Source: Bacteroidaceae bacterium
GTDB taxonomy: Bacteria; Bacteroidota; Bacteroidia; Bacteroidales; Bacteroidaceae
DNA: 64,000 bases
Assembly (NCBI GenBank): GCA_017560125.1
Contig: JAFYOS010000025.1
Location: 82,424-146,423, forward strand
Reading direction: 5' to 3'
Both the position numbers and the translations under genes were made by a program. The notes under the pieces are model-generated. The model was not told the origin of the DNA, did not search any database, and saw only the letters and a program-made list of their open reading frames with translations. Positions within the stretch are counted from its first letter, which is position 1; every line of letters starts with the position of its first letter. Positions 1-64,000 of this stretch are shown here, one piece after another.

Positions 1-344
1 ACGATTGCAACATGATACCCGTCACCATCATGGTCAAAAACCTCGACGGAGTGGTACCCGGCAACATAGTGAACATGTACATGATATCACCTGCCGATGG
101 AATGAATATCGTCGTACCGCGCACAGCGCTTGTCGAGGAGATGGGACGCTTCTTTGTATTCGTGCAGCACACCCCCGTGATGTTCGAAAAACGCCCCGTC
201 ATCATCGGCGTCAGCGATGGCAAAAACATACAGCTGCTCAACGGCGTGAAGCCCGGAGAGCGTATCGTCACCACTGGTGCCATTTCGCTCAAGCTGGCAC
301 AAGGCACCGGAGCACTCGACCCCCACGCGGGACACGTACACTAA
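1..344 (+). CDS. RND efflux periplasmic adaptor (MFP/CusB-like), C-terminal part
   Basis: Only the last ~114 codons lie in the window; the frame is open through the left edge, so the gene starts outside. The visible part contains the beta-barrel and membrane-proximal type segments of a membrane fusion protein (VVPGNIVNMYMI; VPRTALVEEMGRFFVFV; GVKPGERIVTTGAISLK), as in HlyD/CusB adaptors that join an inner-membrane RND pump to an outer-membrane channel. It ends in a His-containing tail (DPHAGHVH). The stop lies 19 nt before the RND pump start, so the two genes are surely one operon. Family assignment rests on this context plus the C-terminal pattern; the substrate is inferred only from the CusA-like neighbour. 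Confidence 0.85.
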   Translation, partial: DCNMIPVTIMVKNLDGVVPGNIVNMYMISPADGMNIVVPRTALVEEMGRFFVFVQHTPVMFEKRPVIIGVSDGKNIQLLNGVKPGERIVTTGAISLKLAQGTGALDPHAGHVH

Positions 345-363
345 AGAAATGGAGGACAGGAGT

Positions 364-3300
364 ATGTTGAATGCAATTATAAAATTTTCGCTCAACAACA
401 AGCTGGCCATAATGCTGGCCGTGCTTCTTGTAACCATAGGCGGAATATATTCGGCACAGAAGATTGAAGTGGATGTATTCCCCGACCTCACATCGCCCAC
501 CGTTGTAGTGCTCACCGATGCCACAGGCATGGCACCCGAGGAGGTGGAACGACTGGTAACCTTCCCCATAGAGACTGCCGTAAACGGTGCCACCAACGTG
601 CGCCGCGTACGCTCCACATCGTCGCAGGGTTTCTCGTTCGTGTGGGTGGAATTCGACTGGGGCGTTGATATTTACAAAGCGCGACAGGTGGTAAGCGAAA
701 AGCTGGTGACACTTGCCGACGCGCTGCCACAAGGAATAACCCCTATGCTCGCTCCGCAATCGAGCGTGATGGGCGAAATATTATTCGTGGGCCTGCAAGC
801 CGACAGCACATCACTCATGGAGGTGCGCACACTGGCCGAATGGGTACTGAAACCGGCCATACTGGCTACGGGCGGAGTGTCGCAAGTAACAATCATAGGC
901 GGCGACTTCAAGCAATATCAGGTGCTTGCCGACGCCGACCGCATGGCGCTCTACGGCGTAACCATGCAGGAGCTCGAGGCCACCGTTGCGGCAATGAGTA
1001 ACAACACCGCCGGAGGAGTGCTGCGTGAATATGGCAACGAATATACCCTGCGCGGAATGGGCCGCACCAACGACATAGAGGAACTTGGACGCACCCCGGT
1101 GAAAATGCACAACGGCCGTCCCATAGTGGTGGCCGACATTGCCGAGGTGTGCATAGCAGGTGCCGTACGCAAAGGATATGCATCGCAGGACGCATCGCCC
1201 GCGGTAATCCTCTCTATATCGAAGCAGCCCGGAATAAACACGCTGAACGTAACAAAGAACATAGAGCGCAACCTTGCAAGCGTGGCTAAATCGCTGCCCG
1301 CCGATGTAAAGGTCGATACCAAAATATTCCGACAGGCCGACTACATACACTCGTCGGTGAACAACGTGAGCCGCGCGCTCATCGAGGGTGCAATATGTGT
1401 CGTGCTCGTGCTCTTCCTGTTCCTTGTGAGCCTGCGCACAACGGTAATATCGATAGTAGCCATCCCCCTGTCGTTGCTCGGCACGGTGATAGCGCTCTAT
1501 CTGTTGGATATGGATATAAACACCATGACCTTGGGCGGTATGTGCATAGCCATAGGCTCGCTCGTCGATGACGCCATCATCGACGTGGAGAACGTGTATA
1601 AACGACTGCGCGAGAACCACGCACGCCGTCCCGAGGAGCGCCTATCGACCTTCCGCATTGTATTCGAGGCCTCGTCGGAGATACGCTCCTCTATAATACA
1701 TGCGACGCTCATCATCATGGTTACATTCATGCCGCTGTTCTTCCTTAGCGGCCTCGAGGGCAGAATGCTGAAGCCGCTGGGCATCGCCTACCTTATCTCG
1801 CTGCTGATGTCGCTCATTGTGGCCATGACCGTAACCCCGCTCATGTGCAAATGGATGCTCTCGGGCGAGAAATACCTGCAACGCCAGGAGCGCAAAAACT
1901 GGGTAGAGAGCCACTTGCTCACAAAATATGCAGCATCGCTCGAAAAGGCGCTCGCACACGGCAAGGCCGTAATAGCAACAACCGTAACGCTGTTCGTGGT
2001 AGCACTTATATTGTTCGCCTTCATGGGACGCAGCTTCCTTCCCGAGTTCAACGAGAACGCCCTGACCATTGCAGCCGTGTCGCGCCCCGGTGTATCGCTC
2101 GACGAGGCACATCGCATAGGCAACCTCATAGAGAAGGAACTGCTTCAGATACCCGAGGTTACGAGCACCGCACGCCGCACCGGACGAGGCGAGCTCGACG
2201 AGCACTCACAGACCTCGAACGGCGCCGAGATTGATGTAAATTTCGAGCTCGACAAACGTTCCAAGAGCGAATTCCTTCACGAGGTACGCAGCCGCATGGC
2301 AACCATCCCCGGCGTCATCACCTCGGTGGGACAGCCCCTTGAGCATCGCATAGACCACATGGTATCGGGCACACAGGCCGACCTCGCCATTAAGGTATTC
2401 GGCCCCGACCTGAGCACACTGTTCACCATAGGAAACAAGGTAAAAGAGATATTGGGCAGCATGCCCGAAGTGGTCGATCTGAACGTGGAACAGCAGGTGG
2501 AAACGCCGCAGCTGCAAATACGTGCCGACCGCGAACGCCTTGCCCACTATGGAATAACCATGGAGCAGTTCAACGGCTTCATCGAGGCGGCCTTCCCCGG
2601 CAAGAAGCTGGGCGAGGTGTACGAGGAGGAGCGCAGCTTCGACCTTATACTGCGACTCACACACGACAACACCGACAGCATGGAAGGGGTGAAAAATGCC
2701 CTTATAGACACACACAACGGCGACAAAGTGCCCCTTGAGGCAGTGGCAAGCGTAGTGTCGTGCGGTGGTCCGGCAGCCATCAGCCGCGAAAACGTACAGC
2801 GCAAGGTGGTGGTGTCGGCCAACATAGCAAGCGGCAATGTAAACGGAGTGGTTGATAACATAGTGGAACTGCTCGACAGGGAGCTGCCGCTGGACGAGGG
2901 ATACCGACTGGAATATGGCGGTCAGTTCGAAAGCGCACAGAGCGCTGCACGCACCCTGTGGCTCACATCGTTCGTAGCACTGTGCATCGTCTTCACATTG
3001 CTCTGCGGCGAGTTCAAAAGCATGGCGCTGTCGGCTGTGGTAATGCTCAACCTGCCCTTGGCGCTCATTGGCGGTGTCATTGCCACCTACTTCACATCGT
3101 GCGTAATGAGCATCCCCGCCATCATAGGCCTTATAACGCTCTTCGGAATAGCCACACGCAACGGTATATTGCTTGTGTCGCGCTATCAGCATCTGCGTGC
3201 CGAGGGCAAAAGCCTCGACGAGGCTGTCATGCTGGGCTCGACCGACCGTCTTACCCCCATTCTGATGACCGCCTTCACATCGGCGCTTGCACTTGTGCCT

Positions 3301-3444
3301 ATGGTCATCAACGGCGCATCGTCGGGTAACGAAATACAGAGCCCCATGGCGATAGTCGTTCTTGGCGGTCTGTTCACATCCACACTGCTGAACATATATG
3401 TCATCCCCATTGTATATAAATGGCTGATACGCAGAAACGGCTAA
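364..3444 (+). CDS. CusA/CzcA-family (HME-type) RND efflux pump
   Basis: A 1026-residue inner-membrane proton-driven pump, the usual RND length. It begins MLNAIIKFSLNNKLAIMLAV, a typical cytoplasmic start followed by TM1. The first periplasmic region contains DVFPDLTSPTVVV and a VERLVTFPIE segment characteristic of heavy-metal efflux RND proteins. TM4 carries GSLVDDAIIDVENV, the acidic proton-relay motif, and the second half repeats the fold (MSIPAIIGLITLFGIATRNGILLVSR in TM10). The start at 364 was chosen over an upstream in-frame ATG because GGAGGACAGG lies just before it and it gives the canonical N-terminus. It follows the adaptor gene by 19 nt. CusA/CzcA pumps export Cu/Ag or Co/Zn/Cd, but ion specificity cannot be read here, and no TolC-like gene follows inside the window. 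Confidence 0.93.
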   Translation: MLNAIIKFSLNNKLAIMLAVLLVTIGGIYSAQKIEVDVFPDLTSPTVVVLTDATGMAPEEVERLVTFPIETAVNGATNVRRVRSTSSQGFSFVWVEFDWGVDIYKARQVVSEKLVTLADALPQGITPMLAPQSSVMGEILFVGLQADSTSLMEVRTLAEWVLKPAILATGGVSQVTIIGGDFKQYQVLADADRMALYGVTMQELEATVAAMSNNTAGGVLREYGNEYTLRGMGRTNDIEELGRTPVKMHNGRPIVVADIAEVCIAGAVRKGYASQDASPAVILSISKQPGINTLNVTKNIERNLASVAKSLPADVKVDTKIFRQADYIHSSVNNVSRALIEGAICVVLVLFLFLVSLRTTVISIVAIPLSLLGTVIALYLLDMDINTMTLGGMCIAIGSLVDDAIIDVENVYKRLRENHARRPEERLSTFRIVFEASSEIRSSIIHATLIIMVTFMPLFFLSGLEGRMLKPLGIAYLISLLMSLIVAMTVTPLMCKWMLSGEKYLQRQERKNWVESHLLTKYAASLEKALAHGKAVIATTVTLFVVALILFAFMGRSFLPEFNENALTIAAVSRPGVSLDEAHRIGNLIEKELLQIPEVTSTARRTGRGELDEHSQTSNGAEIDVNFELDKRSKSEFLHEVRSRMATIPGVITSVGQPLEHRIDHMVSGTQADLAIKVFGPDLSTLFTIGNKVKEILGSMPEVVDLNVEQQVETPQLQIRADRERLAHYGITMEQFNGFIEAAFPGKKLGEVYEEERSFDLILRLTHDNTDSMEGVKNALIDTHNGDKVPLEAVASVVSCGGPAAISRENVQRKVVVSANIASGNVNGVVDNIVELLDRELPLDEGYRLEYGGQFESAQSAARTLWLTSFVALCIVFTLLCGEFKSMALSAVVMLNLPLALIGGVIATYFTSCVMSIPAIIGLITLFGIATRNGILLVSRYQHLRAEGKSLDEAVMLGSTDRLTPILMTAFTSALALVPMVINGASSGNEIQSPMAIVVLGGLFTSTLLNIYVIPIVYKWLIRRNG

Positions 3445-3451
3445 CCTACAT

Positions 3452-3499
3452 AAAAACAGTTCGGGCGGAAACGTGAGGTTTCCGCCCGAACTGTTTTTA
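3452..3499. terminator. Bidirectional intrinsic terminator
   Basis: Perfect inverted repeat with 21-nt arms (AACAGTTCGGGCGGAAAC region) around a 5-nt loop GTGAG. An A-run leads it and a T-run closes it, so it can end transcription from both the RND gene on the plus strand and the convergent transglycosylase gene on the minus strand. Confidence 0.92.
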
Positions 3500-3524
3500 T
3501 AACGCCGCTTATGGAAGCACCCTG

Positions 3525-4511
3525 CTATTTAACCACCCACGCACTGTTGTGGGGCTTGGTGTCGGCGGGGTTGTAGAAGAGCGACTCCTTCGAAGGTATC
3601 AATATTTTATATTTTTTCTTGTTGGCATTGTTGTGCGATGTGCTCCTTATCCACGGATTGGCATCGCGCAACTGCATATAGTTCAATCCGTTGCTCTTGG
3701 CTATCTGGGTGAAATCGATTGATGCCGCATTCGTTTCTATCGTGTCGGCCATCACCACAGGGGGATAGAGGTCGCTGCTCTTCAGCAGAAATCCGTATCG
3801 AATGGGGTTCGAAAGCACCGTCTTGGCGGTGAGCAAGCGGAACAGGTAGCGCGATGTCTCGGACACAAGCGCCAGGTCGGTAGCCTTGCTCTCTTTCTGC
3901 GCGGCAATGCGTTTATTCACATTGTTTTCGCCCGTATTGTAGCTTGCAGCCACCGTCAGCCAGTCGCCATAGTGTTTGTACGAGTTTTTCAGATAGCGGC
4001 AGGCTGCGCGTGTCGCTTTTTCTATATTAAAGCGTTCATCCACCGAGTTATTTACCTCGAGGCCATACTGCTTGGCCGTCGCCGGCATAAACTGCCACAA
4101 GCCCGAGGCGCCAACCGATGAACGGGCATAAATATCGCCGTTGCTCTCTATTATCATCAGGTATTTTATATCGTCGGGCATGCCCTGCTCTTTCAGTATA
4201 GGTTCAATCACCGGGAACAGACGGTTGGCACGCTTAATCATCAGTTGGGTATTTATGTGCGAATAGGTGAATGTAAGTATCTCTCTATCCATGCGTTCAC
4301 GAAGGTCGCTGCGGGTGAGATCTATTTTCTCGCCGGCAAATTCCACGCTTGTGGGAACCTCGGGCGAAGTGACTGTATAGGGCACCTGCGAACGGGGTTC
4401 ATTCTGCATGCTTGTCTGTTGATGGCTCTGAAAAAGTATTGCCCCTGTAAATATGGTAGTGGCCGTTAAAGTACAACCAATTAGTGCGTTGAATGAAAAT
4501 CTGTGTGACAT
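3525..4511 (-). CDS. Membrane-bound lytic murein transglycosylase (MltD-like, SLT domain)
   Basis: A 328-residue envelope protein. The N-terminus has a hydrophobic segment (about residues 8-27) that is a signal or anchor. The SLT (GH23) domain spans about residues 95-245: the catalytic glutamate is probably E122 in MIIESNGD, followed by the family hallmark VGASGLWQFMPATAKQYGL and the YNTGENNVNKRI segment. It would cleave the MurNAc-GlcNAc bond to give 1,6-anhydro ends. The C-terminal ~60 residues (FTQIAKSNGLNYMQLRDANPWI) look like one degenerate LysM-type peptidoglycan-binding repeat. It is transcribed alone, divergently from the RNA methyltransferase gene and convergent with the RND operon. 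Confidence 0.9.
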   Translation of the reverse strand: MSHRFSFNALIGCTLTATTIFTGAILFQSHQQTSMQNEPRSQVPYTVTSPEVPTSVEFAGEKIDLTRSDLRERMDREILTFTYSHINTQLMIKRANRLFPVIEPILKEQGMPDDIKYLMIIESNGDIYARSSVGASGLWQFMPATAKQYGLEVNNSVDERFNIEKATRAACRYLKNSYKHYGDWLTVAASYNTGENNVNKRIAAQKESKATDLALVSETSRYLFRLLTAKTVLSNPIRYGFLLKSSDLYPPVVMADTIETNAASIDFTQIAKSNGLNYMQLRDANPWIRSTSHNNANKKKYKILIPSKESLFYNPADTKPHNSAWVVK

Positions 4512-4551
4512 TTTTTGTGTTTCTTATATTTCCAAATATCTGTTCTACAGA

Positions 4552-4583
4552 CAAAAGTAGTTTATTCCGCCCCAAATAACAAG
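4552..4583 (-). promoter_or_regulatory. Putative promoter of the lytic transglycosylase gene
   Basis: On the minus strand the -7 element reads TACTTTTG (plus-strand 4552-4559), matching Bacteroidales TAnnTTTG. A -33-like CTTG lies exactly 20 nt upstream (4580-4583). The distance to the ATG is about 40 nt. Confidence 0.55.
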
Positions 4584-4590
4584 CATTTTA

Positions 4591-4622
4591 GTTGATTTGC
4601 ATCGCTTTTTTTTGTTCCTTTG
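4591..4622 (+). promoter_or_regulatory. Putative promoter of the RNA methyltransferase-purD operon
   Basis: A -33-like GTTG (4591-4594), a 20-nt spacer and a -7 element TTCCTTTG (4615-4622, one mismatch to TAnnTTTG). It lies about 100 nt before the chosen ATG at 4723 and is nearly back-to-back with the divergent transglycosylase promoter. Confidence 0.45.
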
Positions 4623-4722
4623 CAAAATAAAATGACAGAGTAGTGCTCTGCCATGGAGTAGTACCGCCAAAAGCAGCATGCAACGGCGGTTTCGAAACCG
4701 TTCTATACAATTTTTTGGGTAT

Positions 4723-6345
4723 ATGCAGGAATTTGAATTGATTGCAAAGACCTTTCAAGGTCTGGAAGAAGTGCTCGCCAAGGAACTGGTTGAGCTTGGT
4801 GCCAATAATGTGCAGATAGGCCGTCGTATGGTGTCGTTCACCGGCGACAAGGAGATGATGTACAAAGCGAACTTTTGTCTTCGCACGGCGATACGTATCC
4901 TTAAACCCATAGTCCACTTCAAGGCATCCACCGCCGACGAGGTGTACGAAAAGGTTAAGGCCATGAACTGGGACGAATATATGGATTGGGGTACTACCTT
5001 CTCGGTCGATTCCGTTGTATATAGCGACATATTCCGCCACTCAAAATTCGTGGCCTACCGCGTAAAGGATGCCATCGCCGACCACTTCTACGAGAAGTGT
5101 GGCAAGCGTCCCTCGGTGCGCATCAACAACCCCGACCTTGTTTTCCACATACATATTGCACAGGAGGAGTGCACCTTGGCATTCGACAGTTCGGGTGAGT
5201 CGCTGCATCGTCGCGGCTATAGAGTGGAGACAGGAGCAGCCCCCATCAACGAGGTGCTTGCAGCCGGTCTCATCATGCTAACAGGATGGCGTGGCGAGTG
5301 CGATTTCATAGATCCCATGTGCGGTTCGGGTACAATACCCATCGAGGCTGCGCTCATTGCACGCAACATCGCCCCCGGTATATTCCGCAAGGAATTCGCG
5401 TTTGAAAAATGGCGCGACTTCGACAGCGAGCTGTTCAGCAGCATCTACGAGGACGATTCACGCGAGAAGGAATTCCATCACAAGATATACGGCTACGATG
5501 TAGAGGGCCGCATGGTTGGTTGCGCACGCCGCAACGTAAAATCGGCCATGATGAGCGACTACATCGAGATAGAGTGCCGCGACATCAAGGATTTCGAGCC
5601 CGTAGAGAACCGTTCGATAATGGTGGTGAACCCGCCCTACGGCGAGCGCCTTGTATCGGACAAGTTGCTCGATACATACAAGACACTGGGCGAGCGCCTG
5701 AAGCACGCATTCTCGGGCAACGAGGCATGGATTATCAGCAGCAGCTACGACTGCTTCGACCAGATTGGCCTCAAGGCATCGGCACGTATTCCCCTGTTCA
5801 ACGGTGACCTCGATTGCGAATTCCGCAAATTCGAGCTGTTCCAGGGAAAATACAGCGGTTTCCGCGACGAGGGCAACGCCTTGCAGAAGGATTTTTCTCC
5901 GCTCAAGAGAAAATCGCGCCTGACAGGCCTCGACGGCGAGACCAAAGCTCCCCGCCGCGAGCGCGAGAACTTCAGCGAAATGACCGAAGAGGAGATAGCA
6001 GCCACAAAGCGTCGTCGCCAGCTGGAATCGTACCTTGGTTCGCGTGGCGATAAACGCCCGAGCGCTCCGCGCCGCGAAAAGAACTTCACACGCGACAACG
6101 ACGACAGAGAGGAGCGTCGCGAGCGCACACCGCGCAAAGAGTACGCACCCAAACGCGACGACAAGCGCCCCTATAACCGCGACGAGAAACGCCCATACGG
6201 CCGTGGCGACAAAAAGCCCTCATACGGCGCCAAGAGCGACCGTCCCTCGCATGGTGGCAAGAGCGACAAGGCTCCCCGCGGACGCGCAGCAGCGCCGCGT
6301 CGTGGCAACGAGAAAGGTGGATATAAAAGAAATAACAAAAAATAA
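4723..6345 (+). CDS. THUMP-domain class I SAM-dependent RNA methyltransferase (RlmL/YcbY N-half type) with long basic tail
   Basis: A 540-residue protein. Residues ~1-155 form an RNA-binding THUMP module; ~165-385 form the Rossmann methyltransferase with FIDPMCGSGTIPIEAA (SAM motif I) and VVNPPYGERL (motif IV, the NPPY type used to methylate exocyclic amines of nucleobases). This matches the N2-guanosine 23S rRNA methyltransferases related to the N-terminal half of E. coli RlmL; the exact target base is not readable. The start at 4723 (MQEFELIAKTFQGLEE) is the family N-terminus; an upstream in-frame ATG at 4678 would add 15 residues untypical of it. About 130 C-terminal residues are a low-complexity Lys/Arg/Asp/Pro tail with repeats such as RDDKRPYNRDEKRPYGR, probably disordered and RNA-binding. 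It leads purD by 10 nt. Confidence 0.88.
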   Translation: MQEFELIAKTFQGLEEVLAKELVELGANNVQIGRRMVSFTGDKEMMYKANFCLRTAIRILKPIVHFKASTADEVYEKVKAMNWDEYMDWGTTFSVDSVVYSDIFRHSKFVAYRVKDAIADHFYEKCGKRPSVRINNPDLVFHIHIAQEECTLAFDSSGESLHRRGYRVETGAAPINEVLAAGLIMLTGWRGECDFIDPMCGSGTIPIEAALIARNIAPGIFRKEFAFEKWRDFDSELFSSIYEDDSREKEFHHKIYGYDVEGRMVGCARRNVKSAMMSDYIEIECRDIKDFEPVENRSIMVVNPPYGERLVSDKLLDTYKTLGERLKHAFSGNEAWIISSSYDCFDQIGLKASARIPLFNGDLDCEFRKFELFQGKYSGFRDEGNALQKDFSPLKRKSRLTGLDGETKAPRRERENFSEMTEEEIAATKRRRQLESYLGSRGDKRPSAPRREKNFTRDNDDREERRERTPRKEYAPKRDDKRPYNRDEKRPYGRGDKKPSYGAKSDRPSHGGKSDKAPRGRAAAPRRGNEKGGYKRNNKK

Positions 6346-6355
6346 GATATAGAGT

Positions 6356-7624
6356 ATGAATATATTGCTTTTAGGTAGCGGCGGACGCGAACATGCATTG
6401 GCATGGAAAATAGCTCAGAGCCCCCGTGTCGATAAATTGTATATAGCACCCGGAAACGCGGGCACATCACAGGTAGGCGAGAATGTAGCCATCCCCGTAT
6501 GCGACTTCGACAAGATTGCCGAGTTCGCATTGGCCAACAACGTATCAATGATTGTAGTAGGCCCCGAGGATCCGTTGGTAAAAGGCATCTACGACTACTT
6601 CTGCAGCGACGAGCGCCTGAGCAACATCGCAGTCATCGGCCCCTCGTGCGACGCAGCACAGCTCGAAGGCAGCAAGAGCTTCGCCAAGGAGTTCATGCAG
6701 AGAAATTCTATCCCCACAGCGGCTTACCGTTCGTTCGACGGCACACAGCTCGAAGAGGCATACAGTTTCCTCGAGACACTGAAAGCCCCCTACGTGCTCA
6801 AGGCCGACGGTCTTTGCGCTGGTAAGGGCGTACTCATCGTTCCCACACTCGAAGAGGCCAAAGCACAGCTCAAGGAGATGTTCTCGGGCATGTTCGGCAA
6901 CGCATCGGCTACAGTGGTTATCGAGGAGTACCTCGACGGCATCGAGTGCTCGGTATTCGTACTCACCGACGGCAAGGACTATGTCATACTGCCCGAGGCC
7001 AAGGACTACAAACGCATTGGCGAGGGTAACACCGGCTTGAACACTGGAGGTATGGGTTCTATTTCGCCCGTTCCCTTTGCCGACGAGGCATGGATGCGCA
7101 AGGTGGAAGAGAGAATCATCCGCCCCACAGTAGAGGGTCTTGTCGAGGACAACCTGCTCTATAAAGGATTTATTTTCTTCGGCCTCATCAACGTAGAGGG
7201 CGAGCCTATGGTCATCGAATACAACGTCAGAATGGGCGACCCCGAGACCGAATCGGTGATGTTGCGTTTGAAGAGCGACATCGTGGAGCTGTTCGAGAAG
7301 GTAGCGGCAGGCACACTCGCCGGCACCAAGGTCGAGTTCGACGAGCGCACAGCAGTGTGCGTAATGCTCGTTTCGGGCGGCTATCCCGAGGCCTACGAGA
7401 AGGGCTTCGAAATGACCGGTCTCGAGAATGTAACCGACAGCGTGCTCTTCCACGCAGGAACAACCGTAAAGGATGGCAAGGTGGTTACAGCCGGCGGTCG
7501 CGTAATGGCAGTAAGCTCATACGGCAAGAACCGCGACGAGGCTCTCGCAGCGTCGTTCAAATCGGCTGGAATGATAAACTACGAAAAGAAATATTTCCGC
7601 AGCGATATAGGCTTTGATTTATAA
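6356..7624 (+). CDS. purD: Phosphoribosylamine--glycine ligase (GARS)
   Basis: A 422-residue ATP-grasp enzyme, the normal PurD length. It joins glycine to 5-phosphoribosylamine with ATP, giving GAR, the second step of IMP synthesis in the cytosol. Visible features are the N-terminal [20 protein letters not shown], the PGNAG segment, the ATP-grasp region with [15 protein letters not shown] and [22 protein letters not shown], and [13 protein letters not shown] near the metal site. The ATG lies 10 nt after the methyltransferase stop, so it is probably co-transcribed. Its 3' end overlaps the likely TTG start of the next gene by 11 nt. No PurR-like site or riboswitch is seen in front of it. Confidence 0.97.
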
Positions 7625-8594
7625 TTCATATAACCAACGAAGCATAGCAAACGGTAAGCACACCATTACCGCACTATTCATCTGCTCCCTATTATTATGG
7701 GGAGCAGGTGCATTATTTAATGTCGGTGTCGCCCGCTTCGACATGCCCTGGTGGGCCGAGGAGTGGAACCTCACCGGCACATTGCTGATGCGCCCCATAG
7801 CGTTTCTGTTGTACGCAGCCACGGCATTTCTGATGTCGTCGTATGTGATACTGGAGCGACGCATTTCGTGGCAGCCGGGAATGATGATGTGGATTACAGC
7901 CACATGCTTTGCCATACAGGGCAACATACCGTCGGCCATCACATTGCTGCTGTTCACCGCCATCACAGGCATGGTGCTCGGGTTCGACAACGTAGCCGAC
8001 ACGCGCAAGTATCTATATACCCTGCTTGCGGCAACCACCACCGTGGCGCTCTTTTTCCCGCAGTTCACGCTGCTCATCCCCATGGCATTCATCTACCCCG
8101 CCATCGGTGGGCGCCTTAGCGGAAAAGGGTTCCTTGCCGCCCTGTTGGGCGTCGCCACCCCACTGTGGATACTATTCGGGCTCACCTATCTGTTCCCGCA
8201 GTTGCTGACGCTGTTTGCAAGCTTCAAGGCATCGGTGGTAGGCCTTTTGCAGGTGTCGAAAGTGGTGCTAACACCCTCGATGCTCATAATGATATGCGCC
8301 GAGCTCATTATAGCCGTGCCGGCCATACTGCATTTCTTCTTCACAGCCTCTATTGGTCGCACCCATCTGCGTCGTCGCATGCTCTACTGCATAGTGCTCG
8401 ACATGGTGCTGTGGATTGCCGGATGGTGGCAACCGCAGCTGTTCAACCTCTTTTTCATATGGCGCCTACCGCTTGTATCGCTGTTGGCGGCATATATTTT
8501 CCCCATTTTACCGAAAAAAACATCTAATATATATATGGTGTCGGCATTGTTACTGTGGCTGGCATCGGCAATAGCAGGAATATGGATTGGTTAG
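7614..8594 (+). CDS. Polytopic membrane protein of unknown function
   Basis: A 326-residue very hydrophobic protein with about eight to nine predicted membrane segments (for example [87 protein letters not shown]). The best start is TTG at 7614, inside the last codons of purD (11-nt overlap); the first in-frame ATG is 30 residues in or later and would remove TM1. It overlaps the next gene by 13 nt, which argues for translational coupling of all three. I do not recognise a catalytic motif. The layout resembles uncharacterised Bacteroidota membrane proteins found behind purD, but this is a weak comparison. Confidence 0.75.
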
Positions 8595-9049
8595 TAGAAT
8601 ATCTGAGCGAGCTTAGTTATCTGGGCATGGGAATAGGAGCCTTCATTGCCGGATCTGTATTGCCTATGGCAAGCGAGGTGCTTCTTGTTCTCTTTTTGGG
8701 AATGGGATTGAGCCCCATGCTGCTGTTGCTGTCGGCAACCCTTGGCAACACATTGGGCGGTTTCAGTTGCTACTATATGGCACGCCTCGCCAAACGCGAG
8801 TGGGTGGAAAAATTCTTCAATGTATCGCCCCGCCGCATGGCACGCGCCGAGAGGATTGTGCAACGCGTGGGTGTGTGGGCCGCATTCCTGTCGTTTGTCC
8901 CGCTGCTGGGTACAGCCATCCTGTTGCTACTGGGCTTCATGCGAGTGAGCCCGCTGAAATTCGCCGCAACCATGACGCTGGGAAAACTGGTACGCTATCT
9001 CATCGTGGTGCTATCATACACAGGCGTAGTGGAGCTGCTGTTCAAATAG
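8582..9049 (+). CDS. YqaA-family (DedA/SNARE-associated-like) small membrane protein
   Basis: A 155-residue inner-membrane protein starting [21 protein letters not shown], with the family's GSVLPMASEVLL re-entrant segment, the GNTLGGFSCYYMARLAK stretch, and a C-terminal pair of helices (FLSFVPLLGTAILLLLGFMR; LGKLVRYLIVVLSY). This pattern and length fit YqaA, a relative of DedA/VTT proteins implicated in lipid transport across the membrane; its direct function is not established. The ATG at 8582 overlaps the previous gene by 13 nt and aligns with the family start better than an in-frame codon nine residues upstream. It is the last gene of the purD unit and is followed by a terminator. Confidence 0.85.
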   Translation: MDWLVEYLSELSYLGMGIGAFIAGSVLPMASEVLLVLFLGMGLSPMLLLLSATLGNTLGGFSCYYMARLAKREWVEKFFNVSPRRMARAERIVQRVGVWAAFLSFVPLLGTAILLLLGFMRVSPLKFAATMTLGKLVRYLIVVLSYTGVVELLFK

Positions 9050-9076
9050 ACCATCCGCATTTCATACAAATATATT

Positions 9077-9110
9077 CTGCCGACATCACCAAAATGTCGG
9101 CAGTTTTTTT
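9077..9110 (+). terminator. Intrinsic terminator of the purD unit
   Basis: Perfect 10-bp stem CTGCCGACAT / ATGTCGGCAG with a 7-nt loop, followed by seven T (9104-9110). It lies 28 nt behind the YqaA-family gene. Confidence 0.93.
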
Positions 9111-9166
9111 GTGCCTTGCCTTCTTTTCACCGGAATAAAATTTCCAAACAGCTCGCCGGGCGTGAA

Positions 9167-9211
9167 AAAATAGGGATTTTCCCCTAAATCATAGGGGATT
9201 TCCCCCTATTT
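9167..9211. repeat. CCCCTA-type nested inverted repeat in front of a promoter
   Basis: The region holds AAATAGGG ... CCCCTA-AATCA-TAGGGG ... CCCCTATTT, so a 6-bp inner inverted repeat sits inside an outer 8-bp one. It ends on the -33 box of the promoter at 9209-9236. A closely similar element, TTCCCCTAT-TTT-ATAGGGGAA, lies just before the gyrB promoter at 33427-33447. The shared sequence and position suggest a regulator binding site or a dispersed intergenic element; the regulator is unknown. Confidence 0.55.
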
Positions 9212-9236
9212 GTATTATTTATATATTTTATATTTG
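9209..9236 (+). promoter_or_regulatory. Putative promoter of the MG2-like secreted protein gene
   Basis: The -7 element TATATTTG (9229-9236) fits TAnnTTTG exactly. The nearest TTTG (9209-9212) is only 16 nt upstream, shorter than the usual ~20. The ATG is 24 nt downstream of the -7 element. Confidence 0.55.
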
Positions 9237-9259
9237 CGACAGAGAATAAAAACAGCCCT

Positions 9260-12199
9260 ATGCTACGCAAAATCCTATCTACCGCCCTATTGCTATTGGT
9301 TTCCCTTTTCGCACATGCCGAAGGGAACAGCCTTGACACCCTTATGCTTAAAAGCATAGTAACAGGCAGAGCATTGCCACAGGAACGCGTATATTTGCAC
9401 TTCGATAACAGTGGTTATTACTTGGGCGAGACAATGTGGTTCAAGGCCTATTGCGTGGGCGGCAATGGTACGAACGTAGCCGTGGCACCGCGAAGCAAGG
9501 TACTCTATGTGGAACTGTGCGCACCCGAGGGCTATGTGGTGGAAACGAAAAAGTACAAGCTCGACGATAAGGGCTGTTGCAGTGGCGAATTCGAACTAAA
9601 ACCGCTGCTGCTGTCGGGTTACTACGAGGTACGCGCCTACACACGCTATATGCTCAATTGGGGCGACGATGCTGTGTTCAGTCGCGTATTTCCTGTGTAC
9701 GACAAAGTGAATGGCGACAACTACGATTTTCGTAACATGCTCGACCGCAAACGCGGATTTATGTATCGTGGCGAGTGGGTGACTAATGAGGACAAGGAGC
9801 CGACACTTGCTTTTTATCCCGAGGGTGGCAATCTTATAAACGGCATTGAAACGAAGGTTGCCTTTGAACTGCGCGACAAGAGCGGAAAGCCGCTGAACGA
9901 TACTATCGCTCTTTTCGCAAATAAGGAGCAGATACTGACCACCGCTTCCACCCACAATGGCAAGGGATATTTTATGTTCACTCCGCAGGCCGATGTAAAA
10001 TACCGCGCCGAGGTCAAGTTGGACAAAAAGGAGTACAAATTCGACCTTCCGACCGTTGAAAACAGCGGCGCCACCATTGCTGTTAAACACGATGGCGACA
10101 GCATAAGATTTTCCGTGGCTTGCAATATTGGAGAGCAAGCTACGGGCTTTGTGATTCTTAACCGTAACCTCGCATACGTTTATAAAAAGAATATAAGCAC
10201 CCTTGCCATGCACCGCGACAAGCTGCGCGAGGGTGTGAACCGTTGCTTGCTGCTTACGACAGACGGCACTCCCTTGAGCGAGCGAATGTTCTTTGTGAAG
10301 CACTCTGCACCGCAGCAGGGCGACATTATTCCCGTAAAACTAAAGGCTGAGATTAACGGAATTTCAGCCGAAGAAAAGACATTCTACAAGCCCCACCGCA
10401 AGCTGACAGTAAAAATCAGCAGCGAGGATAGTTCGCCCCTGCCCAAAGATGGTAGTTACTCGGTATCTGTCACAGGCGAGGAGAACAGCATCCTAACAAG
10501 CTACTCGAACAACATCTACACGCAAATGCTTTTGGCCTCGGAGCTTAAAGGCTACATCCCCGACGCGGCGCAGTACTTTGCCGACGACAGCGAGAGCACA
10601 CGCAACAACCTCGACCTGCTGATGCTCACCCACGGCTGGACTGCATACGACTGGAGCATGCTTGCCGGCACCGACAGCACATTCTCAATTAAACACCCCA
10701 TTGAAAAAGGTATTCAAGTGAAAGGTTACTTTATGAAAAAGATACCTGTGAAAAAAATAGGCAAGTTAGGTACGTTTAAGGTAATTCCGCTAAAGGATGT
10801 AAACGTGCGCTTCGATATTTGCTACGAGGATAGTGTAATTTCGAACTACGATTTTAGCACCAGCGAGGGAGGAAAATTCACTCTTGAAATTGAGGACTTC
10901 TATGGTAAAAAGTATGCTTCGCTCACTCCTGCGCTCAACTTCAATCAGGTACAAGATAAGGACAGTATTTTTAAATTTTCTTTAGATAAATACTTCTCGC
11001 CCAAATTCCGTCTGTTCGACTACTGGCAACGTAACCCGGGTAGCAGCATAGAGCAGAAAAAAGCCACCGTAGCAACCACGCTTCTTGACGAGGCGAACGA
11101 GCTTGAAACGGTAGATGTAACATCAAAAAAATACAAAGGTCGTGCCACGCTGCCGCCCAAAAGCGAAATACGCCTCGATTTTATGGACGAATGGGAGTAC
11201 GCACAGGATGTGAGTTACATTCACACGCCCAACGACAACTGGATGATAAACAAGGTTGATGATATTACAGATCTATTCGAAGATGGAACGTGGAACGATA
11301 AAATTGTCTATTCATCGGATGTTGAATATAAATCAGCTAGATACGATACTTTGGCTGCAAGTGTATCAATGGATAAATGGCGTGCATACGGATGGGAAGG
11401 CCCGCGCATACACGCCTATGAAAATGTGCTTAGCGCCTACGAGGTGCTGCAAAGTGCATTTTGGCGCCACAACTACAATTGGGCCTATTGGGTAAAGATG
11501 ATTGTACCGCAGGGCGAGTATAGCAGCGAAAAAGTACCGGTAGAGGACAAAGAGTATATCAAAGGTAAAGACCCGATAAAGATGATGAACTTCAAGGAGA
11601 TTGTCATACGCAGTGACAATCCTACAACATCGCAATACAAGAATGAACGATGGGAGCAGCAACGCAATGCATATCTGAACAAACATGTGTACCGCTCGTT
11701 CTACTTTGGTTTTTTACTCCGTGCCTCTATTTCCACGCAAGACGATAAGCAGATAGACGGTTATCCGGGACATACTATTTTCCGTAACCAAATGGCAAGA
11801 AGGGTACAAAACATTGGAATATACAAACAATATAAAGATTATGAAATTTCTCAAAAAATGTACCCCGAACACCCCAACTACGTAGTTTGTTTCATCCCCA
11901 ATAAAGAGGAGGATAAGGTTACGCAAGGAATAATTCCCGAACTTGCAGTAAAAACAACACGTCGTTACACTCGCGTGCAGGGCTACAATGAGAGCAAGCG
12001 ATTCTATTCGCCCGATTACACAAACAACAAACCCGACGAGAATACAAAAGACTATCGCCGCACACTGCTGTGGGAATCGAACGCTACAGTGGGCGACGAT
12101 GGCTGCATAACCGTGGAACTACACAACAACAGCAAAGAGAGCATTTTGCTGCTGGATGTTACGGGTGTGAACAACGATAAATTTTACACGATTAAATAG
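9260..12199 (+). CDS. Large secreted MG2/alpha-macroglobulin-like protein of unknown function
   Basis: A 979-residue exported protein with a clear signal peptide (MLRKILSTALLLLVSLFAHA). Residues ~30-130 resemble the MG2 beta-sandwich of Bacteroidota surface proteins (PQERVYLHFDNSGYYLGETMWFKAY, then VLYVELCAPEGYVV and LLSGYYEVRAYTRYM); ~175-210 has the linked motif AFYPEGGNLINGIETKVAFEL. Around residue 615 LETVDVTSKKYKGR recalls the stretch that precedes TonB-plug domains in relatives, but I cannot see a plug domain. No catalytic motif is recognised. Such proteins are usually periplasmic or outer-membrane associated. It is preceded by its own promoter and followed 13 nt later by a truncated paralogue, so the locus was once a tandem pair. 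Confidence 0.75.
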   Translation: MLRKILSTALLLLVSLFAHAEGNSLDTLMLKSIVTGRALPQERVYLHFDNSGYYLGETMWFKAYCVGGNGTNVAVAPRSKVLYVELCAPEGYVVETKKYKLDDKGCCSGEFELKPLLLSGYYEVRAYTRYMLNWGDDAVFSRVFPVYDKVNGDNYDFRNMLDRKRGFMYRGEWVTNEDKEPTLAFYPEGGNLINGIETKVAFELRDKSGKPLNDTIALFANKEQILTTASTHNGKGYFMFTPQADVKYRAEVKLDKKEYKFDLPTVENSGATIAVKHDGDSIRFSVACNIGEQATGFVILNRNLAYVYKKNISTLAMHRDKLREGVNRCLLLTTDGTPLSERMFFVKHSAPQQGDIIPVKLKAEINGISAEEKTFYKPHRKLTVKISSEDSSPLPKDGSYSVSVTGEENSILTSYSNNIYTQMLLASELKGYIPDAAQYFADDSESTRNNLDLLMLTHGWTAYDWSMLAGTDSTFSIKHPIEKGIQVKGYFMKKIPVKKIGKLGTFKVIPLKDVNVRFDICYEDSVISNYDFSTSEGGKFTLEIEDFYGKKYASLTPALNFNQVQDKDSIFKFSLDKYFSPKFRLFDYWQRNPGSSIEQKKATVATTLLDEANELETVDVTSKKYKGRATLPPKSEIRLDFMDEWEYAQDVSYIHTPNDNWMINKVDDITDLFEDGTWNDKIVYSSDVEYKSARYDTLAASVSMDKWRAYGWEGPRIHAYENVLSAYEVLQSAFWRHNYNWAYWVKMIVPQGEYSSEKVPVEDKEYIKGKDPIKMMNFKEIVIRSDNPTTSQYKNERWEQQRNAYLNKHVYRSFYFGFLLRASISTQDDKQIDGYPGHTIFRNQMARRVQNIGIYKQYKDYEISQKMYPEHPNYVVCFIPNKEEDKVTQGIIPELAVKTTRRYTRVQGYNESKRFYSPDYTNNKPDENTKDYRRTLLWESNATVGDDGCITVELHNNSKESILLLDVTGVNNDKFYTIK

Positions 12200-12212
12200 T
12201 AAATAGTTAATT

Positions 12213-12568
12213 ATGCCTCGCAAGCTACTACATATAATCCTTTTGCTATTCATCGGCACAGCGGCCTTCGCCCAATCGCCATTGGACACCCTCGCCATGC
12301 GTGCCATCATGGTCAATCAGCTCTTCCCGCAAGAAAGAGTGTATCTGCACTTCGATAACACGGCCTATTATCTTGGCGAAACCATGTGGTTCAAGGCCTA
12401 CACCACCAGCGGCCTTGCCGACAACGAAAAGCCCATAAGCCGCGTGCTCTATGTGGAGCTGTGTGCGCCCGAGGGCTACGTGGTGGAAACGAAAAGGCTG
12501 CTGCATAGGGCAGCGAGTTTGGCAAGGTGAATGCCAACGAGTTCTAAGTGCTCAAATTCGATAAATAG
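12213..12568 (+). pseudogene. Decayed tandem paralogue of the preceding MG2-like gene
   Basis: The first ~92 codons encode a signal peptide (MPRKLLHIILLLFIGTAAFA) and an N-terminus nearly identical in pattern to the gene upstream (QERVYLHFDNTAYYLGETMWFKAY; RVLYVELCAPEGYVVETK). The frame then breaks and closes at 12528-12530. Immediately after, another frame reads VNANEF-stop-VLKFDK and ends at TAG 12566-12568. This matches the last residues of the upstream protein (VNNDKFYTIK) if the stop TAA replaces a tyrosine codon. The simplest reading is that about 870 internal codons were deleted, leaving head and tail. A short secreted peptide of 105 residues could still be made. Confidence 0.7.
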
Positions 12569-12634
12569 CAGCCACGAGCATGAACCGCACCGCTTTGTTC
12601 GTTGTTTATAGAGTAAATATTCGCCATCTTGCAC

Positions 12635-12642
12635 TATCTTTG
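12635..12642 (+). promoter_or_regulatory. Putative -7 element of the metal ABC operon
   Basis: TATCTTTG matches TAnnTTTG exactly and lies 26 nt before the ATG at 12669. No convincing TTTG is found 19-21 nt upstream. No clear Zur-type palindrome was recognised around it. Confidence 0.5.
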
Positions 12643-12668
12643 CAACGATTTGCAATATATCTCTATAA

Positions 12669-13472
12669 ATGAAACGACTGATATATACCATTATAGCCGC
12701 CATGTGCATCGTGTCGTGCAGCGTCGCGCCCGAGAGCAGAAAGCCATCTATAGCCGTAACGCTGGAGCCCTACCGCTTTGCGGTGGAGGCTATTGCCGGC
12801 GACGACTGGGAGGTGATGAGCATTGTGCCCAAAGGGAGCAGCCCCGAAACCTTCGACCTCACACCCGCGCAGATGATAGGGCTTTCCAAGTGCAACGCCT
12901 ATTTTTCGGTAGGAGGACTGGGATTCGAGGAGGCGTGGTGCAAGAGGATTGCCGATGCAATACCGTCGCTGACCATCATCGATACATCGGAAGACATTGA
13001 GCGCATCGACAGCGACCCGCATCTGTGGACATCGCCCGACAATATGGCGGTGATAACCACCAATATATGCAAGGCAATGTGCCGCATAGACAGCGCCAAC
13101 TGCGACGCATACATCCAGCGCCTGCAAAGGACATTGCAGATGATAAACGAAACCGATTCGCTGATAGACAACGCCATCGACGGCGGCAGCTTTGTTATAT
13201 TCCATCCCTCGCTCACCTACTTTGCAAGGGCCTACGGATTGGAGCAAATAGTGATAGAGGAGCACGGAAAAGAGCCCTCGGTGGCACATGTGAAAGAGGT
13301 GATAGACATGGCGCGCAGCCACAAAGCATGCAAGGTGCTCATACAATCGGAGTTCGACAAGAGCCACGCCGCTGCCATAGCCAAGGAGATTGATGGCGAC
13401 GTAGTGCAGATAAACCCATTAAGCTACGACTGGCAGCAGGAGATGTTGCAGATAGCCGAAAAACTGAAGTGA
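12669..13472 (+). CDS. Zinc-type ABC transporter solute-binding lipoprotein (ZnuA-like)
   Basis: A 267-residue lipoprotein: the N-terminus MKRLIYTIIAAMCIVSC ends in a lipobox with Cys17. The body is a cluster A-I (cluster 9) metal-binding protein: PKGSSPETFDLTPAQM, SDPHLWTSPDN with one metal-ligand histidine, FHPSLTYFARAYGL with the second, and a late QSEFDKSHAAAIAKEI region. In well-studied ZnuA/MntA proteins the first loop carries another ligand histidine (GxDPHxYxPTP); here that position is Glu. The His-rich loop of ZnuA is absent. It is the first gene of a pair with an ABC ATPase that overlaps its stop. Zinc or manganese uptake is inferred from the family; the metal is not proven. Confidence 0.85.
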   Translation: MKRLIYTIIAAMCIVSCSVAPESRKPSIAVTLEPYRFAVEAIAGDDWEVMSIVPKGSSPETFDLTPAQMIGLSKCNAYFSVGGLGFEEAWCKRIADAIPSLTIIDTSEDIERIDSDPHLWTSPDNMAVITTNICKAMCRIDSANCDAYIQRLQRTLQMINETDSLIDNAIDGGSFVIFHPSLTYFARAYGLEQIVIEEHGKEPSVAHVKEVIDMARSHKACKVLIQSEFDKSHAAAIAKEIDGDVVQINPLSYDWQQEMLQIAEKLK

Positions 13473-14152
13473 CAATGGAGGAGAGTGTAGTAAATTTAGA
13501 GAATATCGGCTTCTCGTACGATGGGGCGCGTCGCGTACTCGAAAATGTAAATCTATCGATAAAAACGGACGATTTCATCGGGATAACCGGCTCGAACGGC
13601 TGTGGCAAGACCACCCTTTTGCGACTGCTGTCGGGGGCACTGCAACCAACCGACGGGGCAATAAAATACTTTAACAACGGTAAACGCACACCCTATACAT
13701 CAATAGGTTATCTACCGCAATATTCGGCTATAGACAAACGATTCCCGCTATCAGTGAAGGAGCTGGTGGAGATGGGACTGCTGTCGCGACGAAACATGTG
13801 GAACCCGCGGCTCACAAACGAGGAGCACCACAGGGTGGCCGCAACCATCGAGCGCATGGGATTGGGTCACGTAGCATCGTCGCACATACATCGCTTGAGT
13901 GGTGGCGAGCTGCAACGAGCCATGCTTGCTCGTGCGGTGGTGTCGTCGCCCAGGCTATTGCTGCTGGACGAGCCGAACACCTATCTGGACGCCGACTCCG
14001 AGGAGCGCCTATTCGAACTGCTTCACAGCCTGAACAAAGAGTGCGCAATAGTACTTGTGAGCCACGACATTGAGTCGGTGCGCAAGCATTGCAAACGTGC
14101 CTACTCGCTGAAGCAGGGGCTTGCCCCCTTGTCGCTCAAAGAGGGCGCATGA
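13469..14152 (+). CDS. Metal ABC transporter ATP-binding protein (ZnuC-like)
   Basis: A 227-residue ABC ATPase. Walker A is GSNGCGKT (about residues 41-48), the Q-loop is GYLPQYSAIDKRFP, the signature is LSGGELQRAMLARA, Walker B is LLLLDEPNTYLD, and the H-loop is SHD. The Q-loop region and AIDKRFPLSVKELVEMGL are typical of the Zn/Mn/Fe (cluster A-I) ATPases. The GTG at 13469 overlaps the stop of the binding-protein gene by 4 nt; the ATG at 13475 is equally possible and costs only two residues. No integral-membrane permease gene lies next to it, so the transporter must use a permease encoded elsewhere or be incomplete. Confidence 0.87.
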   Translation: MTMEESVVNLENIGFSYDGARRVLENVNLSIKTDDFIGITGSNGCGKTTLLRLLSGALQPTDGAIKYFNNGKRTPYTSIGYLPQYSAIDKRFPLSVKELVEMGLLSRRNMWNPRLTNEEHHRVAATIERMGLGHVASSHIHRLSGGELQRAMLARAVVSSPRLLLLDEPNTYLDADSEERLFELLHSLNKECAIVLVSHDIESVRKHCKRAYSLKQGLAPLSLKEGA

Positions 14153-14258
14153 AAAAAATTTCATTTATTTTTTATTTTTCAGATTCTTTTCAGAATCGGG
14201 ACAGATATTTGCATCAGAAACAATGAAACAAATGTCGAACCCAATAAAACCCGGAATT

Positions 14259-14699
14259 ATGAAAAAGATTATTTTTGCAGCATTAGCGTTGTTCACAATT
14301 GGTATTGCAACAGCTTCGGCCGATAAGAACAGAATAATAGCCAAAGAGAACCTGCCACAGAAATCGCAGCAGTTCATTAACAGCCACTTCAGCAGCATAA
14401 AAGTGTCGTACGTGAAGGAGGAATACGATTTCTTCGAAAAATCGTTCGAGGTGGTATTCGCCGACGGTTCGAAGGTGGAATTTGCTCGCAACGGCGAATG
14501 GAAGGAGGTCGATTGCCGCTACACCGCAGTGCCGACCCCCATCGTACCCCAGGCCATAGTGAAATACATAAAGAGCAACTACCCCGATGTGAAGGTGTTG
14601 CAGATTGAAAAGAAAAGAAGCGACTACGAGGTAAAAATATCGAACCGCCTGGAGCTGACCTTCGACAGCAAATACAATATCATAGATATTGACGATTAA
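14259..14699 (+). CDS. Secreted PepSY-like (DUF2874-type) protein
   Basis: A 146-residue exported protein with signal peptide MKKIIFAALALFTIGIATASA. The mature part has two repeats of the PepSY-like fold, seen as LPQKSQQFINSHFSSIKVSYVKEE...YEVVFADGSKVEFARNGEWKEVD and then IVPQAIVKYIKSNYPDVKVLQIEKKRSDYEVKISNRLELTFDSKYNIIDID. This two-repeat arrangement is common in Bacteroidota periplasmic proteins of unknown role, often thought to modulate peptidases. The start at 14259 gives the signal peptide directly; an in-frame ATG at 14223 would add 12 residues. An imperfect -7 element GATATTTG (14204-14211) precedes it, so it is probably transcribed separately from the metal ABC genes. Confidence 0.82.
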   Translation: MKKIIFAALALFTIGIATASADKNRIIAKENLPQKSQQFINSHFSSIKVSYVKEEYDFFEKSFEVVFADGSKVEFARNGEWKEVDCRYTAVPTPIVPQAIVKYIKSNYPDVKVLQIEKKRSDYEVKISNRLELTFDSKYNIIDIDD

Positions 14700-14764
14700 C
14701 AGCAGCCGAACCGCAGAAAAACATATCAAATTAGTAATAAACGACATACAGGCGATATATTGAC

Positions 14765-14808
14765 AATATCGGTCTGCTCTATTATAGAGTGGGCCGATAT
14801 TTTTTTTG
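14765..14808 (+). terminator. Intrinsic terminator before the dcw cluster
   Basis: AATATCGG / CCGATATT stem enclosing a second hairpin CTCTA-TTA-TAGAG, followed by seven or more T. It separates the PepSY-like gene from the dcw operon. The rest of 14700-15001, apart from the mraZ promoter region, shows no ORF or RNA that I can support. Confidence 0.88.
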
Positions 14809-14939
14809 CGCCGACCGGAGAGCGCCGACTGCACAAAACGCCCCACTTCACAACAAATTTATTATCAGCAGAATAACACAACCGAAGCATATTTACAAGC
14901 TGTTGAAAACTTTAGAACAAATTTCTTAGGCAAATATAG

Positions 14940-14989
14940 TGGGGAATTGTGGGGAATTGTGTAATTTTGAAGCGAATATACTAATTTTG
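14940..14989 (+). promoter_or_regulatory. mraZ promoter region with MraZ-type TGGGG operator repeats
   Basis: TGGGG occurs at 14940-14944 and 14950-14954, exactly 10 bp apart, with a degenerate third copy TGTAA at 14960. MraZ proteins are known to bind direct TGGGN repeats spaced 10 bp apart in their own promoter. Two -7-like elements TAATTTTG follow (14962-14969 and 14982-14989); the first leaves a normal leader of about 25 nt before the ATG at 15002. Operator boxes just upstream of the -7 element fit autoregulation of the whole dcw operon. The regulatory effect is inference. Confidence 0.75.
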
Positions 14990-15001
14990 GGAGAATAGAC
15001 T

Positions 15002-15469
15002 ATGCGTTTCATCGGTAACATAGAGGCAAAGGCCGACAGCAAGGGGCGAATTTTCGTTCCCGCGCACTTCCGTCGCGTCCTGCAGGCGGCAAAGGCCGAC
15101 AAGCTGATGATGCGTAAAGATATATTCCAGGAGTGCCTTGTGCTCTACCCCGAAGAAAGCTGGAACGAGCAGCTCGACACGCTGCGCAGCAAGCTCGACA
15201 AATGGGACAGACACCAGAGCATGATATTCCGACAGTTCGTATCGGACGTCGAAGAGGTCACCATGGACAGCAACGGCAGAATACTCATTCCCAAGCGCTA
15301 CATGGACATGGCCGGCATACAGCAGGAGGTACGATTCATAGGCATGGACGACACCATAGAAATATGGGCCAAGGAGAAGGTCGAGAAGCCCTTCATGGAT
15401 GCCGTTGAATTCGGAAACGAAATAGAAAAAATAATGTCGCAAAGAAAGGAGGATAGCTACAATGGCTGA
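15002..15469 (+). CDS. mraZ: Transcriptional regulator MraZ
   Basis: A 155-residue protein with the two AbrB-like repeats of MraZ: MRFIGNIEAKADSKGRIFVPAHFR at the N-terminus and VTMDSNGRILIPKRYMDMAG near residue 85. Both carry the DxxGRIxxP signature. MraZ rings bind the operator repeats in front of the gene and set expression of the division and cell-wall operon; in some species it also antagonises RsmH. It heads the dcw cluster and its end overlaps rsmH by 8 nt. Confidence 0.97.
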   Translation: MRFIGNIEAKADSKGRIFVPAHFRRVLQAAKADKLMMRKDIFQECLVLYPEESWNEQLDTLRSKLDKWDRHQSMIFRQFVSDVEEVTMDSNGRILIPKRYMDMAGIQQEVRFIGMDDTIEIWAKEKVEKPFMDAVEFGNEIEKIMSQRKEDSYNG

Positions 15470-16373
15470 AGAACTTGTATATCACACACCGGTGATGCTG
15501 AAAGAGAGTGTAGATAAAATGGAGATTGAGGGTAGCGCCATTTGCGCCGACCTTACATTCGGCGGTGGCGGACATTCGCGCGAAATACTATCGCGTCTGG
15601 GCAAGAACGGACACCTGTACAGTTTCGATCAGGACGAGGACGCCGAGAAGAATGCACCCGACGACAAGCGCTTCACCTTCGTACGTGGCAATTTCAGATA
15701 TCTCTACAATTTCATGCGCTACTACGGCGTCGAGGGGCTCGATGCCATACTCGCCGACCTGGGCGTTTCGGGGCACCACTTCGACGACGAGACACGCGGA
15801 TTCTCGTTCCGTTTCGACGCCGACCTCGACATGCGCATGAACAAGCGCGGCGGCGAAACGGCAGCCGACCTGCTGAACAACGCCAGCGAAGAAAAGCTCG
15901 CCGAAATATTCAAATTCTATGGCGAACTGAATTGCAGCCGCAAACTGGCCTCGGCCGTAGTAAAAAGAAGAGCAACCAAGCCCTTCAGACGCGTGAACGA
16001 CCTGATAGAAACCGCCAAGCCCTTCTGCCCGCCCCAGCGCGAGAAGAAAGAGATGGCCAAGGTATTCCAGGCACTGCGCATAGAGGTGAACCACGAAATG
16101 GAAAGCTTGAAGGAGATGCTCGAGCAGTGCAAGGAGATATTGAAGCCCGGCGGTCGTCTGGTGGTAATAACCTATCACTCCATTGAGGACCGTATAGTGA
16201 AGAACTTCATCAAGAGCGGCAATATCGAAGGAAAAATAGAGAAGGATTTCTTCGGACGAAGCACATCGCCCTTCGATGTAAGCAAGATGATGACACCCAC
16301 CGACGAGGAGCTCGAGAGAAACCCGCGATCACGAAGTGCAAAACTGCGAGTGGCGACAAAAAGAGAGGAGTAA
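15462..16373 (+). CDS. rsmH: 16S rRNA (cytosine1402-N4)-methyltransferase RsmH
   Basis: A 303-residue SAM-dependent methyltransferase that modifies C1402 of 16S rRNA. It shows the family pattern: YHTPVMLKESVDKM, the SAM motif CADLTFGGGGHSREIL, ILADLGVSGHHFDDETRGFSFRFDADLDMRM, a helical insertion, and near the C-terminus RLVVITYHSIEDRIVKNF followed by NPRSRSAKLRVATK. Length is normal. The ATG at 15462 overlaps mraZ, indicating translational coupling. Confidence 0.98.
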   Translation: MAEELVYHTPVMLKESVDKMEIEGSAICADLTFGGGGHSREILSRLGKNGHLYSFDQDEDAEKNAPDDKRFTFVRGNFRYLYNFMRYYGVEGLDAILADLGVSGHHFDDETRGFSFRFDADLDMRMNKRGGETAADLLNNASEEKLAEIFKFYGELNCSRKLASAVVKRRATKPFRRVNDLIETAKPFCPPQREKKEMAKVFQALRIEVNHEMESLKEMLEQCKEILKPGGRLVVITYHSIEDRIVKNFIKSGNIEGKIEKDFFGRSTSPFDVSKMMTPTDEELERNPRSRSAKLRVATKREE

Positions 16374-16378
16374 CGACA

Positions 16379-16726
16379 ATGGAAGAGGCTAAAAAAACCA
16401 GCAAGAAGAAAAAGAAGACAGGCGGCATAATAAACCGCCTGTTCAACGGCCATCTGCTCAGGGACGAGAGGATAACGAAAAATTTCGGACTGTTTGCACT
16501 GATTACCGTATATATGGTGCTGTACGTGAGCAACAGATATGCCTTCCAGCAGGAGCTACACACAATATCGAACCTGAAAAAAGAGGTAAAAACACTTGAA
16601 TACGACGTGCTCATACAGCAGAGCGAGCTATCGGAAAAGGGACGACAGTCGCACATAGAAAAGTATGTAAAAGAGAGCGAGAGCGAACTGGGAATAGCGA
16701 CACAACCACCATTTTTAATTAAATAA
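16379..16726 (+). CDS. ftsL: FtsL-like cell division protein
   Basis: A 115-residue bitopic protein: a Lys-rich cytoplasmic start (KKTSKKKKKTGG), one membrane segment (FGLFALITVYMVLYVSNRYAF, about residues 38-58), and a periplasmic coiled-coil stretch (ELHTISNLKKEVKTLEYDVLIQQSELSEKG). Sequence similarity among FtsL proteins is low; the assignment rests on topology, size and its position between rsmH and ftsI, 5 nt from each. FtsL bridges FtsQ/FtsB and FtsWI in the divisome. The C-terminal ELGIATQPPFLIK is typical of the Bacteroidota version. Confidence 0.85.
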   Translation: MEEAKKTSKKKKKTGGIINRLFNGHLLRDERITKNFGLFALITVYMVLYVSNRYAFQQELHTISNLKKEVKTLEYDVLIQQSELSEKGRQSHIEKYVKESESELGIATQPPFLIK

Positions 16727-16731
16727 CAGCG

Positions 16732-18888
16732 ATGTTCAAAGACAAAGACGACATAATATTCCGCTTCAAGCTACTGATAATATTTTTCTTTGCCATCTGG
16801 GGAGTAGTCATCATAGCCAAAACCACCATTGTGATGACGCTCGAAAAGGAGACCTGGATGAAAGAGAAAAACAAGTATGTCAAGCTGAACGTCCCCATAA
16901 AGCCACAGCGCGGTAACATACTGAGCGACAATGGCGAACTGCTTGTGAGCAGCCTACCACGCTACACCCCGTTCATCGACTTCAAATATACCGACAAGAA
17001 CAAAAAAATAGAGGCTAAGATAAACCACGAGAAGGATTCGCTGTGGAACGCAGATGTAAAGAAGCTGAGCGAAGAGCTCAACAAATTTTACCCCGAGTGG
17101 AGCGCCCGAAAATTCGAACAGCACCTGATGAAGGGTAAGGCCGAAAAGGCAAGATACCACAAACTGCTACCCCGACACGTGTCATACACACAGTTCAAGG
17201 AACTGAAGAAGCTGCCCATCCTGAACAAGAAAACAGCCATAAGCGGCTTCGGAGTGACAACCGACATGCAGCGCCAAAGGCCCTTCGGCTCGCTTGCCGA
17301 ACACACCCTGGGCAAGATTCATGTGGAAAAAGACTCGGCCTATCGCGGCCTTGAGCTCAAATACGACTCGCTGTTGCGAGGCACACCCGGCGTAAAGCAC
17401 CGCCAAAAGGTGGGCAAGAACTATCTCGACATAATAGATGTACCCGCCATTAACGGCGCCGACATACAGACCACGCTGAACGTGGAGATGCAGGATATAT
17501 GCGAAACCGCGCTGAACAGTGAGCTTGTGAAGATAAACGGCGAATCGGGCCGTGTGATACTGATGGAGGTGGAAACTGGCGACATAAAATCGATTGTAAA
17601 CCTGTCGCGCATTAGAGAGGGCGAATACAAGGAGATGGAAAGCTTCGTTTACGAAGTGAGCTCACCCGGCTCCATATTCAAGACCATAGCCCTTGCCGCC
17701 GCACTCGAGGACAAGCTGATAACCCCGTACGACTCGGTGCCCCACCACAACAAGTCGCACATATTCTATGGCAAAAAGCCGACAACCGACACCGGCCACT
17801 ACTCGAACGGCACACCGAAGCTGAGCGTGATAGAGGTGATGGAGCAGTCGTCGAACATCGGTATGGGCGAGATTATAAACAGGGGCTACAAAAAAGACCC
17901 GCAGAAATACATCGACCGACTGAAGAAAATGGGCGTCGATGACAAGTACGATGTACTGCTCGGTGCCAGAAGGCCCTACATAAAGACACCGAAGGACAAA
18001 AACTGGTCGCTCATGGATCTTGTATCAATGTCGTTCGGATATGTGGTGGAAACAACACCGCTGAACATGGTTACCTTCTATAACACCATAGCCAACGGCG
18101 GACGCCAGATGAAACCGCGATTGGTGAAGAGGGTAATCAAGGACGGAGTGACGCTACAGGAATTCGAGCCCGAGGTACTGCGCGAAGAAGCGCTGTCGAA
18201 ACAGACCGTACAGGATTTGAAAATGATTCTATACGAGGTGGTTAACGATGTAAACGGCACAGGTAAGAGGGTAAAATCGGAAAAATTCCCGATAGCAGGA
18301 AAGACCGGTACAGCACGAAGAGTGAAGCCCGGATTTGGCTACAACTACTCGCCCATGAAATACCTGCTCAGCTTCTGCGGATTCTTCCCTGCCGACAAGC
18401 CCAAATATACCTGCATAGTGCAGATTATTAAAGCGGGCCCCGGAAGCGGCGGCGGCATGTCGGGATTGGTATTCAAGGAGATAGCCGAACGAGTGATGGC
18501 CAAAAACCTGCGTTTGCCACTAGAGGCGGCCAAGGACACACTGAACGACCACACCCCAATAAGCAAGAGCGGCAACCTGAGCGCATCGAGCTATCTGCTC
18601 GACGAGCTCGACATTGACACAAAGAACAACGTCGATGATTCCGAGGATGCCAACATCTGGGGAAGCATGAAGTACGAAGAGGGCAAGCTATCCTTCGTGA
18701 CACGAGAGATAAAAGAGGGATTGGTGCCCGATGTAAAAGGAATGGGAGCTAAAGACGCCGTCTATCTGCTGAAAAAAGCAGGCCTGAAGGTAGGCATGTC
18801 GGGATATGGCAAGGTGGCAACACAGAGCATCTCCCCGGGACAACGAGCCAATAAGGGTTCATATATACAAATAACGCTAAAACCATAA
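16732..18888 (+). CDS. ftsI: Division-specific penicillin-binding protein (FtsI/PBP3-type) with PASTA domain
   Basis: A 718-residue monofunctional transpeptidase of class B. TM helix about 13-32; dimerisation/pedestal region ~50-240 (RGNILSDNGELLVSS); transpeptidase ~255-600 with active-site S314 in SIFK (314-317), SSN at 373-375, and KTG at 523-525. The last ~60 residues form one PASTA repeat (VPDVKGMGAKDAVYLLKKAG ... YIQITLKP), as is usual in Bacteroidota but not in E. coli FtsI. It cross-links septal peptidoglycan with FtsW, whose gene is in the same operon. Confidence 0.95.
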   Translation: MFKDKDDIIFRFKLLIIFFFAIWGVVIIAKTTIVMTLEKETWMKEKNKYVKLNVPIKPQRGNILSDNGELLVSSLPRYTPFIDFKYTDKNKKIEAKINHEKDSLWNADVKKLSEELNKFYPEWSARKFEQHLMKGKAEKARYHKLLPRHVSYTQFKELKKLPILNKKTAISGFGVTTDMQRQRPFGSLAEHTLGKIHVEKDSAYRGLELKYDSLLRGTPGVKHRQKVGKNYLDIIDVPAINGADIQTTLNVEMQDICETALNSELVKINGESGRVILMEVETGDIKSIVNLSRIREGEYKEMESFVYEVSSPGSIFKTIALAAALEDKLITPYDSVPHHNKSHIFYGKKPTTDTGHYSNGTPKLSVIEVMEQSSNIGMGEIINRGYKKDPQKYIDRLKKMGVDDKYDVLLGARRPYIKTPKDKNWSLMDLVSMSFGYVVETTPLNMVTFYNTIANGGRQMKPRLVKRVIKDGVTLQEFEPEVLREEALSKQTVQDLKMILYEVVNDVNGTGKRVKSEKFPIAGKTGTARRVKPGFGYNYSPMKYLLSFCGFFPADKPKYTCIVQIIKAGPGSGGGMSGLVFKEIAERVMAKNLRLPLEAAKDTLNDHTPISKSGNLSASSYLLDELDIDTKNNVDDSEDANIWGSMKYEEGKLSFVTREIKEGLVPDVKGMGAKDAVYLLKKAGLKVGMSGYGKVATQSISPGQRANKGSYIQITLKP

Positions 18889-18900
18889 AAATAGTTACAT

Positions 18901-20358
18901 ATGCAACTGAACAACATAATAAAAGAGGTACAGTTCATTCAATTGATAATGCCCAACGACATACCCGAAATAACCGGTGTGAACATCGATTCGAGGTTGG
19001 TCAAAGGTGGCGACATGTTCATAGCCATGCGCGGAACACAAGTCGATGGACACAAATATATATCTGCGGCCGAAGAACAGGGAGCGGCAGCTATCGTTTG
19101 CGAAACCCTGCCCGAACGTATCAACCCCAACGTTGCATATATAAAGGTAGCCGACAGCCAGGCCGTTGCCGGAAAGATTGCAACGACCTTCTATGGCGAC
19201 CCCTCTCAAAGACTGAAGCTGGTGGGTGTGACAGGAACAAACGGCAAAACCACTATTGCCACTCTGCTGTATGAGCTGTTCCGCGAAATGGGACACAAAT
19301 GCGGATTGCTCTCGACCGTATGCAACTACATTGACGGCGCTGCATACCCCTCGACACACACCACACCCGATGTGATATCGCTGAACTCGTTACTGGGCAA
19401 GATGGCCGACGAAGGATGCGAATATGTATTCATGGAGGTGAGCTCGCACTCGCTGGCACAGGAGCGCGTGGGCGGCTTGCGCTTCGCCGGAGGTATATTC
19501 ACCAACCTCACACGCGACCACATGGATTTCCACAACACCATGGATGAGTATCTGCGTTGCAAAAAGAGCTTCTTCGACAAGCTGCCATCGGACGCATTTG
19601 CCATCACCAACCTCGACGACAAGAACGGTCCTGTGATGGTGCAGAACACACGCGCCGATATCAAGAAATACTCGGCACGCACACTGGGTGACTACAAGGG
19701 ACGAATAGTGGAGACACATCTCGACGGCATGCTGTTGGAATTCAACCGCATAGAATTCACCACTCACCTTACAGGTCGCTTCAACGTGAGCAACCTGCTG
19801 GCCATCTTCGGCGCAGCGGTGGAGCTGGGCAAGGATCCCCAGGAGGTGCTACGCGTGCTCAGCAGCCTGAAGCCCGTATCGGGACGATTCGAAACCATAC
19901 ACAGCAAGGAGGGCTACTCGGCCATCGTCGATTACGCCCACACCCCCGACGCCATAAAGAACGTGCTTGGCACGGTGAACGAGGTGTTACGCGGACGCGG
20001 CAGCATAATAACCGTGGTTGGCGCCGGCGGTAACCGCGACAAGGGCAAGCGCCCCATAATGGCCCAGGAGGCAGTGAAGGCAAGCTCGCGCGTGATAATA
20101 ACATCGGACAACCCCCGCTTCGAGGAGCCGCAGGAGATTATAGACGACATGCTCGCCGGACTCGATAACGAGCAGAAAAAGAAGGTGATAAGCATCGTTG
20201 ACCGCAAAGAGGCCATAAAGACAGCCTGTGCGCTTGCCAGCAAGGGCGACGTGGTGGTTATAGCCGGAAAAGGACACGAGAACTACCAGGACATAAAGGG
20301 CGTAAAACACCACTTCGACGACAAAGAGGTAGTGAAAGAGATATTCAACAACCAATAA
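18901..20358 (+). CDS. murE: UDP-MurNAc-L-Ala-D-Glu:meso-DAP ligase
   Basis: A 485-residue Mur ligase that adds the third amino acid of the stem peptide in the cytosol. The ATP-binding P-loop is GTNGKTT (residues 112-118). DNPRFEEP begins at residue 403; DNPR is the signature of the meso-diaminopimelate-specific enzymes, as opposed to lysine-adding ones, so the cell wall is DAP type. THTTPD (UDP-substrate loop) and GHENYQ near the C-terminus are also present. It starts 12 nt after ftsI. Confidence 0.97.
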
Positions 20359-20368
20359 AAGTAAGACC

Positions 20369-21625
20369 ATGCTCAACTACATATTCGAACTGATGCAGCA
20401 GTACAACGTACCCGGATGGCGACTATTCGGATACACCTCGTTCCGTGCACTTATAGCCATAGTGCTCGCACTGCTCATTTCATCCATCTTCGGAGAGTAT
20501 TTTATAAAATATTTCAAAAAACGACAGATATCGGAGACGCTGCGCGACCTTGACAAGACCAACCTGAAGGTGGGCGTACCCACCATGGGCGGAATAATAA
20601 TAATCGTTTCCATACTCATTCCCTGTCTGCTTATAGGTCGTCTGAACAACGTATATATGCTGTTGCTCATAATAACAACCGTGTGGTTGGGCATTGTGGG
20701 CTTTGCCGACGACTACATAAAGACCTTCAAGAAGAACAAGGACGGAATACCGGGCAAGGTGAAAATTATTTCACAGGTGGGACTGGGATTGCTCATCGGC
20801 CTTACCCTGTATCTGAGCCCGCAGGCTGTGATGCGCGAAAATATATCTATTGAGCGCAACAACACCGTAGAAATACAGCACGAGAAAAAGGCCGTGAAGC
20901 TCACAAAGACCACTATACCTTTTATAAAGAGCCACAACCTCGACTACTCGGAGCTGACATCGTGCTTCGGCGAGTATTCACAGGCGGCAGGATGGATTCT
21001 CTTTGTAATTGTAACCATATTCATTGTGACAGCCGTTTCGAACGGAGCGAACCTGAACGACGGTATGGATGGCATGCTGGCCGGCAACGCCGCCATCATA
21101 GGCGTGACGCTGGGACTGCTGGCCTACGTGTCGGGCCATGTGAACATGGCCGAGTACCTGAATATCATGTTCCTTCCGGGCAGCGAGGAGGTGGTGATAT
21201 TCACCTGCGCATTCGTGGGAGCACTCATAGGCTTCCTGTGGTACAACGCCTTCCCCGCACAGGTATTCATGGGCGACACCGGCAGCCTCACCATCGGAGG
21301 TATTATAGCGGTGATTGCCATACTTATACACAAGGAGATATTGCTGGTGATATTGTGCGGAATATTTGTAGCCGAAAACCTGTCGGTGATGCTGCAGGTG
21401 GCATATTTCAAGCAGGGCAAGAAAAAGGGCATCAAGCAGCGCATATTCAAATGCACCCCGCTTCACCACCACTACACCATTTCCGATGAAAAGCTCGATA
21501 AAGAGAGCACATACCTTATAAGAAAACCATTGAAGCCCATGCACGAGGCCAAAGTAACATTGCGCTTTTGGATTGTAACCATCGTGCTGGCCGCAATAAC
21601 CATAATGACACTTAAAGTGAGATAA
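20369..21625 (+). CDS. mraY: Phospho-N-acetylmuramoyl-pentapeptide transferase
   Basis: A 418-residue inner-membrane enzyme with about ten membrane helices. It moves phospho-MurNAc-pentapeptide to undecaprenyl phosphate, giving lipid I. Key motifs are PTMGGIIII, the Asp pair FADDYIK, NLNDGMDGMLAG and GDTGSLTIGG, and the His motif PLHHHY. It is about 50-60 residues longer than the E. coli enzyme because of an extra loop (about residues 155-195, MRENISIERNNTVEIQHEKK) that I know from other Bacteroidota MraY. It lies 10 nt after murE and 2 nt before murD. Confidence 0.97.
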   Translation: MLNYIFELMQQYNVPGWRLFGYTSFRALIAIVLALLISSIFGEYFIKYFKKRQISETLRDLDKTNLKVGVPTMGGIIIIVSILIPCLLIGRLNNVYMLLLIITTVWLGIVGFADDYIKTFKKNKDGIPGKVKIISQVGLGLLIGLTLYLSPQAVMRENISIERNNTVEIQHEKKAVKLTKTTIPFIKSHNLDYSELTSCFGEYSQAAGWILFVIVTIFIVTAVSNGANLNDGMDGMLAGNAAIIGVTLGLLAYVSGHVNMAEYLNIMFLPGSEEVVIFTCAFVGALIGFLWYNAFPAQVFMGDTGSLTIGGIIAVIAILIHKEILLVILCGIFVAENLSVMLQVAYFKQGKKKGIKQRIFKCTPLHHHYTISDEKLDKESTYLIRKPLKPMHEAKVTLRFWIVTIVLAAITIMTLKVR

Positions 21626-21627
21626 CC

Positions 21628-22965
21628 ATGGAGAAAAGAATAGTCATACTTGGAGCAGGCGAAAGCGGTAGCGGTGCTGCCGTATTGGCCAAGAAACTCG
21701 GATTCGATGTATTTGTATCGGACTTCGGAAAAATAGGCGACCAATACAAGGAACTGCTCGACAGCCACCAGATTGAATGGGAGGAGAAACAGCACACCGA
21801 GGAGAAGATTCTGAACGCTCAGGAGATAATAAAAAGCCCAGGAATTCCCAACGAGGCACCCATGGTGGTGAAGGCCAAGGAGGCCGGCATACCCATAATC
21901 TCGGAGATTGAATTCGCCGGACGATATACAAAGGCCAAGATGGTGTGTATCACCGGAAGCAACGGCAAGACAACCACCACATCACTCATCTACCACATTT
22001 TCCGCGAAGCAGGCCTCAACGTGGGCTTGGCCGGCAACATAGGCAAGAGCCTTGCCTTGCAGGTAGCCGAGGGCGACAAGGACTACTACATAGTGGAGCT
22101 CAGCAGTTTCCAGCTCGACAACATGTACGAATTCCGCGTGAACGTGGCCGTGCTTATGAACATCACCCCCGACCACATGGATCGCTACGGATACGAAATG
22201 CAGAACTATGTGGATGCCAAATTCCGCATATTGCAGAACCAGCAGCCCGAGGATGCATTCATCTACTGGAGCGACGACCCCATCATACGCCGCGAGCTCG
22301 AAAAATATTGCCACGGCAAGCTATACCCCTTTGCCGAGGAGAAGAAGGACGGCCTCGCAGCATACACCGATGGCCAGAAACTGGTGTTCACCGAGCCCAC
22401 CCCCTTCAACATGGAGCAGGAGGAGCTTGCACTCACCGGCAAGCACAACCTGTACAATTCAATGGCTGCCGGCATATCGGCCAACGTGGCAGGTATCCAC
22501 AACAGCACCATTAAAGAGGCGCTCAGCAGCTTCACCGGCGTGGAGCACCGCCTTGAAAAGGTTGCCACTGTAAACGGCGTGGAGTATATAAACGACTCGA
22601 AAGCCACCAACGTGAACAGCTGCTGGTATGCACTGCAAAGCATGAAGAAAAAGACCGTGCTCATACTTGGCGGCAAGGACAAGGGTAACGACTATAGCGA
22701 AATAGCAGAGCTCGTAAAGGAGAAATGCAGCGCCCTGATATTCCTTGGAGCCGACAACAGCAAACTGCACGGCTTCTTCGGAGAATATGGCCTGCCTATC
22801 GCCGATGTAAGCTCCATGGCCGACTGCGTGAAAGCCGCAAGCGAAATGGCCAAGGAGGGCGAAACGGTGTTGCTGAGCCCATGCTGCGCCAGCTTCGACC
22901 TGTTCAAGAGCTACGAGGACAGAGGCACCCAGTTCAAAGAGGAGGTACATAAATTAGCACAATAG
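21628..22965 (+). CDS. murD: UDP-MurNAc-L-alanine:D-glutamate ligase
   Basis: A 445-residue cytosolic Mur ligase adding D-glutamate. It opens with a Rossmann-like UDP-binding segment (RIVILGAGESGSGAAVLAKKLG), followed by the ATP P-loop ITGSNGKTTTTS at about residues 107-118, NITPDHMDRYG, the EHRLEKV and NDSKATN motifs of the central and C-terminal domains, and LLSPCCASFDLFKSYEDRG at the end. Length and order are normal. It is 3 nt ahead of ftsW. Confidence 0.97.
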   Translation: MEKRIVILGAGESGSGAAVLAKKLGFDVFVSDFGKIGDQYKELLDSHQIEWEEKQHTEEKILNAQEIIKSPGIPNEAPMVVKAKEAGIPIISEIEFAGRYTKAKMVCITGSNGKTTTTSLIYHIFREAGLNVGLAGNIGKSLALQVAEGDKDYYIVELSSFQLDNMYEFRVNVAVLMNITPDHMDRYGYEMQNYVDAKFRILQNQQPEDAFIYWSDDPIIRRELEKYCHGKLYPFAEEKKDGLAAYTDGQKLVFTEPTPFNMEQEELALTGKHNLYNSMAAGISANVAGIHNSTIKEALSSFTGVEHRLEKVATVNGVEYINDSKATNVNSCWYALQSMKKKTVLILGGKDKGNDYSEIAELVKEKCSALIFLGADNSKLHGFFGEYGLPIADVSSMADCVKAASEMAKEGETVLLSPCCASFDLFKSYEDRGTQFKEEVHKLAQ

Positions 22966-22968
22966 AAG

Positions 22969-24228
22969 ATGAGTAAAGGTATTACAAACAGATTGTTCAA
23001 GGGCGACAAGGTTACGTGGATAATCTTCGCCGCACTATTTGCGCTCTCGTTTGTGGAGGTATTCAGTGCCACCAGCCGCCTCACCTTCCGAAGCGAAAGC
23101 TACTGGTACCCCATAACCATGCACGTACGTTTCATGGCTATGGGCTTCGTGGCTGCATGGATTACGCACAACCTCCCTATGACGTGGTTCAAAAAACTCG
23201 CGTACGTAGCATACTGGGGAGGACTAGCGCTGCTTGTATATGCCACATTCTTCGGACAGACCAAGAACGACGCCTCGCGATGGGTTACCATCATGGGATT
23301 CAGCATACAGGCATCGGAATTTGCGAAATTGGGCCTTATAATGATGGTAGCCAATTTCCTTGGCGACTGGCAGAGCGACCTTGAGACCGGCGCAAGAACC
23401 ATGGGCAAGATACTGATAGCCACGGGAATGGTGTGTGGCCTCACATTCACCACTAACCTATCGACCACGCTGCTCGTCTGCTTCATCATATACCTGATGA
23501 TGCTGCTAGGCAAGCTACCGCGTGCACTGATGCTCAAGTTCACAGGTATATGCATTCTATCGGGTGGTTTGCTGGGAGCAACCATAATGATGATACCCCC
23601 CAGCAGCGTGAAGGACACTAAGCTGGAGCGTGTGATTACCTGGCAGAACCGTGTGAAGGATTTTCTACCCTTCTTCAAGAGCGAGGCCGAGAAGAAAAAA
23701 AGCGACGATGGCAAGAGCGACCAACGTGTGCATGCCAACATTGCAATAGCATCGAGCGGCATCATCTTCGGCAAAGGGCCGGGCAATTCCGTTCAGCGCG
23801 ACTTCTTGCCCGAGGCATACTCCGACCTCATTTATGCCATCATCATCGAGGAGTGGGGATTGATAATAGGATGCATAGGAGTGCTGTTGCTATACCTCAC
23901 ACTGCTCTACCACACCGGGCAGATTGCAAAGAACTGCGACGACCCGTTTGCCACCTACCTGGCATTGGGCTCGGCACTGATGATAGGCACACACGCACTG
24001 TTCCACATGACAATTTCGGTGGGCTTGGGCCCCATCACAGGACAGCCGTTGCCACTGGTGAGCCGCGGTGGTTCGTCTATCATTGTGAACTGCATATACA
24101 TTGGAATGATTTTGAGCATCAGCCGCTATGCACGCGAACTAAGGATAGCGAAAGAGAGAGCAAAACACAACAAGACAGACAAAGCGGATATAAACCCCTT
24201 GGTGGAAGCCGCAACAGAAGAACCTTAG
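22969..24228 (+). CDS. ftsW: SEDS-family septal peptidoglycan polymerase FtsW
   Basis: A 419-residue protein with about ten membrane helices. Recognisable features are the early FVEVFSATSRL segment, RWVTIMGFSIQASEFAKLGLI, the large periplasmic loop ending GNSVQRDFLPEAYSDLIYAIIIEEWG that holds the catalytic Asp region of SEDS proteins, and GQPLPLVSRGGSS. It polymerises lipid II at the septum as the partner of FtsI. The loop has an inserted Lys/Asp/Ser-rich piece (EAEKKKSDDGKSDQR). It sits between murD and murG with gaps of 3 and 4 nt. Confidence 0.95.
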   Translation: MSKGITNRLFKGDKVTWIIFAALFALSFVEVFSATSRLTFRSESYWYPITMHVRFMAMGFVAAWITHNLPMTWFKKLAYVAYWGGLALLVYATFFGQTKNDASRWVTIMGFSIQASEFAKLGLIMMVANFLGDWQSDLETGARTMGKILIATGMVCGLTFTTNLSTTLLVCFIIYLMMLLGKLPRALMLKFTGICILSGGLLGATIMMIPPSSVKDTKLERVITWQNRVKDFLPFFKSEAEKKKSDDGKSDQRVHANIAIASSGIIFGKGPGNSVQRDFLPEAYSDLIYAIIIEEWGLIIGCIGVLLLYLTLLYHTGQIAKNCDDPFATYLALGSALMIGTHALFHMTISVGLGPITGQPLPLVSRGGSSIIVNCIYIGMILSISRYARELRIAKERAKHNKTDKADINPLVEAATEEP

Positions 24229-24232
24229 AACT

Positions 24233-25387
24233 ATGAAAAAGAATTATAGAATAATAATAAGCGGAGGAGGAACCGGCGGACACATATTCCCTGCCCTCTC
24301 CATCGCCAATGCCATAAAGAGCAAATATCCCGACGCCGACATACTGTTCGTGGGTGCCGACAACAGGATGGAGATGCAGCGTGTGCCCGAAGCGGGATAC
24401 CCCATAGTGGGACTGCCCATCATGGGATTCGACCGCAAGAACCTGCTGAAGAACATCAAGGTGCTTTGGAAGCTGTTCAAAAGCCAGTTGAAGGCCAAAA
24501 GAGTGATAAAGAAATTTGCTCCGCAGGTGGCAGTGGGTGTAGGCGGATATGCAAGCGGCCCCACACTGAGAATGGCTGCCAAGATGAACATCCCCACCGT
24601 CATTCAGGAGCAGAACTCATATGCAGGAGTGACAAATAAGCTGTTGGCCAAGAAGGCCAAGGTTATATGCGTGGCATACGATGGCATGGAGCGCTTCTTC
24701 CCGCACGAGAAGCTTAAACTGACCGGTAACCCTGTGCGCAACAACCTGCTGACACAGCAGGGCAGCCGCGAAGAGTGTGCCAAGGCCATGAGGCTCGACC
24801 CCGACAAGAAATGCATACTGCTGGTAGGCGGCAGCCTGGGAGCACGCAGCATGAACGAGAGCATGATAAGCTCGCTCGAGCAGATTGCGGCCAACCCCGA
24901 CATCCAGTTCGTATGGCAGACCGGCAAATACTACTACAACGAGATAGTGGAACGCACCGAGAAGGCCGGAAAGCCCGCTAACCTTACAATCACCGATTTT
25001 GTATCGGACATGGCATCGGCACTGGGAATGGCCGACCTTGTGATATCACGCGCAGGCGCCGGCTCTATTTCCGAATTTGCTCTGCTGGGCAAGGCCGTGA
25101 TATTGGTACCCTCGCCCAACGTTGCCGAGGATCATCAGACCAAAAACGCCATGGCGCTTGTGGAGAAGGATGCAGCACTCTTTGTAAGCGACAGCGATGC
25201 AAAAGAGAAGCTCATTGCCACAGCACTGAAGACAATTGCCGACAACGAAAAACTGGAGCAGTTGAGCAAAAATATAAATAAAATGGCCAAGCCCAAGGCG
25301 GCAGAAGAGATTGCCGAGGAGGTGATACTGCTTGCCGAAGCATACATAGAGAAAGAGACCAGACGCAAAAACGAAAATCTGAAATGA
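24233..25387 (+). CDS. murG: Lipid II synthase MurG (GlcNAc transferase)
   Basis: A 384-residue peripheral membrane GT-B (GT28) glycosyltransferase that adds GlcNAc from UDP-GlcNAc to lipid I. The N-terminal G-loop IISGGGTGGHIFPALSIA, the second loop VGGYASGPT, the QEQNSYAGVTNKLLAK stretch, and the C-terminal VISRAGAGSISEFALLGKAVILVPSP plus EDHQTKNA (UDP-GlcNAc site) are all intact. The stop overlaps the murC start by 4 nt (ATGA). Confidence 0.98.
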   Translation: MKKNYRIIISGGGTGGHIFPALSIANAIKSKYPDADILFVGADNRMEMQRVPEAGYPIVGLPIMGFDRKNLLKNIKVLWKLFKSQLKAKRVIKKFAPQVAVGVGGYASGPTLRMAAKMNIPTVIQEQNSYAGVTNKLLAKKAKVICVAYDGMERFFPHEKLKLTGNPVRNNLLTQQGSREECAKAMRLDPDKKCILLVGGSLGARSMNESMISSLEQIAANPDIQFVWQTGKYYYNEIVERTEKAGKPANLTITDFVSDMASALGMADLVISRAGAGSISEFALLGKAVILVPSPNVAEDHQTKNAMALVEKDAALFVSDSDAKEKLIATALKTIADNEKLEQLSKNINKMAKPKAAEEIAEEVILLAEAYIEKETRRKNENLK

Positions 25388-26769
25388 TGGAACTGAAAGA
25401 CGTAAAATCGATATATTTCCTTGGAGCAGGAGGCATAGGAATGAGTGCCCTTGTGCGCTACTTTCTGGCCGAAGGAAAGGCCGTTGCCGGCTACGACAGA
25501 ACAGCATGCACCCTCACAGACAAGCTCATCGAAGAGGGCGCCGCTCTCCATTTCGAAGAGAACGTGGAGCTCATCCCCGAAAACTGCCGCGACAAGGAAA
25601 GCACACTGGTGATATACACCCCTGCCATACCCAAGGAGCACAAGGAGTGGGAGTACTTCCGTAACAACGGATTTACCATAAAGAAAAGAGCCGAGGTACT
25701 CGGTCTCATCACCCGCGACAAGCGCGGCCTCTGCATTGCCGGCACACATGGCAAGACATCGACATCGACTATGACCGCACACCTGGTACACAGTTCGAAC
25801 GTCGATTGCGCGGCATTCCTTGGCGGCATTTCGAAGAACCATCACAGCAACCTGATACTCACCGACAAGAGCGATTTTGTGGTGATAGAGGCCGACGAGT
25901 ACGACCGTTCGTTCCTGCAATTAACCCCTTACATTGCAGTGATTACCGCTACCGACCCCGACCACTTGGATATATACGGCACAAAGGAGAACTATCTCGA
26001 GGGCTTTGCCCAGTTTACCGAGCGCATACGCGAGGATGGTTACCTGATTGTGCACGAAGGCCTTGAGCTGGTACCCCGTCCCAAGGAGGGCGTTACATGC
26101 TACAGCTACGGACGCGAAAGCGGCGATTTCCGTGCCGAGAACATACGCATCGGCGGCGGAAAAATAGTTATCGACTACGTGTCGCCCTTCAGAACAATAA
26201 AGGACATTGAGCTTGGCGTGCCCGTTAGCATAAACATAGAGAACGGAATAGCTTCGATGGCCATTGCCGAGCTGTGCGGTGCAAGCGAGGAGGAGATAAA
26301 GGCAGCCATGGCCAGCTTCGAGGGCGTGGAGCGCCGTTTCGATTTCAAGATAAAGAGCGACAAGAAGGTGCTGTTGAGCGACTATGCCCACCACCCCGAC
26401 GAGATAAAGGCATGTGCAAAATCGATGAAGGAACTGTACAGCGACAAGAAGATAACTGCGATGTTCCAGCCCCATCTGTTCAGTCGCACCAACGATTTCT
26501 ACCGCGAATTCGCTGCAAGCCTCTCGCTCTTCGACGAGGTGATACTGCTCGACATATATCCCGCACGCGAACTGCCCATACCCGGTGTTACCAGCGAGCT
26601 TATATACAACCACATGGAGCCCAACGTGCAGAAGAGCATGTGCACACGCGCCGATGCGGTGAAAATAATTGAGCAGCGAAAAGAGGAATTCGAAGTGCTC
26701 ATCTGCTTGGGAGCGGGCGACCTCGAGAGCGACGTTCCCCGAATAACCGAGATATTGAAGAACTGCTAA
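25384..26769 (+). CDS. murC: UDP-MurNAc:L-alanine ligase
   Basis: A 461-residue Mur ligase adding L-alanine to UDP-MurNAc, the first step of stem-peptide assembly. The UDP loop is FLGAGGIGMSALVRYF, the P-loop GTHGKTSTSTM begins at about residue 120, VIEADEYDRSF follows, then EGVERRFDF and DYAHHPDEIKA in the C-terminal part. The start overlaps murG by 4 nt; a second ATG directly follows the first and is equally possible. Note the substrate order of the pathway is not the gene order, and murF is not in the cluster. Confidence 0.97.
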   Translation: MMELKDVKSIYFLGAGGIGMSALVRYFLAEGKAVAGYDRTACTLTDKLIEEGAALHFEENVELIPENCRDKESTLVIYTPAIPKEHKEWEYFRNNGFTIKKRAEVLGLITRDKRGLCIAGTHGKTSTSTMTAHLVHSSNVDCAAFLGGISKNHHSNLILTDKSDFVVIEADEYDRSFLQLTPYIAVITATDPDHLDIYGTKENYLEGFAQFTERIREDGYLIVHEGLELVPRPKEGVTCYSYGRESGDFRAENIRIGGGKIVIDYVSPFRTIKDIELGVPVSINIENGIASMAIAELCGASEEEIKAAMASFEGVERRFDFKIKSDKKVLLSDYAHHPDEIKACAKSMKELYSDKKITAMFQPHLFSRTNDFYREFAASLSLFDEVILLDIYPARELPIPGVTSELIYNHMEPNVQKSMCTRADAVKIIEQRKEEFEVLICLGAGDLESDVPRITEILKNC

Positions 26770-26781
26770 CGCACAGAAAAT

Positions 26782-27513
26782 ATGTTCAAGAAGATACTGA
26801 TAATATTGGCAACCATTGCAGCCGCTGCATATCTTGTGCTTGCACTGTTTGTTCTGAACAGCACACCCGTTGGGGCCAAGTGCCAAGGAACCGACATTGT
26901 CATCACCGACAACGACACAGAGATATTGAGCATTGGCAGCATAGAGCAGCACCTGAAGCAGAAGGGCATTGTCGCCAAAGGCAAGCCCATGGAGCAGATT
27001 ACAAGCGAGAAGATTGAACAGGCGCTCAAGGAGATATCCATCGTAGAGGATTGCCAATGCTTCAAGACGCACAAAAACTATGTGGGAATACACATAACCT
27101 GCAAGAAGCCCGTAATACATATCTTCGACAACAAAGGCGAGGAGTACTATCTCGACAACAAAAGCAGCAAGATAAAAAGCATACAAAGCGCTATCTATCT
27201 GCCCATTGCAACAGGCGACATCAAGGGCGCAAAAACCATGAAGGAGCTTGTGGATATAGCGCTATTCCTGCAAGACAACCGTTTCTGGCGCGAGCAGATA
27301 GAGCAGATACACGTAACACCAAAGCAGGAAATTGTACTGATACCGCGCATTGGCAACCACTTGATAGAGCTGGGACATGCCGACAACCTGGAGAAGAAGC
27401 TCGATAAACTGAAGGAATTCTACAAAGAGGGACTTAACAAGGTGGGATGGAACAAATACAGGAAGCTGAACATCGAATTCGATAAACAGGTAATCTGTAC
27501 AAAGAACAATTAA
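26782..27513 (+). CDS. ftsQ: Cell division protein FtsQ
   Basis: A 243-residue bitopic protein: TM helix about residues 5-27 (ILIILATIAAAAYLVLALFVL), then a periplasmic POTRA-like and beta domain (GSIEQHLKQKGI ... KAISIVEDCQCFKTHKNYVGIHITCKKPVIHIFD matches the POTRA pattern in outline). Sequence conservation of FtsQ is weak in this phylum; the call rests on topology, size and position between murC and ftsA. It would connect early and late divisome proteins through FtsL and FtsB. Confidence 0.88.
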   Translation: MFKKILIILATIAAAAYLVLALFVLNSTPVGAKCQGTDIVITDNDTEILSIGSIEQHLKQKGIVAKGKPMEQITSEKIEQALKEISIVEDCQCFKTHKNYVGIHITCKKPVIHIFDNKGEEYYLDNKSSKIKSIQSAIYLPIATGDIKGAKTMKELVDIALFLQDNRFWREQIEQIHVTPKQEIVLIPRIGNHLIELGHADNLEKKLDKLKEFYKEGLNKVGWNKYRKLNIEFDKQVICTKNN

Positions 27514-27547
27514 GAGATTTATTAAGAACATTAAATAACTTCTGAAT

Positions 27548-29008
27548 ATGGGAGTAAAAAATTATATAGTTGCCATAGAACTGGGCTCATCAAAAATTGC
27601 CGGAGCCGTAGGAGTGGAAAGCATAGAGGGAATGAACGTAATTGCCTATGCCAATGAGCCTGTCAACGGGTTCATTTCGAAAGGCGTCGTAAAAAACATC
27701 GACGAAACGAGCATCTGTCTTTCGAGCCTGATAAACAAGCTGGAAGGCCAATTGGACGAGGTGAGCATAAAGAAGGCATACGTGGCCATCGGCGGCATGT
27801 CGATGAAATCGGTAAAATCGACCGTAAAAATCGAGTTCGACGAATTCACCAAAATAACCCAGAACATCATAGACGACATGGCCATAGAGAACGACAACCT
27901 GTTTGCCGTTCCCGAAGGCTATCAGAAGGTGCAGGTAATAACCCAGGAGTACAAAATGGGCGGCGACTCGAGCATCAACCCCATAGGTATGAGCGTCAGA
28001 CAGATAGAGGGCAACTACATAAACATCATCATCAAGGAGCAGTTCGTGAAGCAGCTGGAGGAGAGCTTTAACCTTGCCGATATTGAGATCGCAAAAAGCT
28101 TCAGCACTGCAAAGATAAACGCCGAGCAGATACTGAGCGACGAGGAAAAACGCGATGGATGTGCCCTTGTGGATATAGGCGCCGAAACAACCACTGTGAG
28201 CATATTCTCGAATAATATAATGAGAAAACTGAGCGTAATCCCCTTGGGTGGCTACAACATCACACGCGACTTCAGCGCCGAGCACATATCAATGGCCGAC
28301 GCCGAAACGCTGAAAGTACACGCCGGCTACAATGCCGAGCGATTCGAAAGTTGCATAGACAAGGAGCTGCGCGACAACATCATAGGCGCACGCATGGCCG
28401 AGATTCTTCAGAACGTGAACCATCAGATAAAGCGCTCGGGCGAGAACATCGCATGCGCGGTGATTACAGGCGGCGGCGCAAGGCTGAAGAACATAGAGAC
28501 GCTCTTCGTGGAGAACATGCCCGGACTGAGAACACGCATCGCCACCGAGCCCCTCATCGAATTCAATTCGAGCATCGAGCCCAAGCTCAGAAAGGGCGAG
28601 ATAAGTAGCACCCTCTACGGATTGCTTAAAAACGGCAAGGAGGGATGTTGCCAGGAATTGCCCCCCACACCGCCGGCAACCATGCAGGATATGTTCGAGG
28701 AGAAACAACCCGAAGTGAAGCCGGTGGTAGAACAGTCCCAACCTGTTGTAAAAGAGGAGGAGAAGGCCCCCATCGTAGTGACCGCAACAGCGCCGGAAAC
28801 AAAAACCATAACTGAAGAGAAAGAGGAGAAGAAAGCCCCCGAGAAAAAGACCGAAAAGGAGAAGAGCAAGAGCAAAGGAAGAACATTCGGTCTATTCGGT
28901 GACCTGTTCGGCAACCTTGGAGCGACCTTGAAACAGGGTGCAAAAGATATAATAGAAAACGCCACCAGGGAAGAGGAGGACTACAACGAGGAAGACAACG
29001 AATTATAG
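27548..29008 (+). CDS. ftsA: Cell division protein FtsA with extended C-terminal linker
   Basis: A 486-residue actin-like ATPase that tethers FtsZ to the membrane. The phosphate-1 motif AIELGSSKIAGAVG is near the start, domain 1C follows at ~85-160, DIGAETTTVSIF and ITGGGARLKNIETL mark the phosphate-2 and adenosine sites. The core ends about residue 365. Then comes ~80 residues of Pro/Glu/Lys-rich low complexity (EEKQPEVKPVVEQSQPVVKE and beyond), a probable amphipathic membrane-targeting helix (TFGLFGDLFGNLGATLKQGA), and a short acidic tail. E. coli FtsA has about 420 residues and ends with its helix, so the linker and the tail are extra. It is 34 nt after ftsQ and 24 nt before ftsZ. Confidence 0.95.
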   Translation: MGVKNYIVAIELGSSKIAGAVGVESIEGMNVIAYANEPVNGFISKGVVKNIDETSICLSSLINKLEGQLDEVSIKKAYVAIGGMSMKSVKSTVKIEFDEFTKITQNIIDDMAIENDNLFAVPEGYQKVQVITQEYKMGGDSSINPIGMSVRQIEGNYINIIIKEQFVKQLEESFNLADIEIAKSFSTAKINAEQILSDEEKRDGCALVDIGAETTTVSIFSNNIMRKLSVIPLGGYNITRDFSAEHISMADAETLKVHAGYNAERFESCIDKELRDNIIGARMAEILQNVNHQIKRSGENIACAVITGGGARLKNIETLFVENMPGLRTRIATEPLIEFNSSIEPKLRKGEISSTLYGLLKNGKEGCCQELPPTPPATMQDMFEEKQPEVKPVVEQSQPVVKEEEKAPIVVTATAPETKTITEEKEEKKAPEKKTEKEKSKSKGRTFGLFGDLFGNLGATLKQGAKDIIENATREEEDYNEEDNEL

Positions 29009-29032
29009 AAACAGTTCAAACAACATAGAACC

Positions 29033-30394
29033 ATGAACGCTGAAGATACATTAACATTCGATATACCTACCGACGCACCAAGAATCATCAAAGTGATAGG
29101 CGTTGGCGGAGGCGGTGGCAATGCCGTACAGAACATGTACCGCGAAGGCATACACAACGTGTCGTTCGCCATATGCAACACCGACTCACAGGCACTGCGC
29201 GATTCATCAATACCCGTAAAGATACAGCTGGGAGCAACCATCACCGAAGGCCTTGGAGCCGGCAACGACCCCGAAGTGGCACGCCAGGCAGCCGAAGAGA
29301 GCCGCGAGGAGATTAAATCGCTCTTCAACGACGGCACCAAGATGGTATTCATCACAGCCGGCATGGGCGGTGGCACCGGAACGGGAGCAGCCCCCATAGT
29401 AGCCGAAATAGCAAAGAGCCTGAATATACTGACCATCGGTATCGTCACAATACCCTTCCGTTTCGAAATGGGCAACAAGATACACCAGGCACTGAAGGGT
29501 GTAAACGAAATATCGAAACATGTGGATGCGCTGCTCGTGATAAACAACCAGCGTCTGCTCGATATATACCCCGAGCTCGACATCGACGAGGGATTCCGCA
29601 AGGTGGACGAGGTGCTGACCACAGCCACAAAGAGCATCGCCGAGATAATAACCGCACGAGGAACCATCAACCTCGATTTCCGTGATGTGAAGAAGGTGTT
29701 GAAAGATGGTGGCGTTGCCATCATGAGCTACGGCATAGAGAAGGGCGAACAGCGCCTTGCCATGGCCTTCGAGAAGGCACTGCACTCGCCGCTGCTCAAT
29801 AACAACAACATATACAAATCGAAGAAGATACTCTTCAACATCTACTACAACCCCAACTACCCCATGAAGGTAGGCGAAATAGAGGAGGTGAACACCTTCA
29901 TGACGCGCTTCACCGAAGAGGACATAGAGGTGATATGGGGAATGAGCAAGGACTACAACCTGGAAGAGGGCGCAGTGAAAGTAACCGTGCTTGCAACCGG
30001 CTTCGGCATGCAGAACATCCCCGAGATGAAGCCTCTGCTGGGCGAGATTGAGCGCGAGCAAGAGGTCGAGAAGCAGAAGATACAGAGCATGATAGAAACC
30101 TTCTACAAGGAGGATTTCAAGGTATATATCTTCGACGACGCCGACCTCGACAACGAAGCGGTGATAGCAGCCGTCGAGAGCTCACCCACACACAAGCGCA
30201 TGGCCAAGGAATTGCAGCAGATAAAAAGCATATCATCGGCGGCAAAGCAGAGCGACGTCCCCGCCGAGGAGCCCACAAAGGCTGTGGAGGAAGCACCCAT
30301 CGAGGAGGCCGACGACGAGATACCCTTCACCCCCATGCAGATTGACAACGAAGAGAACAATATAACAGAGAACAGCGTTGAAATAAATTATTGA
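29033..30394 (+). CDS. ftsZ: Cell division GTPase FtsZ
   Basis: A 453-residue tubulin homologue that forms the Z ring. The nucleotide site includes VIGVGGGGGNAV (residues 21-32) and the tubulin signature GGGTGTG (112-118); the T7 loop is INLDFRDVK. The globular core ends about residue 325. The C-terminal ~125 residues include a conserved-looking helical piece (FYKEDFKVYIFDDADLDNEAVIAAVE) and an acidic linker. I do not see the usual C-terminal IPxFLR-type peptide that binds FtsA; the nearest candidate is DEIPFTPM, 20 residues from the end. It is followed by the YqeY-family gene after 9 nt. Confidence 0.97.
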   Translation: MNAEDTLTFDIPTDAPRIIKVIGVGGGGGNAVQNMYREGIHNVSFAICNTDSQALRDSSIPVKIQLGATITEGLGAGNDPEVARQAAEESREEIKSLFNDGTKMVFITAGMGGGTGTGAAPIVAEIAKSLNILTIGIVTIPFRFEMGNKIHQALKGVNEISKHVDALLVINNQRLLDIYPELDIDEGFRKVDEVLTTATKSIAEIITARGTINLDFRDVKKVLKDGGVAIMSYGIEKGEQRLAMAFEKALHSPLLNNNNIYKSKKILFNIYYNPNYPMKVGEIEEVNTFMTRFTEEDIEVIWGMSKDYNLEEGAVKVTVLATGFGMQNIPEMKPLLGEIEREQEVEKQKIQSMIETFYKEDFKVYIFDDADLDNEAVIAAVESSPTHKRMAKELQQIKSISSAAKQSDVPAEEPTKAVEEAPIEEADDEIPFTPMQIDNEENNITENSVEINY

Positions 30395-30403
30395 TAAAAA
30401 GCC

Positions 30404-30853
30404 ATGGATATATTCGACATCATAAGCAACGACCTAAAAGAGGCCATGAAGGCCAAGGACAAAGTAGCGCTCGACACACTGCGCAACATAAAAAAAGTGC
30501 TCCTCGAAGCAAAAACAGCCCCCGGAGCAAACGACACCGTTGACGACGCAACCGCCATAAAACTGATAGGCAAATTGGCCAAGCAGGGACGCGAATCGGC
30601 TGCCCTCTACGAAAGCCAGAACCGCCCCGACCTTGCAGCCGAAGAGACAGCACAGGTAGCCGTGCTCGAAAAATATCTGCCCAAGCAGATGAGCGACCAG
30701 GAACTGACCGAAGCGCTTAAAGCGATTATAGCCGAGACAGGAGCATCCTCACCCGCCGAAATGGGCAAGGTGATGGGCGTCGCCACCAAAAAGCTCGCCG
30801 GCATGGCCGATGGAAAAGCCATCTCGGCCAAAGTGAAGGAGCTGCTTGCGTAA
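30404..30853 (+). CDS. GatB/YqeY domain-containing protein
   Basis: A 149-residue cytosolic protein with the all-helical YqeY fold related to the tail domain of GatB: DIISNDLKEAMKAKDKVALDTLRNIKKVL, then KQGRESAALYESQNRPDLAAEETAQVAVLEKYLPKQM, and the glycine-containing end AEMGKVMGVATKKLAGMADGKAISAKVKELL. The family may have tRNA-linked amidase roles, but the function of the stand-alone form is not settled. It follows ftsZ by 9 nt and is probably the last gene of the dcw transcript, since a strong terminator comes next. Confidence 0.9.
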   Translation: MDIFDIISNDLKEAMKAKDKVALDTLRNIKKVLLEAKTAPGANDTVDDATAIKLIGKLAKQGRESAALYESQNRPDLAAEETAQVAVLEKYLPKQMSDQELTEALKAIIAETGASSPAEMGKVMGVATKKLAGMADGKAISAKVKELLA

Positions 30854-30881
30854 CGACATTTACCTTACACTTCATATACAG

Positions 30882-30912
30882 ACTGCCTCGAATCTATTTC
30901 GAGGCAGTTTTT
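30882..30912 (+). terminator. Intrinsic terminator ending the dcw operon
   Basis: Perfect 11-bp stem ACTGCCTCGAA / TTCGAGGCAGT with a 5-nt loop and a T-run after it. Confidence 0.93.
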
Positions 30913-30939
30913 CTTCTATAATAAATAAACCCGATAGGG

Positions 30940-30971
30940 TTTGTATTTTATACTCGTTATACATATATTTG
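30940..30971 (+). promoter_or_regulatory. Consensus Bacteroidales promoter of the secreted protein gene
   Basis: TTTG (30940-30943), 20-nt spacer, TATATTTG (30964-30971). Both boxes match the consensus and the leader to the ATG is about 25-30 nt. Confidence 0.8.
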
Positions 30972-31004
30972 CGATAATCATTAACCACCAAAATGCGTAT
31001 AGCT

Positions 31005-31955
31005 ATGAAAAGGATATTCTCAATAATAGTTGCATTACTTTTCGTTATGCATGCCTTTCCACAGTCGAATAATATATATACCGATGGAACCAAGTGGATA
31101 TATGTATATGACGCCTTCGACCCCGATGGTTTCTGGTTCAGGGGCGATGTAATTGTGGAGACGATTAAGGGCGACACAGTCGTAAACGGAATAACATACA
31201 AGAAGATTGAACGCGCAGAAATATATATCGGCGAAGAAGAGGATTACGACCCAATAACCCGAGGTGATCTGCTCCGATATTCCGACGGCAAATATCTGCG
31301 TTATTACACCGATATCTCCTATGGAGAAGATTACCAAAATGCATACCCCCAAAAATTCATGGGCGACGACCATGTGATGTACGACGAAAATCTGAAGGTG
31401 GGCGACAAAGTATGGTGGGAGCAGAATCAGACTGTGGTGGAGATTGGCGATACGGTTTTTGAAGAGAGCCCCAATGTCGTACGAAAATATTGGCGTCACA
31501 ACGCCGGCACCGACTGGTACTACGAAGAAGATCTATATACCCGCTTGAACCATATTTGGTGGATAGAGGGAATAGGACGCCTTTCATATCCCTACTATAT
31601 TGGCGTAGATTGTATATGCCACGACATGCTAATGTGCTGTATAAACGCCAATGGCGATACCATATATAAAAACAAGAAATACGTAGAGGCTGTTAAGGAC
31701 TATATAAGGATAACCGGCATGCGTGGTATCTGTGCCGATAATATATCTATCGCACAGCACGATGGCGAGTGCATCGTAACCCTACCCGTTGCAGCCGAAT
31801 GGGCGGTAACGCTCTACAACGACGCAGGCGTTTCCGTTGCATGCAAAGCGGGCGAGGGTAGCGAGATATTCCTACCCGTCGATGGCAAGGGCACGCACAT
31901 CCTTGTGTTGGAGGTTGGCGGCAAGCAATATACTAAGAAGGTAATGATAAGGTAG
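31005..31955 (+). CDS. Secreted protein of unknown function with possible T9SS-like C-terminus
   Basis: A 316-residue exported protein. The signal peptide MKRIFSIIVALLFVMHAFPQ starts at 31005; an ATG four codons upstream (30993) is possible. The body is acidic and aromatic-rich (KWIYVYDAFDPDGFWFRGDV; GDKVWWEQNQTVVEIGDTVF; RKYWRHNAGTDWYYEEDLYT) with no domain I recognise, though the layout resembles short Bacteroidales proteins that occur in many copies. The last ~75 residues (AEWAVTLYNDAGVSVACKAG ... HILVLEVGGKQYTKKVMIR) look like a beta-sandwich sorting domain of the type A T9SS family, which ends in a similar KKVIV-type strand. That would place the protein outside the cell if a T9SS exists; this is a weak inference. 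Confidence 0.7.
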   Translation: MKRIFSIIVALLFVMHAFPQSNNIYTDGTKWIYVYDAFDPDGFWFRGDVIVETIKGDTVVNGITYKKIERAEIYIGEEEDYDPITRGDLLRYSDGKYLRYYTDISYGEDYQNAYPQKFMGDDHVMYDENLKVGDKVWWEQNQTVVEIGDTVFEESPNVVRKYWRHNAGTDWYYEEDLYTRLNHIWWIEGIGRLSYPYYIGVDCICHDMLMCCINANGDTIYKNKKYVEAVKDYIRITGMRGICADNISIAQHDGECIVTLPVAAEWAVTLYNDAGVSVACKAGEGSEIFLPVDGKGTHILVLEVGGKQYTKKVMIR

Positions 31956-32011
31956 ATTATGTGCTATTAAATCATTCGTCAGTGCGAATTAAAGCAATTA
32001 CGCAACCTGCA

Positions 32012-32737
32012 TCAATCGAACAATTCCCTAAGCACCTCTGTGGAATTGAGCTCAGGAAATTCGGGAATATGCAGACGATAGTAATCGCCAATGGTGGTAA
32101 GGAAATTACTACGCACCGCACGATTGAGAGCTATTCGGTGCATATCGTCGTAGTCGCAAGCATACAACGAGAAGAAATCGAGCGCCTGCTCCGAGGTCAA
32201 AAAATCGCCATGCATGGGCTGCAACCCCACAAAACAACCTGCCCTAAGGTCGAAATAACCGCTGCGCCCCATATCCTCTACGTTGGGTGCAATACCAAGG
32301 AAGCGGGTAAGGCGCATAAGGAACAGCAGATGGAAATTGGCATACCCATCGGCGGCCTCGTCGAACCAGCGCAACGAATACTCGATGAACGAAAAAATAG
32401 CGGCGTTGTCGCTCTCCTCGCGCAGTGCACGCGTGAGGAACTCAGCTAGATAGAGCGCTACCGCCGATTTACACGGATCGTAAGGAATGGACGAATACAT
32501 TACATAGGGACGCACCTCGGAGAGGCGGCATAGTTTTCCGCCCTGCTTGTATGGAGCCTGAAACTGCAAAAGCGTAAGAGGCTGAAACAGGACACTGCGA
32601 ACCTTCGAACGCTTGCTGTGAGTGACCGGCACCAAGAAGGAAAGGCGGCCACGTGTCGATGTAAATATGTCGGCAATCATCAGATTGTCGTTATATTTGA
32701 GCATGCGCAGAACTATTCCGGTAAAATTCTCTATCAT
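32012..32737 (-). CDS. recO: DNA repair protein RecO
   Basis: A 241-residue recombination mediator that helps load RecA on gaps with RecR. It begins MIENFTGIVLRMLKYNDNLMIADIFTS, the OB-fold start of RecO, followed by GRLSFLVPV and SVLFQPLTLLQF, then a helical domain (SAVALYLAEFLTRALREE; NFHLLFLMRLTRFLGIAPN). The chosen start at 32737 is the family start; the frame extends further upstream, but that part overlaps the tRNA promoter and does not resemble RecO. The cysteine zinc motif of some RecO proteins is not evident. It is divergent from tRNA-Glu and convergent with the secreted protein gene. Confidence 0.93.
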   Translation of the reverse strand: MIENFTGIVLRMLKYNDNLMIADIFTSTRGRLSFLVPVTHSKRSKVRSVLFQPLTLLQFQAPYKQGGKLCRLSEVRPYVMYSSIPYDPCKSAVALYLAEFLTRALREESDNAAIFSFIEYSLRWFDEAADGYANFHLLFLMRLTRFLGIAPNVEDMGRSGYFDLRAGCFVGLQPMHGDFLTSEQALDFFSLYACDYDDMHRIALNRAVRSNFLTTIGDYYRLHIPEFPELNSTEVLRELFD

Positions 32738-32767
32738 AAAGGCATAAACAATATCTGTTTCGAGGAA

Positions 32768-32799
32768 CAAAGCTACAAAAAAAGAAAAAAACATGCAAA
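32768..32799 (-). promoter_or_regulatory. Consensus promoter of recO
   Basis: On the minus strand TTTG (plus 32796-32799), 20-nt spacer, TAGCTTTG (plus 32768-32775), an exact consensus pair 31 nt upstream of the RecO ATG. Its -33 box lies 4 bp from the -33 box of the divergent tRNA-Glu promoter. Confidence 0.8.
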
Positions 32800-32803
32800 A
32801 ATA

Positions 32804-32834
32804 TTTGCCGGATAAAAAAAATGTTGTACCTTTG
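32804..32834 (+). promoter_or_regulatory. Consensus promoter of the tRNA-Glu-rpsT unit
   Basis: TTTG (32804-32807), 19-nt spacer, TACCTTTG (32827-32834). A small CACC-GAAA-GGTG hairpin follows in the leader about 20 nt before the tRNA. Confidence 0.85.
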
Positions 32835-32889
32835 CATCCGCTTAGACAACTAAGTATCGGAAACAATTCACCGAAAGGTGATCTTCGTT

Positions 32890-32961
32890 GGCCCATTCGT
32901 CTATCGGCTAGGACGCAAGATTTTCATTCTTGAAAGAGGGGTTCGATTCCCCTATGGGCTA
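32890..32961 (+). tRNA. tRNA-Glu (anticodon TTC)
   Basis: A 72-nt cloverleaf can be drawn by hand: acceptor GGCCCAT / ATGGGCT with a G-U first pair, D arm GTCT...GGAC, anticodon stem CAAGA / TCTTG around loop TTTTCAT (anticodon TTC, reads GAA and GAG), four-nt variable loop, T arm AGGGG-TTCGATT-CCCCT, discriminator A. The 3' CCA is not encoded, so it must be added after processing. Confidence 0.96.
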
Positions 32962-32992
32962 CAATAAAAATCAAAAAAAACAGAAATTAAAG

Positions 32993-33247
32993 ATGGCAAA
33001 CCATAAATCGTCACTTAAAAGAATCAGACAGACAGAGAAGAGAAACCTCCTCAATCGTTACTACGGTAAGAACATGCGTTCAGCTGTACGCAGCTTGCGC
33101 GCTATGAAAGATAAGGAGCAGGCATTGGCTAAGTATCCCGAGGTACAGAAATTGTTGGATAGAATGGCCAAGAGAGGTTTGATTCACAAGAACAAGGCTG
33201 CGAACCTTAAATCGGGCTTGTGTGCAAGCATCGCTAAATTGGCGTAA
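32993..33247 (+). CDS. rpsT: 30S ribosomal protein S20
   Basis: An 84-residue basic protein matching bS20: [25 protein letters not shown] at the start and [30 protein letters not shown] at the end. The true start is the ATG at 32993; the frame is open upstream into the tRNA, but that is not coding. Only 31 nt separate it from tRNA-Glu, with no promoter between, so the two are likely made as one transcript and separated by tRNA 3' processing. Confidence 0.97.
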
Positions 33248-33280
33248 GCATACACAAGAACATATATTTACCAAGTATAG

Positions 33281-33308
33281 AGGCTGGATTTTCAATCCGG
33301 CCTTTTTG
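33281..33308 (+). terminator. Intrinsic terminator after rpsT
   Basis: Stem GGCTGGATT / AATCCGGCC (one G-U pair), 3-nt loop, followed by five T. From here to 33420 nothing further could be supported. Confidence 0.88.
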
Positions 33309-33426
33309 CGTTAAGGGTATCGCAAGGCCGGAAACTACCCCGGCGACCGACAAAGAAAAGGAGCAATAACCACCGCCGCCGACCACCGGCACGCATCGTG
33401 CAAAAATCCACACACAAATAGACACA

Positions 33427-33447
33427 TTCCCCTATTTTATAGGGGAA
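33427..33447. repeat. CCCCTA-type palindrome in front of the gyrB promoter
   Basis: TTCCCCTAT-TTT-ATAGGGGAA, perfect 9-bp arms with a 3-nt centre, ending 4 nt before the -33 box of gyrB. It resembles the element at 9167-9211 in sequence and in placement. Confidence 0.65.
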
Positions 33448-33451
33448 AATT

Positions 33452-35474
<2,023 letters not shown>

Positions 35475-35480
35475 ACATAT

Positions 35481-35519
35481 GACGATGGCGTGTCAAGTAC
35501 CGACTGACACGCCATCGTC
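35481..35519. terminator. Strong hairpin between gyrB and the VanX-like gene
   Basis: Perfect 15-bp inverted repeat GACGATGGCGTGTCA / TGACACGCCATCGTC with a 9-nt loop. Only TTT follows (35522-35524), so termination may be partial; the next ATG is 17 nt beyond. Confidence 0.65.
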
Positions 35520-35535
35520 GTTTGATATACACCCC

Positions 35536-36177
35536 ATGCACAAAATTGCGACAACCATACTGCTGGCCGCAACAGCCCTCGTCGCCACATCACAGGATTT
35601 TAAGGGACTGGTGAACATAAAGGAGAAGGACAGCACCATAATAGTAGATTTGATGTATGCCAAGCCCGACAATTTCGTCGGCGAAAAGATGTACAATTTC
35701 AGCGAAGCCTACCTGCACCCCAAAGCGGCAGAGGCCGTAAAGGAGGCCAACAGAATGCTGCAGGCATCGCACCCCGGCCTGCGACTGATAATATACGACG
35801 CCGCACGCCCCATGCGCGTACAACAGAAAATGTGGAACAAGGTGAAGGGCACCGCGCAGCAGAACTACGTGAGCAACCCGGCCAACGGCGGCGGGCTACA
35901 CAACTACGGCCTGGCGGTAGATGTAAGCATCGCCGACTGCAATGGCGACACACTGCCAATGGGCACACTGGTAGATGCGCTCACCCCCACCAGCCACATA
36001 GACAAGGAGCAGGAGCTGGTAAACAGCAAGAAGATAACAGCCGAAGCGGCACGCAACAGAGCGCTACTGCGCAGCGTGATGAAGAAGGCCGGTTTCAGGC
36101 CGCTTAGGAGCGAGTGGTGGCATTTCAACTACACCACACGTGCCGACGCAAGAAAAAACTACAAAGTAATCAGATAA
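35536..36177 (+). CDS. D-Ala-D-Ala dipeptidase (VanX/DdpX-like, peptidase M15D), exported
   Basis: A 213-residue protein with signal peptide MHKIATTILLAATALVATS. The M15 zinc site is seen as H122 and D129 in GGGLHNYGLAVDVS, with the catalytic E193 and third ligand H196 in EWWHFNY. YDAARPMRVQQKMW is the Arg-containing substrate-site motif of VanX relatives. Such enzymes split D-Ala-D-Ala; a periplasmic copy would salvage dipeptide from wall turnover rather than give vancomycin resistance, since no vanH/vanA partner is present. The start at 35536 gives the signal peptide; an in-frame codon at 35437 lies inside gyrB. Confidence 0.88.
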   Translation: MHKIATTILLAATALVATSQDFKGLVNIKEKDSTIIVDLMYAKPDNFVGEKMYNFSEAYLHPKAAEAVKEANRMLQASHPGLRLIIYDAARPMRVQQKMWNKVKGTAQQNYVSNPANGGGLHNYGLAVDVSIADCNGDTLPMGTLVDALTPTSHIDKEQELVNSKKITAEAARNRALLRSVMKKAGFRPLRSEWWHFNYTTRADARKNYKVIR

Positions 36178-36189
36178 CAGAGAAAGCAC

Positions 36190-36226
36190 AAGCGCCCGCC
36201 TACCGCAATACGGTGGGCAGGCGCTT
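36190..36226 (+). terminator. GC-rich hairpin after the VanX-like gene
   Basis: Imperfect 15-bp stem beginning AAGCGCC and ending GGCGCTT, loop CAATA, one mismatch, no T-run. It may act as a weak or Rho-assisted terminator. Confidence 0.5.
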
Positions 36227-36248
36227 CACACTACAACACGAAAAATAT

Positions 36249-36335
36249 CTATAATATTTTCGCTGCGAAGATAGCAAGGATAGCGCAACCGCCGATTACC
36301 CAAAATTCCCACATAGTGTCCTTTATGGGGCACAT
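36249..36335 (-). CDS. Possible 28-residue single-span membrane peptide
   Basis: Minus-strand ATG at 36335 opens MCPIKDTMWEFWVIGGCAIL, followed by AIFAAKIL and TAG. It has a charged head and one hydrophobic stretch long enough to span a membrane. A GTG seven codons earlier is also possible. Upstream on the same strand a -7-like TATATTTC occurs. It sits alone in the 273-nt gap between the VanX-like and AraC genes, divergent from the latter. No family is recognised; coding is plausible but unproven. Confidence 0.3.
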   Translation of the reverse strand: MCPIKDTMWEFWVIGGCAILAIFAAKIL

Positions 36336-36450
36336 TGCAATATCGGCCAAAGCCACGAGGCAATAAGCGAAATATAGAACATTTTATACGTATAAAAACA
36401 GGTTATTGCAACCATTTTTTTCAGACCTTTGCAAAAACAAAAGCAAACAG

Positions 36451-37356
36451 ATGGAAAGAGAAAAGATTGCCACAATCGACCTGCACGATTTCAACAGCAT
36501 ACCGTTCCACATAGTATATATGGACAACGACATAGCCATACTGAAGAATATAAGCATCAGCATGGTACCCGACAGCAAGGAGCGAAAGCTGAAATGCTTC
36601 ATGATATGCTTCTGCGAGGATGGCGAAACGTCGATAGAGATAAACAGCAAGCAATACAATCTGAAAAAGGGATTATGCGCTGTGCTGCCGCCCGGCACCA
36701 TCATTTCGAACGGAAGCAAGGAGAGCAGCTGCAATATACACATTGCAGCCATTTCGCAAAATTTCATTAACGAAATACTTTGCACCAATAAGGACACGTG
36801 GAACGTCATACACTACCTCTACAACAATCCCATCTCGCCCATCGACCGAGATTCGTCGTACAAGATATATCTGTACAAGGAGCTGCTGATGACACTGATA
36901 AACGAAGCGCCGCACGCATACAGCAAACAGACCAGGCGCTACCATTTCGCCGGCCTTTTCTGCGAAATGATGGCCTACATCAGCCAAAAAGTGCCCAAGG
37001 AGGAGTATATACGTGGCAACAGAGGGCATGCCGGCTCCATTGTACACGATTTTATAAGCGCCGTGAACGCCGACAACGGCTCGCATCGCACCGTAGCCTA
37101 CTATGCCGACCTGCTGTGCTACAGCCCGAAATATTTGAGCTTCACCGTGAAACAGCTTACCGGAAAGACACCGCTACAGATAATAAACGCTCATGCAATA
37201 AACCAGATAAAATACAAGCTGAAGCACACCGACATGAGCATGAAGAGGATGGCCGACTATTTCGATTTCCCCAACCCTTCGTTTTTCGGAAAATTCGTAA
37301 AGACACACACGGGAATGTCGCCCATGCAATATCGCCACAGCGAAGCGAAAAAGTAG
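36451..37356 (+). CDS. AraC-family transcriptional regulator
   Basis: A 301-residue protein. The N-terminal ~180 residues form a cupin-like sensing domain (SIEINSKQYNLKKGLCAVLPPGTIISNGS is the typical AraC cupin pattern). Residues ~200-300 contain two helix-turn-helix motifs: HRTVAYYADLLCYSPKYLSFTVKQLTGKTPLQIINAHAI, then MSMKRMADYFDFPNPSFFGKFVKTHTGMSPMQYR. The ATG at 36451 is chosen because the upstream in-frame one (36406) lies before the putative -7 region GACCTTTG (36424-36431). No obvious target operon is adjacent: the downstream transporter gene is convergent, and upstream lies only the tiny divergent ORF. Confidence 0.9.
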   Translation: MEREKIATIDLHDFNSIPFHIVYMDNDIAILKNISISMVPDSKERKLKCFMICFCEDGETSIEINSKQYNLKKGLCAVLPPGTIISNGSKESSCNIHIAAISQNFINEILCTNKDTWNVIHYLYNNPISPIDRDSSYKIYLYKELLMTLINEAPHAYSKQTRRYHFAGLFCEMMAYISQKVPKEEYIRGNRGHAGSIVHDFISAVNADNGSHRTVAYYADLLCYSPKYLSFTVKQLTGKTPLQIINAHAINQIKYKLKHTDMSMKRMADYFDFPNPSFFGKFVKTHTGMSPMQYRHSEAKK

Positions 37357-37361
37357 CTACG

Positions 37362-39023
37362 CTACAGGAAGAGCATGACTATAATCTGTGCAATTATCAC
37401 ACGACAGAACATGGCCAACGGATAGACCGTTGCATAGCTCACCGCCGGGTTGTCGCCGGGCAGGGTGTCGTTGGCATAATTGAGCGCCATGGGGTTGGCC
37501 ATGCTTCCGCAGAGCATGCCGCATGTGCTGCCGAAATCGAGGCCGCTCAGTCGCATTGATACAAGCGCCATGAGCACTACCGGAACAAATGTGAGGATAA
37601 ATCCGAGACCTATCCACAAAGCACCCTCGTGACACATGACCGTTTCGAAGAAATGGGCACCGGCATCGAGGCCAAGACAGGCTAGGTACAACGACAATCC
37701 TATACCGCGAAGCATCAGGTTAGCACTGCGGGTTGTATATGTCACAAAATGGAAACGAGGGCCAAAACAACCCATCAATATACCTACAATAATGGGGCCA
37801 CCTGCCAATCCAAGCTTCACAGGAGTGCTCATACCGGGAACGGCAAGAGGGATAGAGCCGAGAATGAGTCCGAGCACGATGCCCACGAAAATTGCCGCAA
37901 GGTTCGGATCGTTGAGCGCCTTGGAAGCGTTGCCCAAGAGCTTTTCGATGTTCTCGATAGCCTTCTCCTCGCCCACAACGGTAAGGCGGTCGCCCATCTG
38001 CAGAATAAGGCGGGGCGTAGCCAGCAGTTGCACGCCGTTGCGAGTAACGCGACTGATATTTATCCCATAGCTGTTGCGCAGACGCAGTGCACCGAGTCGC
38101 TTGCCATTCAGTTCGGGGCGAGTGATGATAATCTTGCGCGACACCAGCTTGCTATCTATTGCATTCCAATCTATATCCTCCTTGTTCCAGTCCTTGGGCT
38201 CCATTTTACCGAAAAGCGCAGTAAGCGTGGGAGCATCCTTCTCGGTGGTCACCACCAGCAGACGGTCGTTCTCCTTGAGCAACATTTCGGATGTGGGAAT
38301 ACTCACCTTGTTGTTGCGCCACAGACGCGAGATAACAAATTTGGTGTGAGTAAGCTCGGCCACCTCCCTTACGCACTTGTCGAAAATGCCCGGATTGTGC
38401 ACGCAATATGTAGCAATGAATGTGTGGTTGTGCTCCTCGTGCTCGCCGTTGTCGATGTCCGACGGCTTCACAAACAACTTACGCACAGCGAGCATGGCAA
38501 GTATTACACCCACCACACCAAGCGGATATGTCACAGCGCAACTGAGGGTAGCCCCTGTCGATGAAACGCCCAGCTCCTTCAGCGTCTGCTGAGCTGCACC
38601 AAGCGCCGGGGTATTCGTAGTGGCACCACACAGAATTCCCACCATATCGCTCATGGGGATGGATGTGGCAAAGCTGAGCAGCACAGCCATGAGCGTGCCT
38701 AACAGCACAACGCCCATCGCAAGCATATTCAACTGCATGCCACCCTTGCGGAACGAGCTGAAAAAGCCGGGTCCCACCTGCAAGCCCAGTTCATAGACAA
38801 AAAGCACAAGACCAAGGCTCTCGGCATAGCTCAGCATCTTAGGATCGATGCTGAAGCCCATGTGACCTGCAAGAATACCGGCAAAAAAGACAAATGTAAC
38901 ACCGAGCGAGATACCGAAAATACGTATCTTGCCCAGTCCCAATCCTGTCGCAATTATTATAGAAATTATAACTACTGCCTGAAGAGGCGTATGTTCAAAG
39001 AATAAGCTATTTAACCATTCCAT
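37362..39023 (-). CDS. AspT/YidE/YbjL-type putative transporter with two RCK_C domains
   Basis: A 553-residue inner-membrane protein built as two AspT/YidE/YbjL duplication domains (residues ~10-180 and ~385-550, each about five helices) around two cytosolic TrkA-C (RCK_C) domains (~205-285 and ~295-375; for example MLLKENDRLLVVTTEKDAPTL and LILQMGDRLTVVGEEKAIENI). The NTPALGAAQQTL and CGSMANPMALNYAND motifs are the conserved Asn-Pro-containing half-helix pairs of the two repeats. AspT exchanges aspartate and alanine; other members' substrates are unknown. It lies 17 nt downstream of nadB on the same strand, so link to aspartate metabolism is tempting but unproven. Confidence 0.9.
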   Translation of the reverse strand: MEWLNSLFFEHTPLQAVVIISIIIATGLGLGKIRIFGISLGVTFVFFAGILAGHMGFSIDPKMLSYAESLGLVLFVYELGLQVGPGFFSSFRKGGMQLNMLAMGVVLLGTLMAVLLSFATSIPMSDMVGILCGATTNTPALGAAQQTLKELGVSSTGATLSCAVTYPLGVVGVILAMLAVRKLFVKPSDIDNGEHEEHNHTFIATYCVHNPGIFDKCVREVAELTHTKFVISRLWRNNKVSIPTSEMLLKENDRLLVVTTEKDAPTLTALFGKMEPKDWNKEDIDWNAIDSKLVSRKIIITRPELNGKRLGALRLRNSYGINISRVTRNGVQLLATPRLILQMGDRLTVVGEEKAIENIEKLLGNASKALNDPNLAAIFVGIVLGLILGSIPLAVPGMSTPVKLGLAGGPIIVGILMGCFGPRFHFVTYTTRSANLMLRGIGLSLYLACLGLDAGAHFFETVMCHEGALWIGLGFILTFVPVVLMALVSMRLSGLDFGSTCGMLCGSMANPMALNYANDTLPGDNPAVSYATVYPLAMFCRVIIAQIIVMLFL

Positions 39024-39040
39024 GGCTATTAAACAACATT

Positions 39041-40615
39041 TTATTTATTATCGACGCGAGGATGGTCGAGATTGTAGTGCAGGCCACGGCTCTCCTTGCG
39101 TTCCATAGCCCAGCGCATGATAAGGTATCCCACGTTTATCACGTTGCGCAGCTCGCATATCTCCTTGCTGATTACACTGCGCTTGAACAGCTCCTCGGTC
39201 TCTTCGTACAGAAGGTCAAGACGGTCCCAGGCACGCTTCAGTCGGAGATCGGTTCGAACGATACCCACATAGGTATTCATTATCTGCCCCACCTCGCGCA
39301 TGCTCTGCGTAATGAGCACCAGCTCCTCGTTCATTTTTGTACCCTCGTCGTTCCACTCGGGCACCTGTTCGTTGAATGTATAGTTGTCGATGACCGACAT
39401 GGTGTGACGGGCTGCCGCATCGGCATATACAACGGCCTCTATGAGCGAATTGCTTGCCAAGCGGTTGCCACCGTGAAGGCCAGTGCATGCACACTCGCCC
39501 ACCGCGTAAAGACGGTGAATGCTCGAAGCTGCATTCAAATCGACCTTGATACCACCACACATGTAGTGTGCTGCCGGTGCCACCGGTATATAATCCTTTG
39601 TGATGTCGATACCAAGCGACAGGCACTTCTCGTAAATGAGGGGGAAGTGCTTCTTGGTCTCCTCGGCATCCTTGTGGGTAACATCGAGATAGACAAAATC
39701 CTCGCCACGTATCTTCATCTCGTTATCAATGGCACGCGCCACAATGTCGCGCGGCGCAAGCGACAGACGAGCATCGTACTTGTGCATGAATTCCTTGCCA
39801 TCCATTGTGCGTAGCACTGCTCCGTAGCCACGCATCGCCTCGGTGATGAGGAACGAGGGGCGGTCGCCCACATTGTAGAGAGCGGTCGGGTGGAACTGCA
39901 CGAATTCCATATCGGCAACCGTACCCTTGGCACGATAGACCATAGCCACGCCATCGCCCGTTGCTACAAGGGGGTTGGTAGTGGTCTGATATACAGCGCC
40001 ACAGCCACCGGTAGCCATTGTGGTCACCTTGCTGAGGAACGTATCGACACGATTGGTCTTCAGGTCGAGCACATAGGCGCCGTAACACTCTATGCCGGGT
40101 GTCTGACGCGTTACATTTATACCCATATGGTGCTGGGTAATTATCTCGATGGCAAAATGGTGGTCGAGGACTGTGATATTGGGATTGCTACGGACTGCCT
40201 TGATGAGCGACATCTGTATCTCGGCGCCCGTGCTGTCGGCATGGTGCAGGATTCTGTGCTCCGAGTGGCCGCCCTCGCGATGGAGGTCGAAGTCGCCATC
40301 CTCGTTCTTATCGAAATCGACGCCCCACTCTATCAGCTGTCTTATCTGCTCGGGTGCCTCGCGGACAACCTTCTCCACAGCGACCCTGTCGTTGATGTAA
40401 TCGCCGGCAATCATCGTATCGTCGATGTGCTTTTCGAAATTATCAACCAACATGTTTGTAACCGACGCCACACCACCTTGTGCAAAATAGGTGTTGGCAT
40501 CTTCGAGTGTAGTCTTGCATACGAGGGCTACGCTTCCTTTCTGCGCCACTTTCAGGGCGAAACTCATACCGGCTATTCCCGAGCCGATAACAAGAAAATC
40601 GTATTTCTTAACCAT
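39041..40615 (-). CDS. nadB: L-aspartate oxidase
   Basis: A 524-residue FAD enzyme oxidising L-aspartate to iminoaspartate, the first step of de novo NAD synthesis. The dinucleotide motif FLVIGSGIAGMSFALKVA is at the N-terminus; EGGHSEHRILHHAD, a long capping domain, APAAHYMCGGIKVD, and the FAD-binding VGECACTGLHGGNRLASNSLIEAVVYA are intact. A helical C-terminal domain (~425-515) follows. nadA and nadC are not in the window. It leads the AspT-like transporter gene by 17 nt. Confidence 0.96.
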   Translation of the reverse strand: MVKKYDFLVIGSGIAGMSFALKVAQKGSVALVCKTTLEDANTYFAQGGVASVTNMLVDNFEKHIDDTMIAGDYINDRVAVEKVVREAPEQIRQLIEWGVDFDKNEDGDFDLHREGGHSEHRILHHADSTGAEIQMSLIKAVRSNPNITVLDHHFAIEIITQHHMGINVTRQTPGIECYGAYVLDLKTNRVDTFLSKVTTMATGGCGAVYQTTTNPLVATGDGVAMVYRAKGTVADMEFVQFHPTALYNVGDRPSFLITEAMRGYGAVLRTMDGKEFMHKYDARLSLAPRDIVARAIDNEMKIRGEDFVYLDVTHKDAEETKKHFPLIYEKCLSLGIDITKDYIPVAPAAHYMCGGIKVDLNAASSIHRLYAVGECACTGLHGGNRLASNSLIEAVVYADAAARHTMSVIDNYTFNEQVPEWNDEGTKMNEELVLITQSMREVGQIMNTYVGIVRTDLRLKRAWDRLDLLYEETEELFKRSVISKEICELRNVINVGYLIMRWAMERKESRGLHYNLDHPRVDNK

Positions 40616-40677
40616 ACCGAAACGGATAAAATCTGAAACCGCATTGCACGCCTATAAAGCGCGATGCAAATTCGGCA

Positions 40678-40685
40678 CAAAAATA
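40678..40685 (-). promoter_or_regulatory. Putative -7 element of nadB
   Basis: Minus-strand TATTTTTG, an exact TAnnTTTG, about 63 nt upstream of the nadB ATG. The closest TTTG is 26 nt further upstream, too far for the usual spacing. Confidence 0.4.
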
Positions 40686-40760
40686 CAAAAATCATTACGA
40701 AAATGGTTCACCAAACTAATAAATAACAGATATTACCCCTACTTTTTCCAAAAACAGAGC

Positions 40761-40768
40761 TATTTTTG
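40761..40768 (+). promoter_or_regulatory. Putative -7 element of the PBP4-type gene
   Basis: TATTTTTG, exact TAnnTTTG, 90 nt before the ATG at 40859; no TTTG at the expected distance. Confidence 0.4.
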
Positions 40769-40858
40769 CATTACAGATACAAAATAACGCGGCCCGCACC
40801 TGCACAACCGATGCAGAGAAGGGGCTTCACTAAATAAACGAACAACGGCAAGAAACAG

Positions 40859-42223
40859 ATGCGACTCACAGCTACCATCATAATCACCCTATGCTTTTCG
40901 CTCTTTGCGACGGCGCAAAATTTCGAGGCGGCAATGGACTCGCTGCTCAAGGACAAAATATTTGACAACAGCGATGTCTCCGTAGCGATATACGACCTCG
41001 ACGAGCAGCGCGCAATATACAGCCACAGAGCAAATAAAATGTGCCGCCCCGCCTCGGTGCTGAAACTGCTGACCGCAGGCGTCGCTCTTGAGCGCCTGGG
41101 CATTAACCACACCATAAACACCATACTTGGCCGCAACAACTCGGCCGGCTCGGACAATCTGTACATTAAGGGCACAATGGACCCGCTGTTCACCGAGAGC
41201 GACCTCGATGCCATGGTTGCATCCATAGGCGAGGGCACCGTCATAGACAGCCTGTTCATCGACTGCACATTCATGGATTCAATCTATTGGGGGCCCGGCT
41301 GGTCGTGGGACGACACACCGTGGGAATACCAGCCCTACATGTCGCCGCTGATGCTCAACGGAGGTTGCGTGGATGTTTCGGTGAAACCCGCGCAAAAAGG
41401 CGAAGCGCCCATTGTGACATGCAAGCCACAGTCGTCATACTATACCATTGAAAACGAAGCCGTAAGCCACTGCGCCGAGGCCGGCAAGCTGACCATCATG
41501 CGCGACTGGCTCGACAATTCCAATGTAATAAGAATACGCGGTAACTGCAACAGCCCGCGCGGCGACAGGATGAACATGTTCCGTTCCGAGGAATTTTTCA
41601 TCACTGTGATGATAGAGAAAATGGCAGCCCGCGGCATCGAGGTAAGGCACAGCGCCTATCGAGCCATGCCCGACAGCACAGAGCTCATCTACAACAAGCA
41701 ACGCCCCATAACCGCAGTGGTGAAGGAGGCGCTCGAAGAGAGCAACAACCTGTGCGCCGAGGCGCTGATATACCACTTGGGTGCGCTATACGGCCACTAC
41801 CCCGTCGCCCACAAGGATGGCGTAAGAATAGTGAAAGGATTTCTCGACTACAACCTCGCAATGCCCGAGCACTACGAAATAGCCGATGGTTCGGGGCTTT
41901 CGCTCTACACATACATCTCGGCCAACACCATGTTGCAGATGCTCGACCGCATATACCGCGACAAGAGCATATACAACACCGTGCTCCAGGGGCTGCCCAT
42001 CGCCGGATGGAGCGGCACGCTGAAGGGCCGCATGGGAGGCACCGCCGCCGAACGCAAGATACATGCCAAGACCGGCACAGTGAGCGGTATATGCACGCTT
42101 GCAGGATATGCCGAGGCTCGCAACGGCCACACATTGGCATTCGTCATCTTCAACCAGGGAATAATGACACCCAAACAGGCACGTCGCTGGCAAAACAAAG
42201 TATGCGAACTGATGTGCAAATAG
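40859..42223 (+). CDS. dacB: D-alanyl-D-alanine carboxypeptidase/endopeptidase (PBP4, DacB-type)
   Basis: A 454-residue exported serine peptidase of family S13. Signal peptide MRLTATIIITLCFSLFATAQ. Active-site S66 in SVLK (66-69) follows CRPA; the SxN motif is in LEESNNLCAEALIYH, and KTG is in HAKTGTVSGICTLAGY near the C-terminus. The large insert domain typical of class C PBPs lies between SxxK and SxN. It trims or cleaves peptide cross-links in the periplasm. It is probably co-transcribed with the nucleotidyltransferase gene 42 nt downstream. Confidence 0.94.
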   Translation: MRLTATIIITLCFSLFATAQNFEAAMDSLLKDKIFDNSDVSVAIYDLDEQRAIYSHRANKMCRPASVLKLLTAGVALERLGINHTINTILGRNNSAGSDNLYIKGTMDPLFTESDLDAMVASIGEGTVIDSLFIDCTFMDSIYWGPGWSWDDTPWEYQPYMSPLMLNGGCVDVSVKPAQKGEAPIVTCKPQSSYYTIENEAVSHCAEAGKLTIMRDWLDNSNVIRIRGNCNSPRGDRMNMFRSEEFFITVMIEKMAARGIEVRHSAYRAMPDSTELIYNKQRPITAVVKEALEESNNLCAEALIYHLGALYGHYPVAHKDGVRIVKGFLDYNLAMPEHYEIADGSGLSLYTYISANTMLQMLDRIYRDKSIYNTVLQGLPIAGWSGTLKGRMGGTAAERKIHAKTGTVSGICTLAGYAEARNGHTLAFVIFNQGIMTPKQARRWQNKVCELMCK

Positions 42224-42265
42224 AATGGAATAATAATCACAGAATAAAACAATAACAGAGCCACC

Positions 42266-43063
42266 ATGAAAGCAATGATTTTTGCAGCAGGCCTTGGAAC
42301 ACGCCTGAAACCGCTTACAGATACACTACCGAAAGCACTTGTTCCCGTATGTGGCAAGCCCCTTATAGAGCATGTGGCACGCAAGCTGTACAAGGCCGGA
42401 ATAGCAGAAGCCGTAGTAAATATACACTATTTTGCCGACAAGATAGAGGAGTGGGTTAACGAACAGCAGTGGATAACAACGACCGAAAAGGCCGAGGGCA
42501 AGATGTTCATGGCGCTGAGCGATGAGCGTGCACAGTTGCTCGAAACGGGCGGAGCCGTGCTACATGCGCGACGCCATCTCGAAGGCTGCGGCAGCTTCCT
42601 CATTCACAATGTAGATATACTGTCGGACTGCGACATTGCGTGGTTCGCATCGCAGACACGCGAGGATGCACTAGCATCGCTGCTCGTGAGCAACCGCAAG
42701 ACCACCCGTTTCCTGCTTTTCGAGCCCGACACCATGCGCCTCGTAGGCTGGATGAACACCGACAGCGGAGATTACCATGTAATCTCGCCCGAAATAGTAC
42801 CCGCACAATGCCGCGCGCTTGCATTCTCGGGCATACACATCATGAGCGACAAGGTGCTCGCCCTGATGGAGGAGTATGTAAAAGAGAAAGGGCTCGTAGC
42901 CGACGACGAGAAGGGCACCCGTTTCCCCATCATGAATTTCTATATGTGGGCGGCTGCAAAATGTCCCATATACGGCGTTGAGGCCGAAAGCCTCGAGTTT
43001 ATAGACGTGGGCAAGCTCGATGCTCTGAAGCCTGCCGAGGAATTCGTAAAGAAGCACGAATAG
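42266..43063 (+). CDS. Sugar-1-phosphate nucleotidyltransferase (MurU/GlmU-N-like)
   Basis: A 265-residue cytosolic enzyme of the NTP_transferase family. The N-terminus MIFAAGLGTRLKPLTDTLPKALVPVCGKP is the GxGTR...PK nucleotide and metal loop; LETGGAVLHARRHL and NVDILSDCD hold further substrate and metal residues, and EFIDVGKLDALKPAEEF is the end. Size and pattern resemble MurNAc-1-phosphate uridylyltransferases (wall recycling) or related NDP-sugar enzymes. Pairing with a DacB-type peptidase fits wall recycling, but the sugar is not determined. No kinase partner gene is adjacent. Confidence 0.87.
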   Translation: MKAMIFAAGLGTRLKPLTDTLPKALVPVCGKPLIEHVARKLYKAGIAEAVVNIHYFADKIEEWVNEQQWITTTEKAEGKMFMALSDERAQLLETGGAVLHARRHLEGCGSFLIHNVDILSDCDIAWFASQTREDALASLLVSNRKTTRFLLFEPDTMRLVGWMNTDSGDYHVISPEIVPAQCRALAFSGIHIMSDKVLALMEEYVKEKGLVADDEKGTRFPIMNFYMWAAAKCPIYGVEAESLEFIDVGKLDALKPAEEFVKKHE

Positions 43064-43124
43064 GCGACACAACCATCATTGCCTTGCTAATGCACTTGCC
43101 ACTACATACGGGGTATTCAAAGAA

Positions 43125-43159
43125 AAACCGGTGTCTGTTCCAAGAACGGACACCGGTTT
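43125..43159. terminator. Bidirectional terminator between convergent operons
   Basis: Long inverted repeat AAACCGGTGTC...GACACCGGTTT, with an inner GTTC/GAAC pairing. It lies between the nucleotidyltransferase gene (plus) and the last gene of the export operon (minus) and can serve both. Confidence 0.82.
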
Positions 43160-43170
43160 GTGTATATTGT

Positions 43171-43881
43171 TTAAATGAATTTTTCGCGTTTCTGCAGATT
43201 CAGCAGCCCTAACATCGCCCACACCACACTGCCAATAGCAAGGAATATGCGGTTCTTGAGCACGGTGGCGCTCCATACAGCCGCATGAATATTCTCGGGC
43301 ATGCTCAAGGGGTTAAGCGTCACATCCCACATGCTGTGTTTTGTAAGGTCGGCCGAAAGGACCACCGCTACTATTCCGCATATGATAACCAGTATGGCGG
43401 TGGCGTTGCCGTTGCGTGTCAGTGTGGAGAAAAAGAACGCAAGGTTGCCCATGAACAGCACAGGGTACATCAGTTCATAGGCTATTTCGAACTGATTGAC
43501 CGGGTATATGAGATATTTTGCTATCCATGCATATATCACCAATATGAAGAATATTTCCACATAAATGAGTATCAGTCGCGCAAACCACACCTTGTATTTG
43601 TAGTTGGGTATTCCGAAGAGGATCTCCAATATGCGGTTGTCGGCATCGTTCTGTATGCCGAAGACCGCGGGATAGAATATAAGCAGTAGCGACGGGAAGA
43701 ACAGGAAACGATATATGTGCTCGTCGCCGGGCACCTCGCCGCGATAGGCGCTGTCGAACATAAAGTAGGCGAACAGCGCAAAGGCGGTCAGAAGAAACCA
43801 TATGAATTTACCTCCGAAGATAATCTTCATATTATAGACCGACAAGCGGAGGTATGCTTTGCAATTATTTATTATGTTCAT
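43171..43881 (-). CDS. ABC-2-type transporter permease, last gene of the export operon
   Basis: A 236-residue membrane protein with about six helices: FIWFLLTAFALFAYFMFDSA, FLFFPSLLLIFYPAVFGI, RLILIYVEIFFILVIYAWIA, LMYPVLFMGNLAFFFSTL, ATAILVIICGIVAVVLSA, and FLAIGSVVWAMLGLLNL near the C-terminus. The cytosolic GIQNDADNRILEILFGIPNYKYKVWFAR loop resembles the ATPase-contacting loop of ABC-2 permeases. It has no ATPase gene of its own beside it; the ATPase at the C-terminus of the fusion protein encoded just upstream is the obvious partner. It lies 78 nt after that gene, and a terminator follows. Confidence 0.82.
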   Translation of the reverse strand: MNIINNCKAYLRLSVYNMKIIFGGKFIWFLLTAFALFAYFMFDSAYRGEVPGDEHIYRFLFFPSLLLIFYPAVFGIQNDADNRILEILFGIPNYKYKVWFARLILIYVEIFFILVIYAWIAKYLIYPVNQFEIAYELMYPVLFMGNLAFFFSTLTRNGNATAILVIICGIVAVVLSADLTKHSMWDVTLNPLSMPENIHAAVWSATVLKNRIFLAIGSVVWAMLGLLNLQKREKFI

Positions 43882-43901
43882 AATTTCGTTAAATCATATT
43901 T

Positions 43902-43955
43902 TATGTCGCGCCGGCCGGCTGCGAAGCGCTGTTCACCACGCGCCGGCCTGCGATA
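43902..43955 (-). other. GC-rich imperfect hairpin inside the export operon
   Basis: TATGTCGCGCCGGCC and GGCCTGCGATATA can pair with interruptions; CGCGCCGGCC also occurs twice as a direct repeat (43907 and 43939 regions). It is the only long gap (78 nt) inside the 3' half of the operon. It may stabilise or partly end the mRNA before the final permease gene. Confidence 0.4.
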
Positions 43956-43959
43956 TAAA

Positions 43960-46900
43960 TTACAGGTTTTTCAGCAAGCAGAGGTAGGCATCCTCGAGGT
44001 TGGCCTCTACCCTCTCTGCATTCTCGTAGGGTTTTTCAACAGATATATAGCGTATTCTAATTTTGTCACCATTCATCATATTGTTCACTATGAGCCTGTT
44101 ATCGAGCGTATCAATCTTCTCGGGCTCGATATCGAACGCCCATACTTTGTTCTCGGCGAACTTGGTCATATCAAGCGGGTTGCCATAGTATTTAAGCTCG
44201 CCTCGATTGATGACAGCCACCTGGTTGCACGAGCTTGCAATGTCCTCGATGATGTGGGTAGAGAAGATGATGATGCGGTCGCGGCTGAGCTCCACAAGCA
44301 GGTTGCGGAAACGTATGCGCTCGCGGGGATCGAGGCCGGCAGTGGGCTCATCGACAACAAGTATTCGCGGCAGGTGCAACAGAATGAGGGCTATACCTAT
44401 ACGCTGTTTCATACCACCCGAGAACGAGCCTATCTTGTGGTCTTTGCGCTCGTACATGTGCACAGCCTTGAGTACATACTCCAAGCGCTCCTTACGCACA
44501 ATGGGATCGGTAATACCCTTGAGCATAGCCTGGTAGTCGAGGAATTCCCACGATGTCATGCTCTCGTACATGCCGAATTCCTGGGGCAGGAAGCCAATGA
44601 GGCTCTGCAGCTCCTCGCGATACTCGCGAGTGTTCATACCATTTATCCAGATGGTACCGTAGCTCTGCTCCAGAATACCGGTGATGATGCGCATCATGGT
44701 AGATTTTCCGGCGCCGTTGGGGCCAAGCAAACCGAACATACCGGTCTTGATGGTAAACGACACGCCACGAAGCGCCTTGAAGGGTATGCGGCGTTTGCCG
44801 ATGATGGGAATGCTCTTGATGATTGTGAACAGGGTTCTACGTGTTTCGGCGAACCTTCCGGTGAGGCGCTCCACGTTAATGCGATGAACGTAGAGGTAGT
44901 CCGATGTCAGTTTCACCGCAATGCCCAACGCCCACAGGAAGCCGATGACTACAGCAGCCGGGGTGTTATCGATGCGTTCCGAAATGAGAATAACCGTCAT
45001 CAATGGCAGCAGGCCATAGACAACCTTGTGAATGATGTTCACAATGCCCTTGTGGTGCTCGATTTTGTATTTGAGATACTCCCTGATTTTTTTCCACAGA
45101 TCGTAGAAACCGGCACACACAGCAAACGACAATGCAATTATCCAGAATTTATTTTCGAGATAATATGTCACCATATAGAGCAGGAAGAGATATACGACAA
45201 CCTGCCACGACACGGAGATGAAATCGCGCAGATGGTGGAATTCGCTATGCAATCCCAATCGCTTGCGCAGTTTTATTCCGCTCTCCCACTGGCGGGTAAA
45301 TTTGTTCGACCAATCGTATATCTTGACAAGGTTGCTTATCTCTATTACTATCTGGTCGTCCTTGTCTATAATCTTGTTGTCGGCTATACGTATCGATTTC
45401 TTGATAAAATATGTACATGCAGGTATGAGCACCGTAAGCACCATGAAATAGAGCAACTGCACGAATATTCCATCAATGTAGAGATATATGTATATCATTC
45501 CGGCAATGTAGATGGCCAAATGCAGCAGGTGCATGGGGCGGCTCAGCGAACGATACCATTTGAGTATGTTCTCCAGCGACAGATAGACGGTGGGGATAAG
45601 TATCAGCGTGAGCAGGGCCGAGAACGACAGACCGCCAATGACGGTAACCGCAAACGGTGCTCCAATTGCTCCGGCATAGTCCGTATCGCCCATAGCCATG
45701 GGCAACATGGCTATAACCGTGGTAGTGGTGGTGATAAGAATGGGGCGCAGACGCGAATATCCACTGGTGATAAGCGCTCTGTTACGTCCATATCCCTTGC
45801 GACGCAATATGTTGGAGTAGTCGATGAGGATGATACCATTGTTCACCACCACACCCAGCAGAATGAGGAAGCCGGTCATGGTGTTGGCATTCATCAGGTT
45901 GTTGCCGGTGATGAACAGGCCGAGCAACGAACCGATAGCGGCCAACGGAATGGTGAACAACAGCACAAAGGGGGTTACTACCGACTCGAAGACCGAGGCC
46001 AATATCATGAATATAAGTATCAACGACGCCAATATGAGGAAATTGAATTCACTGAGCGACTCCTCGGAGCGCACCGTTTCTATGGCAATGCCGCTGGGCA
46101 TGTTGTACGAAGCAATCAGCTGGTCTATCTCCTCGCGATAACCGTTAAGCACATCCTTGGGCAGCTCCTGGCTCTGCGTGATACCATAGAAAATGGTTAT
46201 CTCGCGCTCGCGATTGATGCGGCGTATGCTCGAGAGGTCGCGCGTCTGCTTGATGGATGCTATCTGCTGCAGTTCGTGCAGACCACCGTTGGCATCGGGA
46301 ATCATCACACGTCGCAGGTCGTCGATGTTCTTCTGTATATTTTTCTTTTTCTTCTCCTCCTCGACGCTGATATCCTCCTTGATGACTATAGCATATTCGT
46401 CGTTAGCCAGTTTCAGGTAGGTATTGGTTGTAAGTTCCTTGTTCAGCGAGCTCAATCCGTTGAGGATGTTCTGTCGTGTTATATTGTACGACGCCAGCAG
46501 TATGGGGTCGAAAATAAGCTGTATTTCGTTGCGACGGCCGGGGTTGGTAGCCCAGTTCCACGCCACGAACTCCATTTCGCGCAAATTGTAGCGTATGTTA
46601 TCGGCTACGATGTCCATCATTTCGAAATCGGAGCCCTTGATGACTATGCGCTCGCTGTTGTCGCCAACGCCAAGCACGCTCATGAAGCGGTTCATTGTCG
46701 ATGCGGCGCTGCTCTGTCCGTTACCCGACGAGCCGGTTGTTATTCTCGCCTCGACATTGGGCAACTGCACAAGCTTGTTCAGTTCCTCTACAATGGCAGT
46801 AATGCCGCGGCCCTCCTTGTGGTAATCGTCCTTGAGCACCATGGTCATGGAGGCGGCGTCCTCTTGTATGCGGCAAATGAGTTCCTCCTTCTCGGGAAAG

Positions 46901-48648
46901 CTGTCGAGCTTCTCTTCAAGGATGGCAACCATTCTGTCCGAATACTCCAATGTGCTCGACGAGGGCATGGTGAGCGTAATGTTCACCCTGTCGGTGTTCA
47001 CTGGCTTGCTGCTGTTGGTGTTGGTGGAGAGAACCGCCATCCACAATGCCACAAGCAACACCACGCAGCCGGTGATGCAGATTGCGGGCTTGCGCAAACT
47101 GGTCTTCAGCAGTATGGTGTATATCTGTATGGGGCGCTGGTTTATCGACATCTTGTCGTGGAAGACGCTCTGCCCCTTGTTTCGCTTCAGCATGACATAT
47201 GTGGACATCGGAATGAGAAGCAATGCCACCGTCAGCGAAAATACAAGCGTTGCGATAATAGACACGCCTATGTGCTCGCCTATCAGGCGTATGAAAACCT
47301 CGTCGGAGAAGAGGAATGGCAGGAACACCGTGATGGTGGTGAGCGTCGAGGCAATAATGGATTTCCACACCTCGCGCGTACCTTGCGTGACGGCCGTCTC
47401 GGCGTTTTTGCCATGCGTGAACAGGCGGTATATATTCTCGAGCACCACAATACTGTTGTCGAGCAACATACCTATGGCCAATGCCATACCTATGAGCGTA
47501 AGGCTGTTTATGGATATATCGCAATAGTAGAACAGATTGAAGGCTGCCAATATGGAGATGGGCATCGAGAGTGCTATGAAGAGCACCAGGTGGATATTGC
47601 GCAGGAAGAACCACAGCACCACGATGGCAAGCATGGCTCCGCTGATGCCCAATTCCACCACCTGATTTATATTTTTCTCGATTTCATCGGCCGAATTGGA
47701 TTGTATTATCAGCTCAATCTCCTCCGAAGGGAATTCGGCATTAAGCGCATCGATGCGCTTCTTTGTCCTGTCCGACAGCTCGAGGAGGTTCACCTGTGCA
47801 TCGTTTACAAGCGCCACAGATATGGCCTCTTTTCCGTTCACACGGCTGAGCGTGGTCTCCTCCTTCATGTCGAAGAAGACGGTGGCTATATCCTTCAGGT
47901 ATATGGGGCCGGGTGCCACTATCACATTCTCTATTTCGGATATGTGGTCGTAGTTGGCATCGAGATGTACGTAGTAACGTATGGTGGGGGTATTGATGTA
48001 GCCAAGGAATGTGCGCTCCTGGTTGTACTGTGCAAGAACATCCCTGATGTGTGCCGGGGTGAGCTTTAGCGCCGACAGAGCAGCCTCGTTGAAATGTATC
48101 TCGATGGCCTTTTCGCGACCGCCATATACATTTACGGCCGCAACACCATCTATATTCTCGAGCTGGGGTTTTATGTCCTTATCGACAATGGCGCGCAACC
48201 TATCCACTCCGCCGGTACCACGCACCTGCACAGTCATGAAGTTGTTGTTCACTCCATTTACGCTTGCCCTCTCGATATTCACTTTGAAACCGTCGGGCAA
48301 CGAAGGAATTATGCTGTTTACCCTCTCCTGTAATTTCAGGGTGGTATATTTCAGGTTCATTCCCTTTTTGAAATCGACGCGAATCTCTCCCTGTCGGTTT
48401 CTTGCTGTGGCCTCGAGGTTCTCCACACCCTCTATGGTGCTTATGACGCCCTCGAGCGGGATGACAGCCTGCGATTCCATGTATGCAGGGGTGACGTCCT
48501 TGTCGCTGGTCACCCTTACAAAGAGCATGGGCAGCTCGGCATTGGGGAGCATCTCCACCTTCAGCTGCTTATAGGAGACATATCCCAAAAGGGAGATGGC
48601 TATAAACAGCATGCATATTGTTATCTTTCGTTTTATAATGAAATTCAT
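43960..48648 (-). CDS. RND efflux pump fused to a membrane linker and an ABC ATPase
   Basis: A 1562-residue protein in one uninterrupted frame. Residues 1-1035 are a complete RND (AcrB-like) pump: MNFIIKRKITICMLFIAISL at TM1, the periplasmic porter regions, TM4 with GMALAIGMLLDNSIVVLENI, and the second half with LGVVVNNGIILIDYSN in TM10. Residues ~1040-1085 add two helices. At 1100-1111 IVIEISNLVKIY looks like the first strand of an ABC ATPase, but ~180 residues with four more helices (about 1146-1250) intervene before the ATPase resumes at ALRGVSFTIKTG. Walker A GPNGAGKS is at 1309-1316, signature SGGMKQR at 1410-1416, Walker B ILVVDEP at 1429-1435, the His switch STH at 1463-1465. The gene begins 11 nt after the previous RND gene. 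I infer dual function in one export machine; biochemistry is unknown. Confidence 0.9.
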   Translation of the reverse strand: MNFIIKRKITICMLFIAISLLGYVSYKQLKVEMLPNAELPMLFVRVTSDKDVTPAYMESQAVIPLEGVISTIEGVENLEATARNRQGEIRVDFKKGMNLKYTTLKLQERVNSIIPSLPDGFKVNIERASVNGVNNNFMTVQVRGTGGVDRLRAIVDKDIKPQLENIDGVAAVNVYGGREKAIEIHFNEAALSALKLTPAHIRDVLAQYNQERTFLGYINTPTIRYYVHLDANYDHISEIENVIVAPGPIYLKDIATVFFDMKEETTLSRVNGKEAISVALVNDAQVNLLELSDRTKKRIDALNAEFPSEEIELIIQSNSADEIEKNINQVVELGISGAMLAIVVLWFFLRNIHLVLFIALSMPISILAAFNLFYYCDISINSLTLIGMALAIGMLLDNSIVVLENIYRLFTHGKNAETAVTQGTREVWKSIIASTLTTITVFLPFLFSDEVFIRLIGEHIGVSIIATLVFSLTVALLLIPMSTYVMLKRNKGQSVFHDKMSINQRPIQIYTILLKTSLRKPAICITGCVVLLVALWMAVLSTNTNSSKPVNTDRVNITLTMPSSSTLEYSDRMVAILEEKLDSFPEKEELICRIQEDAASMTMVLKDDYHKEGRGITAIVEELNKLVQLPNVEARITTGSSGNGQSSAASTMNRFMSVLGVGDNSERIVIKGSDFEMMDIVADNIRYNLREMEFVAWNWATNPGRRNEIQLIFDPILLASYNITRQNILNGLSSLNKELTTNTYLKLANDEYAIVIKEDISVEEEKKKKNIQKNIDDLRRVMIPDANGGLHELQQIASIKQTRDLSSIRRINREREITIFYGITQSQELPKDVLNGYREEIDQLIASYNMPSGIAIETVRSEESLSEFNFLILASLILIFMILASVFESVVTPFVLLFTIPLAAIGSLLGLFITGNNLMNANTMTGFLILLGVVVNNGIILIDYSNILRRKGYGRNRALITSGYSRLRPILITTTTTVIAMLPMAMGDTDYAGAIGAPFAVTVIGGLSFSALLTLILIPTVYLSLENILKWYRSLSRPMHLLHLAIYIAGMIYIYLYIDGIFVQLLYFMVLTVLIPACTYFIKKSIRIADNKIIDKDDQIVIEISNLVKIYDWSNKFTRQWESGIKLRKRLGLHSEFHHLRDFISVSWQVVVYLFLLYMVTYYLENKFWIIALSFAVCAGFYDLWKKIREYLKYKIEHHKGIVNIIHKVVYGLLPLMTVILISERIDNTPAAVVIGFLWALGIAVKLTSDYLYVHRINVERLTGRFAETRRTLFTIIKSIPIIGKRRIPFKALRGVSFTIKTGMFGLLGPNGAGKSTMMRIITGILEQSYGTIWINGMNTREYREELQSLIGFLPQEFGMYESMTSWEFLDYQAMLKGITDPIVRKERLEYVLKAVHMYERKDHKIGSFSGGMKQRIGIALILLHLPRILVVDEPTAGLDPRERIRFRNLLVELSRDRIIIFSTHIIEDIASSCNQVAVINRGELKYYGNPLDMTKFAENKVWAFDIEPEKIDTLDNRLIVNNMMNGDKIRIRYISVEKPYENAERVEANLEDAYLCLLKNL

Positions 48649-48659
48649 CTGTTTGCTTT

Positions 48660-51600
48660 TTATTTCTTGAACGAGGCTTTCATCTGTTCAAAAAGGTAAT
48701 ATACGCAAGGTATCACAACAAGACTGAGCAGGGTTGAGGTCACAAGGCCGCCGATTACCGCTATTGCCATGGGGGCACGCAACGAGGCGCCGTCGCCAAA
48801 TGCTATCGCCATGGGCAGCAGCGACAGAATGGTGGTAATGCTGGTCATAAGAATGGGGCGGATGCGCTGCTGGGCAGCCTCCACAATTGCATCGACAAGC
48901 GGCATGCCATCCTCTTTCAGCTGGTTTATTCTATCGACAAGTATAATAGAGCTGTTCACGGCAATACCCGACAGCATGATTATACCAATGACACCCATGA
49001 TGTTTATGGTGGTGCCGGTGACAAAGAAGAGCAATATGGCTCCCACCAACGCCAACGGTATGGTCAGCAGGATGGTGAAGGGGTGAAGCAACGACTCGAA
49101 CTGCGATGCCATGACCATATACACAAGTACCACCGAGAGAATGAGGGCAAAAATAAGTCCTCCCATAGATTCCTGGCGTTTCTCTTCCTCGCCGGTGATG
49201 TCTATGCTGTAGTTGGCCGGCAATTCAATGACGTCGAGTGCCGCGCGAATATCCTCCGACACCTTGCTGAGCGAGTATCCATCCTCGAGGTTTGCTGTCA
49301 CCTTGGCTATACGGCTCTGGTTGCGGCGGAAAATCTCTTTCGGTGCCACATCGCGACGTACATCGGCAAGTTCGGCAAGACGGAACTGCTTTGAATTGCT
49401 TGTGATTATCATGTCGTTAAGCTGCGACAAGGGTATCTCGGGCACTTTTATGATGATATCGCGCATTTCGCCCTTGTAGTCCATCTGACCGGCGCTCTTG
49501 CCCGAGAGCTGCTCCTGTATCTGGGTGACGATGGTTGTCACATTCAGGTTGTTTATGCCGGCCAGGGCACGGTTTACAGTGATGACCATTTCGGGGGCAC
49601 CATCTTCTATCGAATTGCTCACATTGAAGAGGCCGGGAACACCCTTGGCTAGCTCGCTTGCCTGTGCGGTGATGTCGGCAAGTTCGTCGAGCTCCTCGCC
49701 CTTTATTTCAATGACGATAGGAGCATCCTCGCTACCCATGAGAGCACCCAGTGAATTGCGATCCTGCACAAACGACAGCTCGAGTCCCTCGATGTCGGTG
49801 GTATTGGCAAAGAGCTCCTCCATCAATTCCTCGGGGGTGTACTGCGACTCGGGCGAGAGAATCACTTTCAGCGAAGCGGTGTTGTCGCCATCGAATATAT
49901 TGCCACCCGAGCTGTATCCGGGGCCTATGTGGCTGTATATGGTACAGAGCGAATCATTGGTGATGGCGAAAATGAGATTTTCAATAGCTTCGACGGTCGA
50001 TGCGGTGCGCTCGAGGCGTGTACCCTCCTGCATTTTCACCTCTACTGTGAAGGCGTTATTATCCGATTTAGGCATAAATTCCGCGCCGATGAAGGGCAGA
50101 AGGCAATATGTGCCACATACCATCAGCAACGACAGAGCTATAACCAACCAACTGCGCTTGATGATGCCGCGCAACATATCCGAATAGCCTTTTATTCGGA
50201 TGGATGCATCGGTCTGCACCGCCTTTTGCGCCTTGTTCTTGCGGAACATTCTTTCGTACAAAGTGGGTATCACCAATATGGCGACAAAAAGCGACGACAC
50301 AAGCGAGAAGGTCACCGTCCATGCCTGGTCTTTGAACAGCTCGCCCGAAGCTCCATGCAGATATACAATGGGCAGGAACACCACGATGGTTGTAAGGGTA
50401 GATGCCGTAACGGCTCCGCCCACCTCGCTCGCGCCCTGCACGACAGCCTCTTTCACCGATAGCCCCTTCTCTTGGTTGCGGAAGATGCTTTCAATCACCA
50501 CAATGGCGTTATCGACAAGCATTCCGGCTCCAAGCGCCAGGCCACCCAAGGTCATTATATTCAACGTCAGGTCGTTGAAGAACATCAGGTTGAATGTAGC
50601 GATGATAGAAATAGGCATTGCCAACGAAATGACGAGTGTCACCTTGAAACGGCGCAGGAACAGATAGAGCACTATCACTGCAAGCAGCACACCAAGGATG
50701 GCACTATCCTTCACCTCGCCTATCGCACTGTTGATGAATGTACCCTGATTGCTTACAACATCGAATTTATATCCGGGGAGCGCCTTTTCTATTTCGGCAA
50801 ATCTTTTCACCACGCCCTCGACGGTCTTCACCGTGTTGTGCTGCATTTCTTTATAGACCGAAAGGCCTATGCAGCGACGGCCGTTTATGCGAACGATATT
50901 TTCGGGGCGCTCGTTCTCGAACGATATTTCGGCAAGTTCCTTCAGGTAGATGGGAGCCTTACTGCCACCAGCGGCCGAGGCCTGTACATTAGCTGTGCCA
51001 CCGGCAGTGGCTTCGATGTTTTTATAGCTTACGATGATGTTACCGAAATCCTCTTCGCTGCGGAGCATGTTGACACCGCTAACGATGTACTGCTCACCCA
51101 TTTCCACTACGCGACCACCCGCCAGACGCTGGTTTTCCTCCACTATCTGTCGGCTGATGGCATCAACGGTGAGGTTGTATGCCGCAAGCTTATAGGGGTC
51201 GGTCTTTATCACCAGATTGCTCACCTCGCCACCTGTCAGGGTAACATCGGCTACGCCCTCTACACGAATAAGCTCATTCCTGATGTACGAATCGGCTATC
51301 TTGCGCAGGTCGGCCATGTTGGTTATATGGTCGTGCGACATGCCGACAAGGATAATGGGATCGGTATTGGGGTTGTTCTGTGTAATTTCGAGCTTGGTCA
51401 GTTTTTCGTCCTGCGCGAAGGTGTTCATAGCCTTCTGCAAATCGAGAAACGCCTCGTCCATATCCTTGTTCCATGTATATTCCACGGTCATCTGTGCCAT
51501 TCCAGCCTTCACCACCGACGACACGGTGAGAACGTCGCGCTGACGTATTGCCATCGACTCCATTCTCTTCACAAAGAGCTTCTCAATCTCTTCGGGTGGA

Positions 51601-51764
51601 CGCTCCCCGGCCGTTATATCTACATATAACTTGGGATTGTTCAGGTCGGGTAGCAAATCGACGCTGAGCTTGTCGTATGATATTTTGCCTAACAACATGA
51701 TACCCAATACCGCCATAAGGATGGTAATTGGGTTGTTTACGGCGAATTTTATTATTTTCTTCAT
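48660..51764 (-). CDS. RND efflux pump (AcrB/MdtB-like)
   Basis: A 1034-residue inner-membrane RND pump of normal length. N-terminus MKKIIKFAVNNPITILMAVLGIMLL, then DKLSVDLLPDLNNPKLYV. TM4 region: GGLALGAGMLVDNAIVVIESIF; the second half has GVIGIIMLSGIAVNSSIILVDRIN. The second proton-relay acid of AcrB (Asp-Asp in TM4) is Asp-Asn here, as in several HAE-type pumps of this phylum. It lies 9 nt downstream of the adaptor gene and 11 nt upstream of the RND-ABC fusion; the two RND proteins may form a mixed trimer, as MdtB and MdtC do. Confidence 0.95.
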   Translation of the reverse strand: MKKIIKFAVNNPITILMAVLGIMLLGKISYDKLSVDLLPDLNNPKLYVDITAGERPPEEIEKLFVKRMESMAIRQRDVLTVSSVVKAGMAQMTVEYTWNKDMDEAFLDLQKAMNTFAQDEKLTKLEITQNNPNTDPIILVGMSHDHITNMADLRKIADSYIRNELIRVEGVADVTLTGGEVSNLVIKTDPYKLAAYNLTVDAISRQIVEENQRLAGGRVVEMGEQYIVSGVNMLRSEEDFGNIIVSYKNIEATAGGTANVQASAAGGSKAPIYLKELAEISFENERPENIVRINGRRCIGLSVYKEMQHNTVKTVEGVVKRFAEIEKALPGYKFDVVSNQGTFINSAIGEVKDSAILGVLLAVIVLYLFLRRFKVTLVISLAMPISIIATFNLMFFNDLTLNIMTLGGLALGAGMLVDNAIVVIESIFRNQEKGLSVKEAVVQGASEVGGAVTASTLTTIVVFLPIVYLHGASGELFKDQAWTVTFSLVSSLFVAILVIPTLYERMFRKNKAQKAVQTDASIRIKGYSDMLRGIIKRSWLVIALSLLMVCGTYCLLPFIGAEFMPKSDNNAFTVEVKMQEGTRLERTASTVEAIENLIFAITNDSLCTIYSHIGPGYSSGGNIFDGDNTASLKVILSPESQYTPEELMEELFANTTDIEGLELSFVQDRNSLGALMGSEDAPIVIEIKGEELDELADITAQASELAKGVPGLFNVSNSIEDGAPEMVITVNRALAGINNLNVTTIVTQIQEQLSGKSAGQMDYKGEMRDIIIKVPEIPLSQLNDMIITSNSKQFRLAELADVRRDVAPKEIFRRNQSRIAKVTANLEDGYSLSKVSEDIRAALDVIELPANYSIDITGEEEKRQESMGGLIFALILSVVLVYMVMASQFESLLHPFTILLTIPLALVGAILLFFVTGTTINIMGVIGIIMLSGIAVNSSIILVDRINQLKEDGMPLVDAIVEAAQQRIRPILMTSITTILSLLPMAIAFGDGASLRAPMAIAVIGGLVTSTLLSLVVIPCVYYLFEQMKASFKK

Positions 51765-51773
51765 TATTCAAAA

Positions 51774-52832
51774 CTATTTTTGAATTTTTATTTTGCTGTT
51801 GTCGCGCAGTGTCTCGTAGCCTCTTGTAATCAGCTGCTCCTCGACCTTCAAACCGTGAAGAACCTCTATGTTGTCGTTATCCTCGATGCCTGTTCTGATG
51901 TCGCGCATCTTTGCAAATCCCTTCTCGGCAACATAAACATACTTGCGGTTGCGGTTGCTCATGACAATCTCCTTGGGAACGACGATTGTATTTTCGGCCT
52001 TCTTCACAACGATGTCGGCCTTCACGAACATACCGGGACGCAACTTCATCTTGTCGTTGTCTATGAGGAGCTTACCCTTGAATGTACGTGTCTCGCTGCT
52101 GATGGCAGGCGAGAGCTCGCTTACCATTGCTCGGATGGTGTCGTTGGGAAGGGTGTAATGGGTAATGAATACCTCCTGACCGGTCTTCACCTCGTTTATG
52201 GCGCTCTCGGGCAGGTTTATCTCCATCACCATTTTCGAATAGCTCATGATTGACACGATGGATGTACCCGACGCCAGCTGCACATTGGGTGTGTAGTGGG
52301 GCAGATTTACGATGACGCCTGTAAAGGGTGCCTTTACATTCATTTTCTCGAGATTGAGCTTGGCGTTTTCGTAGCTGTACTTCGCGTTGGTGATGGCAAC
52401 CTCGGCGTTTTTCAGTTCGCGCAATGTAACACCGCCCTTCTCGTAGATGGCTCTGTTCTTGGCCTCTTCCTGCTCGGCTATCTCGAGGCTCAATCGTTTG
52501 GAATCGATGGCGATGTCGTTCTCGTACTCGTTGTTTTCGAATTTTACGATAACCTCGCCGGCCATCACCTTGTCGCCGAGTTTATAGGGCGCTCCTGTGC
52601 GGGGGTTTCTTTGCAGCTTGTATTTACCTGCCACCTCTGATTTCAGTTCCACCTCGGAATCCGAAAGCGCAGTTCCCGATGTGCTGTTGTACTTGCTTAT
52701 GGAGCTTTTGCTTACCTCTACTACCGAAACGGGCGATGCCAGCTCGGTCGCACTCTCTTGTTTCTGTTTGTTACATGCAGTTAATGCGAAGGATGTCGCC
52801 GCTATCAACAATATTGCTTTATTTATCTTCAT
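51774..52832 (-). CDS. RND periplasmic adaptor lipoprotein (HlyD/AcrA family)
   Basis: A 352-residue lipoprotein: MKINKAILLIAATSFALTAC ends in a lipobox with Cys20. Barrel-sandwich halves appear at ~60-115 (SDSEVELKSEVAGKYKLQ; LGDKVMAGEVIVKFEN) and ~165-205 (NVKAPFTGVIVNLPHYT), joined by a coiled-coil hairpin at ~117-160. Then come beta-barrel (SMVMEINLPESAINEVKTGQ region) and membrane-proximal (KLRPGMFVKADIVVKKAENT) domains. It links the RND pump to the TolC-like channel. Gene gaps are 36 nt to the channel gene upstream and 9 nt to the pump downstream. Confidence 0.95.
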   Translation of the reverse strand: MKINKAILLIAATSFALTACNKQKQESATELASPVSVVEVSKSSISKYNSTSGTALSDSEVELKSEVAGKYKLQRNPRTGAPYKLGDKVMAGEVIVKFENNEYENDIAIDSKRLSLEIAEQEEAKNRAIYEKGGVTLRELKNAEVAITNAKYSYENAKLNLEKMNVKAPFTGVIVNLPHYTPNVQLASGTSIVSIMSYSKMVMEINLPESAINEVKTGQEVFITHYTLPNDTIRAMVSELSPAISSETRTFKGKLLIDNDKMKLRPGMFVKADIVVKKAENTIVVPKEIVMSNRNRKYVYVAEKGFAKMRDIRTGIEDNDNIEVLHGLKVEEQLITRGYETLRDNSKIKIQK

Positions 52833-52868
52833 GGTATCTGTTATTATCTTCGAAGGTGAGTAATCTGT

Positions 52869-54359
52869 TTATTTTTCGGTTTCGGGAACAAGGTTCAATG
52901 GTATTATAGGCTTGTTGTTTTCGAAATCGTAGAGCGTCAATATCTTCATATTAAGCAGCTCCTTTTTATATTCTATTACTGTCGATACGTACGACATTTT
53001 TTTGTTCGAAAGCTGTGTCTGGAACTGGTTCATCTCCATACCGGTGAGCTCGCCGTTGCGATATCTCTCGGCATTGAGGTCGTATGTGAGCTGTGCGTTT
53101 TTCACGCTCTTTTCGGCTATAGATATCTGTGTGAGCAGATTGTTGAGGTTACGATAGCTCTTTCTGATGGCTATCTCTATCGCCTTCTTTTCTTCGTCGG
53201 TTTCGAGGTTGTGCATCTCGATGGCTATCTCCTGTGCCTTGATGCGTGCTTTTCTCTCGCCCCAATCGAATATGGGCACGTTGAACGAGAGCGACACGCG
53301 CGGGTTGTTTGTGGGGGTTTTGTAGATGTCGCCCAGACGCTCGTTGTCGCCCATGATACCTATCGACAACGACAGCTCGCCATTGAAGCTGTTGGTCTCT
53401 TTTATCTGCTTCATCTGCAGGTCGAGCTCGGTGCGCGATATTTCGCGCTGTTTCAGTTCAAGACGTGAGCTGAGTGCATTGGCGATGGCCTTTCCAAGGT
53501 CAACGCTGACGGGCTCGGCTGTTACTTGAGCAATTATCTCGATGTCGGTATCTATATCTATTCCAAGTATTTTCTTGAAATCGTCCTTGGCATTTTCGAG
53601 CGACACGATGCGGTTGTCAACGGTGCTTCGTGCGGTTGCAAGGTTCAGCTCGGCCTGGTAGAGCTCGTCCTTGGTTGATAGGTCGGCATCTACTTTGTTC
53701 TTTATTATATTGAAATTGGCCTCGGCGTCTTTCAGCTCGGCCTTGCTTATCTCGAGGTTATTCTGTGCCGTATATACGCTGTAGAACTGGTTGGTGATGG
53801 AGTTTTCGAGGGTAAGACGACGCAATGCATAGTTTATCTGTGCATTTTCGTAGTCCAATTCGATGTTCTTCAGGTCGAGCTTTATGGCGTTGTAACGGAA
53901 CAGCGGCTGAGTAACGCTCAGGTAGAGGTCGTTGCTATATGCGCTGTTGTCGTTTTCGCCGCCCGCAAGGCTCGATTTGTTGTTCTGCCATCCGAATTTA
54001 TTGTTGAGCGACACGGTGGCACCTGTCCACAGAATGGGCTGCGAGATGCTGAAGGTTCCCGACGACGCGAATGATTCGTTGGTGTACCACTCCGACAATC
54101 GGCTCTCGAAATAGCGATTGCGACTGTATGATATAGGGTTCAGCGTCAGCGAAAACTTCGATTTCAACGATGCTCGCTGAGCATTCAGGCTGAATTTGTA
54201 TCGTCTGAGGTTCATTAACGCAGTCTTCAGTTCGGGACTGTTCTCTATGCTGTAATTGAGTGCATCATCGAGCGTCATGCTTATCTGAGCATTGGCGTCA
54301 ATACCCAAAAGGCACACCAACGATACAATCCACATCCATTTGTTCTTTAGTCGTAACAT
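52869..54359 (-). CDS. TolC-family outer membrane efflux channel
   Basis: A 496-residue outer-membrane protein with signal peptide ending near DANA-Q. It shows two TolC structural repeats: MTLDDALNYSIENSPELKTALMNLRRYKF with an outer-strand region, long helices (NLEISKAELKDAEANFNIIKNKVDADLSTKDEL), and the second repeat (AIANALSSRLELKQREISRTELDLQMKQIKE; NAERYRNGELTGMEMNQFQTQLS). It forms the trimeric exit duct used by the adaptor and pump encoded downstream. Confidence 0.95.
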   Translation of the reverse strand: MLRLKNKWMWIVSLVCLLGIDANAQISMTLDDALNYSIENSPELKTALMNLRRYKFSLNAQRASLKSKFSLTLNPISYSRNRYFESRLSEWYTNESFASSGTFSISQPILWTGATVSLNNKFGWQNNKSSLAGGENDNSAYSNDLYLSVTQPLFRYNAIKLDLKNIELDYENAQINYALRRLTLENSITNQFYSVYTAQNNLEISKAELKDAEANFNIIKNKVDADLSTKDELYQAELNLATARSTVDNRIVSLENAKDDFKKILGIDIDTDIEIIAQVTAEPVSVDLGKAIANALSSRLELKQREISRTELDLQMKQIKETNSFNGELSLSIGIMGDNERLGDIYKTPTNNPRVSLSFNVPIFDWGERKARIKAQEIAIEMHNLETDEEKKAIEIAIRKSYRNLNNLLTQISIAEKSVKNAQLTYDLNAERYRNGELTGMEMNQFQTQLSNKKMSYVSTVIEYKKELLNMKILTLYDFENNKPIIPLNLVPETEK

Positions 54360-54401
54360 AAATATATGGCTTTGTAGTTTCTATTCGGTTCGGGGTTGTT
54401 C

Positions 54402-57400
54402 TTAATCTTTTCTTTTCACCAGTTTTACGGCATCGGCCGATATATATCTGAGCTTTGTCTTGTTAGTGAGGGTTACGGTCATGGTGTCGCATGCGACATC
54501 GAATGTACCAAGCAGTGTCCATCCGTCATTCACGCGGCGCATATTCAGTTCGTGCTCCTCTATGTAGTCGTCCGTTTCTATAATGAAATTGTACATTCTG
54601 CGGCCTCGGTTATGCCATCCGCCACCGAAATCCCACGGGCGGCGCACATGGTAATAGAGCTCGTAACGACCATGCTCGGGAACGGGCAGTTTCCATTTTG
54701 CATACTCCTCGCCACCACCGGCACGAATGACTGCTGCCGAACGGATCGATTTTCCATAGAAAGCGCCGTCGGTGGTCAACGTCCAGCGCATGGGCGGGTT
54801 CCACTCCCTGAAACCGGAGTATTTGAAATCCTCGTCGATGCTTTTTTTCTTTATCCACTCGTTGAGAAGGCCCGAGGGAGGGGGCACCGATAGTTCGAAG
54901 AGTGTTTCGTCCTCGTTATCGACAATTATTTCGTCCTTTTCGAGCAGGAAATCGGCCGACAAGGGGTATTCGCCCTCGGGGATAAGTGTCTTGCCCGTTT
55001 CGACCTTGCCGCTATGGGGCGCTATGTGCATGGGAAGGTTCTTGGAGAAGAGCGCTGTGCAGGCAAACATATTTGGTGCCTCTTCCCAGTGGGTGATGAT
55101 GCGTTTCGTCTCTCTGGGACCAAAATTGACTACCCATTCGTTGGGCTTCTTCGCGCCATCGAATGTCTGCTTGTCGCCGTTACGCGTCCAGAAGATGAGC
55201 TTCATGTTGACGGTTCCGGGAACATCGGATATATTCGAAATTACTATCTCGCCCTGGAAGACATCCTTCTTGGCTGTGGTAACCTTGGTTACCGAGGGGG
55301 CACCAAAAAGGAATTCGGATACCTGCACAGGTTTCTCCCACTCCTTGAGCACGCCGAGAAGGTCGCTACCAGTCTGGCGGCCAATGCTGTCAAGCATCGC
55401 TTCGAACGAGAGGTTCTTGAATGCGTGGGCCTTCACATAATTGAAGAGCGTATCGCGGAATGCAACCACTCCCAACGCCTTTTCGGCGCCAAGGAACAGT
55501 TTCTTGCCCTCGACCTCTATGATGTTGTTCATCAGGTTGCGCAGCTCGACATCCTTGAGCAAATCCCTGAATGAGCGCTCCTGCAACAGAAGGACACATT
55601 TTTCCTCGTTGCTCAATCCGTTCACATTGCGCTGCAGGAACTGTTCCCAAAAGGGTGTGCGGCTGAGCCTGAGCTCTATAAGCCTGTTGGCCACCGGCCA
55701 ATCGGTCGAATAGATATTGTATTTGAAATTATACATCTGCGGGAACAGATAGTAGGGGTTCTCGGTCATGGTTACCGAGCGACGTCCCATGCGTCCCTCG
55801 TCGAACTTGACGCCACCATTTTGGTCGCGCAGCAGCGTTGAGAGCATTGAGAACACCTCGGCCTGTATCTGAACATCGGTAAGTATCCTGCCACCGCGGT
55901 CGCGATTGTGTTCGCGCATATCCTTGCGCCACTTGATGTGCCAGTGGAAATCGAATTGCCACAGTCCGAAGCCGCGCTCGGGAAGGAAGAGCATTTCGGG
56001 CTGCTGGCGCTCTTGCGAGCGTGTCCATGTGCGCGAGAAGCTGGCAAAATGCACGGGCACCTCCACAAACGAGAAGCGCTTGAAAGGATAGGTCAATTCG
56101 AAATCCTTCTCCAGCTCGCGACGCATCTCTCTAATGACCTTGGGCAATGTATCCTGTATCGAATCGAAGTGCTCCACGAAATAGTCGTGACCGTTGATGT
56201 ACCACACCGAGTACTCGGTATTGTCCGATTCCACCGACAGGTTTTTGTAATCGCCAATGAGCAGCGACAGCGACTGCAACGGATATTCGAGCGTGAAACT
56301 GGTGCTTAAGGAATCTTCGCTGAGCGATATTTTTCCCTGCGACACGGGGGTCATGCCTGCGTTGGGCGTAACCGTCATGCTGAAATTGGTAAAGTAGTTC
56401 TGCTGCCAGTCGGGGCTCTCGTCGCTGTAGCACACACCGGGGCGCGGATACCAATAGCTCTCAGGGGTGAGCATTGTGAAATCGGCAGCCTGGAAAGCAT
56501 AGCGCTTGCCCATTTTATATTTGTTCAGTCCGCCACTCTCCACGAGCAGTTCCTCGGGGATATCGAGGTAGCAGATGCGCTCGTCTATGACGCCCTCGTA
56601 CTTGAGCAGCAAACGGATGGTGTCCTGCACGCTCTTCTCCTCGGGGAAGGTGATTTTCACAAGATGCTCCTCGCGCTCCACGCCCAACGATGCGCCATTG
56701 CTGAGTGCCTCGGTAACTGCAAAGCCGGGGTTAAGGGTAAATGTAAATTGTGCGGAGCTCTTGGTGGGACAACCTGTTATCTCGGTTTCGAAAAATAGTT
56801 TCTCGCCCTGCTGCACAACATTTATATTGCAGCTGTCGGTTACTATTTTGGGGTTATTGACATTCTGGTTGTTCAGCTCAATCAGCTGGCTGCGGTAACT
56901 ATCCTTGTCGGTGTAGTTGCTCACGTGGTGATAGCCCAGGAAGAGGCTTCCCAAGAACATCACCACTGCAAAAACGCCCCATGGCAACAGCGCATAGTGC
57001 GAATTGGGCAAACGTCTGAACATCAATATGCTGAACAAGATGAAGCTGAAGCCCAAAAAGAGATAGAGCAGACGGTGCACAATGAGCAACGGCAGGTCGG
57101 CAAAGCCGGTGATGGTCGATTCCATCAGTGGCACATTGTAGCACATGTAATCGAACAGATAATAGCACTTATCGCCTATGTAATAGGCGGTAAGGCCTAT
57201 ATATCCCAGCAGTATGACAAACGTCAACGCCTGGTTTTTTATCACAAGCATCAACAGCGTCGAAAGGCCTATGATATACACAAGCGTGGGCAGATTTATC
57301 AGCAGGAAGTAGCTGAAGAAACTGCCTATATCCACCGCCATGCCCAGCTTGGTGTAGCCACATACAATGCCTATCGCTATCACCAGGAAATTGAGCAGCA

Positions 57401-57743
57401 GGAACACGCGTATGGTTCCCCACATCTTGCCAAGCAGATATTCGGCGTTGCTCAACGGCCTCACATAGAATATCTCGGAGGTGTCGAGCTGTTTGTCGCG
57501 TTTAAGGTATTCCGAAGCAAGAAATATGGACACAATGGCCTGTCCTACGTTGAACGTAAGCATCAGTGAGTAGCCCAACAGCGTGGGTATGCTCTCTACG
57601 TAGCGCGACTCCTCGAGCGTGGCAATAGCTGTGAAAATTGTTGCTACGACCGTGAGGGTGGCAAACACCTTGAAGAACCAGCTTCGGTAAAGAAGCTTCG
57701 ATTCGTATTTCGAAACAGATTGTATGTTTTTTAGAAAGAGCAT
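54402..57743 (-). CDS. ABC-2 permease fused to an M1-like domain without zinc motif and a golvesin-like domain
   Basis: A 1113-residue membrane protein. Residues 1-272 hold seven to eight helices of an ABC-2 permease (VFATLTVVATIFTAIAT; VGQAIVSIFLASEYLKRDKQ; EYLLGKMWGTIRVFLLLNFLVIAIGI). From ~285 to ~800 the part outside the membrane resembles the M1 aminopeptidase fold attached to similar Bacteroidota permeases, but HExxH and GxMEN, the M1 catalytic motifs, are absent (the equivalent region reads MLFLPERGFGLWQFDFHWH). Residues ~985-1113 match golvesin/xanthan-lyase-type beta domains (ELYYHVRRPW ... VTLTNKTKLRYISADAVKLV). Its ATPase is the gene 48 nt upstream. The non-catalytic M1 part might grip a peptide substrate; this is inference. 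Confidence 0.85.
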   Translation of the reverse strand: MLFLKNIQSVSKYESKLLYRSWFFKVFATLTVVATIFTAIATLEESRYVESIPTLLGYSLMLTFNVGQAIVSIFLASEYLKRDKQLDTSEIFYVRPLSNAEYLLGKMWGTIRVFLLLNFLVIAIGIVCGYTKLGMAVDIGSFFSYFLLINLPTLVYIIGLSTLLMLVIKNQALTFVILLGYIGLTAYYIGDKCYYLFDYMCYNVPLMESTITGFADLPLLIVHRLLYLFLGFSFILFSILMFRRLPNSHYALLPWGVFAVVMFLGSLFLGYHHVSNYTDKDSYRSQLIELNNQNVNNPKIVTDSCNINVVQQGEKLFFETEITGCPTKSSAQFTFTLNPGFAVTEALSNGASLGVEREEHLVKITFPEEKSVQDTIRLLLKYEGVIDERICYLDIPEELLVESGGLNKYKMGKRYAFQAADFTMLTPESYWYPRPGVCYSDESPDWQQNYFTNFSMTVTPNAGMTPVSQGKISLSEDSLSTSFTLEYPLQSLSLLIGDYKNLSVESDNTEYSVWYINGHDYFVEHFDSIQDTLPKVIREMRRELEKDFELTYPFKRFSFVEVPVHFASFSRTWTRSQERQQPEMLFLPERGFGLWQFDFHWHIKWRKDMREHNRDRGGRILTDVQIQAEVFSMLSTLLRDQNGGVKFDEGRMGRRSVTMTENPYYLFPQMYNFKYNIYSTDWPVANRLIELRLSRTPFWEQFLQRNVNGLSNEEKCVLLLQERSFRDLLKDVELRNLMNNIIEVEGKKLFLGAEKALGVVAFRDTLFNYVKAHAFKNLSFEAMLDSIGRQTGSDLLGVLKEWEKPVQVSEFLFGAPSVTKVTTAKKDVFQGEIVISNISDVPGTVNMKLIFWTRNGDKQTFDGAKKPNEWVVNFGPRETKRIITHWEEAPNMFACTALFSKNLPMHIAPHSGKVETGKTLIPEGEYPLSADFLLEKDEIIVDNEDETLFELSVPPPSGLLNEWIKKKSIDEDFKYSGFREWNPPMRWTLTTDGAFYGKSIRSAAVIRAGGGEEYAKWKLPVPEHGRYELYYHVRRPWDFGGGWHNRGRRMYNFIIETDDYIEEHELNMRRVNDGWTLLGTFDVACDTMTVTLTNKTKLRYISADAVKLVKRKD

Positions 57744-57791
57744 ACGCCCGATATTACTTTAGAGGGATTCCCGGTTAGTAAAAAAAGTGTT

Positions 57792-58685
57792 TTAGTCGTT
57801 AAGCCACAGGTTCAGGTTTTTCTCCATGAAATAGACATAGGCGTGCTCGAGGTTCGGGGGCATATTTTCGGCCTCGTACTCGTCGAACTTGTCGGCAACG
57901 ACCTGTATATCCCACATGTCGTCCTTGGGGATGGTGGCAATGATGGGATATTTCTGATTGATGGCATTGTACTCCTTGTCGTTCACACACAGACGCCACA
58001 CCTTGCCCTCGGCGCGCTTGAGCATCTCCTCGGGAGAACCTCTGAAGGATATTTCGCCTTTGTTCAGCAAGGCCATATTGTTGCACGAGCTGGATACATC
58101 GCCCACGATGTGCGTTGACAGGATGATGGTGGTATCGTTGCTACTAACCTGTGTCAGCAGGTTTCTGAAACGGATGCGTTCCTCGGGATCGAGACCTGTT
58201 GTCGGCTCATCGACTATTATCACCTTGGGCTCGTGTATAAGCGCCTGGGCAATACCCAAACGGCGTTTCATACCACCCGACAGGTTGGCCGCATAGCGCT
58301 CGCGCACCTCGTATAGTCCCACCTTCTCGAGCATGTCGGCTACCGCCTTCTTGCGCACCTTGTTGTTATTCATACCCGAAAGGCGTGCAGCGTAGTCGAG
58401 GAACTCGGCCACCTTGTACTTAGCAAAAAAGCGGAAATCCTGTGGCAGGTAGCCAAGGATACGTCTTACCTCCCTGCGCTCTTTCAGCAAGTTGCAACCG
58501 TACATTTCTATTTCGCCCGATGTAGGCTCCATCAGAGCCACCAATATGCGCATAAAGGTCGATTTGCCGGCACCGTTGGGCCCCAACAATCCGAACATAC
58601 CTGACGGTATCTCTAAATTTATATCCTTCAGGGCGTGGTTGCCATTGGGGTATATCTTATTTAGATTTTTTATTATTATTGACAT
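57792..58685 (-). CDS. ABC transporter ATP-binding protein, first gene of the export operon
   Basis: A 297-residue ATPase of the ABC-2 drug/antibiotic type. Walker A GPNGAGKST at 35-43, Q-loop GYLPQDFRFFAKYKV, signature LSGGMKRRLGIAQALIH, Walker B VIIVDEPTTGLD, His switch LSTH, then an ~80-residue C-terminal regulatory part. It is clearly paralogous to the ATPase domain of the RND-ABC fusion: both share GLDPxERIRFRNLL and a Ser-Ser-Cys-Asn stretch after the His switch. It starts the seven-gene minus-strand operon; the 230-nt region before it is AT-rich and I found no convincing promoter box there. Confidence 0.93.
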   Translation of the reverse strand: MSIIIKNLNKIYPNGNHALKDINLEIPSGMFGLLGPNGAGKSTFMRILVALMEPTSGEIEMYGCNLLKERREVRRILGYLPQDFRFFAKYKVAEFLDYAARLSGMNNNKVRKKAVADMLEKVGLYEVRERYAANLSGGMKRRLGIAQALIHEPKVIIVDEPTTGLDPEERIRFRNLLTQVSSNDTTIILSTHIVGDVSSSCNNMALLNKGEISFRGSPEEMLKRAEGKVWRLCVNDKEYNAINQKYPIIATIPKDDMWDIQVVADKFDEYEAENMPPNLEHAYVYFMEKNLNLWLND

Positions 58686-58851
58686 CGGACGAAAGCACTA
58701 TACGTTAATTTTAATTATGACTATAAAGATACTGCTAAGTTTAATATTTATTATAAGGTTTTATAATTTTAACACTAATTTGGCGCATTATTATAATCAT
58801 TTCACATATATTCCTATGTAAACAGACGAACCACCTTGCTACATTTAATCA

Positions 58852-58887
58852 CAAATGGCAGCGGAAGCCATGCTCCGCTGCCATTTG
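58852..58887 (-). terminator. Hairpin terminator after the papain-like gene
   Basis: Perfect 14-bp stem CAAATGGCAGCGGA / TCCGCTGCCATTTG with an 8-nt loop, 29 nt beyond the stop on the minus strand. The following T-run is weak, so it separates the papain-like gene from the export operon only partly. The stretch 58688-58851 is AT-rich and shows no ORF I can support. Confidence 0.75.
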
Positions 58888-58916
58888 AAATATCCGAGCT
58901 GTATAGAAACAGCCTG

Positions 58917-61900
58917 TTACTTGTTCAGTATTTTCTTACCATCGACGATATTTATACCCTTCTGCAATTCCTTCAATCGCTGTCCCGAGATATTGTAGAT
59001 TACTCGAGTGCCGGGCTGCGCCTGAATGACATCGGTGATGCCGGTAGGAGCAGTGACGGGATCAATGGTTTCGAAGGTGATACCCTCGAGCTTGAAGGCG
59101 TTGATGCCGAAGCTTGCCTGGCCTGTAAGGTTCACAATGATACCCAACGCCACTTCGGTTTCTTCGGTGAGGGTGAATTCGAGGCTGCCACTCACGAGCT
59201 TGCTCCATGCAATGGCCTGCGCTTCGCAATCGCTGTCGGCTATCATGGTTTTTCCCTTGCACACTACCAAGCGGCTGTTCTGAGCATCACTGCCATCGCC
59301 GAATTTCACGCTGAAGGTATATTTACCGGCGGGCAATTTGATAGCCTGCCACAAACGATAGTCGAGCAGCGGTGTCGCAAAGCCACTCCACTGTGTTTCG
59401 AAGGTGATATCGCTGTGGTGCTCGGTGTCGATGTGCGCTCCGGTGGTGATGCTTCCAACGACGATAGCGTTGGCCTCCTGCCACTTAGAGCGGCTTCCTG
59501 CGCGGATAGCCAAGGGCAGGAATCGGCTGCTGTTATTGGGGTTCACCGTACCCGTAGCTGTGACGAAAGGATTCTTGTAGTTGGTGAGGTACTTGGACGA
59601 TATATCGCCATGCATAAGTGCATTGGTATCAAGCGTAAAGACGCCCAAAGCCGAGTTCCATGCATCGCCGTCGGGGCCGAAGCCTATGCGCTGGGCGTGA
59701 CATGTCGAGCCACTACGGTCGAGCACATCGCCACCGCTCTGATTGAAATCGTAGTAAAGCATCAGCATATCGTTGGCCTGAGCCGACTGCACATCGCTTA
59801 TATGCTTGTTGCCATACGAAGCAATCTCATCCTTGGTGAGAGCAGAACCCCAAAGGCGCACCTCGTCAATCTGTCCCTGGAAACCTTCCGATGAGGCACC
59901 CATGGTGATTGTTCCCAGAGCGGGGAAGGTGGTTGCCAGCTTGGTAGAGCCGTTATTCACGAGGGTGGCGTCGCGATAGAACTTGACCGTACCCTGTGTG
60001 TAAACCACAGCATAGTGGTGCCACTCATTGCGGATGATGAACTGCTCGTTCGAAGTGGCCTTCTTTGTACCCAAAGTAACCGTCAGCGCGCCCTTGTTAT
60101 CGACCGAGGTCGAGAAACCTCCCTCGCTCGAAGAGAGCATCACACTGCCCTGATACTGCTGGGGACACATCCACCACTCGAGTGTGAGGGCGCTCATTGC
60201 CTCGTCATAGGGGCAAGGTATCTGCAAGCTCTCTACACCGGTGAAATTGAGGCAAGTACCGGCATCGTCGTTGCTTACCACCAGGTAGCGACCACGGGTT
60301 AGCGCGTCGTCGCCCAAGCTGTTGGCCACTTTCAGTGTAATATCGTAAACGCCGGGAGCAACGGGGGCAATGTATGGCGACTGACCATCGACCAACAAGA
60401 TGCGACTGCCGTTATTGAGCTCCCAATTCCACGATGTGGGGCTGTAGCGGCTGTTATCGATGAGCTGCATAGTGTCGCCCAGCATGATGGCTGTGTGAGA
60501 AACGTCGAAGCGGGCTTCGGGCGCTGCCTCGCACACCACTACCTCGTGGGTGACGCTGCTGCTACCATATGCATTGCTTACGGTAAGTGTCACCGAGTAG
60601 GTACCTGTGTTGGGATAGAGAGCTGTAGCATTGGTGCCCCTTATCTCTTCAACCTCGGCGCCGGGAAGGCTCCACACGTAGGTACATCCATCGCCCTGGC
60701 TGCAGTTCACAAAGCTGAAACGGTCGCCGGCGGGCAATGTGTCGTTAAGGATATTGAAAGCTGCAACCGGAGCGTTACCCTTGGTTATTGTTATCTCCTT
60801 GGTTGCTGTCAGCGTGTCGCCCGATGCAAACAGGGCTGTACACATGACTGTGTAGGTACCCTCGTTGGCAAATACGAAAGTGGGCGAAGTGCCATAGAGC
60901 TCGGGCATATCGGTACCGGGAACAGTCCATGTCCAATCGGTAGCGTCGAGCGAGCTCTGAGCGGTAAGACGGAAAGGAAGACCTGCCGCAAAATTGCTCT
61001 CCTCGTCCAATATGGTCAACGACGATGCTTTCGGGCTGTTGGCAAAGATACCCTCCTCTGTTTGGATCTCTTTGTAACCCATAGAGCGGTACGATGCGTG
61101 CTTGCCACCTACCCATTCGCGCAAAAGTGCCTTGCCGCCGACCATAATCTCGTCCATGGGCAGATATACAAGCAGATTGGGTTGTAGAGCAGGTCGTGCA
61201 ATGGGGGTGTACATATTCTGTTTTATCTCGGCCTGTGTGCGAGCCTTGCTCCACACGCGCACCTCATCGACAGCACCGTGCCACCATTGATTTTCGCCGG
61301 TGTGACCGAAGACGAGGTCGCCAAAGCCGGCAAGGCCCGAATTGGTGGTAGAGGTTATCTGACCTCGACGTGTACCGTTTACATAGAGGGTGAGCTTGTT
61401 ATTGTTGATTACAATGGCTATGTGATACCAGCGTGTGGTGCTGACAAATACATCGCTTACATCGAGACGATTGCCCTTGCTGGTATCCCATCCCACCGAG
61501 AGCGAGCCGTTGCTGTTGTTGTGGAAGAGGAATGTACCCCATCCCGGACCCACTTGATGTGTGTAGTTCACGTTCCTGTCGGTGCGCATACTGAACTCGA
61601 TGGTTGCCTGGCTCAAGGGCTCGGGCACTGCATTGGGGATGATAAATCCACTCTGGTCGAGCACAGCCACCTTGTTGACATCGTGGTTGGGCGATTGCAT
61701 CACCACGCGGTTGGATGCGGCCGATTCCTGTCCGTAGGCACCGGTCTGATATACCACCTTGACGGTGAAGGGACCCTCGGCACCGGTGCTAAGGGTATAT
61801 TGTGTCTGCTCGGGCGAGAGCTGTGCAATCATATTTTCGCCATCGTACACATGGTAGCCTGTGAGGGGAAGGCTCGAGGTATGCGGAGCCATCCATGTAA

Positions 61901-63416
61901 GCTGACCATCCTTCAGGCTGAGGTTGGTGGCGGGATAGAGCTGTTCGCCGGGAACCACCACGCTGATGATGGTTTCGCGGTTGGTCTTTATAATCTCTAC
62001 ATTGGTGCTGTCGAAAGGTATCTCTACACCCTCGTTCTCTACCTCGTAGTTGATGATAGAGGCTTTATAGATGTGTCCGCTACCGATGGCGCCCTCCTTG
62101 GTCTTAACGATGAAGAAGTATTTAAGAGGCTTGGTGCGATCTACCGAGGCCGTAAGGTCGGTGAGGTCGTAACCAAATTCCATGGGTTCGTAGTGCATGC
62201 CATCTACCCAACGGCCCAACATGGGAACCTCGGGCGCAGGGCTTACACCAAGCGTATTACCTGCATAGCGGAAGTGCTCGAAGGGGATTGTCATGTCGGG
62301 CTTGGTGGCATTCAAATCCTCGGAAACACCGGCACACAGCAACAGCTCGCTGCGGTGGCTGTAGTCCATAAGTAGCTTGATGGTGCGCAAGGGACGGTAG
62401 TCCTTGCGTATGATGTGTGAACCAGGCGACCACGAGAGCACATCCTTGCCAATGGCGTAGCTGTACTTGTAGGGGCAGTAGATGAAGCCGTTATTCTCCC
62501 AGCCGTCGCCCCATGAATTCGCGATAATCCATGCACCTACCTCGTCCTCGGCCACCTCGCCGATGTTGCCATCGCCGTCGAGGTCGAATTCGATGCGGTC
62601 GTCATATCCACAGACAGTAACTGCGTGGTTCAGAGCATCACCCCACGCCTTTACATATTTCATGCCTACCAATCCGGCCTCTTTATTGGCTGCTGTATTG
62701 GGGATAGAAGCCCATGTACCATAGGAGGCTACGCCGATACCGGCAACACCACCGCCATGCATGGTTTCGTCGCCGCAGTGGTTGTAGAGCCACTCCTTCA
62801 GTTCCTGACGACCTTCGGGGGTGTTTGTGGGCGCAAAGCTGATACTGTGAGCAGCTCTGTTCCACATGGCACTGTACCATTTGTCGTAGCCCTGCATCCA
62901 ACCATAGTCGGCGTCGTCGTGGGTCTGCGAACCGAACAGACGGCTATAGGTGCGACCACCATAGGTGGGTACATTGGGAATACCGATAGCCTGTGCCATA
63001 CCATCTGTGGTACTTGTCTGATAGGCAAGCAACCAGGTGAAGTGCGAGGGGTATTGGTTTTCGGGCAACGAAGCATCGAGGTCGCGATAACAGCTCATCT
63101 CGTGGGTGAACATATATGCGATGCTCTGTGCCGAACCGCAAGAGCCACCATCTTGATTGAATATCGGGGGGAAGTACTTGCTCTCACCGTTATATACATA
63201 GGCGGGCAACTGCACCCTGCCCTGCTTGGCACGCGCCTTGCGACGCGCTACATACTCGGCAGGCTGGGGCTTAGCAGAAGCATCGTACTTGAAATCGGGA
63301 AAGACGCTACGGTCAACCTTTATCACCTTGCCATCGGGCAATGTGTAGTCCTCTATTTGCGCCGACACAAAGAACGCCGACACAAGACACACTGTTAAAA
63401 GCAGAAATCTTTTCAT
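58917..63416 (-). CDS. Secreted papain-like (C1) protein with LamG and PKD domains
   Basis: A 1499-residue exported protein with signal peptide MKRFLLLTVCLVSAFFVSAQ. Residues ~65-330 have the C1A fold: FNQDGGSCGSAQSIAYMF (oxyanion Gln88, Cys93), the histidine H264 in LNHAVTVCGYDD, and N300 in WIIANSWGDGW. Between them lies an EF-hand-like loop DLDGDGNIGE (278-287). Then come an Fn3-like segment (~510-575), a LamG/concanavalin domain (~590-745), about three PKD-like domains (~810-1060), a second LamG domain (~1065-1215), a C-terminal beta domain, and a short tail IYNISGQRLKELQKGINIVDGKKILNK of the kind found at the end of many Bacteroidales exported proteins. Probably at the cell surface, binding glycans or protein. 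Whether it is an active protease is unclear, because the Cys spacing is unusual. Confidence 0.87.
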   Translation of the reverse strand: MKRFLLLTVCLVSAFFVSAQIEDYTLPDGKVIKVDRSVFPDFKYDASAKPQPAEYVARRKARAKQGRVQLPAYVYNGESKYFPPIFNQDGGSCGSAQSIAYMFTHEMSCYRDLDASLPENQYPSHFTWLLAYQTSTTDGMAQAIGIPNVPTYGGRTYSRLFGSQTHDDADYGWMQGYDKWYSAMWNRAAHSISFAPTNTPEGRQELKEWLYNHCGDETMHGGGVAGIGVASYGTWASIPNTAANKEAGLVGMKYVKAWGDALNHAVTVCGYDDRIEFDLDGDGNIGEVAEDEVGAWIIANSWGDGWENNGFIYCPYKYSYAIGKDVLSWSPGSHIIRKDYRPLRTIKLLMDYSHRSELLLCAGVSEDLNATKPDMTIPFEHFRYAGNTLGVSPAPEVPMLGRWVDGMHYEPMEFGYDLTDLTASVDRTKPLKYFFIVKTKEGAIGSGHIYKASIINYEVENEGVEIPFDSTNVEIIKTNRETIISVVVPGEQLYPATNLSLKDGQLTWMAPHTSSLPLTGYHVYDGENMIAQLSPEQTQYTLSTGAEGPFTVKVVYQTGAYGQESAASNRVVMQSPNHDVNKVAVLDQSGFIIPNAVPEPLSQATIEFSMRTDRNVNYTHQVGPGWGTFLFHNNSNGSLSVGWDTSKGNRLDVSDVFVSTTRWYHIAIVINNNKLTLYVNGTRRGQITSTTNSGLAGFGDLVFGHTGENQWWHGAVDEVRVWSKARTQAEIKQNMYTPIARPALQPNLLVYLPMDEIMVGGKALLREWVGGKHASYRSMGYKEIQTEEGIFANSPKASSLTILDEESNFAAGLPFRLTAQSSLDATDWTWTVPGTDMPELYGTSPTFVFANEGTYTVMCTALFASGDTLTATKEITITKGNAPVAAFNILNDTLPAGDRFSFVNCSQGDGCTYVWSLPGAEVEEIRGTNATALYPNTGTYSVTLTVSNAYGSSSVTHEVVVCEAAPEARFDVSHTAIMLGDTMQLIDNSRYSPTSWNWELNNGSRILLVDGQSPYIAPVAPGVYDITLKVANSLGDDALTRGRYLVVSNDDAGTCLNFTGVESLQIPCPYDEAMSALTLEWWMCPQQYQGSVMLSSSEGGFSTSVDNKGALTVTLGTKKATSNEQFIIRNEWHHYAVVYTQGTVKFYRDATLVNNGSTKLATTFPALGTITMGASSEGFQGQIDEVRLWGSALTKDEIASYGNKHISDVQSAQANDMLMLYYDFNQSGGDVLDRSGSTCHAQRIGFGPDGDAWNSALGVFTLDTNALMHGDISSKYLTNYKNPFVTATGTVNPNNSSRFLPLAIRAGSRSKWQEANAIVVGSITTGAHIDTEHHSDITFETQWSGFATPLLDYRLWQAIKLPAGKYTFSVKFGDGSDAQNSRLVVCKGKTMIADSDCEAQAIAWSKLVSGSLEFTLTEETEVALGIIVNLTGQASFGINAFKLEGITFETIDPVTAPTGITDVIQAQPGTRVIYNISGQRLKELQKGINIVDGKKILNK

Positions 63417-63452
63417 TGTATTTATCTATTGAAGGATTTAAATATTCGCAAT

Positions 63453-63479
63453 ACGCTTAATGAAAGCAAAATTAAGCGT
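63453..63479 (-). promoter_or_regulatory. Promoter -7 element inside an operator-like inverted repeat (papain-like gene)
   Basis: Minus-strand TAATTTTG (plus 63467-63474) fits TAnnTTTG and lies about 50 nt upstream of the ATG. A perfect 9-bp inverted repeat ACGCTTAAT / ATTAAGCGT (63453-63461 and 63471-63479, 9-nt spacer) covers it and the expected start of transcription. This is how a repressor site would be placed; no regulator is known. Confidence 0.5.
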
Positions 63480-63551
63480 TTATTTGATTACTTAATAAGA
63501 AATTAAGATTTTTTTACGAAAAAGTGGGCCCACAACGAGGCGTGACACTAA

Positions 63552-63599
63552 AATGGCATATGCATGGACTATCATGTGATAGTCCATGCATATGCCATT
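63552..63599. repeat. 48-bp perfect palindrome with a 2-nt centre
   Basis: Arms of 23 nt begin AATGGCATATGCATGGACTA and meet at TG (63575-63576). It has no T-run on either side. It lies in the 258-nt gap between the papain-like gene and the AT-rich right-edge ORFs. It could be a bidirectional transcription end, a cruciform, or a binding site. Confidence 0.85.
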
Positions 63600-63674
63600 A
63601 GCGAATAAATGACGCTATTAAAAGCCTCTTTTTTTTACAGACTTATCTGCAAACCAGCGATGTCGCAAAAACCC

Positions 63675-63857
63675 TTATTCATTGTGCAAATGCACTTTTC
63701 TATCCTTGTCCATTATAAATCTTTGATCAAAAGAAAATATGGGGCCATCATCGACAAGGCCATTTGTAGAAAAATATGCTTTTAGGTAGCCAATTTCAGA
63801 GTATGCCTTTACTGTCCCTTTGTTGATAAATAGAATTCTGACATATGTGTCGGCCAT
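63675..63857 (-). CDS. Short hypothetical ORF at AT-rich right edge, possibly the 3' part of a broken gene
   Basis: A 60-residue frame on the minus strand, MADTYVRILFINKGTVKAYS to DRKVHLHNE. It is lower in GC than the rest of the window. Its ATG lies inside the out-of-frame ORF that continues to the right edge (63809-64000). The protein text reads like the interior and end of a longer protein, with no signal peptide or family match. It may be a true small gene or the tail of a frameshifted one. Confidence 0.4.
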   Translation of the reverse strand: MADTYVRILFINKGTVKAYSEIGYLKAYFSTNGLVDDGPIFSFDQRFIMDKDRKVHLHNE

Positions 63858-64000
63858 TGCATTGTATAACTACATTTATCTCTTAACCTCTGCGACATTT
63901 TATATGGCAAAGAATATATTTCTTCTTCATCGTCATAAGGTTGTATCAAATATATGCTATCATATTTCTCCTCGCAATATTCAGCAAATGAAAATACCTG
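63809..64000 (-). CDS. Partial hypothetical ORF at the right edge
   Basis: A frame open from the right edge: about 63 residues, QVFSFAEYCEEKYDSIYLIQ ... PYKMSQRLRDKCSYTMQWP, ending THMSEFYLSTKGQ-stop at 63809. It overlaps the 63675-63857 frame by 49 nt in another phase. No family is recognised. The acidic first part looks genuinely coding; the last ~15 residues may be out-of-frame reading after an indel. Confidence 0.4.
   Translation of the reverse strand, partial: QVFSFAEYCEEKYDSIYLIQPYDDEEEIYSLPYKMSQRLRDKCSYTMQWPTHMSEFYLSTKGQ

What the first reader, a model, noticed from the sequence alone, without database searches (positions are those of the whole stretch)
43960..48648. One 1562-residue protein joins an RND pump to an ABC ATPase
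The frame is unbroken from a complete AcrB-like pump (1-1035) to a complete ABC nucleotide-binding domain with intact Walker A, signature, Walker B and His switch (1309-1465). RND pumps run on proton flux and ABC transporters on ATP; having both in one chain is rare and suggests either shared control or a pump that can be energised two ways. TM4 keeps one acidic residue (LLDN), so proton use is possible.
Basis: partly seen in the sequence, partly recalled or inferred. Interest (0 to 1): 0.78.

Follow-up and report, generated by a model that had tools for sequence, protein, structure and literature searches.

The report
RND pump fused to split ABC ATPase
A gut-type bacterium and its relatives carry a seven-gene export machine in which a drug-pump-type protein and an ATP-burning motor are one chain, with membrane helices apparently wedged inside the motor domain, a design that may couple two export engines normally kept apart.

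Summary
One unbroken 1562-residue frame (43960-48648, minus strand) carries a full AcrB-type RND permease (residues 2-1025) and a complete ABC ATPase. It is no accident: of 198 genomes of the window's order, 25 hold this RND family; 23 are fused, 2 are cut by contig ends before the C-terminus, none was seen unfused. Fused members also occur in another order and outside the class.

Two things were missed. First, the ABC domain starts far upstream of its Walker A: a first-strand/A-loop motif (NLVKIY, Y1111) lies 198 residues before it, against 23 in the sister ATPase. About 175 residues with about four hydrophobic helices interrupt the domain, in 28 of 28 non-redundant members. Second, the gene sits in a conserved operon: ABC ATPase, ABC permease with M1-like periplasmic part, TolC, adaptor, RND1, RND2-ABC, small membrane protein.

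Best reading: the fused ATPase pairs with the stand-alone one to drive an ABC exporter tethered to a two-permease RND-TolC duct. 'One pump energised two ways' is possible but weaker. Ten searches of open papers showed no such fusion.

The parts
43960..48648 (-). RND2-ABC fusion protein, 1562 aa
   Evidence: fused in relatives
45574..48645 (-). RND permease domain, residues 2-1025 (ACR_tran)
   Evidence: best solved relative by sequence of the family profile is MdtB
47458..47460 (-). D397, TM4, equivalent of AcrB D407; the next residue, N398, stands where AcrB has D408
   Evidence: (D 28 of 28; next residue N 23, S 2, T 2, C 1), aligned with DD permeases of the same genome
45361..45564 (-). Residues 1029-1096: linker with about two hydrophobic helices
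   Evidence: hydropathy; conservation
45310..45360 (-). Residues 1097-1113: displaced first strand and A-loop (VIEISNLVKIY, Y1111) of the ABC domain
   Evidence: best-scoring place for the sister ATPase's first strand, at the same alignment column, in 28 of 28 members; K1109 and Y1111 invariant
44782..45309 (-). Residues 1114-1289: insert inside the ABC domain, about four hydrophobic helices flanked by basic stretches
   Evidence: no Pfam family found in more than 1 of 20 members, no PDB sequence match
44164..44781 (-). Residues 1290-1495: rest of the ABC nucleotide-binding domain, all catalytic motifs
48660..51764 (-). RND1, 1034 aa, unfused partner RND permease
51774..52832 (-). Periplasmic adaptor (RND_mfp, 185.3 bits, cut-off 94.9)
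52869..54359 (-). TolC-type outer membrane channel (OEP)
54402..57743 (-). 1113 aa: probable ABC-2-type permease with an M1-peptidase-like part without an HExxH and a golvesin C-terminal domain
   Evidence: the ABC-2 match is in relatives, not in the window's own protein
57792..58685 (-). ABC1, stand-alone ABC ATPase, 297 aa, 41% identical to the fused one
43171..43881 (-). Small membrane protein, 236 aa, about six hydrophobic helices, possible second ABC permease half
   Evidence: no clear Pfam match

Best explanation
This is the tethering subunit of a composite exporter. SHOWN by sequence: a conserved seven-gene operon encodes two RND permeases, one adaptor, one TolC channel, two ABC ATPases with complete catalytic motifs that are closest to each other among the ABC proteins compared, one probable ABC-2-type permease carrying an M1-like part, and one small membrane protein; in every member whose C-terminus could be seen intact, one ATPase is joined to the second RND permease, and its sequence is interrupted after the A-loop by an insert of membrane-type helices. 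INFERRED: (1) RND1 and RND2 form a mixed trimer on the adaptor and TolC, as MdtB and MdtC do; (2) the fused ATPase dimerises with ABC1, and the pair drives the permease (with the small membrane protein as the other half), moving or extracting a substrate from the cytoplasm or inner membrane; (3) the membrane insert anchors the ATPase beside the RND transmembrane domain, so the ABC exporter opens next to the RND entrance; (4) substrate passes through the RND-adaptor-TolC duct to the outside. If one RND2 sits in each trimer, there would be one ABC exporter for each duct.
For: All seven genes, whole and in this order, in 18 of 59 relative loci that carry the fusion gene or part of it; the other 41 are cut by locus or contig ends, or have a broken or fragmentary gene, and none shows a different order (some genomes give two loci). 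No unfused RND2 seen among 25 of 198 genomes with the family. Both ATPases keep Walker A, Q-loop, signature, Walker B with catalytic Glu, and H-switch: 28 of 28 and 21 of 21. ABC1 and ABC2 group together apart from 16 other ABC proteins of this genome, 100/100 support. Relatives of the 1113-aa protein match ABC2_membrane_2 in 9 of 12 at E up to 1, best 1.7e-06. The displaced A-loop is the best site for the sister's first strand in 28 of 28, at the same column; its distance to the Walker A is 185-230 (131 in one) against 23 in 19 of 21 sisters. The A-loop stretch is a conserved island (58% mean pairwise identity) between stretches of 35% and 36%, with 28% in the insert's helices; the rest of the NBD is 77.5%. 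In 25 loci checked, no flanking gene was shared by more than two loci.
Against: No structure could be predicted, so the split domain and the helices rest on sequence and hydropathy alone. The window's own 1113-aa protein has no ABC-2 match at E up to 1. [quoted passage not shown] The mixed RND trimer is by analogy. In 2 of 28 named-record loci (L054, L080) the fused frame is broken; L080 also has a broken TolC. L052 lacks part of the insert, so its helices are not strictly conserved.
Confidence: 0.55

Rival explanations
1. ATP-driven or dually driven RND pump: the fused NBD and ABC1 pull on the RND transmembrane domain through the insert helices, supplementing or replacing the proton relay.
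For: Covalent link with hydrophobic helices directly after RND TM12 and inside the NBD. Both RNDs lack the D408 and K940 equivalents, and D408 is the residue that a review passage describes as protonated and deprotonated during AcrB's cycle (PMC8277102, passages).
Against: The operon encodes a probable ABC-2 permease that an ATPase pair would normally drive. The same replacement of D408 and K940 is seen in a twin-RND operon of this genome in which no match to this operon's ABC proteins was found. D397, R966 and T973 (AcrB D407, R971, T978) are invariant, which is odd if protons were no longer used.
Confidence: 0.2
2. Regulatory or assembly tether: the NBD is a clamp or sensor that gates assembly of the RND duct by ATP binding, with little transport work.
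For: Fusion guarantees co-localisation; the insert helices are poorly conserved (28% identity), as in a plain anchor.
Against: Full catalytic motif sets, including catalytic Glu and H-switch, are invariant in 28 of 28, arguing for real hydrolysis.
Confidence: 0.15
3. Residues 1097-1113 are not part of the NBD; the resemblance to a first strand and A-loop is chance, and the NBD simply lacks its first strand behind a long membrane linker.
For: Only a 12-residue match. In 8 of 28 members at least 1 of 200 shuffles of that protein scores as high somewhere (up to 7 of 200, L043), and the highest of 300 shuffles of the window protein reached 15.5 against its 16.0 bits. No structure is available.
Against: Best place in 28 of 28 members at the same alignment column, 4.4-18.6 bits above the second best; no shuffle of 200 reaches it in 20 of 28. 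K1109 and Y1111 are invariant, in a conserved island amid variable sequence.
Confidence: 0.1

Closest known systems
MdtABC-type two-permease RND pump
   Same: Two neighbouring RND permease genes with an adaptor; best PDB sequence match of the RND2 profile is MdtB; a review passage names MdtBC as a rare heterotrimer (PMC8277102).
   Different: No ABC domain in MdtB or MdtC (recalled); here RND2 carries an NBD and the operon a probable ABC exporter; D408 and K940 equivalents are replaced in both permeases.
GldA/DrrA/ABCA-type ABC ATPases
   Same: Best NCBIfam ABC matches of the NBD are GldA and DrrA; ABCA-type phospholipid transporters lead the PDB list.
   Different: Far under the GldA cut-off (178.6 against 402.6 bits); fused to an RND permease; about 175 extra residues between A-loop and the rest of the NBD.
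MacAB-TolC
   Same: ABC motor with adaptor and TolC, exporting from the periplasm (recalled).
   Different: No RND subunits (recalled); [quoted passage not shown]
SecDF and other RND fusions
   Same: RND chains can be joined to other units: SecD and SecF are one chain in Thermus thermophilus (review passage); an Snf7 homologue fused to an RND-family transporter is reported in some Actinobacteria (PMC11237479, passage).
   Different: Neither of these joins an ABC ATPase.

Membership tests
AcrB-type RND permease (HAE/ACR_tran) | Full-length ACR_tran homology | tested here: met
   Residues 2-1025, profile 3-1020 of 1021, E 2.6e-155
AcrB-type RND permease (HAE/ACR_tran) | Proton relay D407, D408, K940, R971, T978 | tested here: not met
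   Equivalents of D407 (D397), R971 (R966) and T978 (T973) are invariant; D408 is N (23), S (2), T (2) or C (1); K940 is N in 28 of 28 (alignment to other RNDs of this genome). Relay residues from PMC8277102 passages; R966/T973 placed by the spacing of seven
AcrB-type RND permease (HAE/ACR_tran) | NCBIfam curated cut-off of the best RND model | tested here: not met
   NF033617.1 470.8 bits against 1250
AcrB-type RND permease (HAE/ACR_tran) | Works with adaptor and TolC-type channel | tested here: inconclusive
   Both genes lie upstream in the same order in the relative loci that reach that far; physical assembly not tested
ABC ATPase (NBD) | Walker A, Q-loop, signature, Walker B with catalytic Glu, H-switch | tested here: met
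   28 of 28
ABC ATPase (NBD) | A-loop aromatic about 25 residues before Walker A in an uninterrupted domain (recalled) | tested here: not met
   Y present in 28 of 28 but 131-230 residues before Walker A
ABC exporter | Two NBDs and two transmembrane halves | tested here: inconclusive
   Two NBDs are clear; one ABC-2 permease is probable from 9 of 12 relatives; the second half is weak
GldA (TIGR03522) | Score over the curated cut-off | tested here: not met
   178.6 against 402.6; no match over cut-off in the genome
M1 aminopeptidase (upstream permease) | HExxH zinc motif | tested here: not met
   No HE..H in 22 of 23 members, the window's own included; the one in L033 is at residue 885
MdtBC-like mixed RND trimer | Two permeases in one trimer | not testable with these tools
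   Adjacent RND genes only

The most novel reading that the evidence does not exclude
An RND export machine driven by ATP: the NBD is split by transmembrane helices so that nucleotide binding is transmitted mechanically into the RND transmembrane domain, in permeases that have lost two of the three core AcrB relay residues; RND conformational cycling would be run or gated by an ABC motor in the same chain.
Probability: 0.15. Interest if true: 0.88.

Novelty: new variant of a known kind. Interest (0 to 1): 0.64.

Why it matters
RND pumps (proton-driven) and ABC exporters (ATP-driven) are treated as separate ways to power a TolC duct. A family that joins them in one chain wherever it could be seen whole, with a second ATPase and a probable permease beside it, suggests a relay that takes a substrate through both membranes in one complex. 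An NBD interrupted by membrane helices would be an unusual arrangement for one of the most common protein domains and would make direct coupling between ATP hydrolysis and an RND permease testable.

Tried and rejected
Rejected: assembly or frameshift artefact. 19 full-length fused members among 198 genomes of the order, and 25 full-length plus 1 truncated fused member among 28 related named-record loci. The other 3 of the 31 loci (L081-L083) matched only ABC genes and were left out.

Rejected, with a caveat: chance resemblance of the A-loop. The match is short; in 8 of 28 members 1 to 7 of 200 shuffles score as high somewhere in the protein. What argues against chance is that the best place is the same column in 28 of 28.

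Rejected: the idea that loss of D408 and K940 by itself marks an ATP-driven pump. A twin-RND operon of the same genome without a match to this operon's ABC proteins shows the same pattern.

Led nowhere: origin of the insert. No Pfam family was found in more than one of 20 members, no PDB sequence matched at E up to 10, and hhalign gave no relation to either permease or to the RND helices. Homology of the two permeases was not detected. No flanking gene was shared by more than two of 25 loci, but many loci hold only a few kilobases beyond the operon. Ten answered paper searches showed no RND-ABC fusion and no NBD split by membrane helices; only open-licence papers are held, and for the hits I saw listings only, apart from two papers. 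In PMC8277102 I saw passages only, and only the first 300,000 of 747,799 characters are held; in PMC11237479 passages only.

Limits: the genome search scores only the best few candidates of each genome (at most 4, 6), so an extra unfused copy could be missed. The RND2 search used E up to 1e-150.

Rows dropped: the motif counts use 28 rows (RND2-ABC) from 48 full-length members, 30 of 53 (RND1), 32 of 52 (small membrane protein), 21 of 21 (ABC1) and 23 of 23 (1113-aa protein) after removing rows 90% or more identical; truncated members were left out. In one search two of 21 ABC1 rows gave spacings of 40 and 55, probably because the script took the first Tyr after residue 5 in N-terminally longer frames; the other 19 gave 23.

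Full report
THE OBSERVATION. The window holds an unbroken frame of 1562 codons from ATG to stop at 43960-48648 on the minus strand. Pfam ACR_tran covers residues 2-1025 almost end to end (E 2.6e-155) and ABC_tran covers 1293-1437 (E 1.5e-27). The window is part of a 2.6-Mb genome in 37 contigs (98.5% complete, 6.4% contamination). I take its order to be Bacteroidales from the titles of the named records of its close relatives.

THE FUSION IS THE RULE. A search of 198 genomes of the order with the linker (residues 1030-1272) found 23 with a match. A search of the same order with the RND2 profile found 25 of 198 genomes with a family member above 600 bits; the next RND permeases score 560 bits or less, in the same range as one contig-end fragment of a member (G022, 533 bits). 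In 19 the whole RND part lies in a frame of 1536-1640 residues, and all 19 are among the 23. In 4 more (G011, G137, G022, G088) the gene is cut by contig ends but its C-terminal part is fused. In 2 (G014, G187) the contig ends before the C-terminus, so fusion cannot be told. None was seen unfused; at most 4 candidates a genome were scored. In G088 the N-terminal piece stops 148 bases from its contig end (L098), which I read as an assembly edge. In a separate set of 28 related loci from named records (Bacteroidaceae, Bacteroidales and Prevotellaceae, nearly all labelled MAG or uncultured, many from ruminant guts by their titles), 25 have a full-length fused frame, one is truncated but fused, and two (L054, L080) have broken frames. 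The linker profile found 6 of 395 genomes across the phylum and 5 of 395 across the class; G000 and G105 are in both lists, as are G261 and G355 (another order of the class), and two (G313, G540) lie outside the class. All these matches lie in frames of 1561-1640 residues. The samples overlap and are not rates for the whole phylum.

THE SPLIT ABC DOMAIN. In the sister ATPase of the same operon (57792-58685) the A-loop tyrosine lies 23 residues before the Walker A. In the fused protein the corresponding sequence, VIEISNLVKIY, lies at 1101-1111 and the Walker A starts at 1309. A position-specific score made from the first strand and A-loop of 21 ABC1 proteins, slid along 28 non-redundant fused proteins, has its best place at this site in 28 of 28 (10.2-23.7 bits; second best 0.7-9.7) and at the same alignment column in 28 of 28, with margins of 4.4-18.6 bits. 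Each score alone is not overwhelming: in 20 of 28 no shuffle of 200 reaches it, in 5 one does, in 2 three do and in 1 (L043) seven do. K1109 and Y1111 are invariant. The distance to the Walker A is 185-230 residues in 27 members and 131 in one (L052), which lacks part of the insert. Mean pairwise identity is 35% before this stretch, 58% in it, 36% after it, 28% in the helical part of the insert, 41% in the last stretch of the insert, and 77.5% in the rest of the NBD. Averaged hydropathy shows about two helices between RND TM12 and the A-loop and about four between A-loop and Walker A. Even numbers would keep all NBD parts on the cytoplasmic side, where the AcrB C-terminus lies (recalled); in L052 only one stretch of the shortened insert passes the 1.3 hydropathy mark that I printed, so the parity there is not settled. 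The insert has no convincing Pfam or PDB sequence relative.

THE OPERON. On the minus strand, in order: ABC1 (297 aa), an 1113-aa protein, TolC, adaptor, RND1, RND2-ABC, and a 236-aa membrane protein. The other 41 of the 59 (L047 among them) are cut by locus or contig ends or have a broken or fragmentary gene. The named-record loci hold only 10 kb upstream, so most show six genes with the 1113-aa one cut. L050 has only a short piece of the 1113-aa gene near its contig end. No locus shows another order. L040 and L078 appear to be the same contig by length and were not both kept in the non-redundant set. Relatives of the 1113-aa protein match ABC2_membrane_2 in 9 of 12, an M1 peptidase part in 8 of 12 and a golvesin C-terminal domain in 12 of 12, at E up to 1; the window's own protein has the golvesin match (2e-10) and an M1 match under its cut-off, but no ABC-2 match. 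It lacks HExxH in 22 of 23 members, so the M1-like part is probably not a working protease of that kind. The 236-aa protein has about six hydrophobic helices but no clear family. In 25 loci checked, flanking genes were shared by at most two loci.

ENERGY COUPLING. In RND2, D397 (AcrB D407), R966 (R971) and T973 (T978) are invariant in 28 of 28; N398 stands for D408 in 23 of 28 (S 2, T 2, C 1), and N936 for K940 in 28 of 28. RND1 is alike: D 30 of 30, N for D408 30 of 30, N for K940 30 of 30 (AcrB relay residues from PMC8277102 passages). Among other RND permeases of this genome, three keep DD and K (L120, L121, L123), the one at window 277-3444 has DD and R, and two in an operon without a match to this operon's ABC proteins (L122/L124) have DN and N. 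So the changed relay is real but not peculiar to the ABC-linked pump. CusA-type metal pumps also manage with one TM4 aspartate (recalled). Both ATPases have complete catalytic motifs, 28 of 28 and 21 of 21.

ORIGIN. In a tree of 65 NBDs, ABC1 and ABC2 lie together apart from 16 other ABC proteins of this genome (100/100), and ABC2 forms one group (100/100). The outgroup branches are long, the tool warns of long-branch joins, and no true GldA was in the set, so a duplication within the operon is likely, not proven.

MECHANISM AND VERDICT. The part list is what one would expect of an ABC exporter docked to a two-permease RND duct, with the fused NBD as tether. That is my main reading (0.55). An ATP-driven RND cycle (0.2) and a regulatory clamp (0.15) remain open, and so does a chance A-loop (0.1). 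Ten searches of the open-paper library showed no report of an RND-ABC fusion. Known RND fusions that I saw in passages are SecD-SecF and an Snf7-RND chain. I rate it a new variant of a known kind: most parts are of known families, but the join, the split NBD and the operon as a whole appear undescribed in what I could search.

Noticed in passing
54402-57743: Probable ABC-2-type permease with an M1-peptidase-like part that lacks the zinc motif, and a golvesin C-terminal domain; its role in export is unknown.
   Followed up: partly
L124 9037-16917 (own genome, contig C26): A second twin-RND operon with TolC-like and adaptor-like matches but no match to this operon's ABC proteins; both RNDs have the DN/N pattern instead of DD/K.
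   Followed up: partly
L052 10849-15447: Natural variant of the fusion that lacks about 67 residues of the membrane insert, covering roughly one helical hairpin.
   Followed up: partly
277-3444: Another RND permease in the window (1055 aa, GTG start) with DD in TM4 and R in place of K940.
   Followed up: partly
43717-48069: A 1450-codon open frame on the plus strand lies antisense to most of the fusion gene; probably a by-product of codon use.
   Followed up: no
58917-63416: 1499-aa protein upstream of the operon with papain-like, laminin-G, PKD and DUF5013 matches.
   Followed up: no
L054 and L080: Two MAG loci in which the fused frame is broken; in L080 TolC is broken too, pointing to sequence quality.
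   Followed up: no
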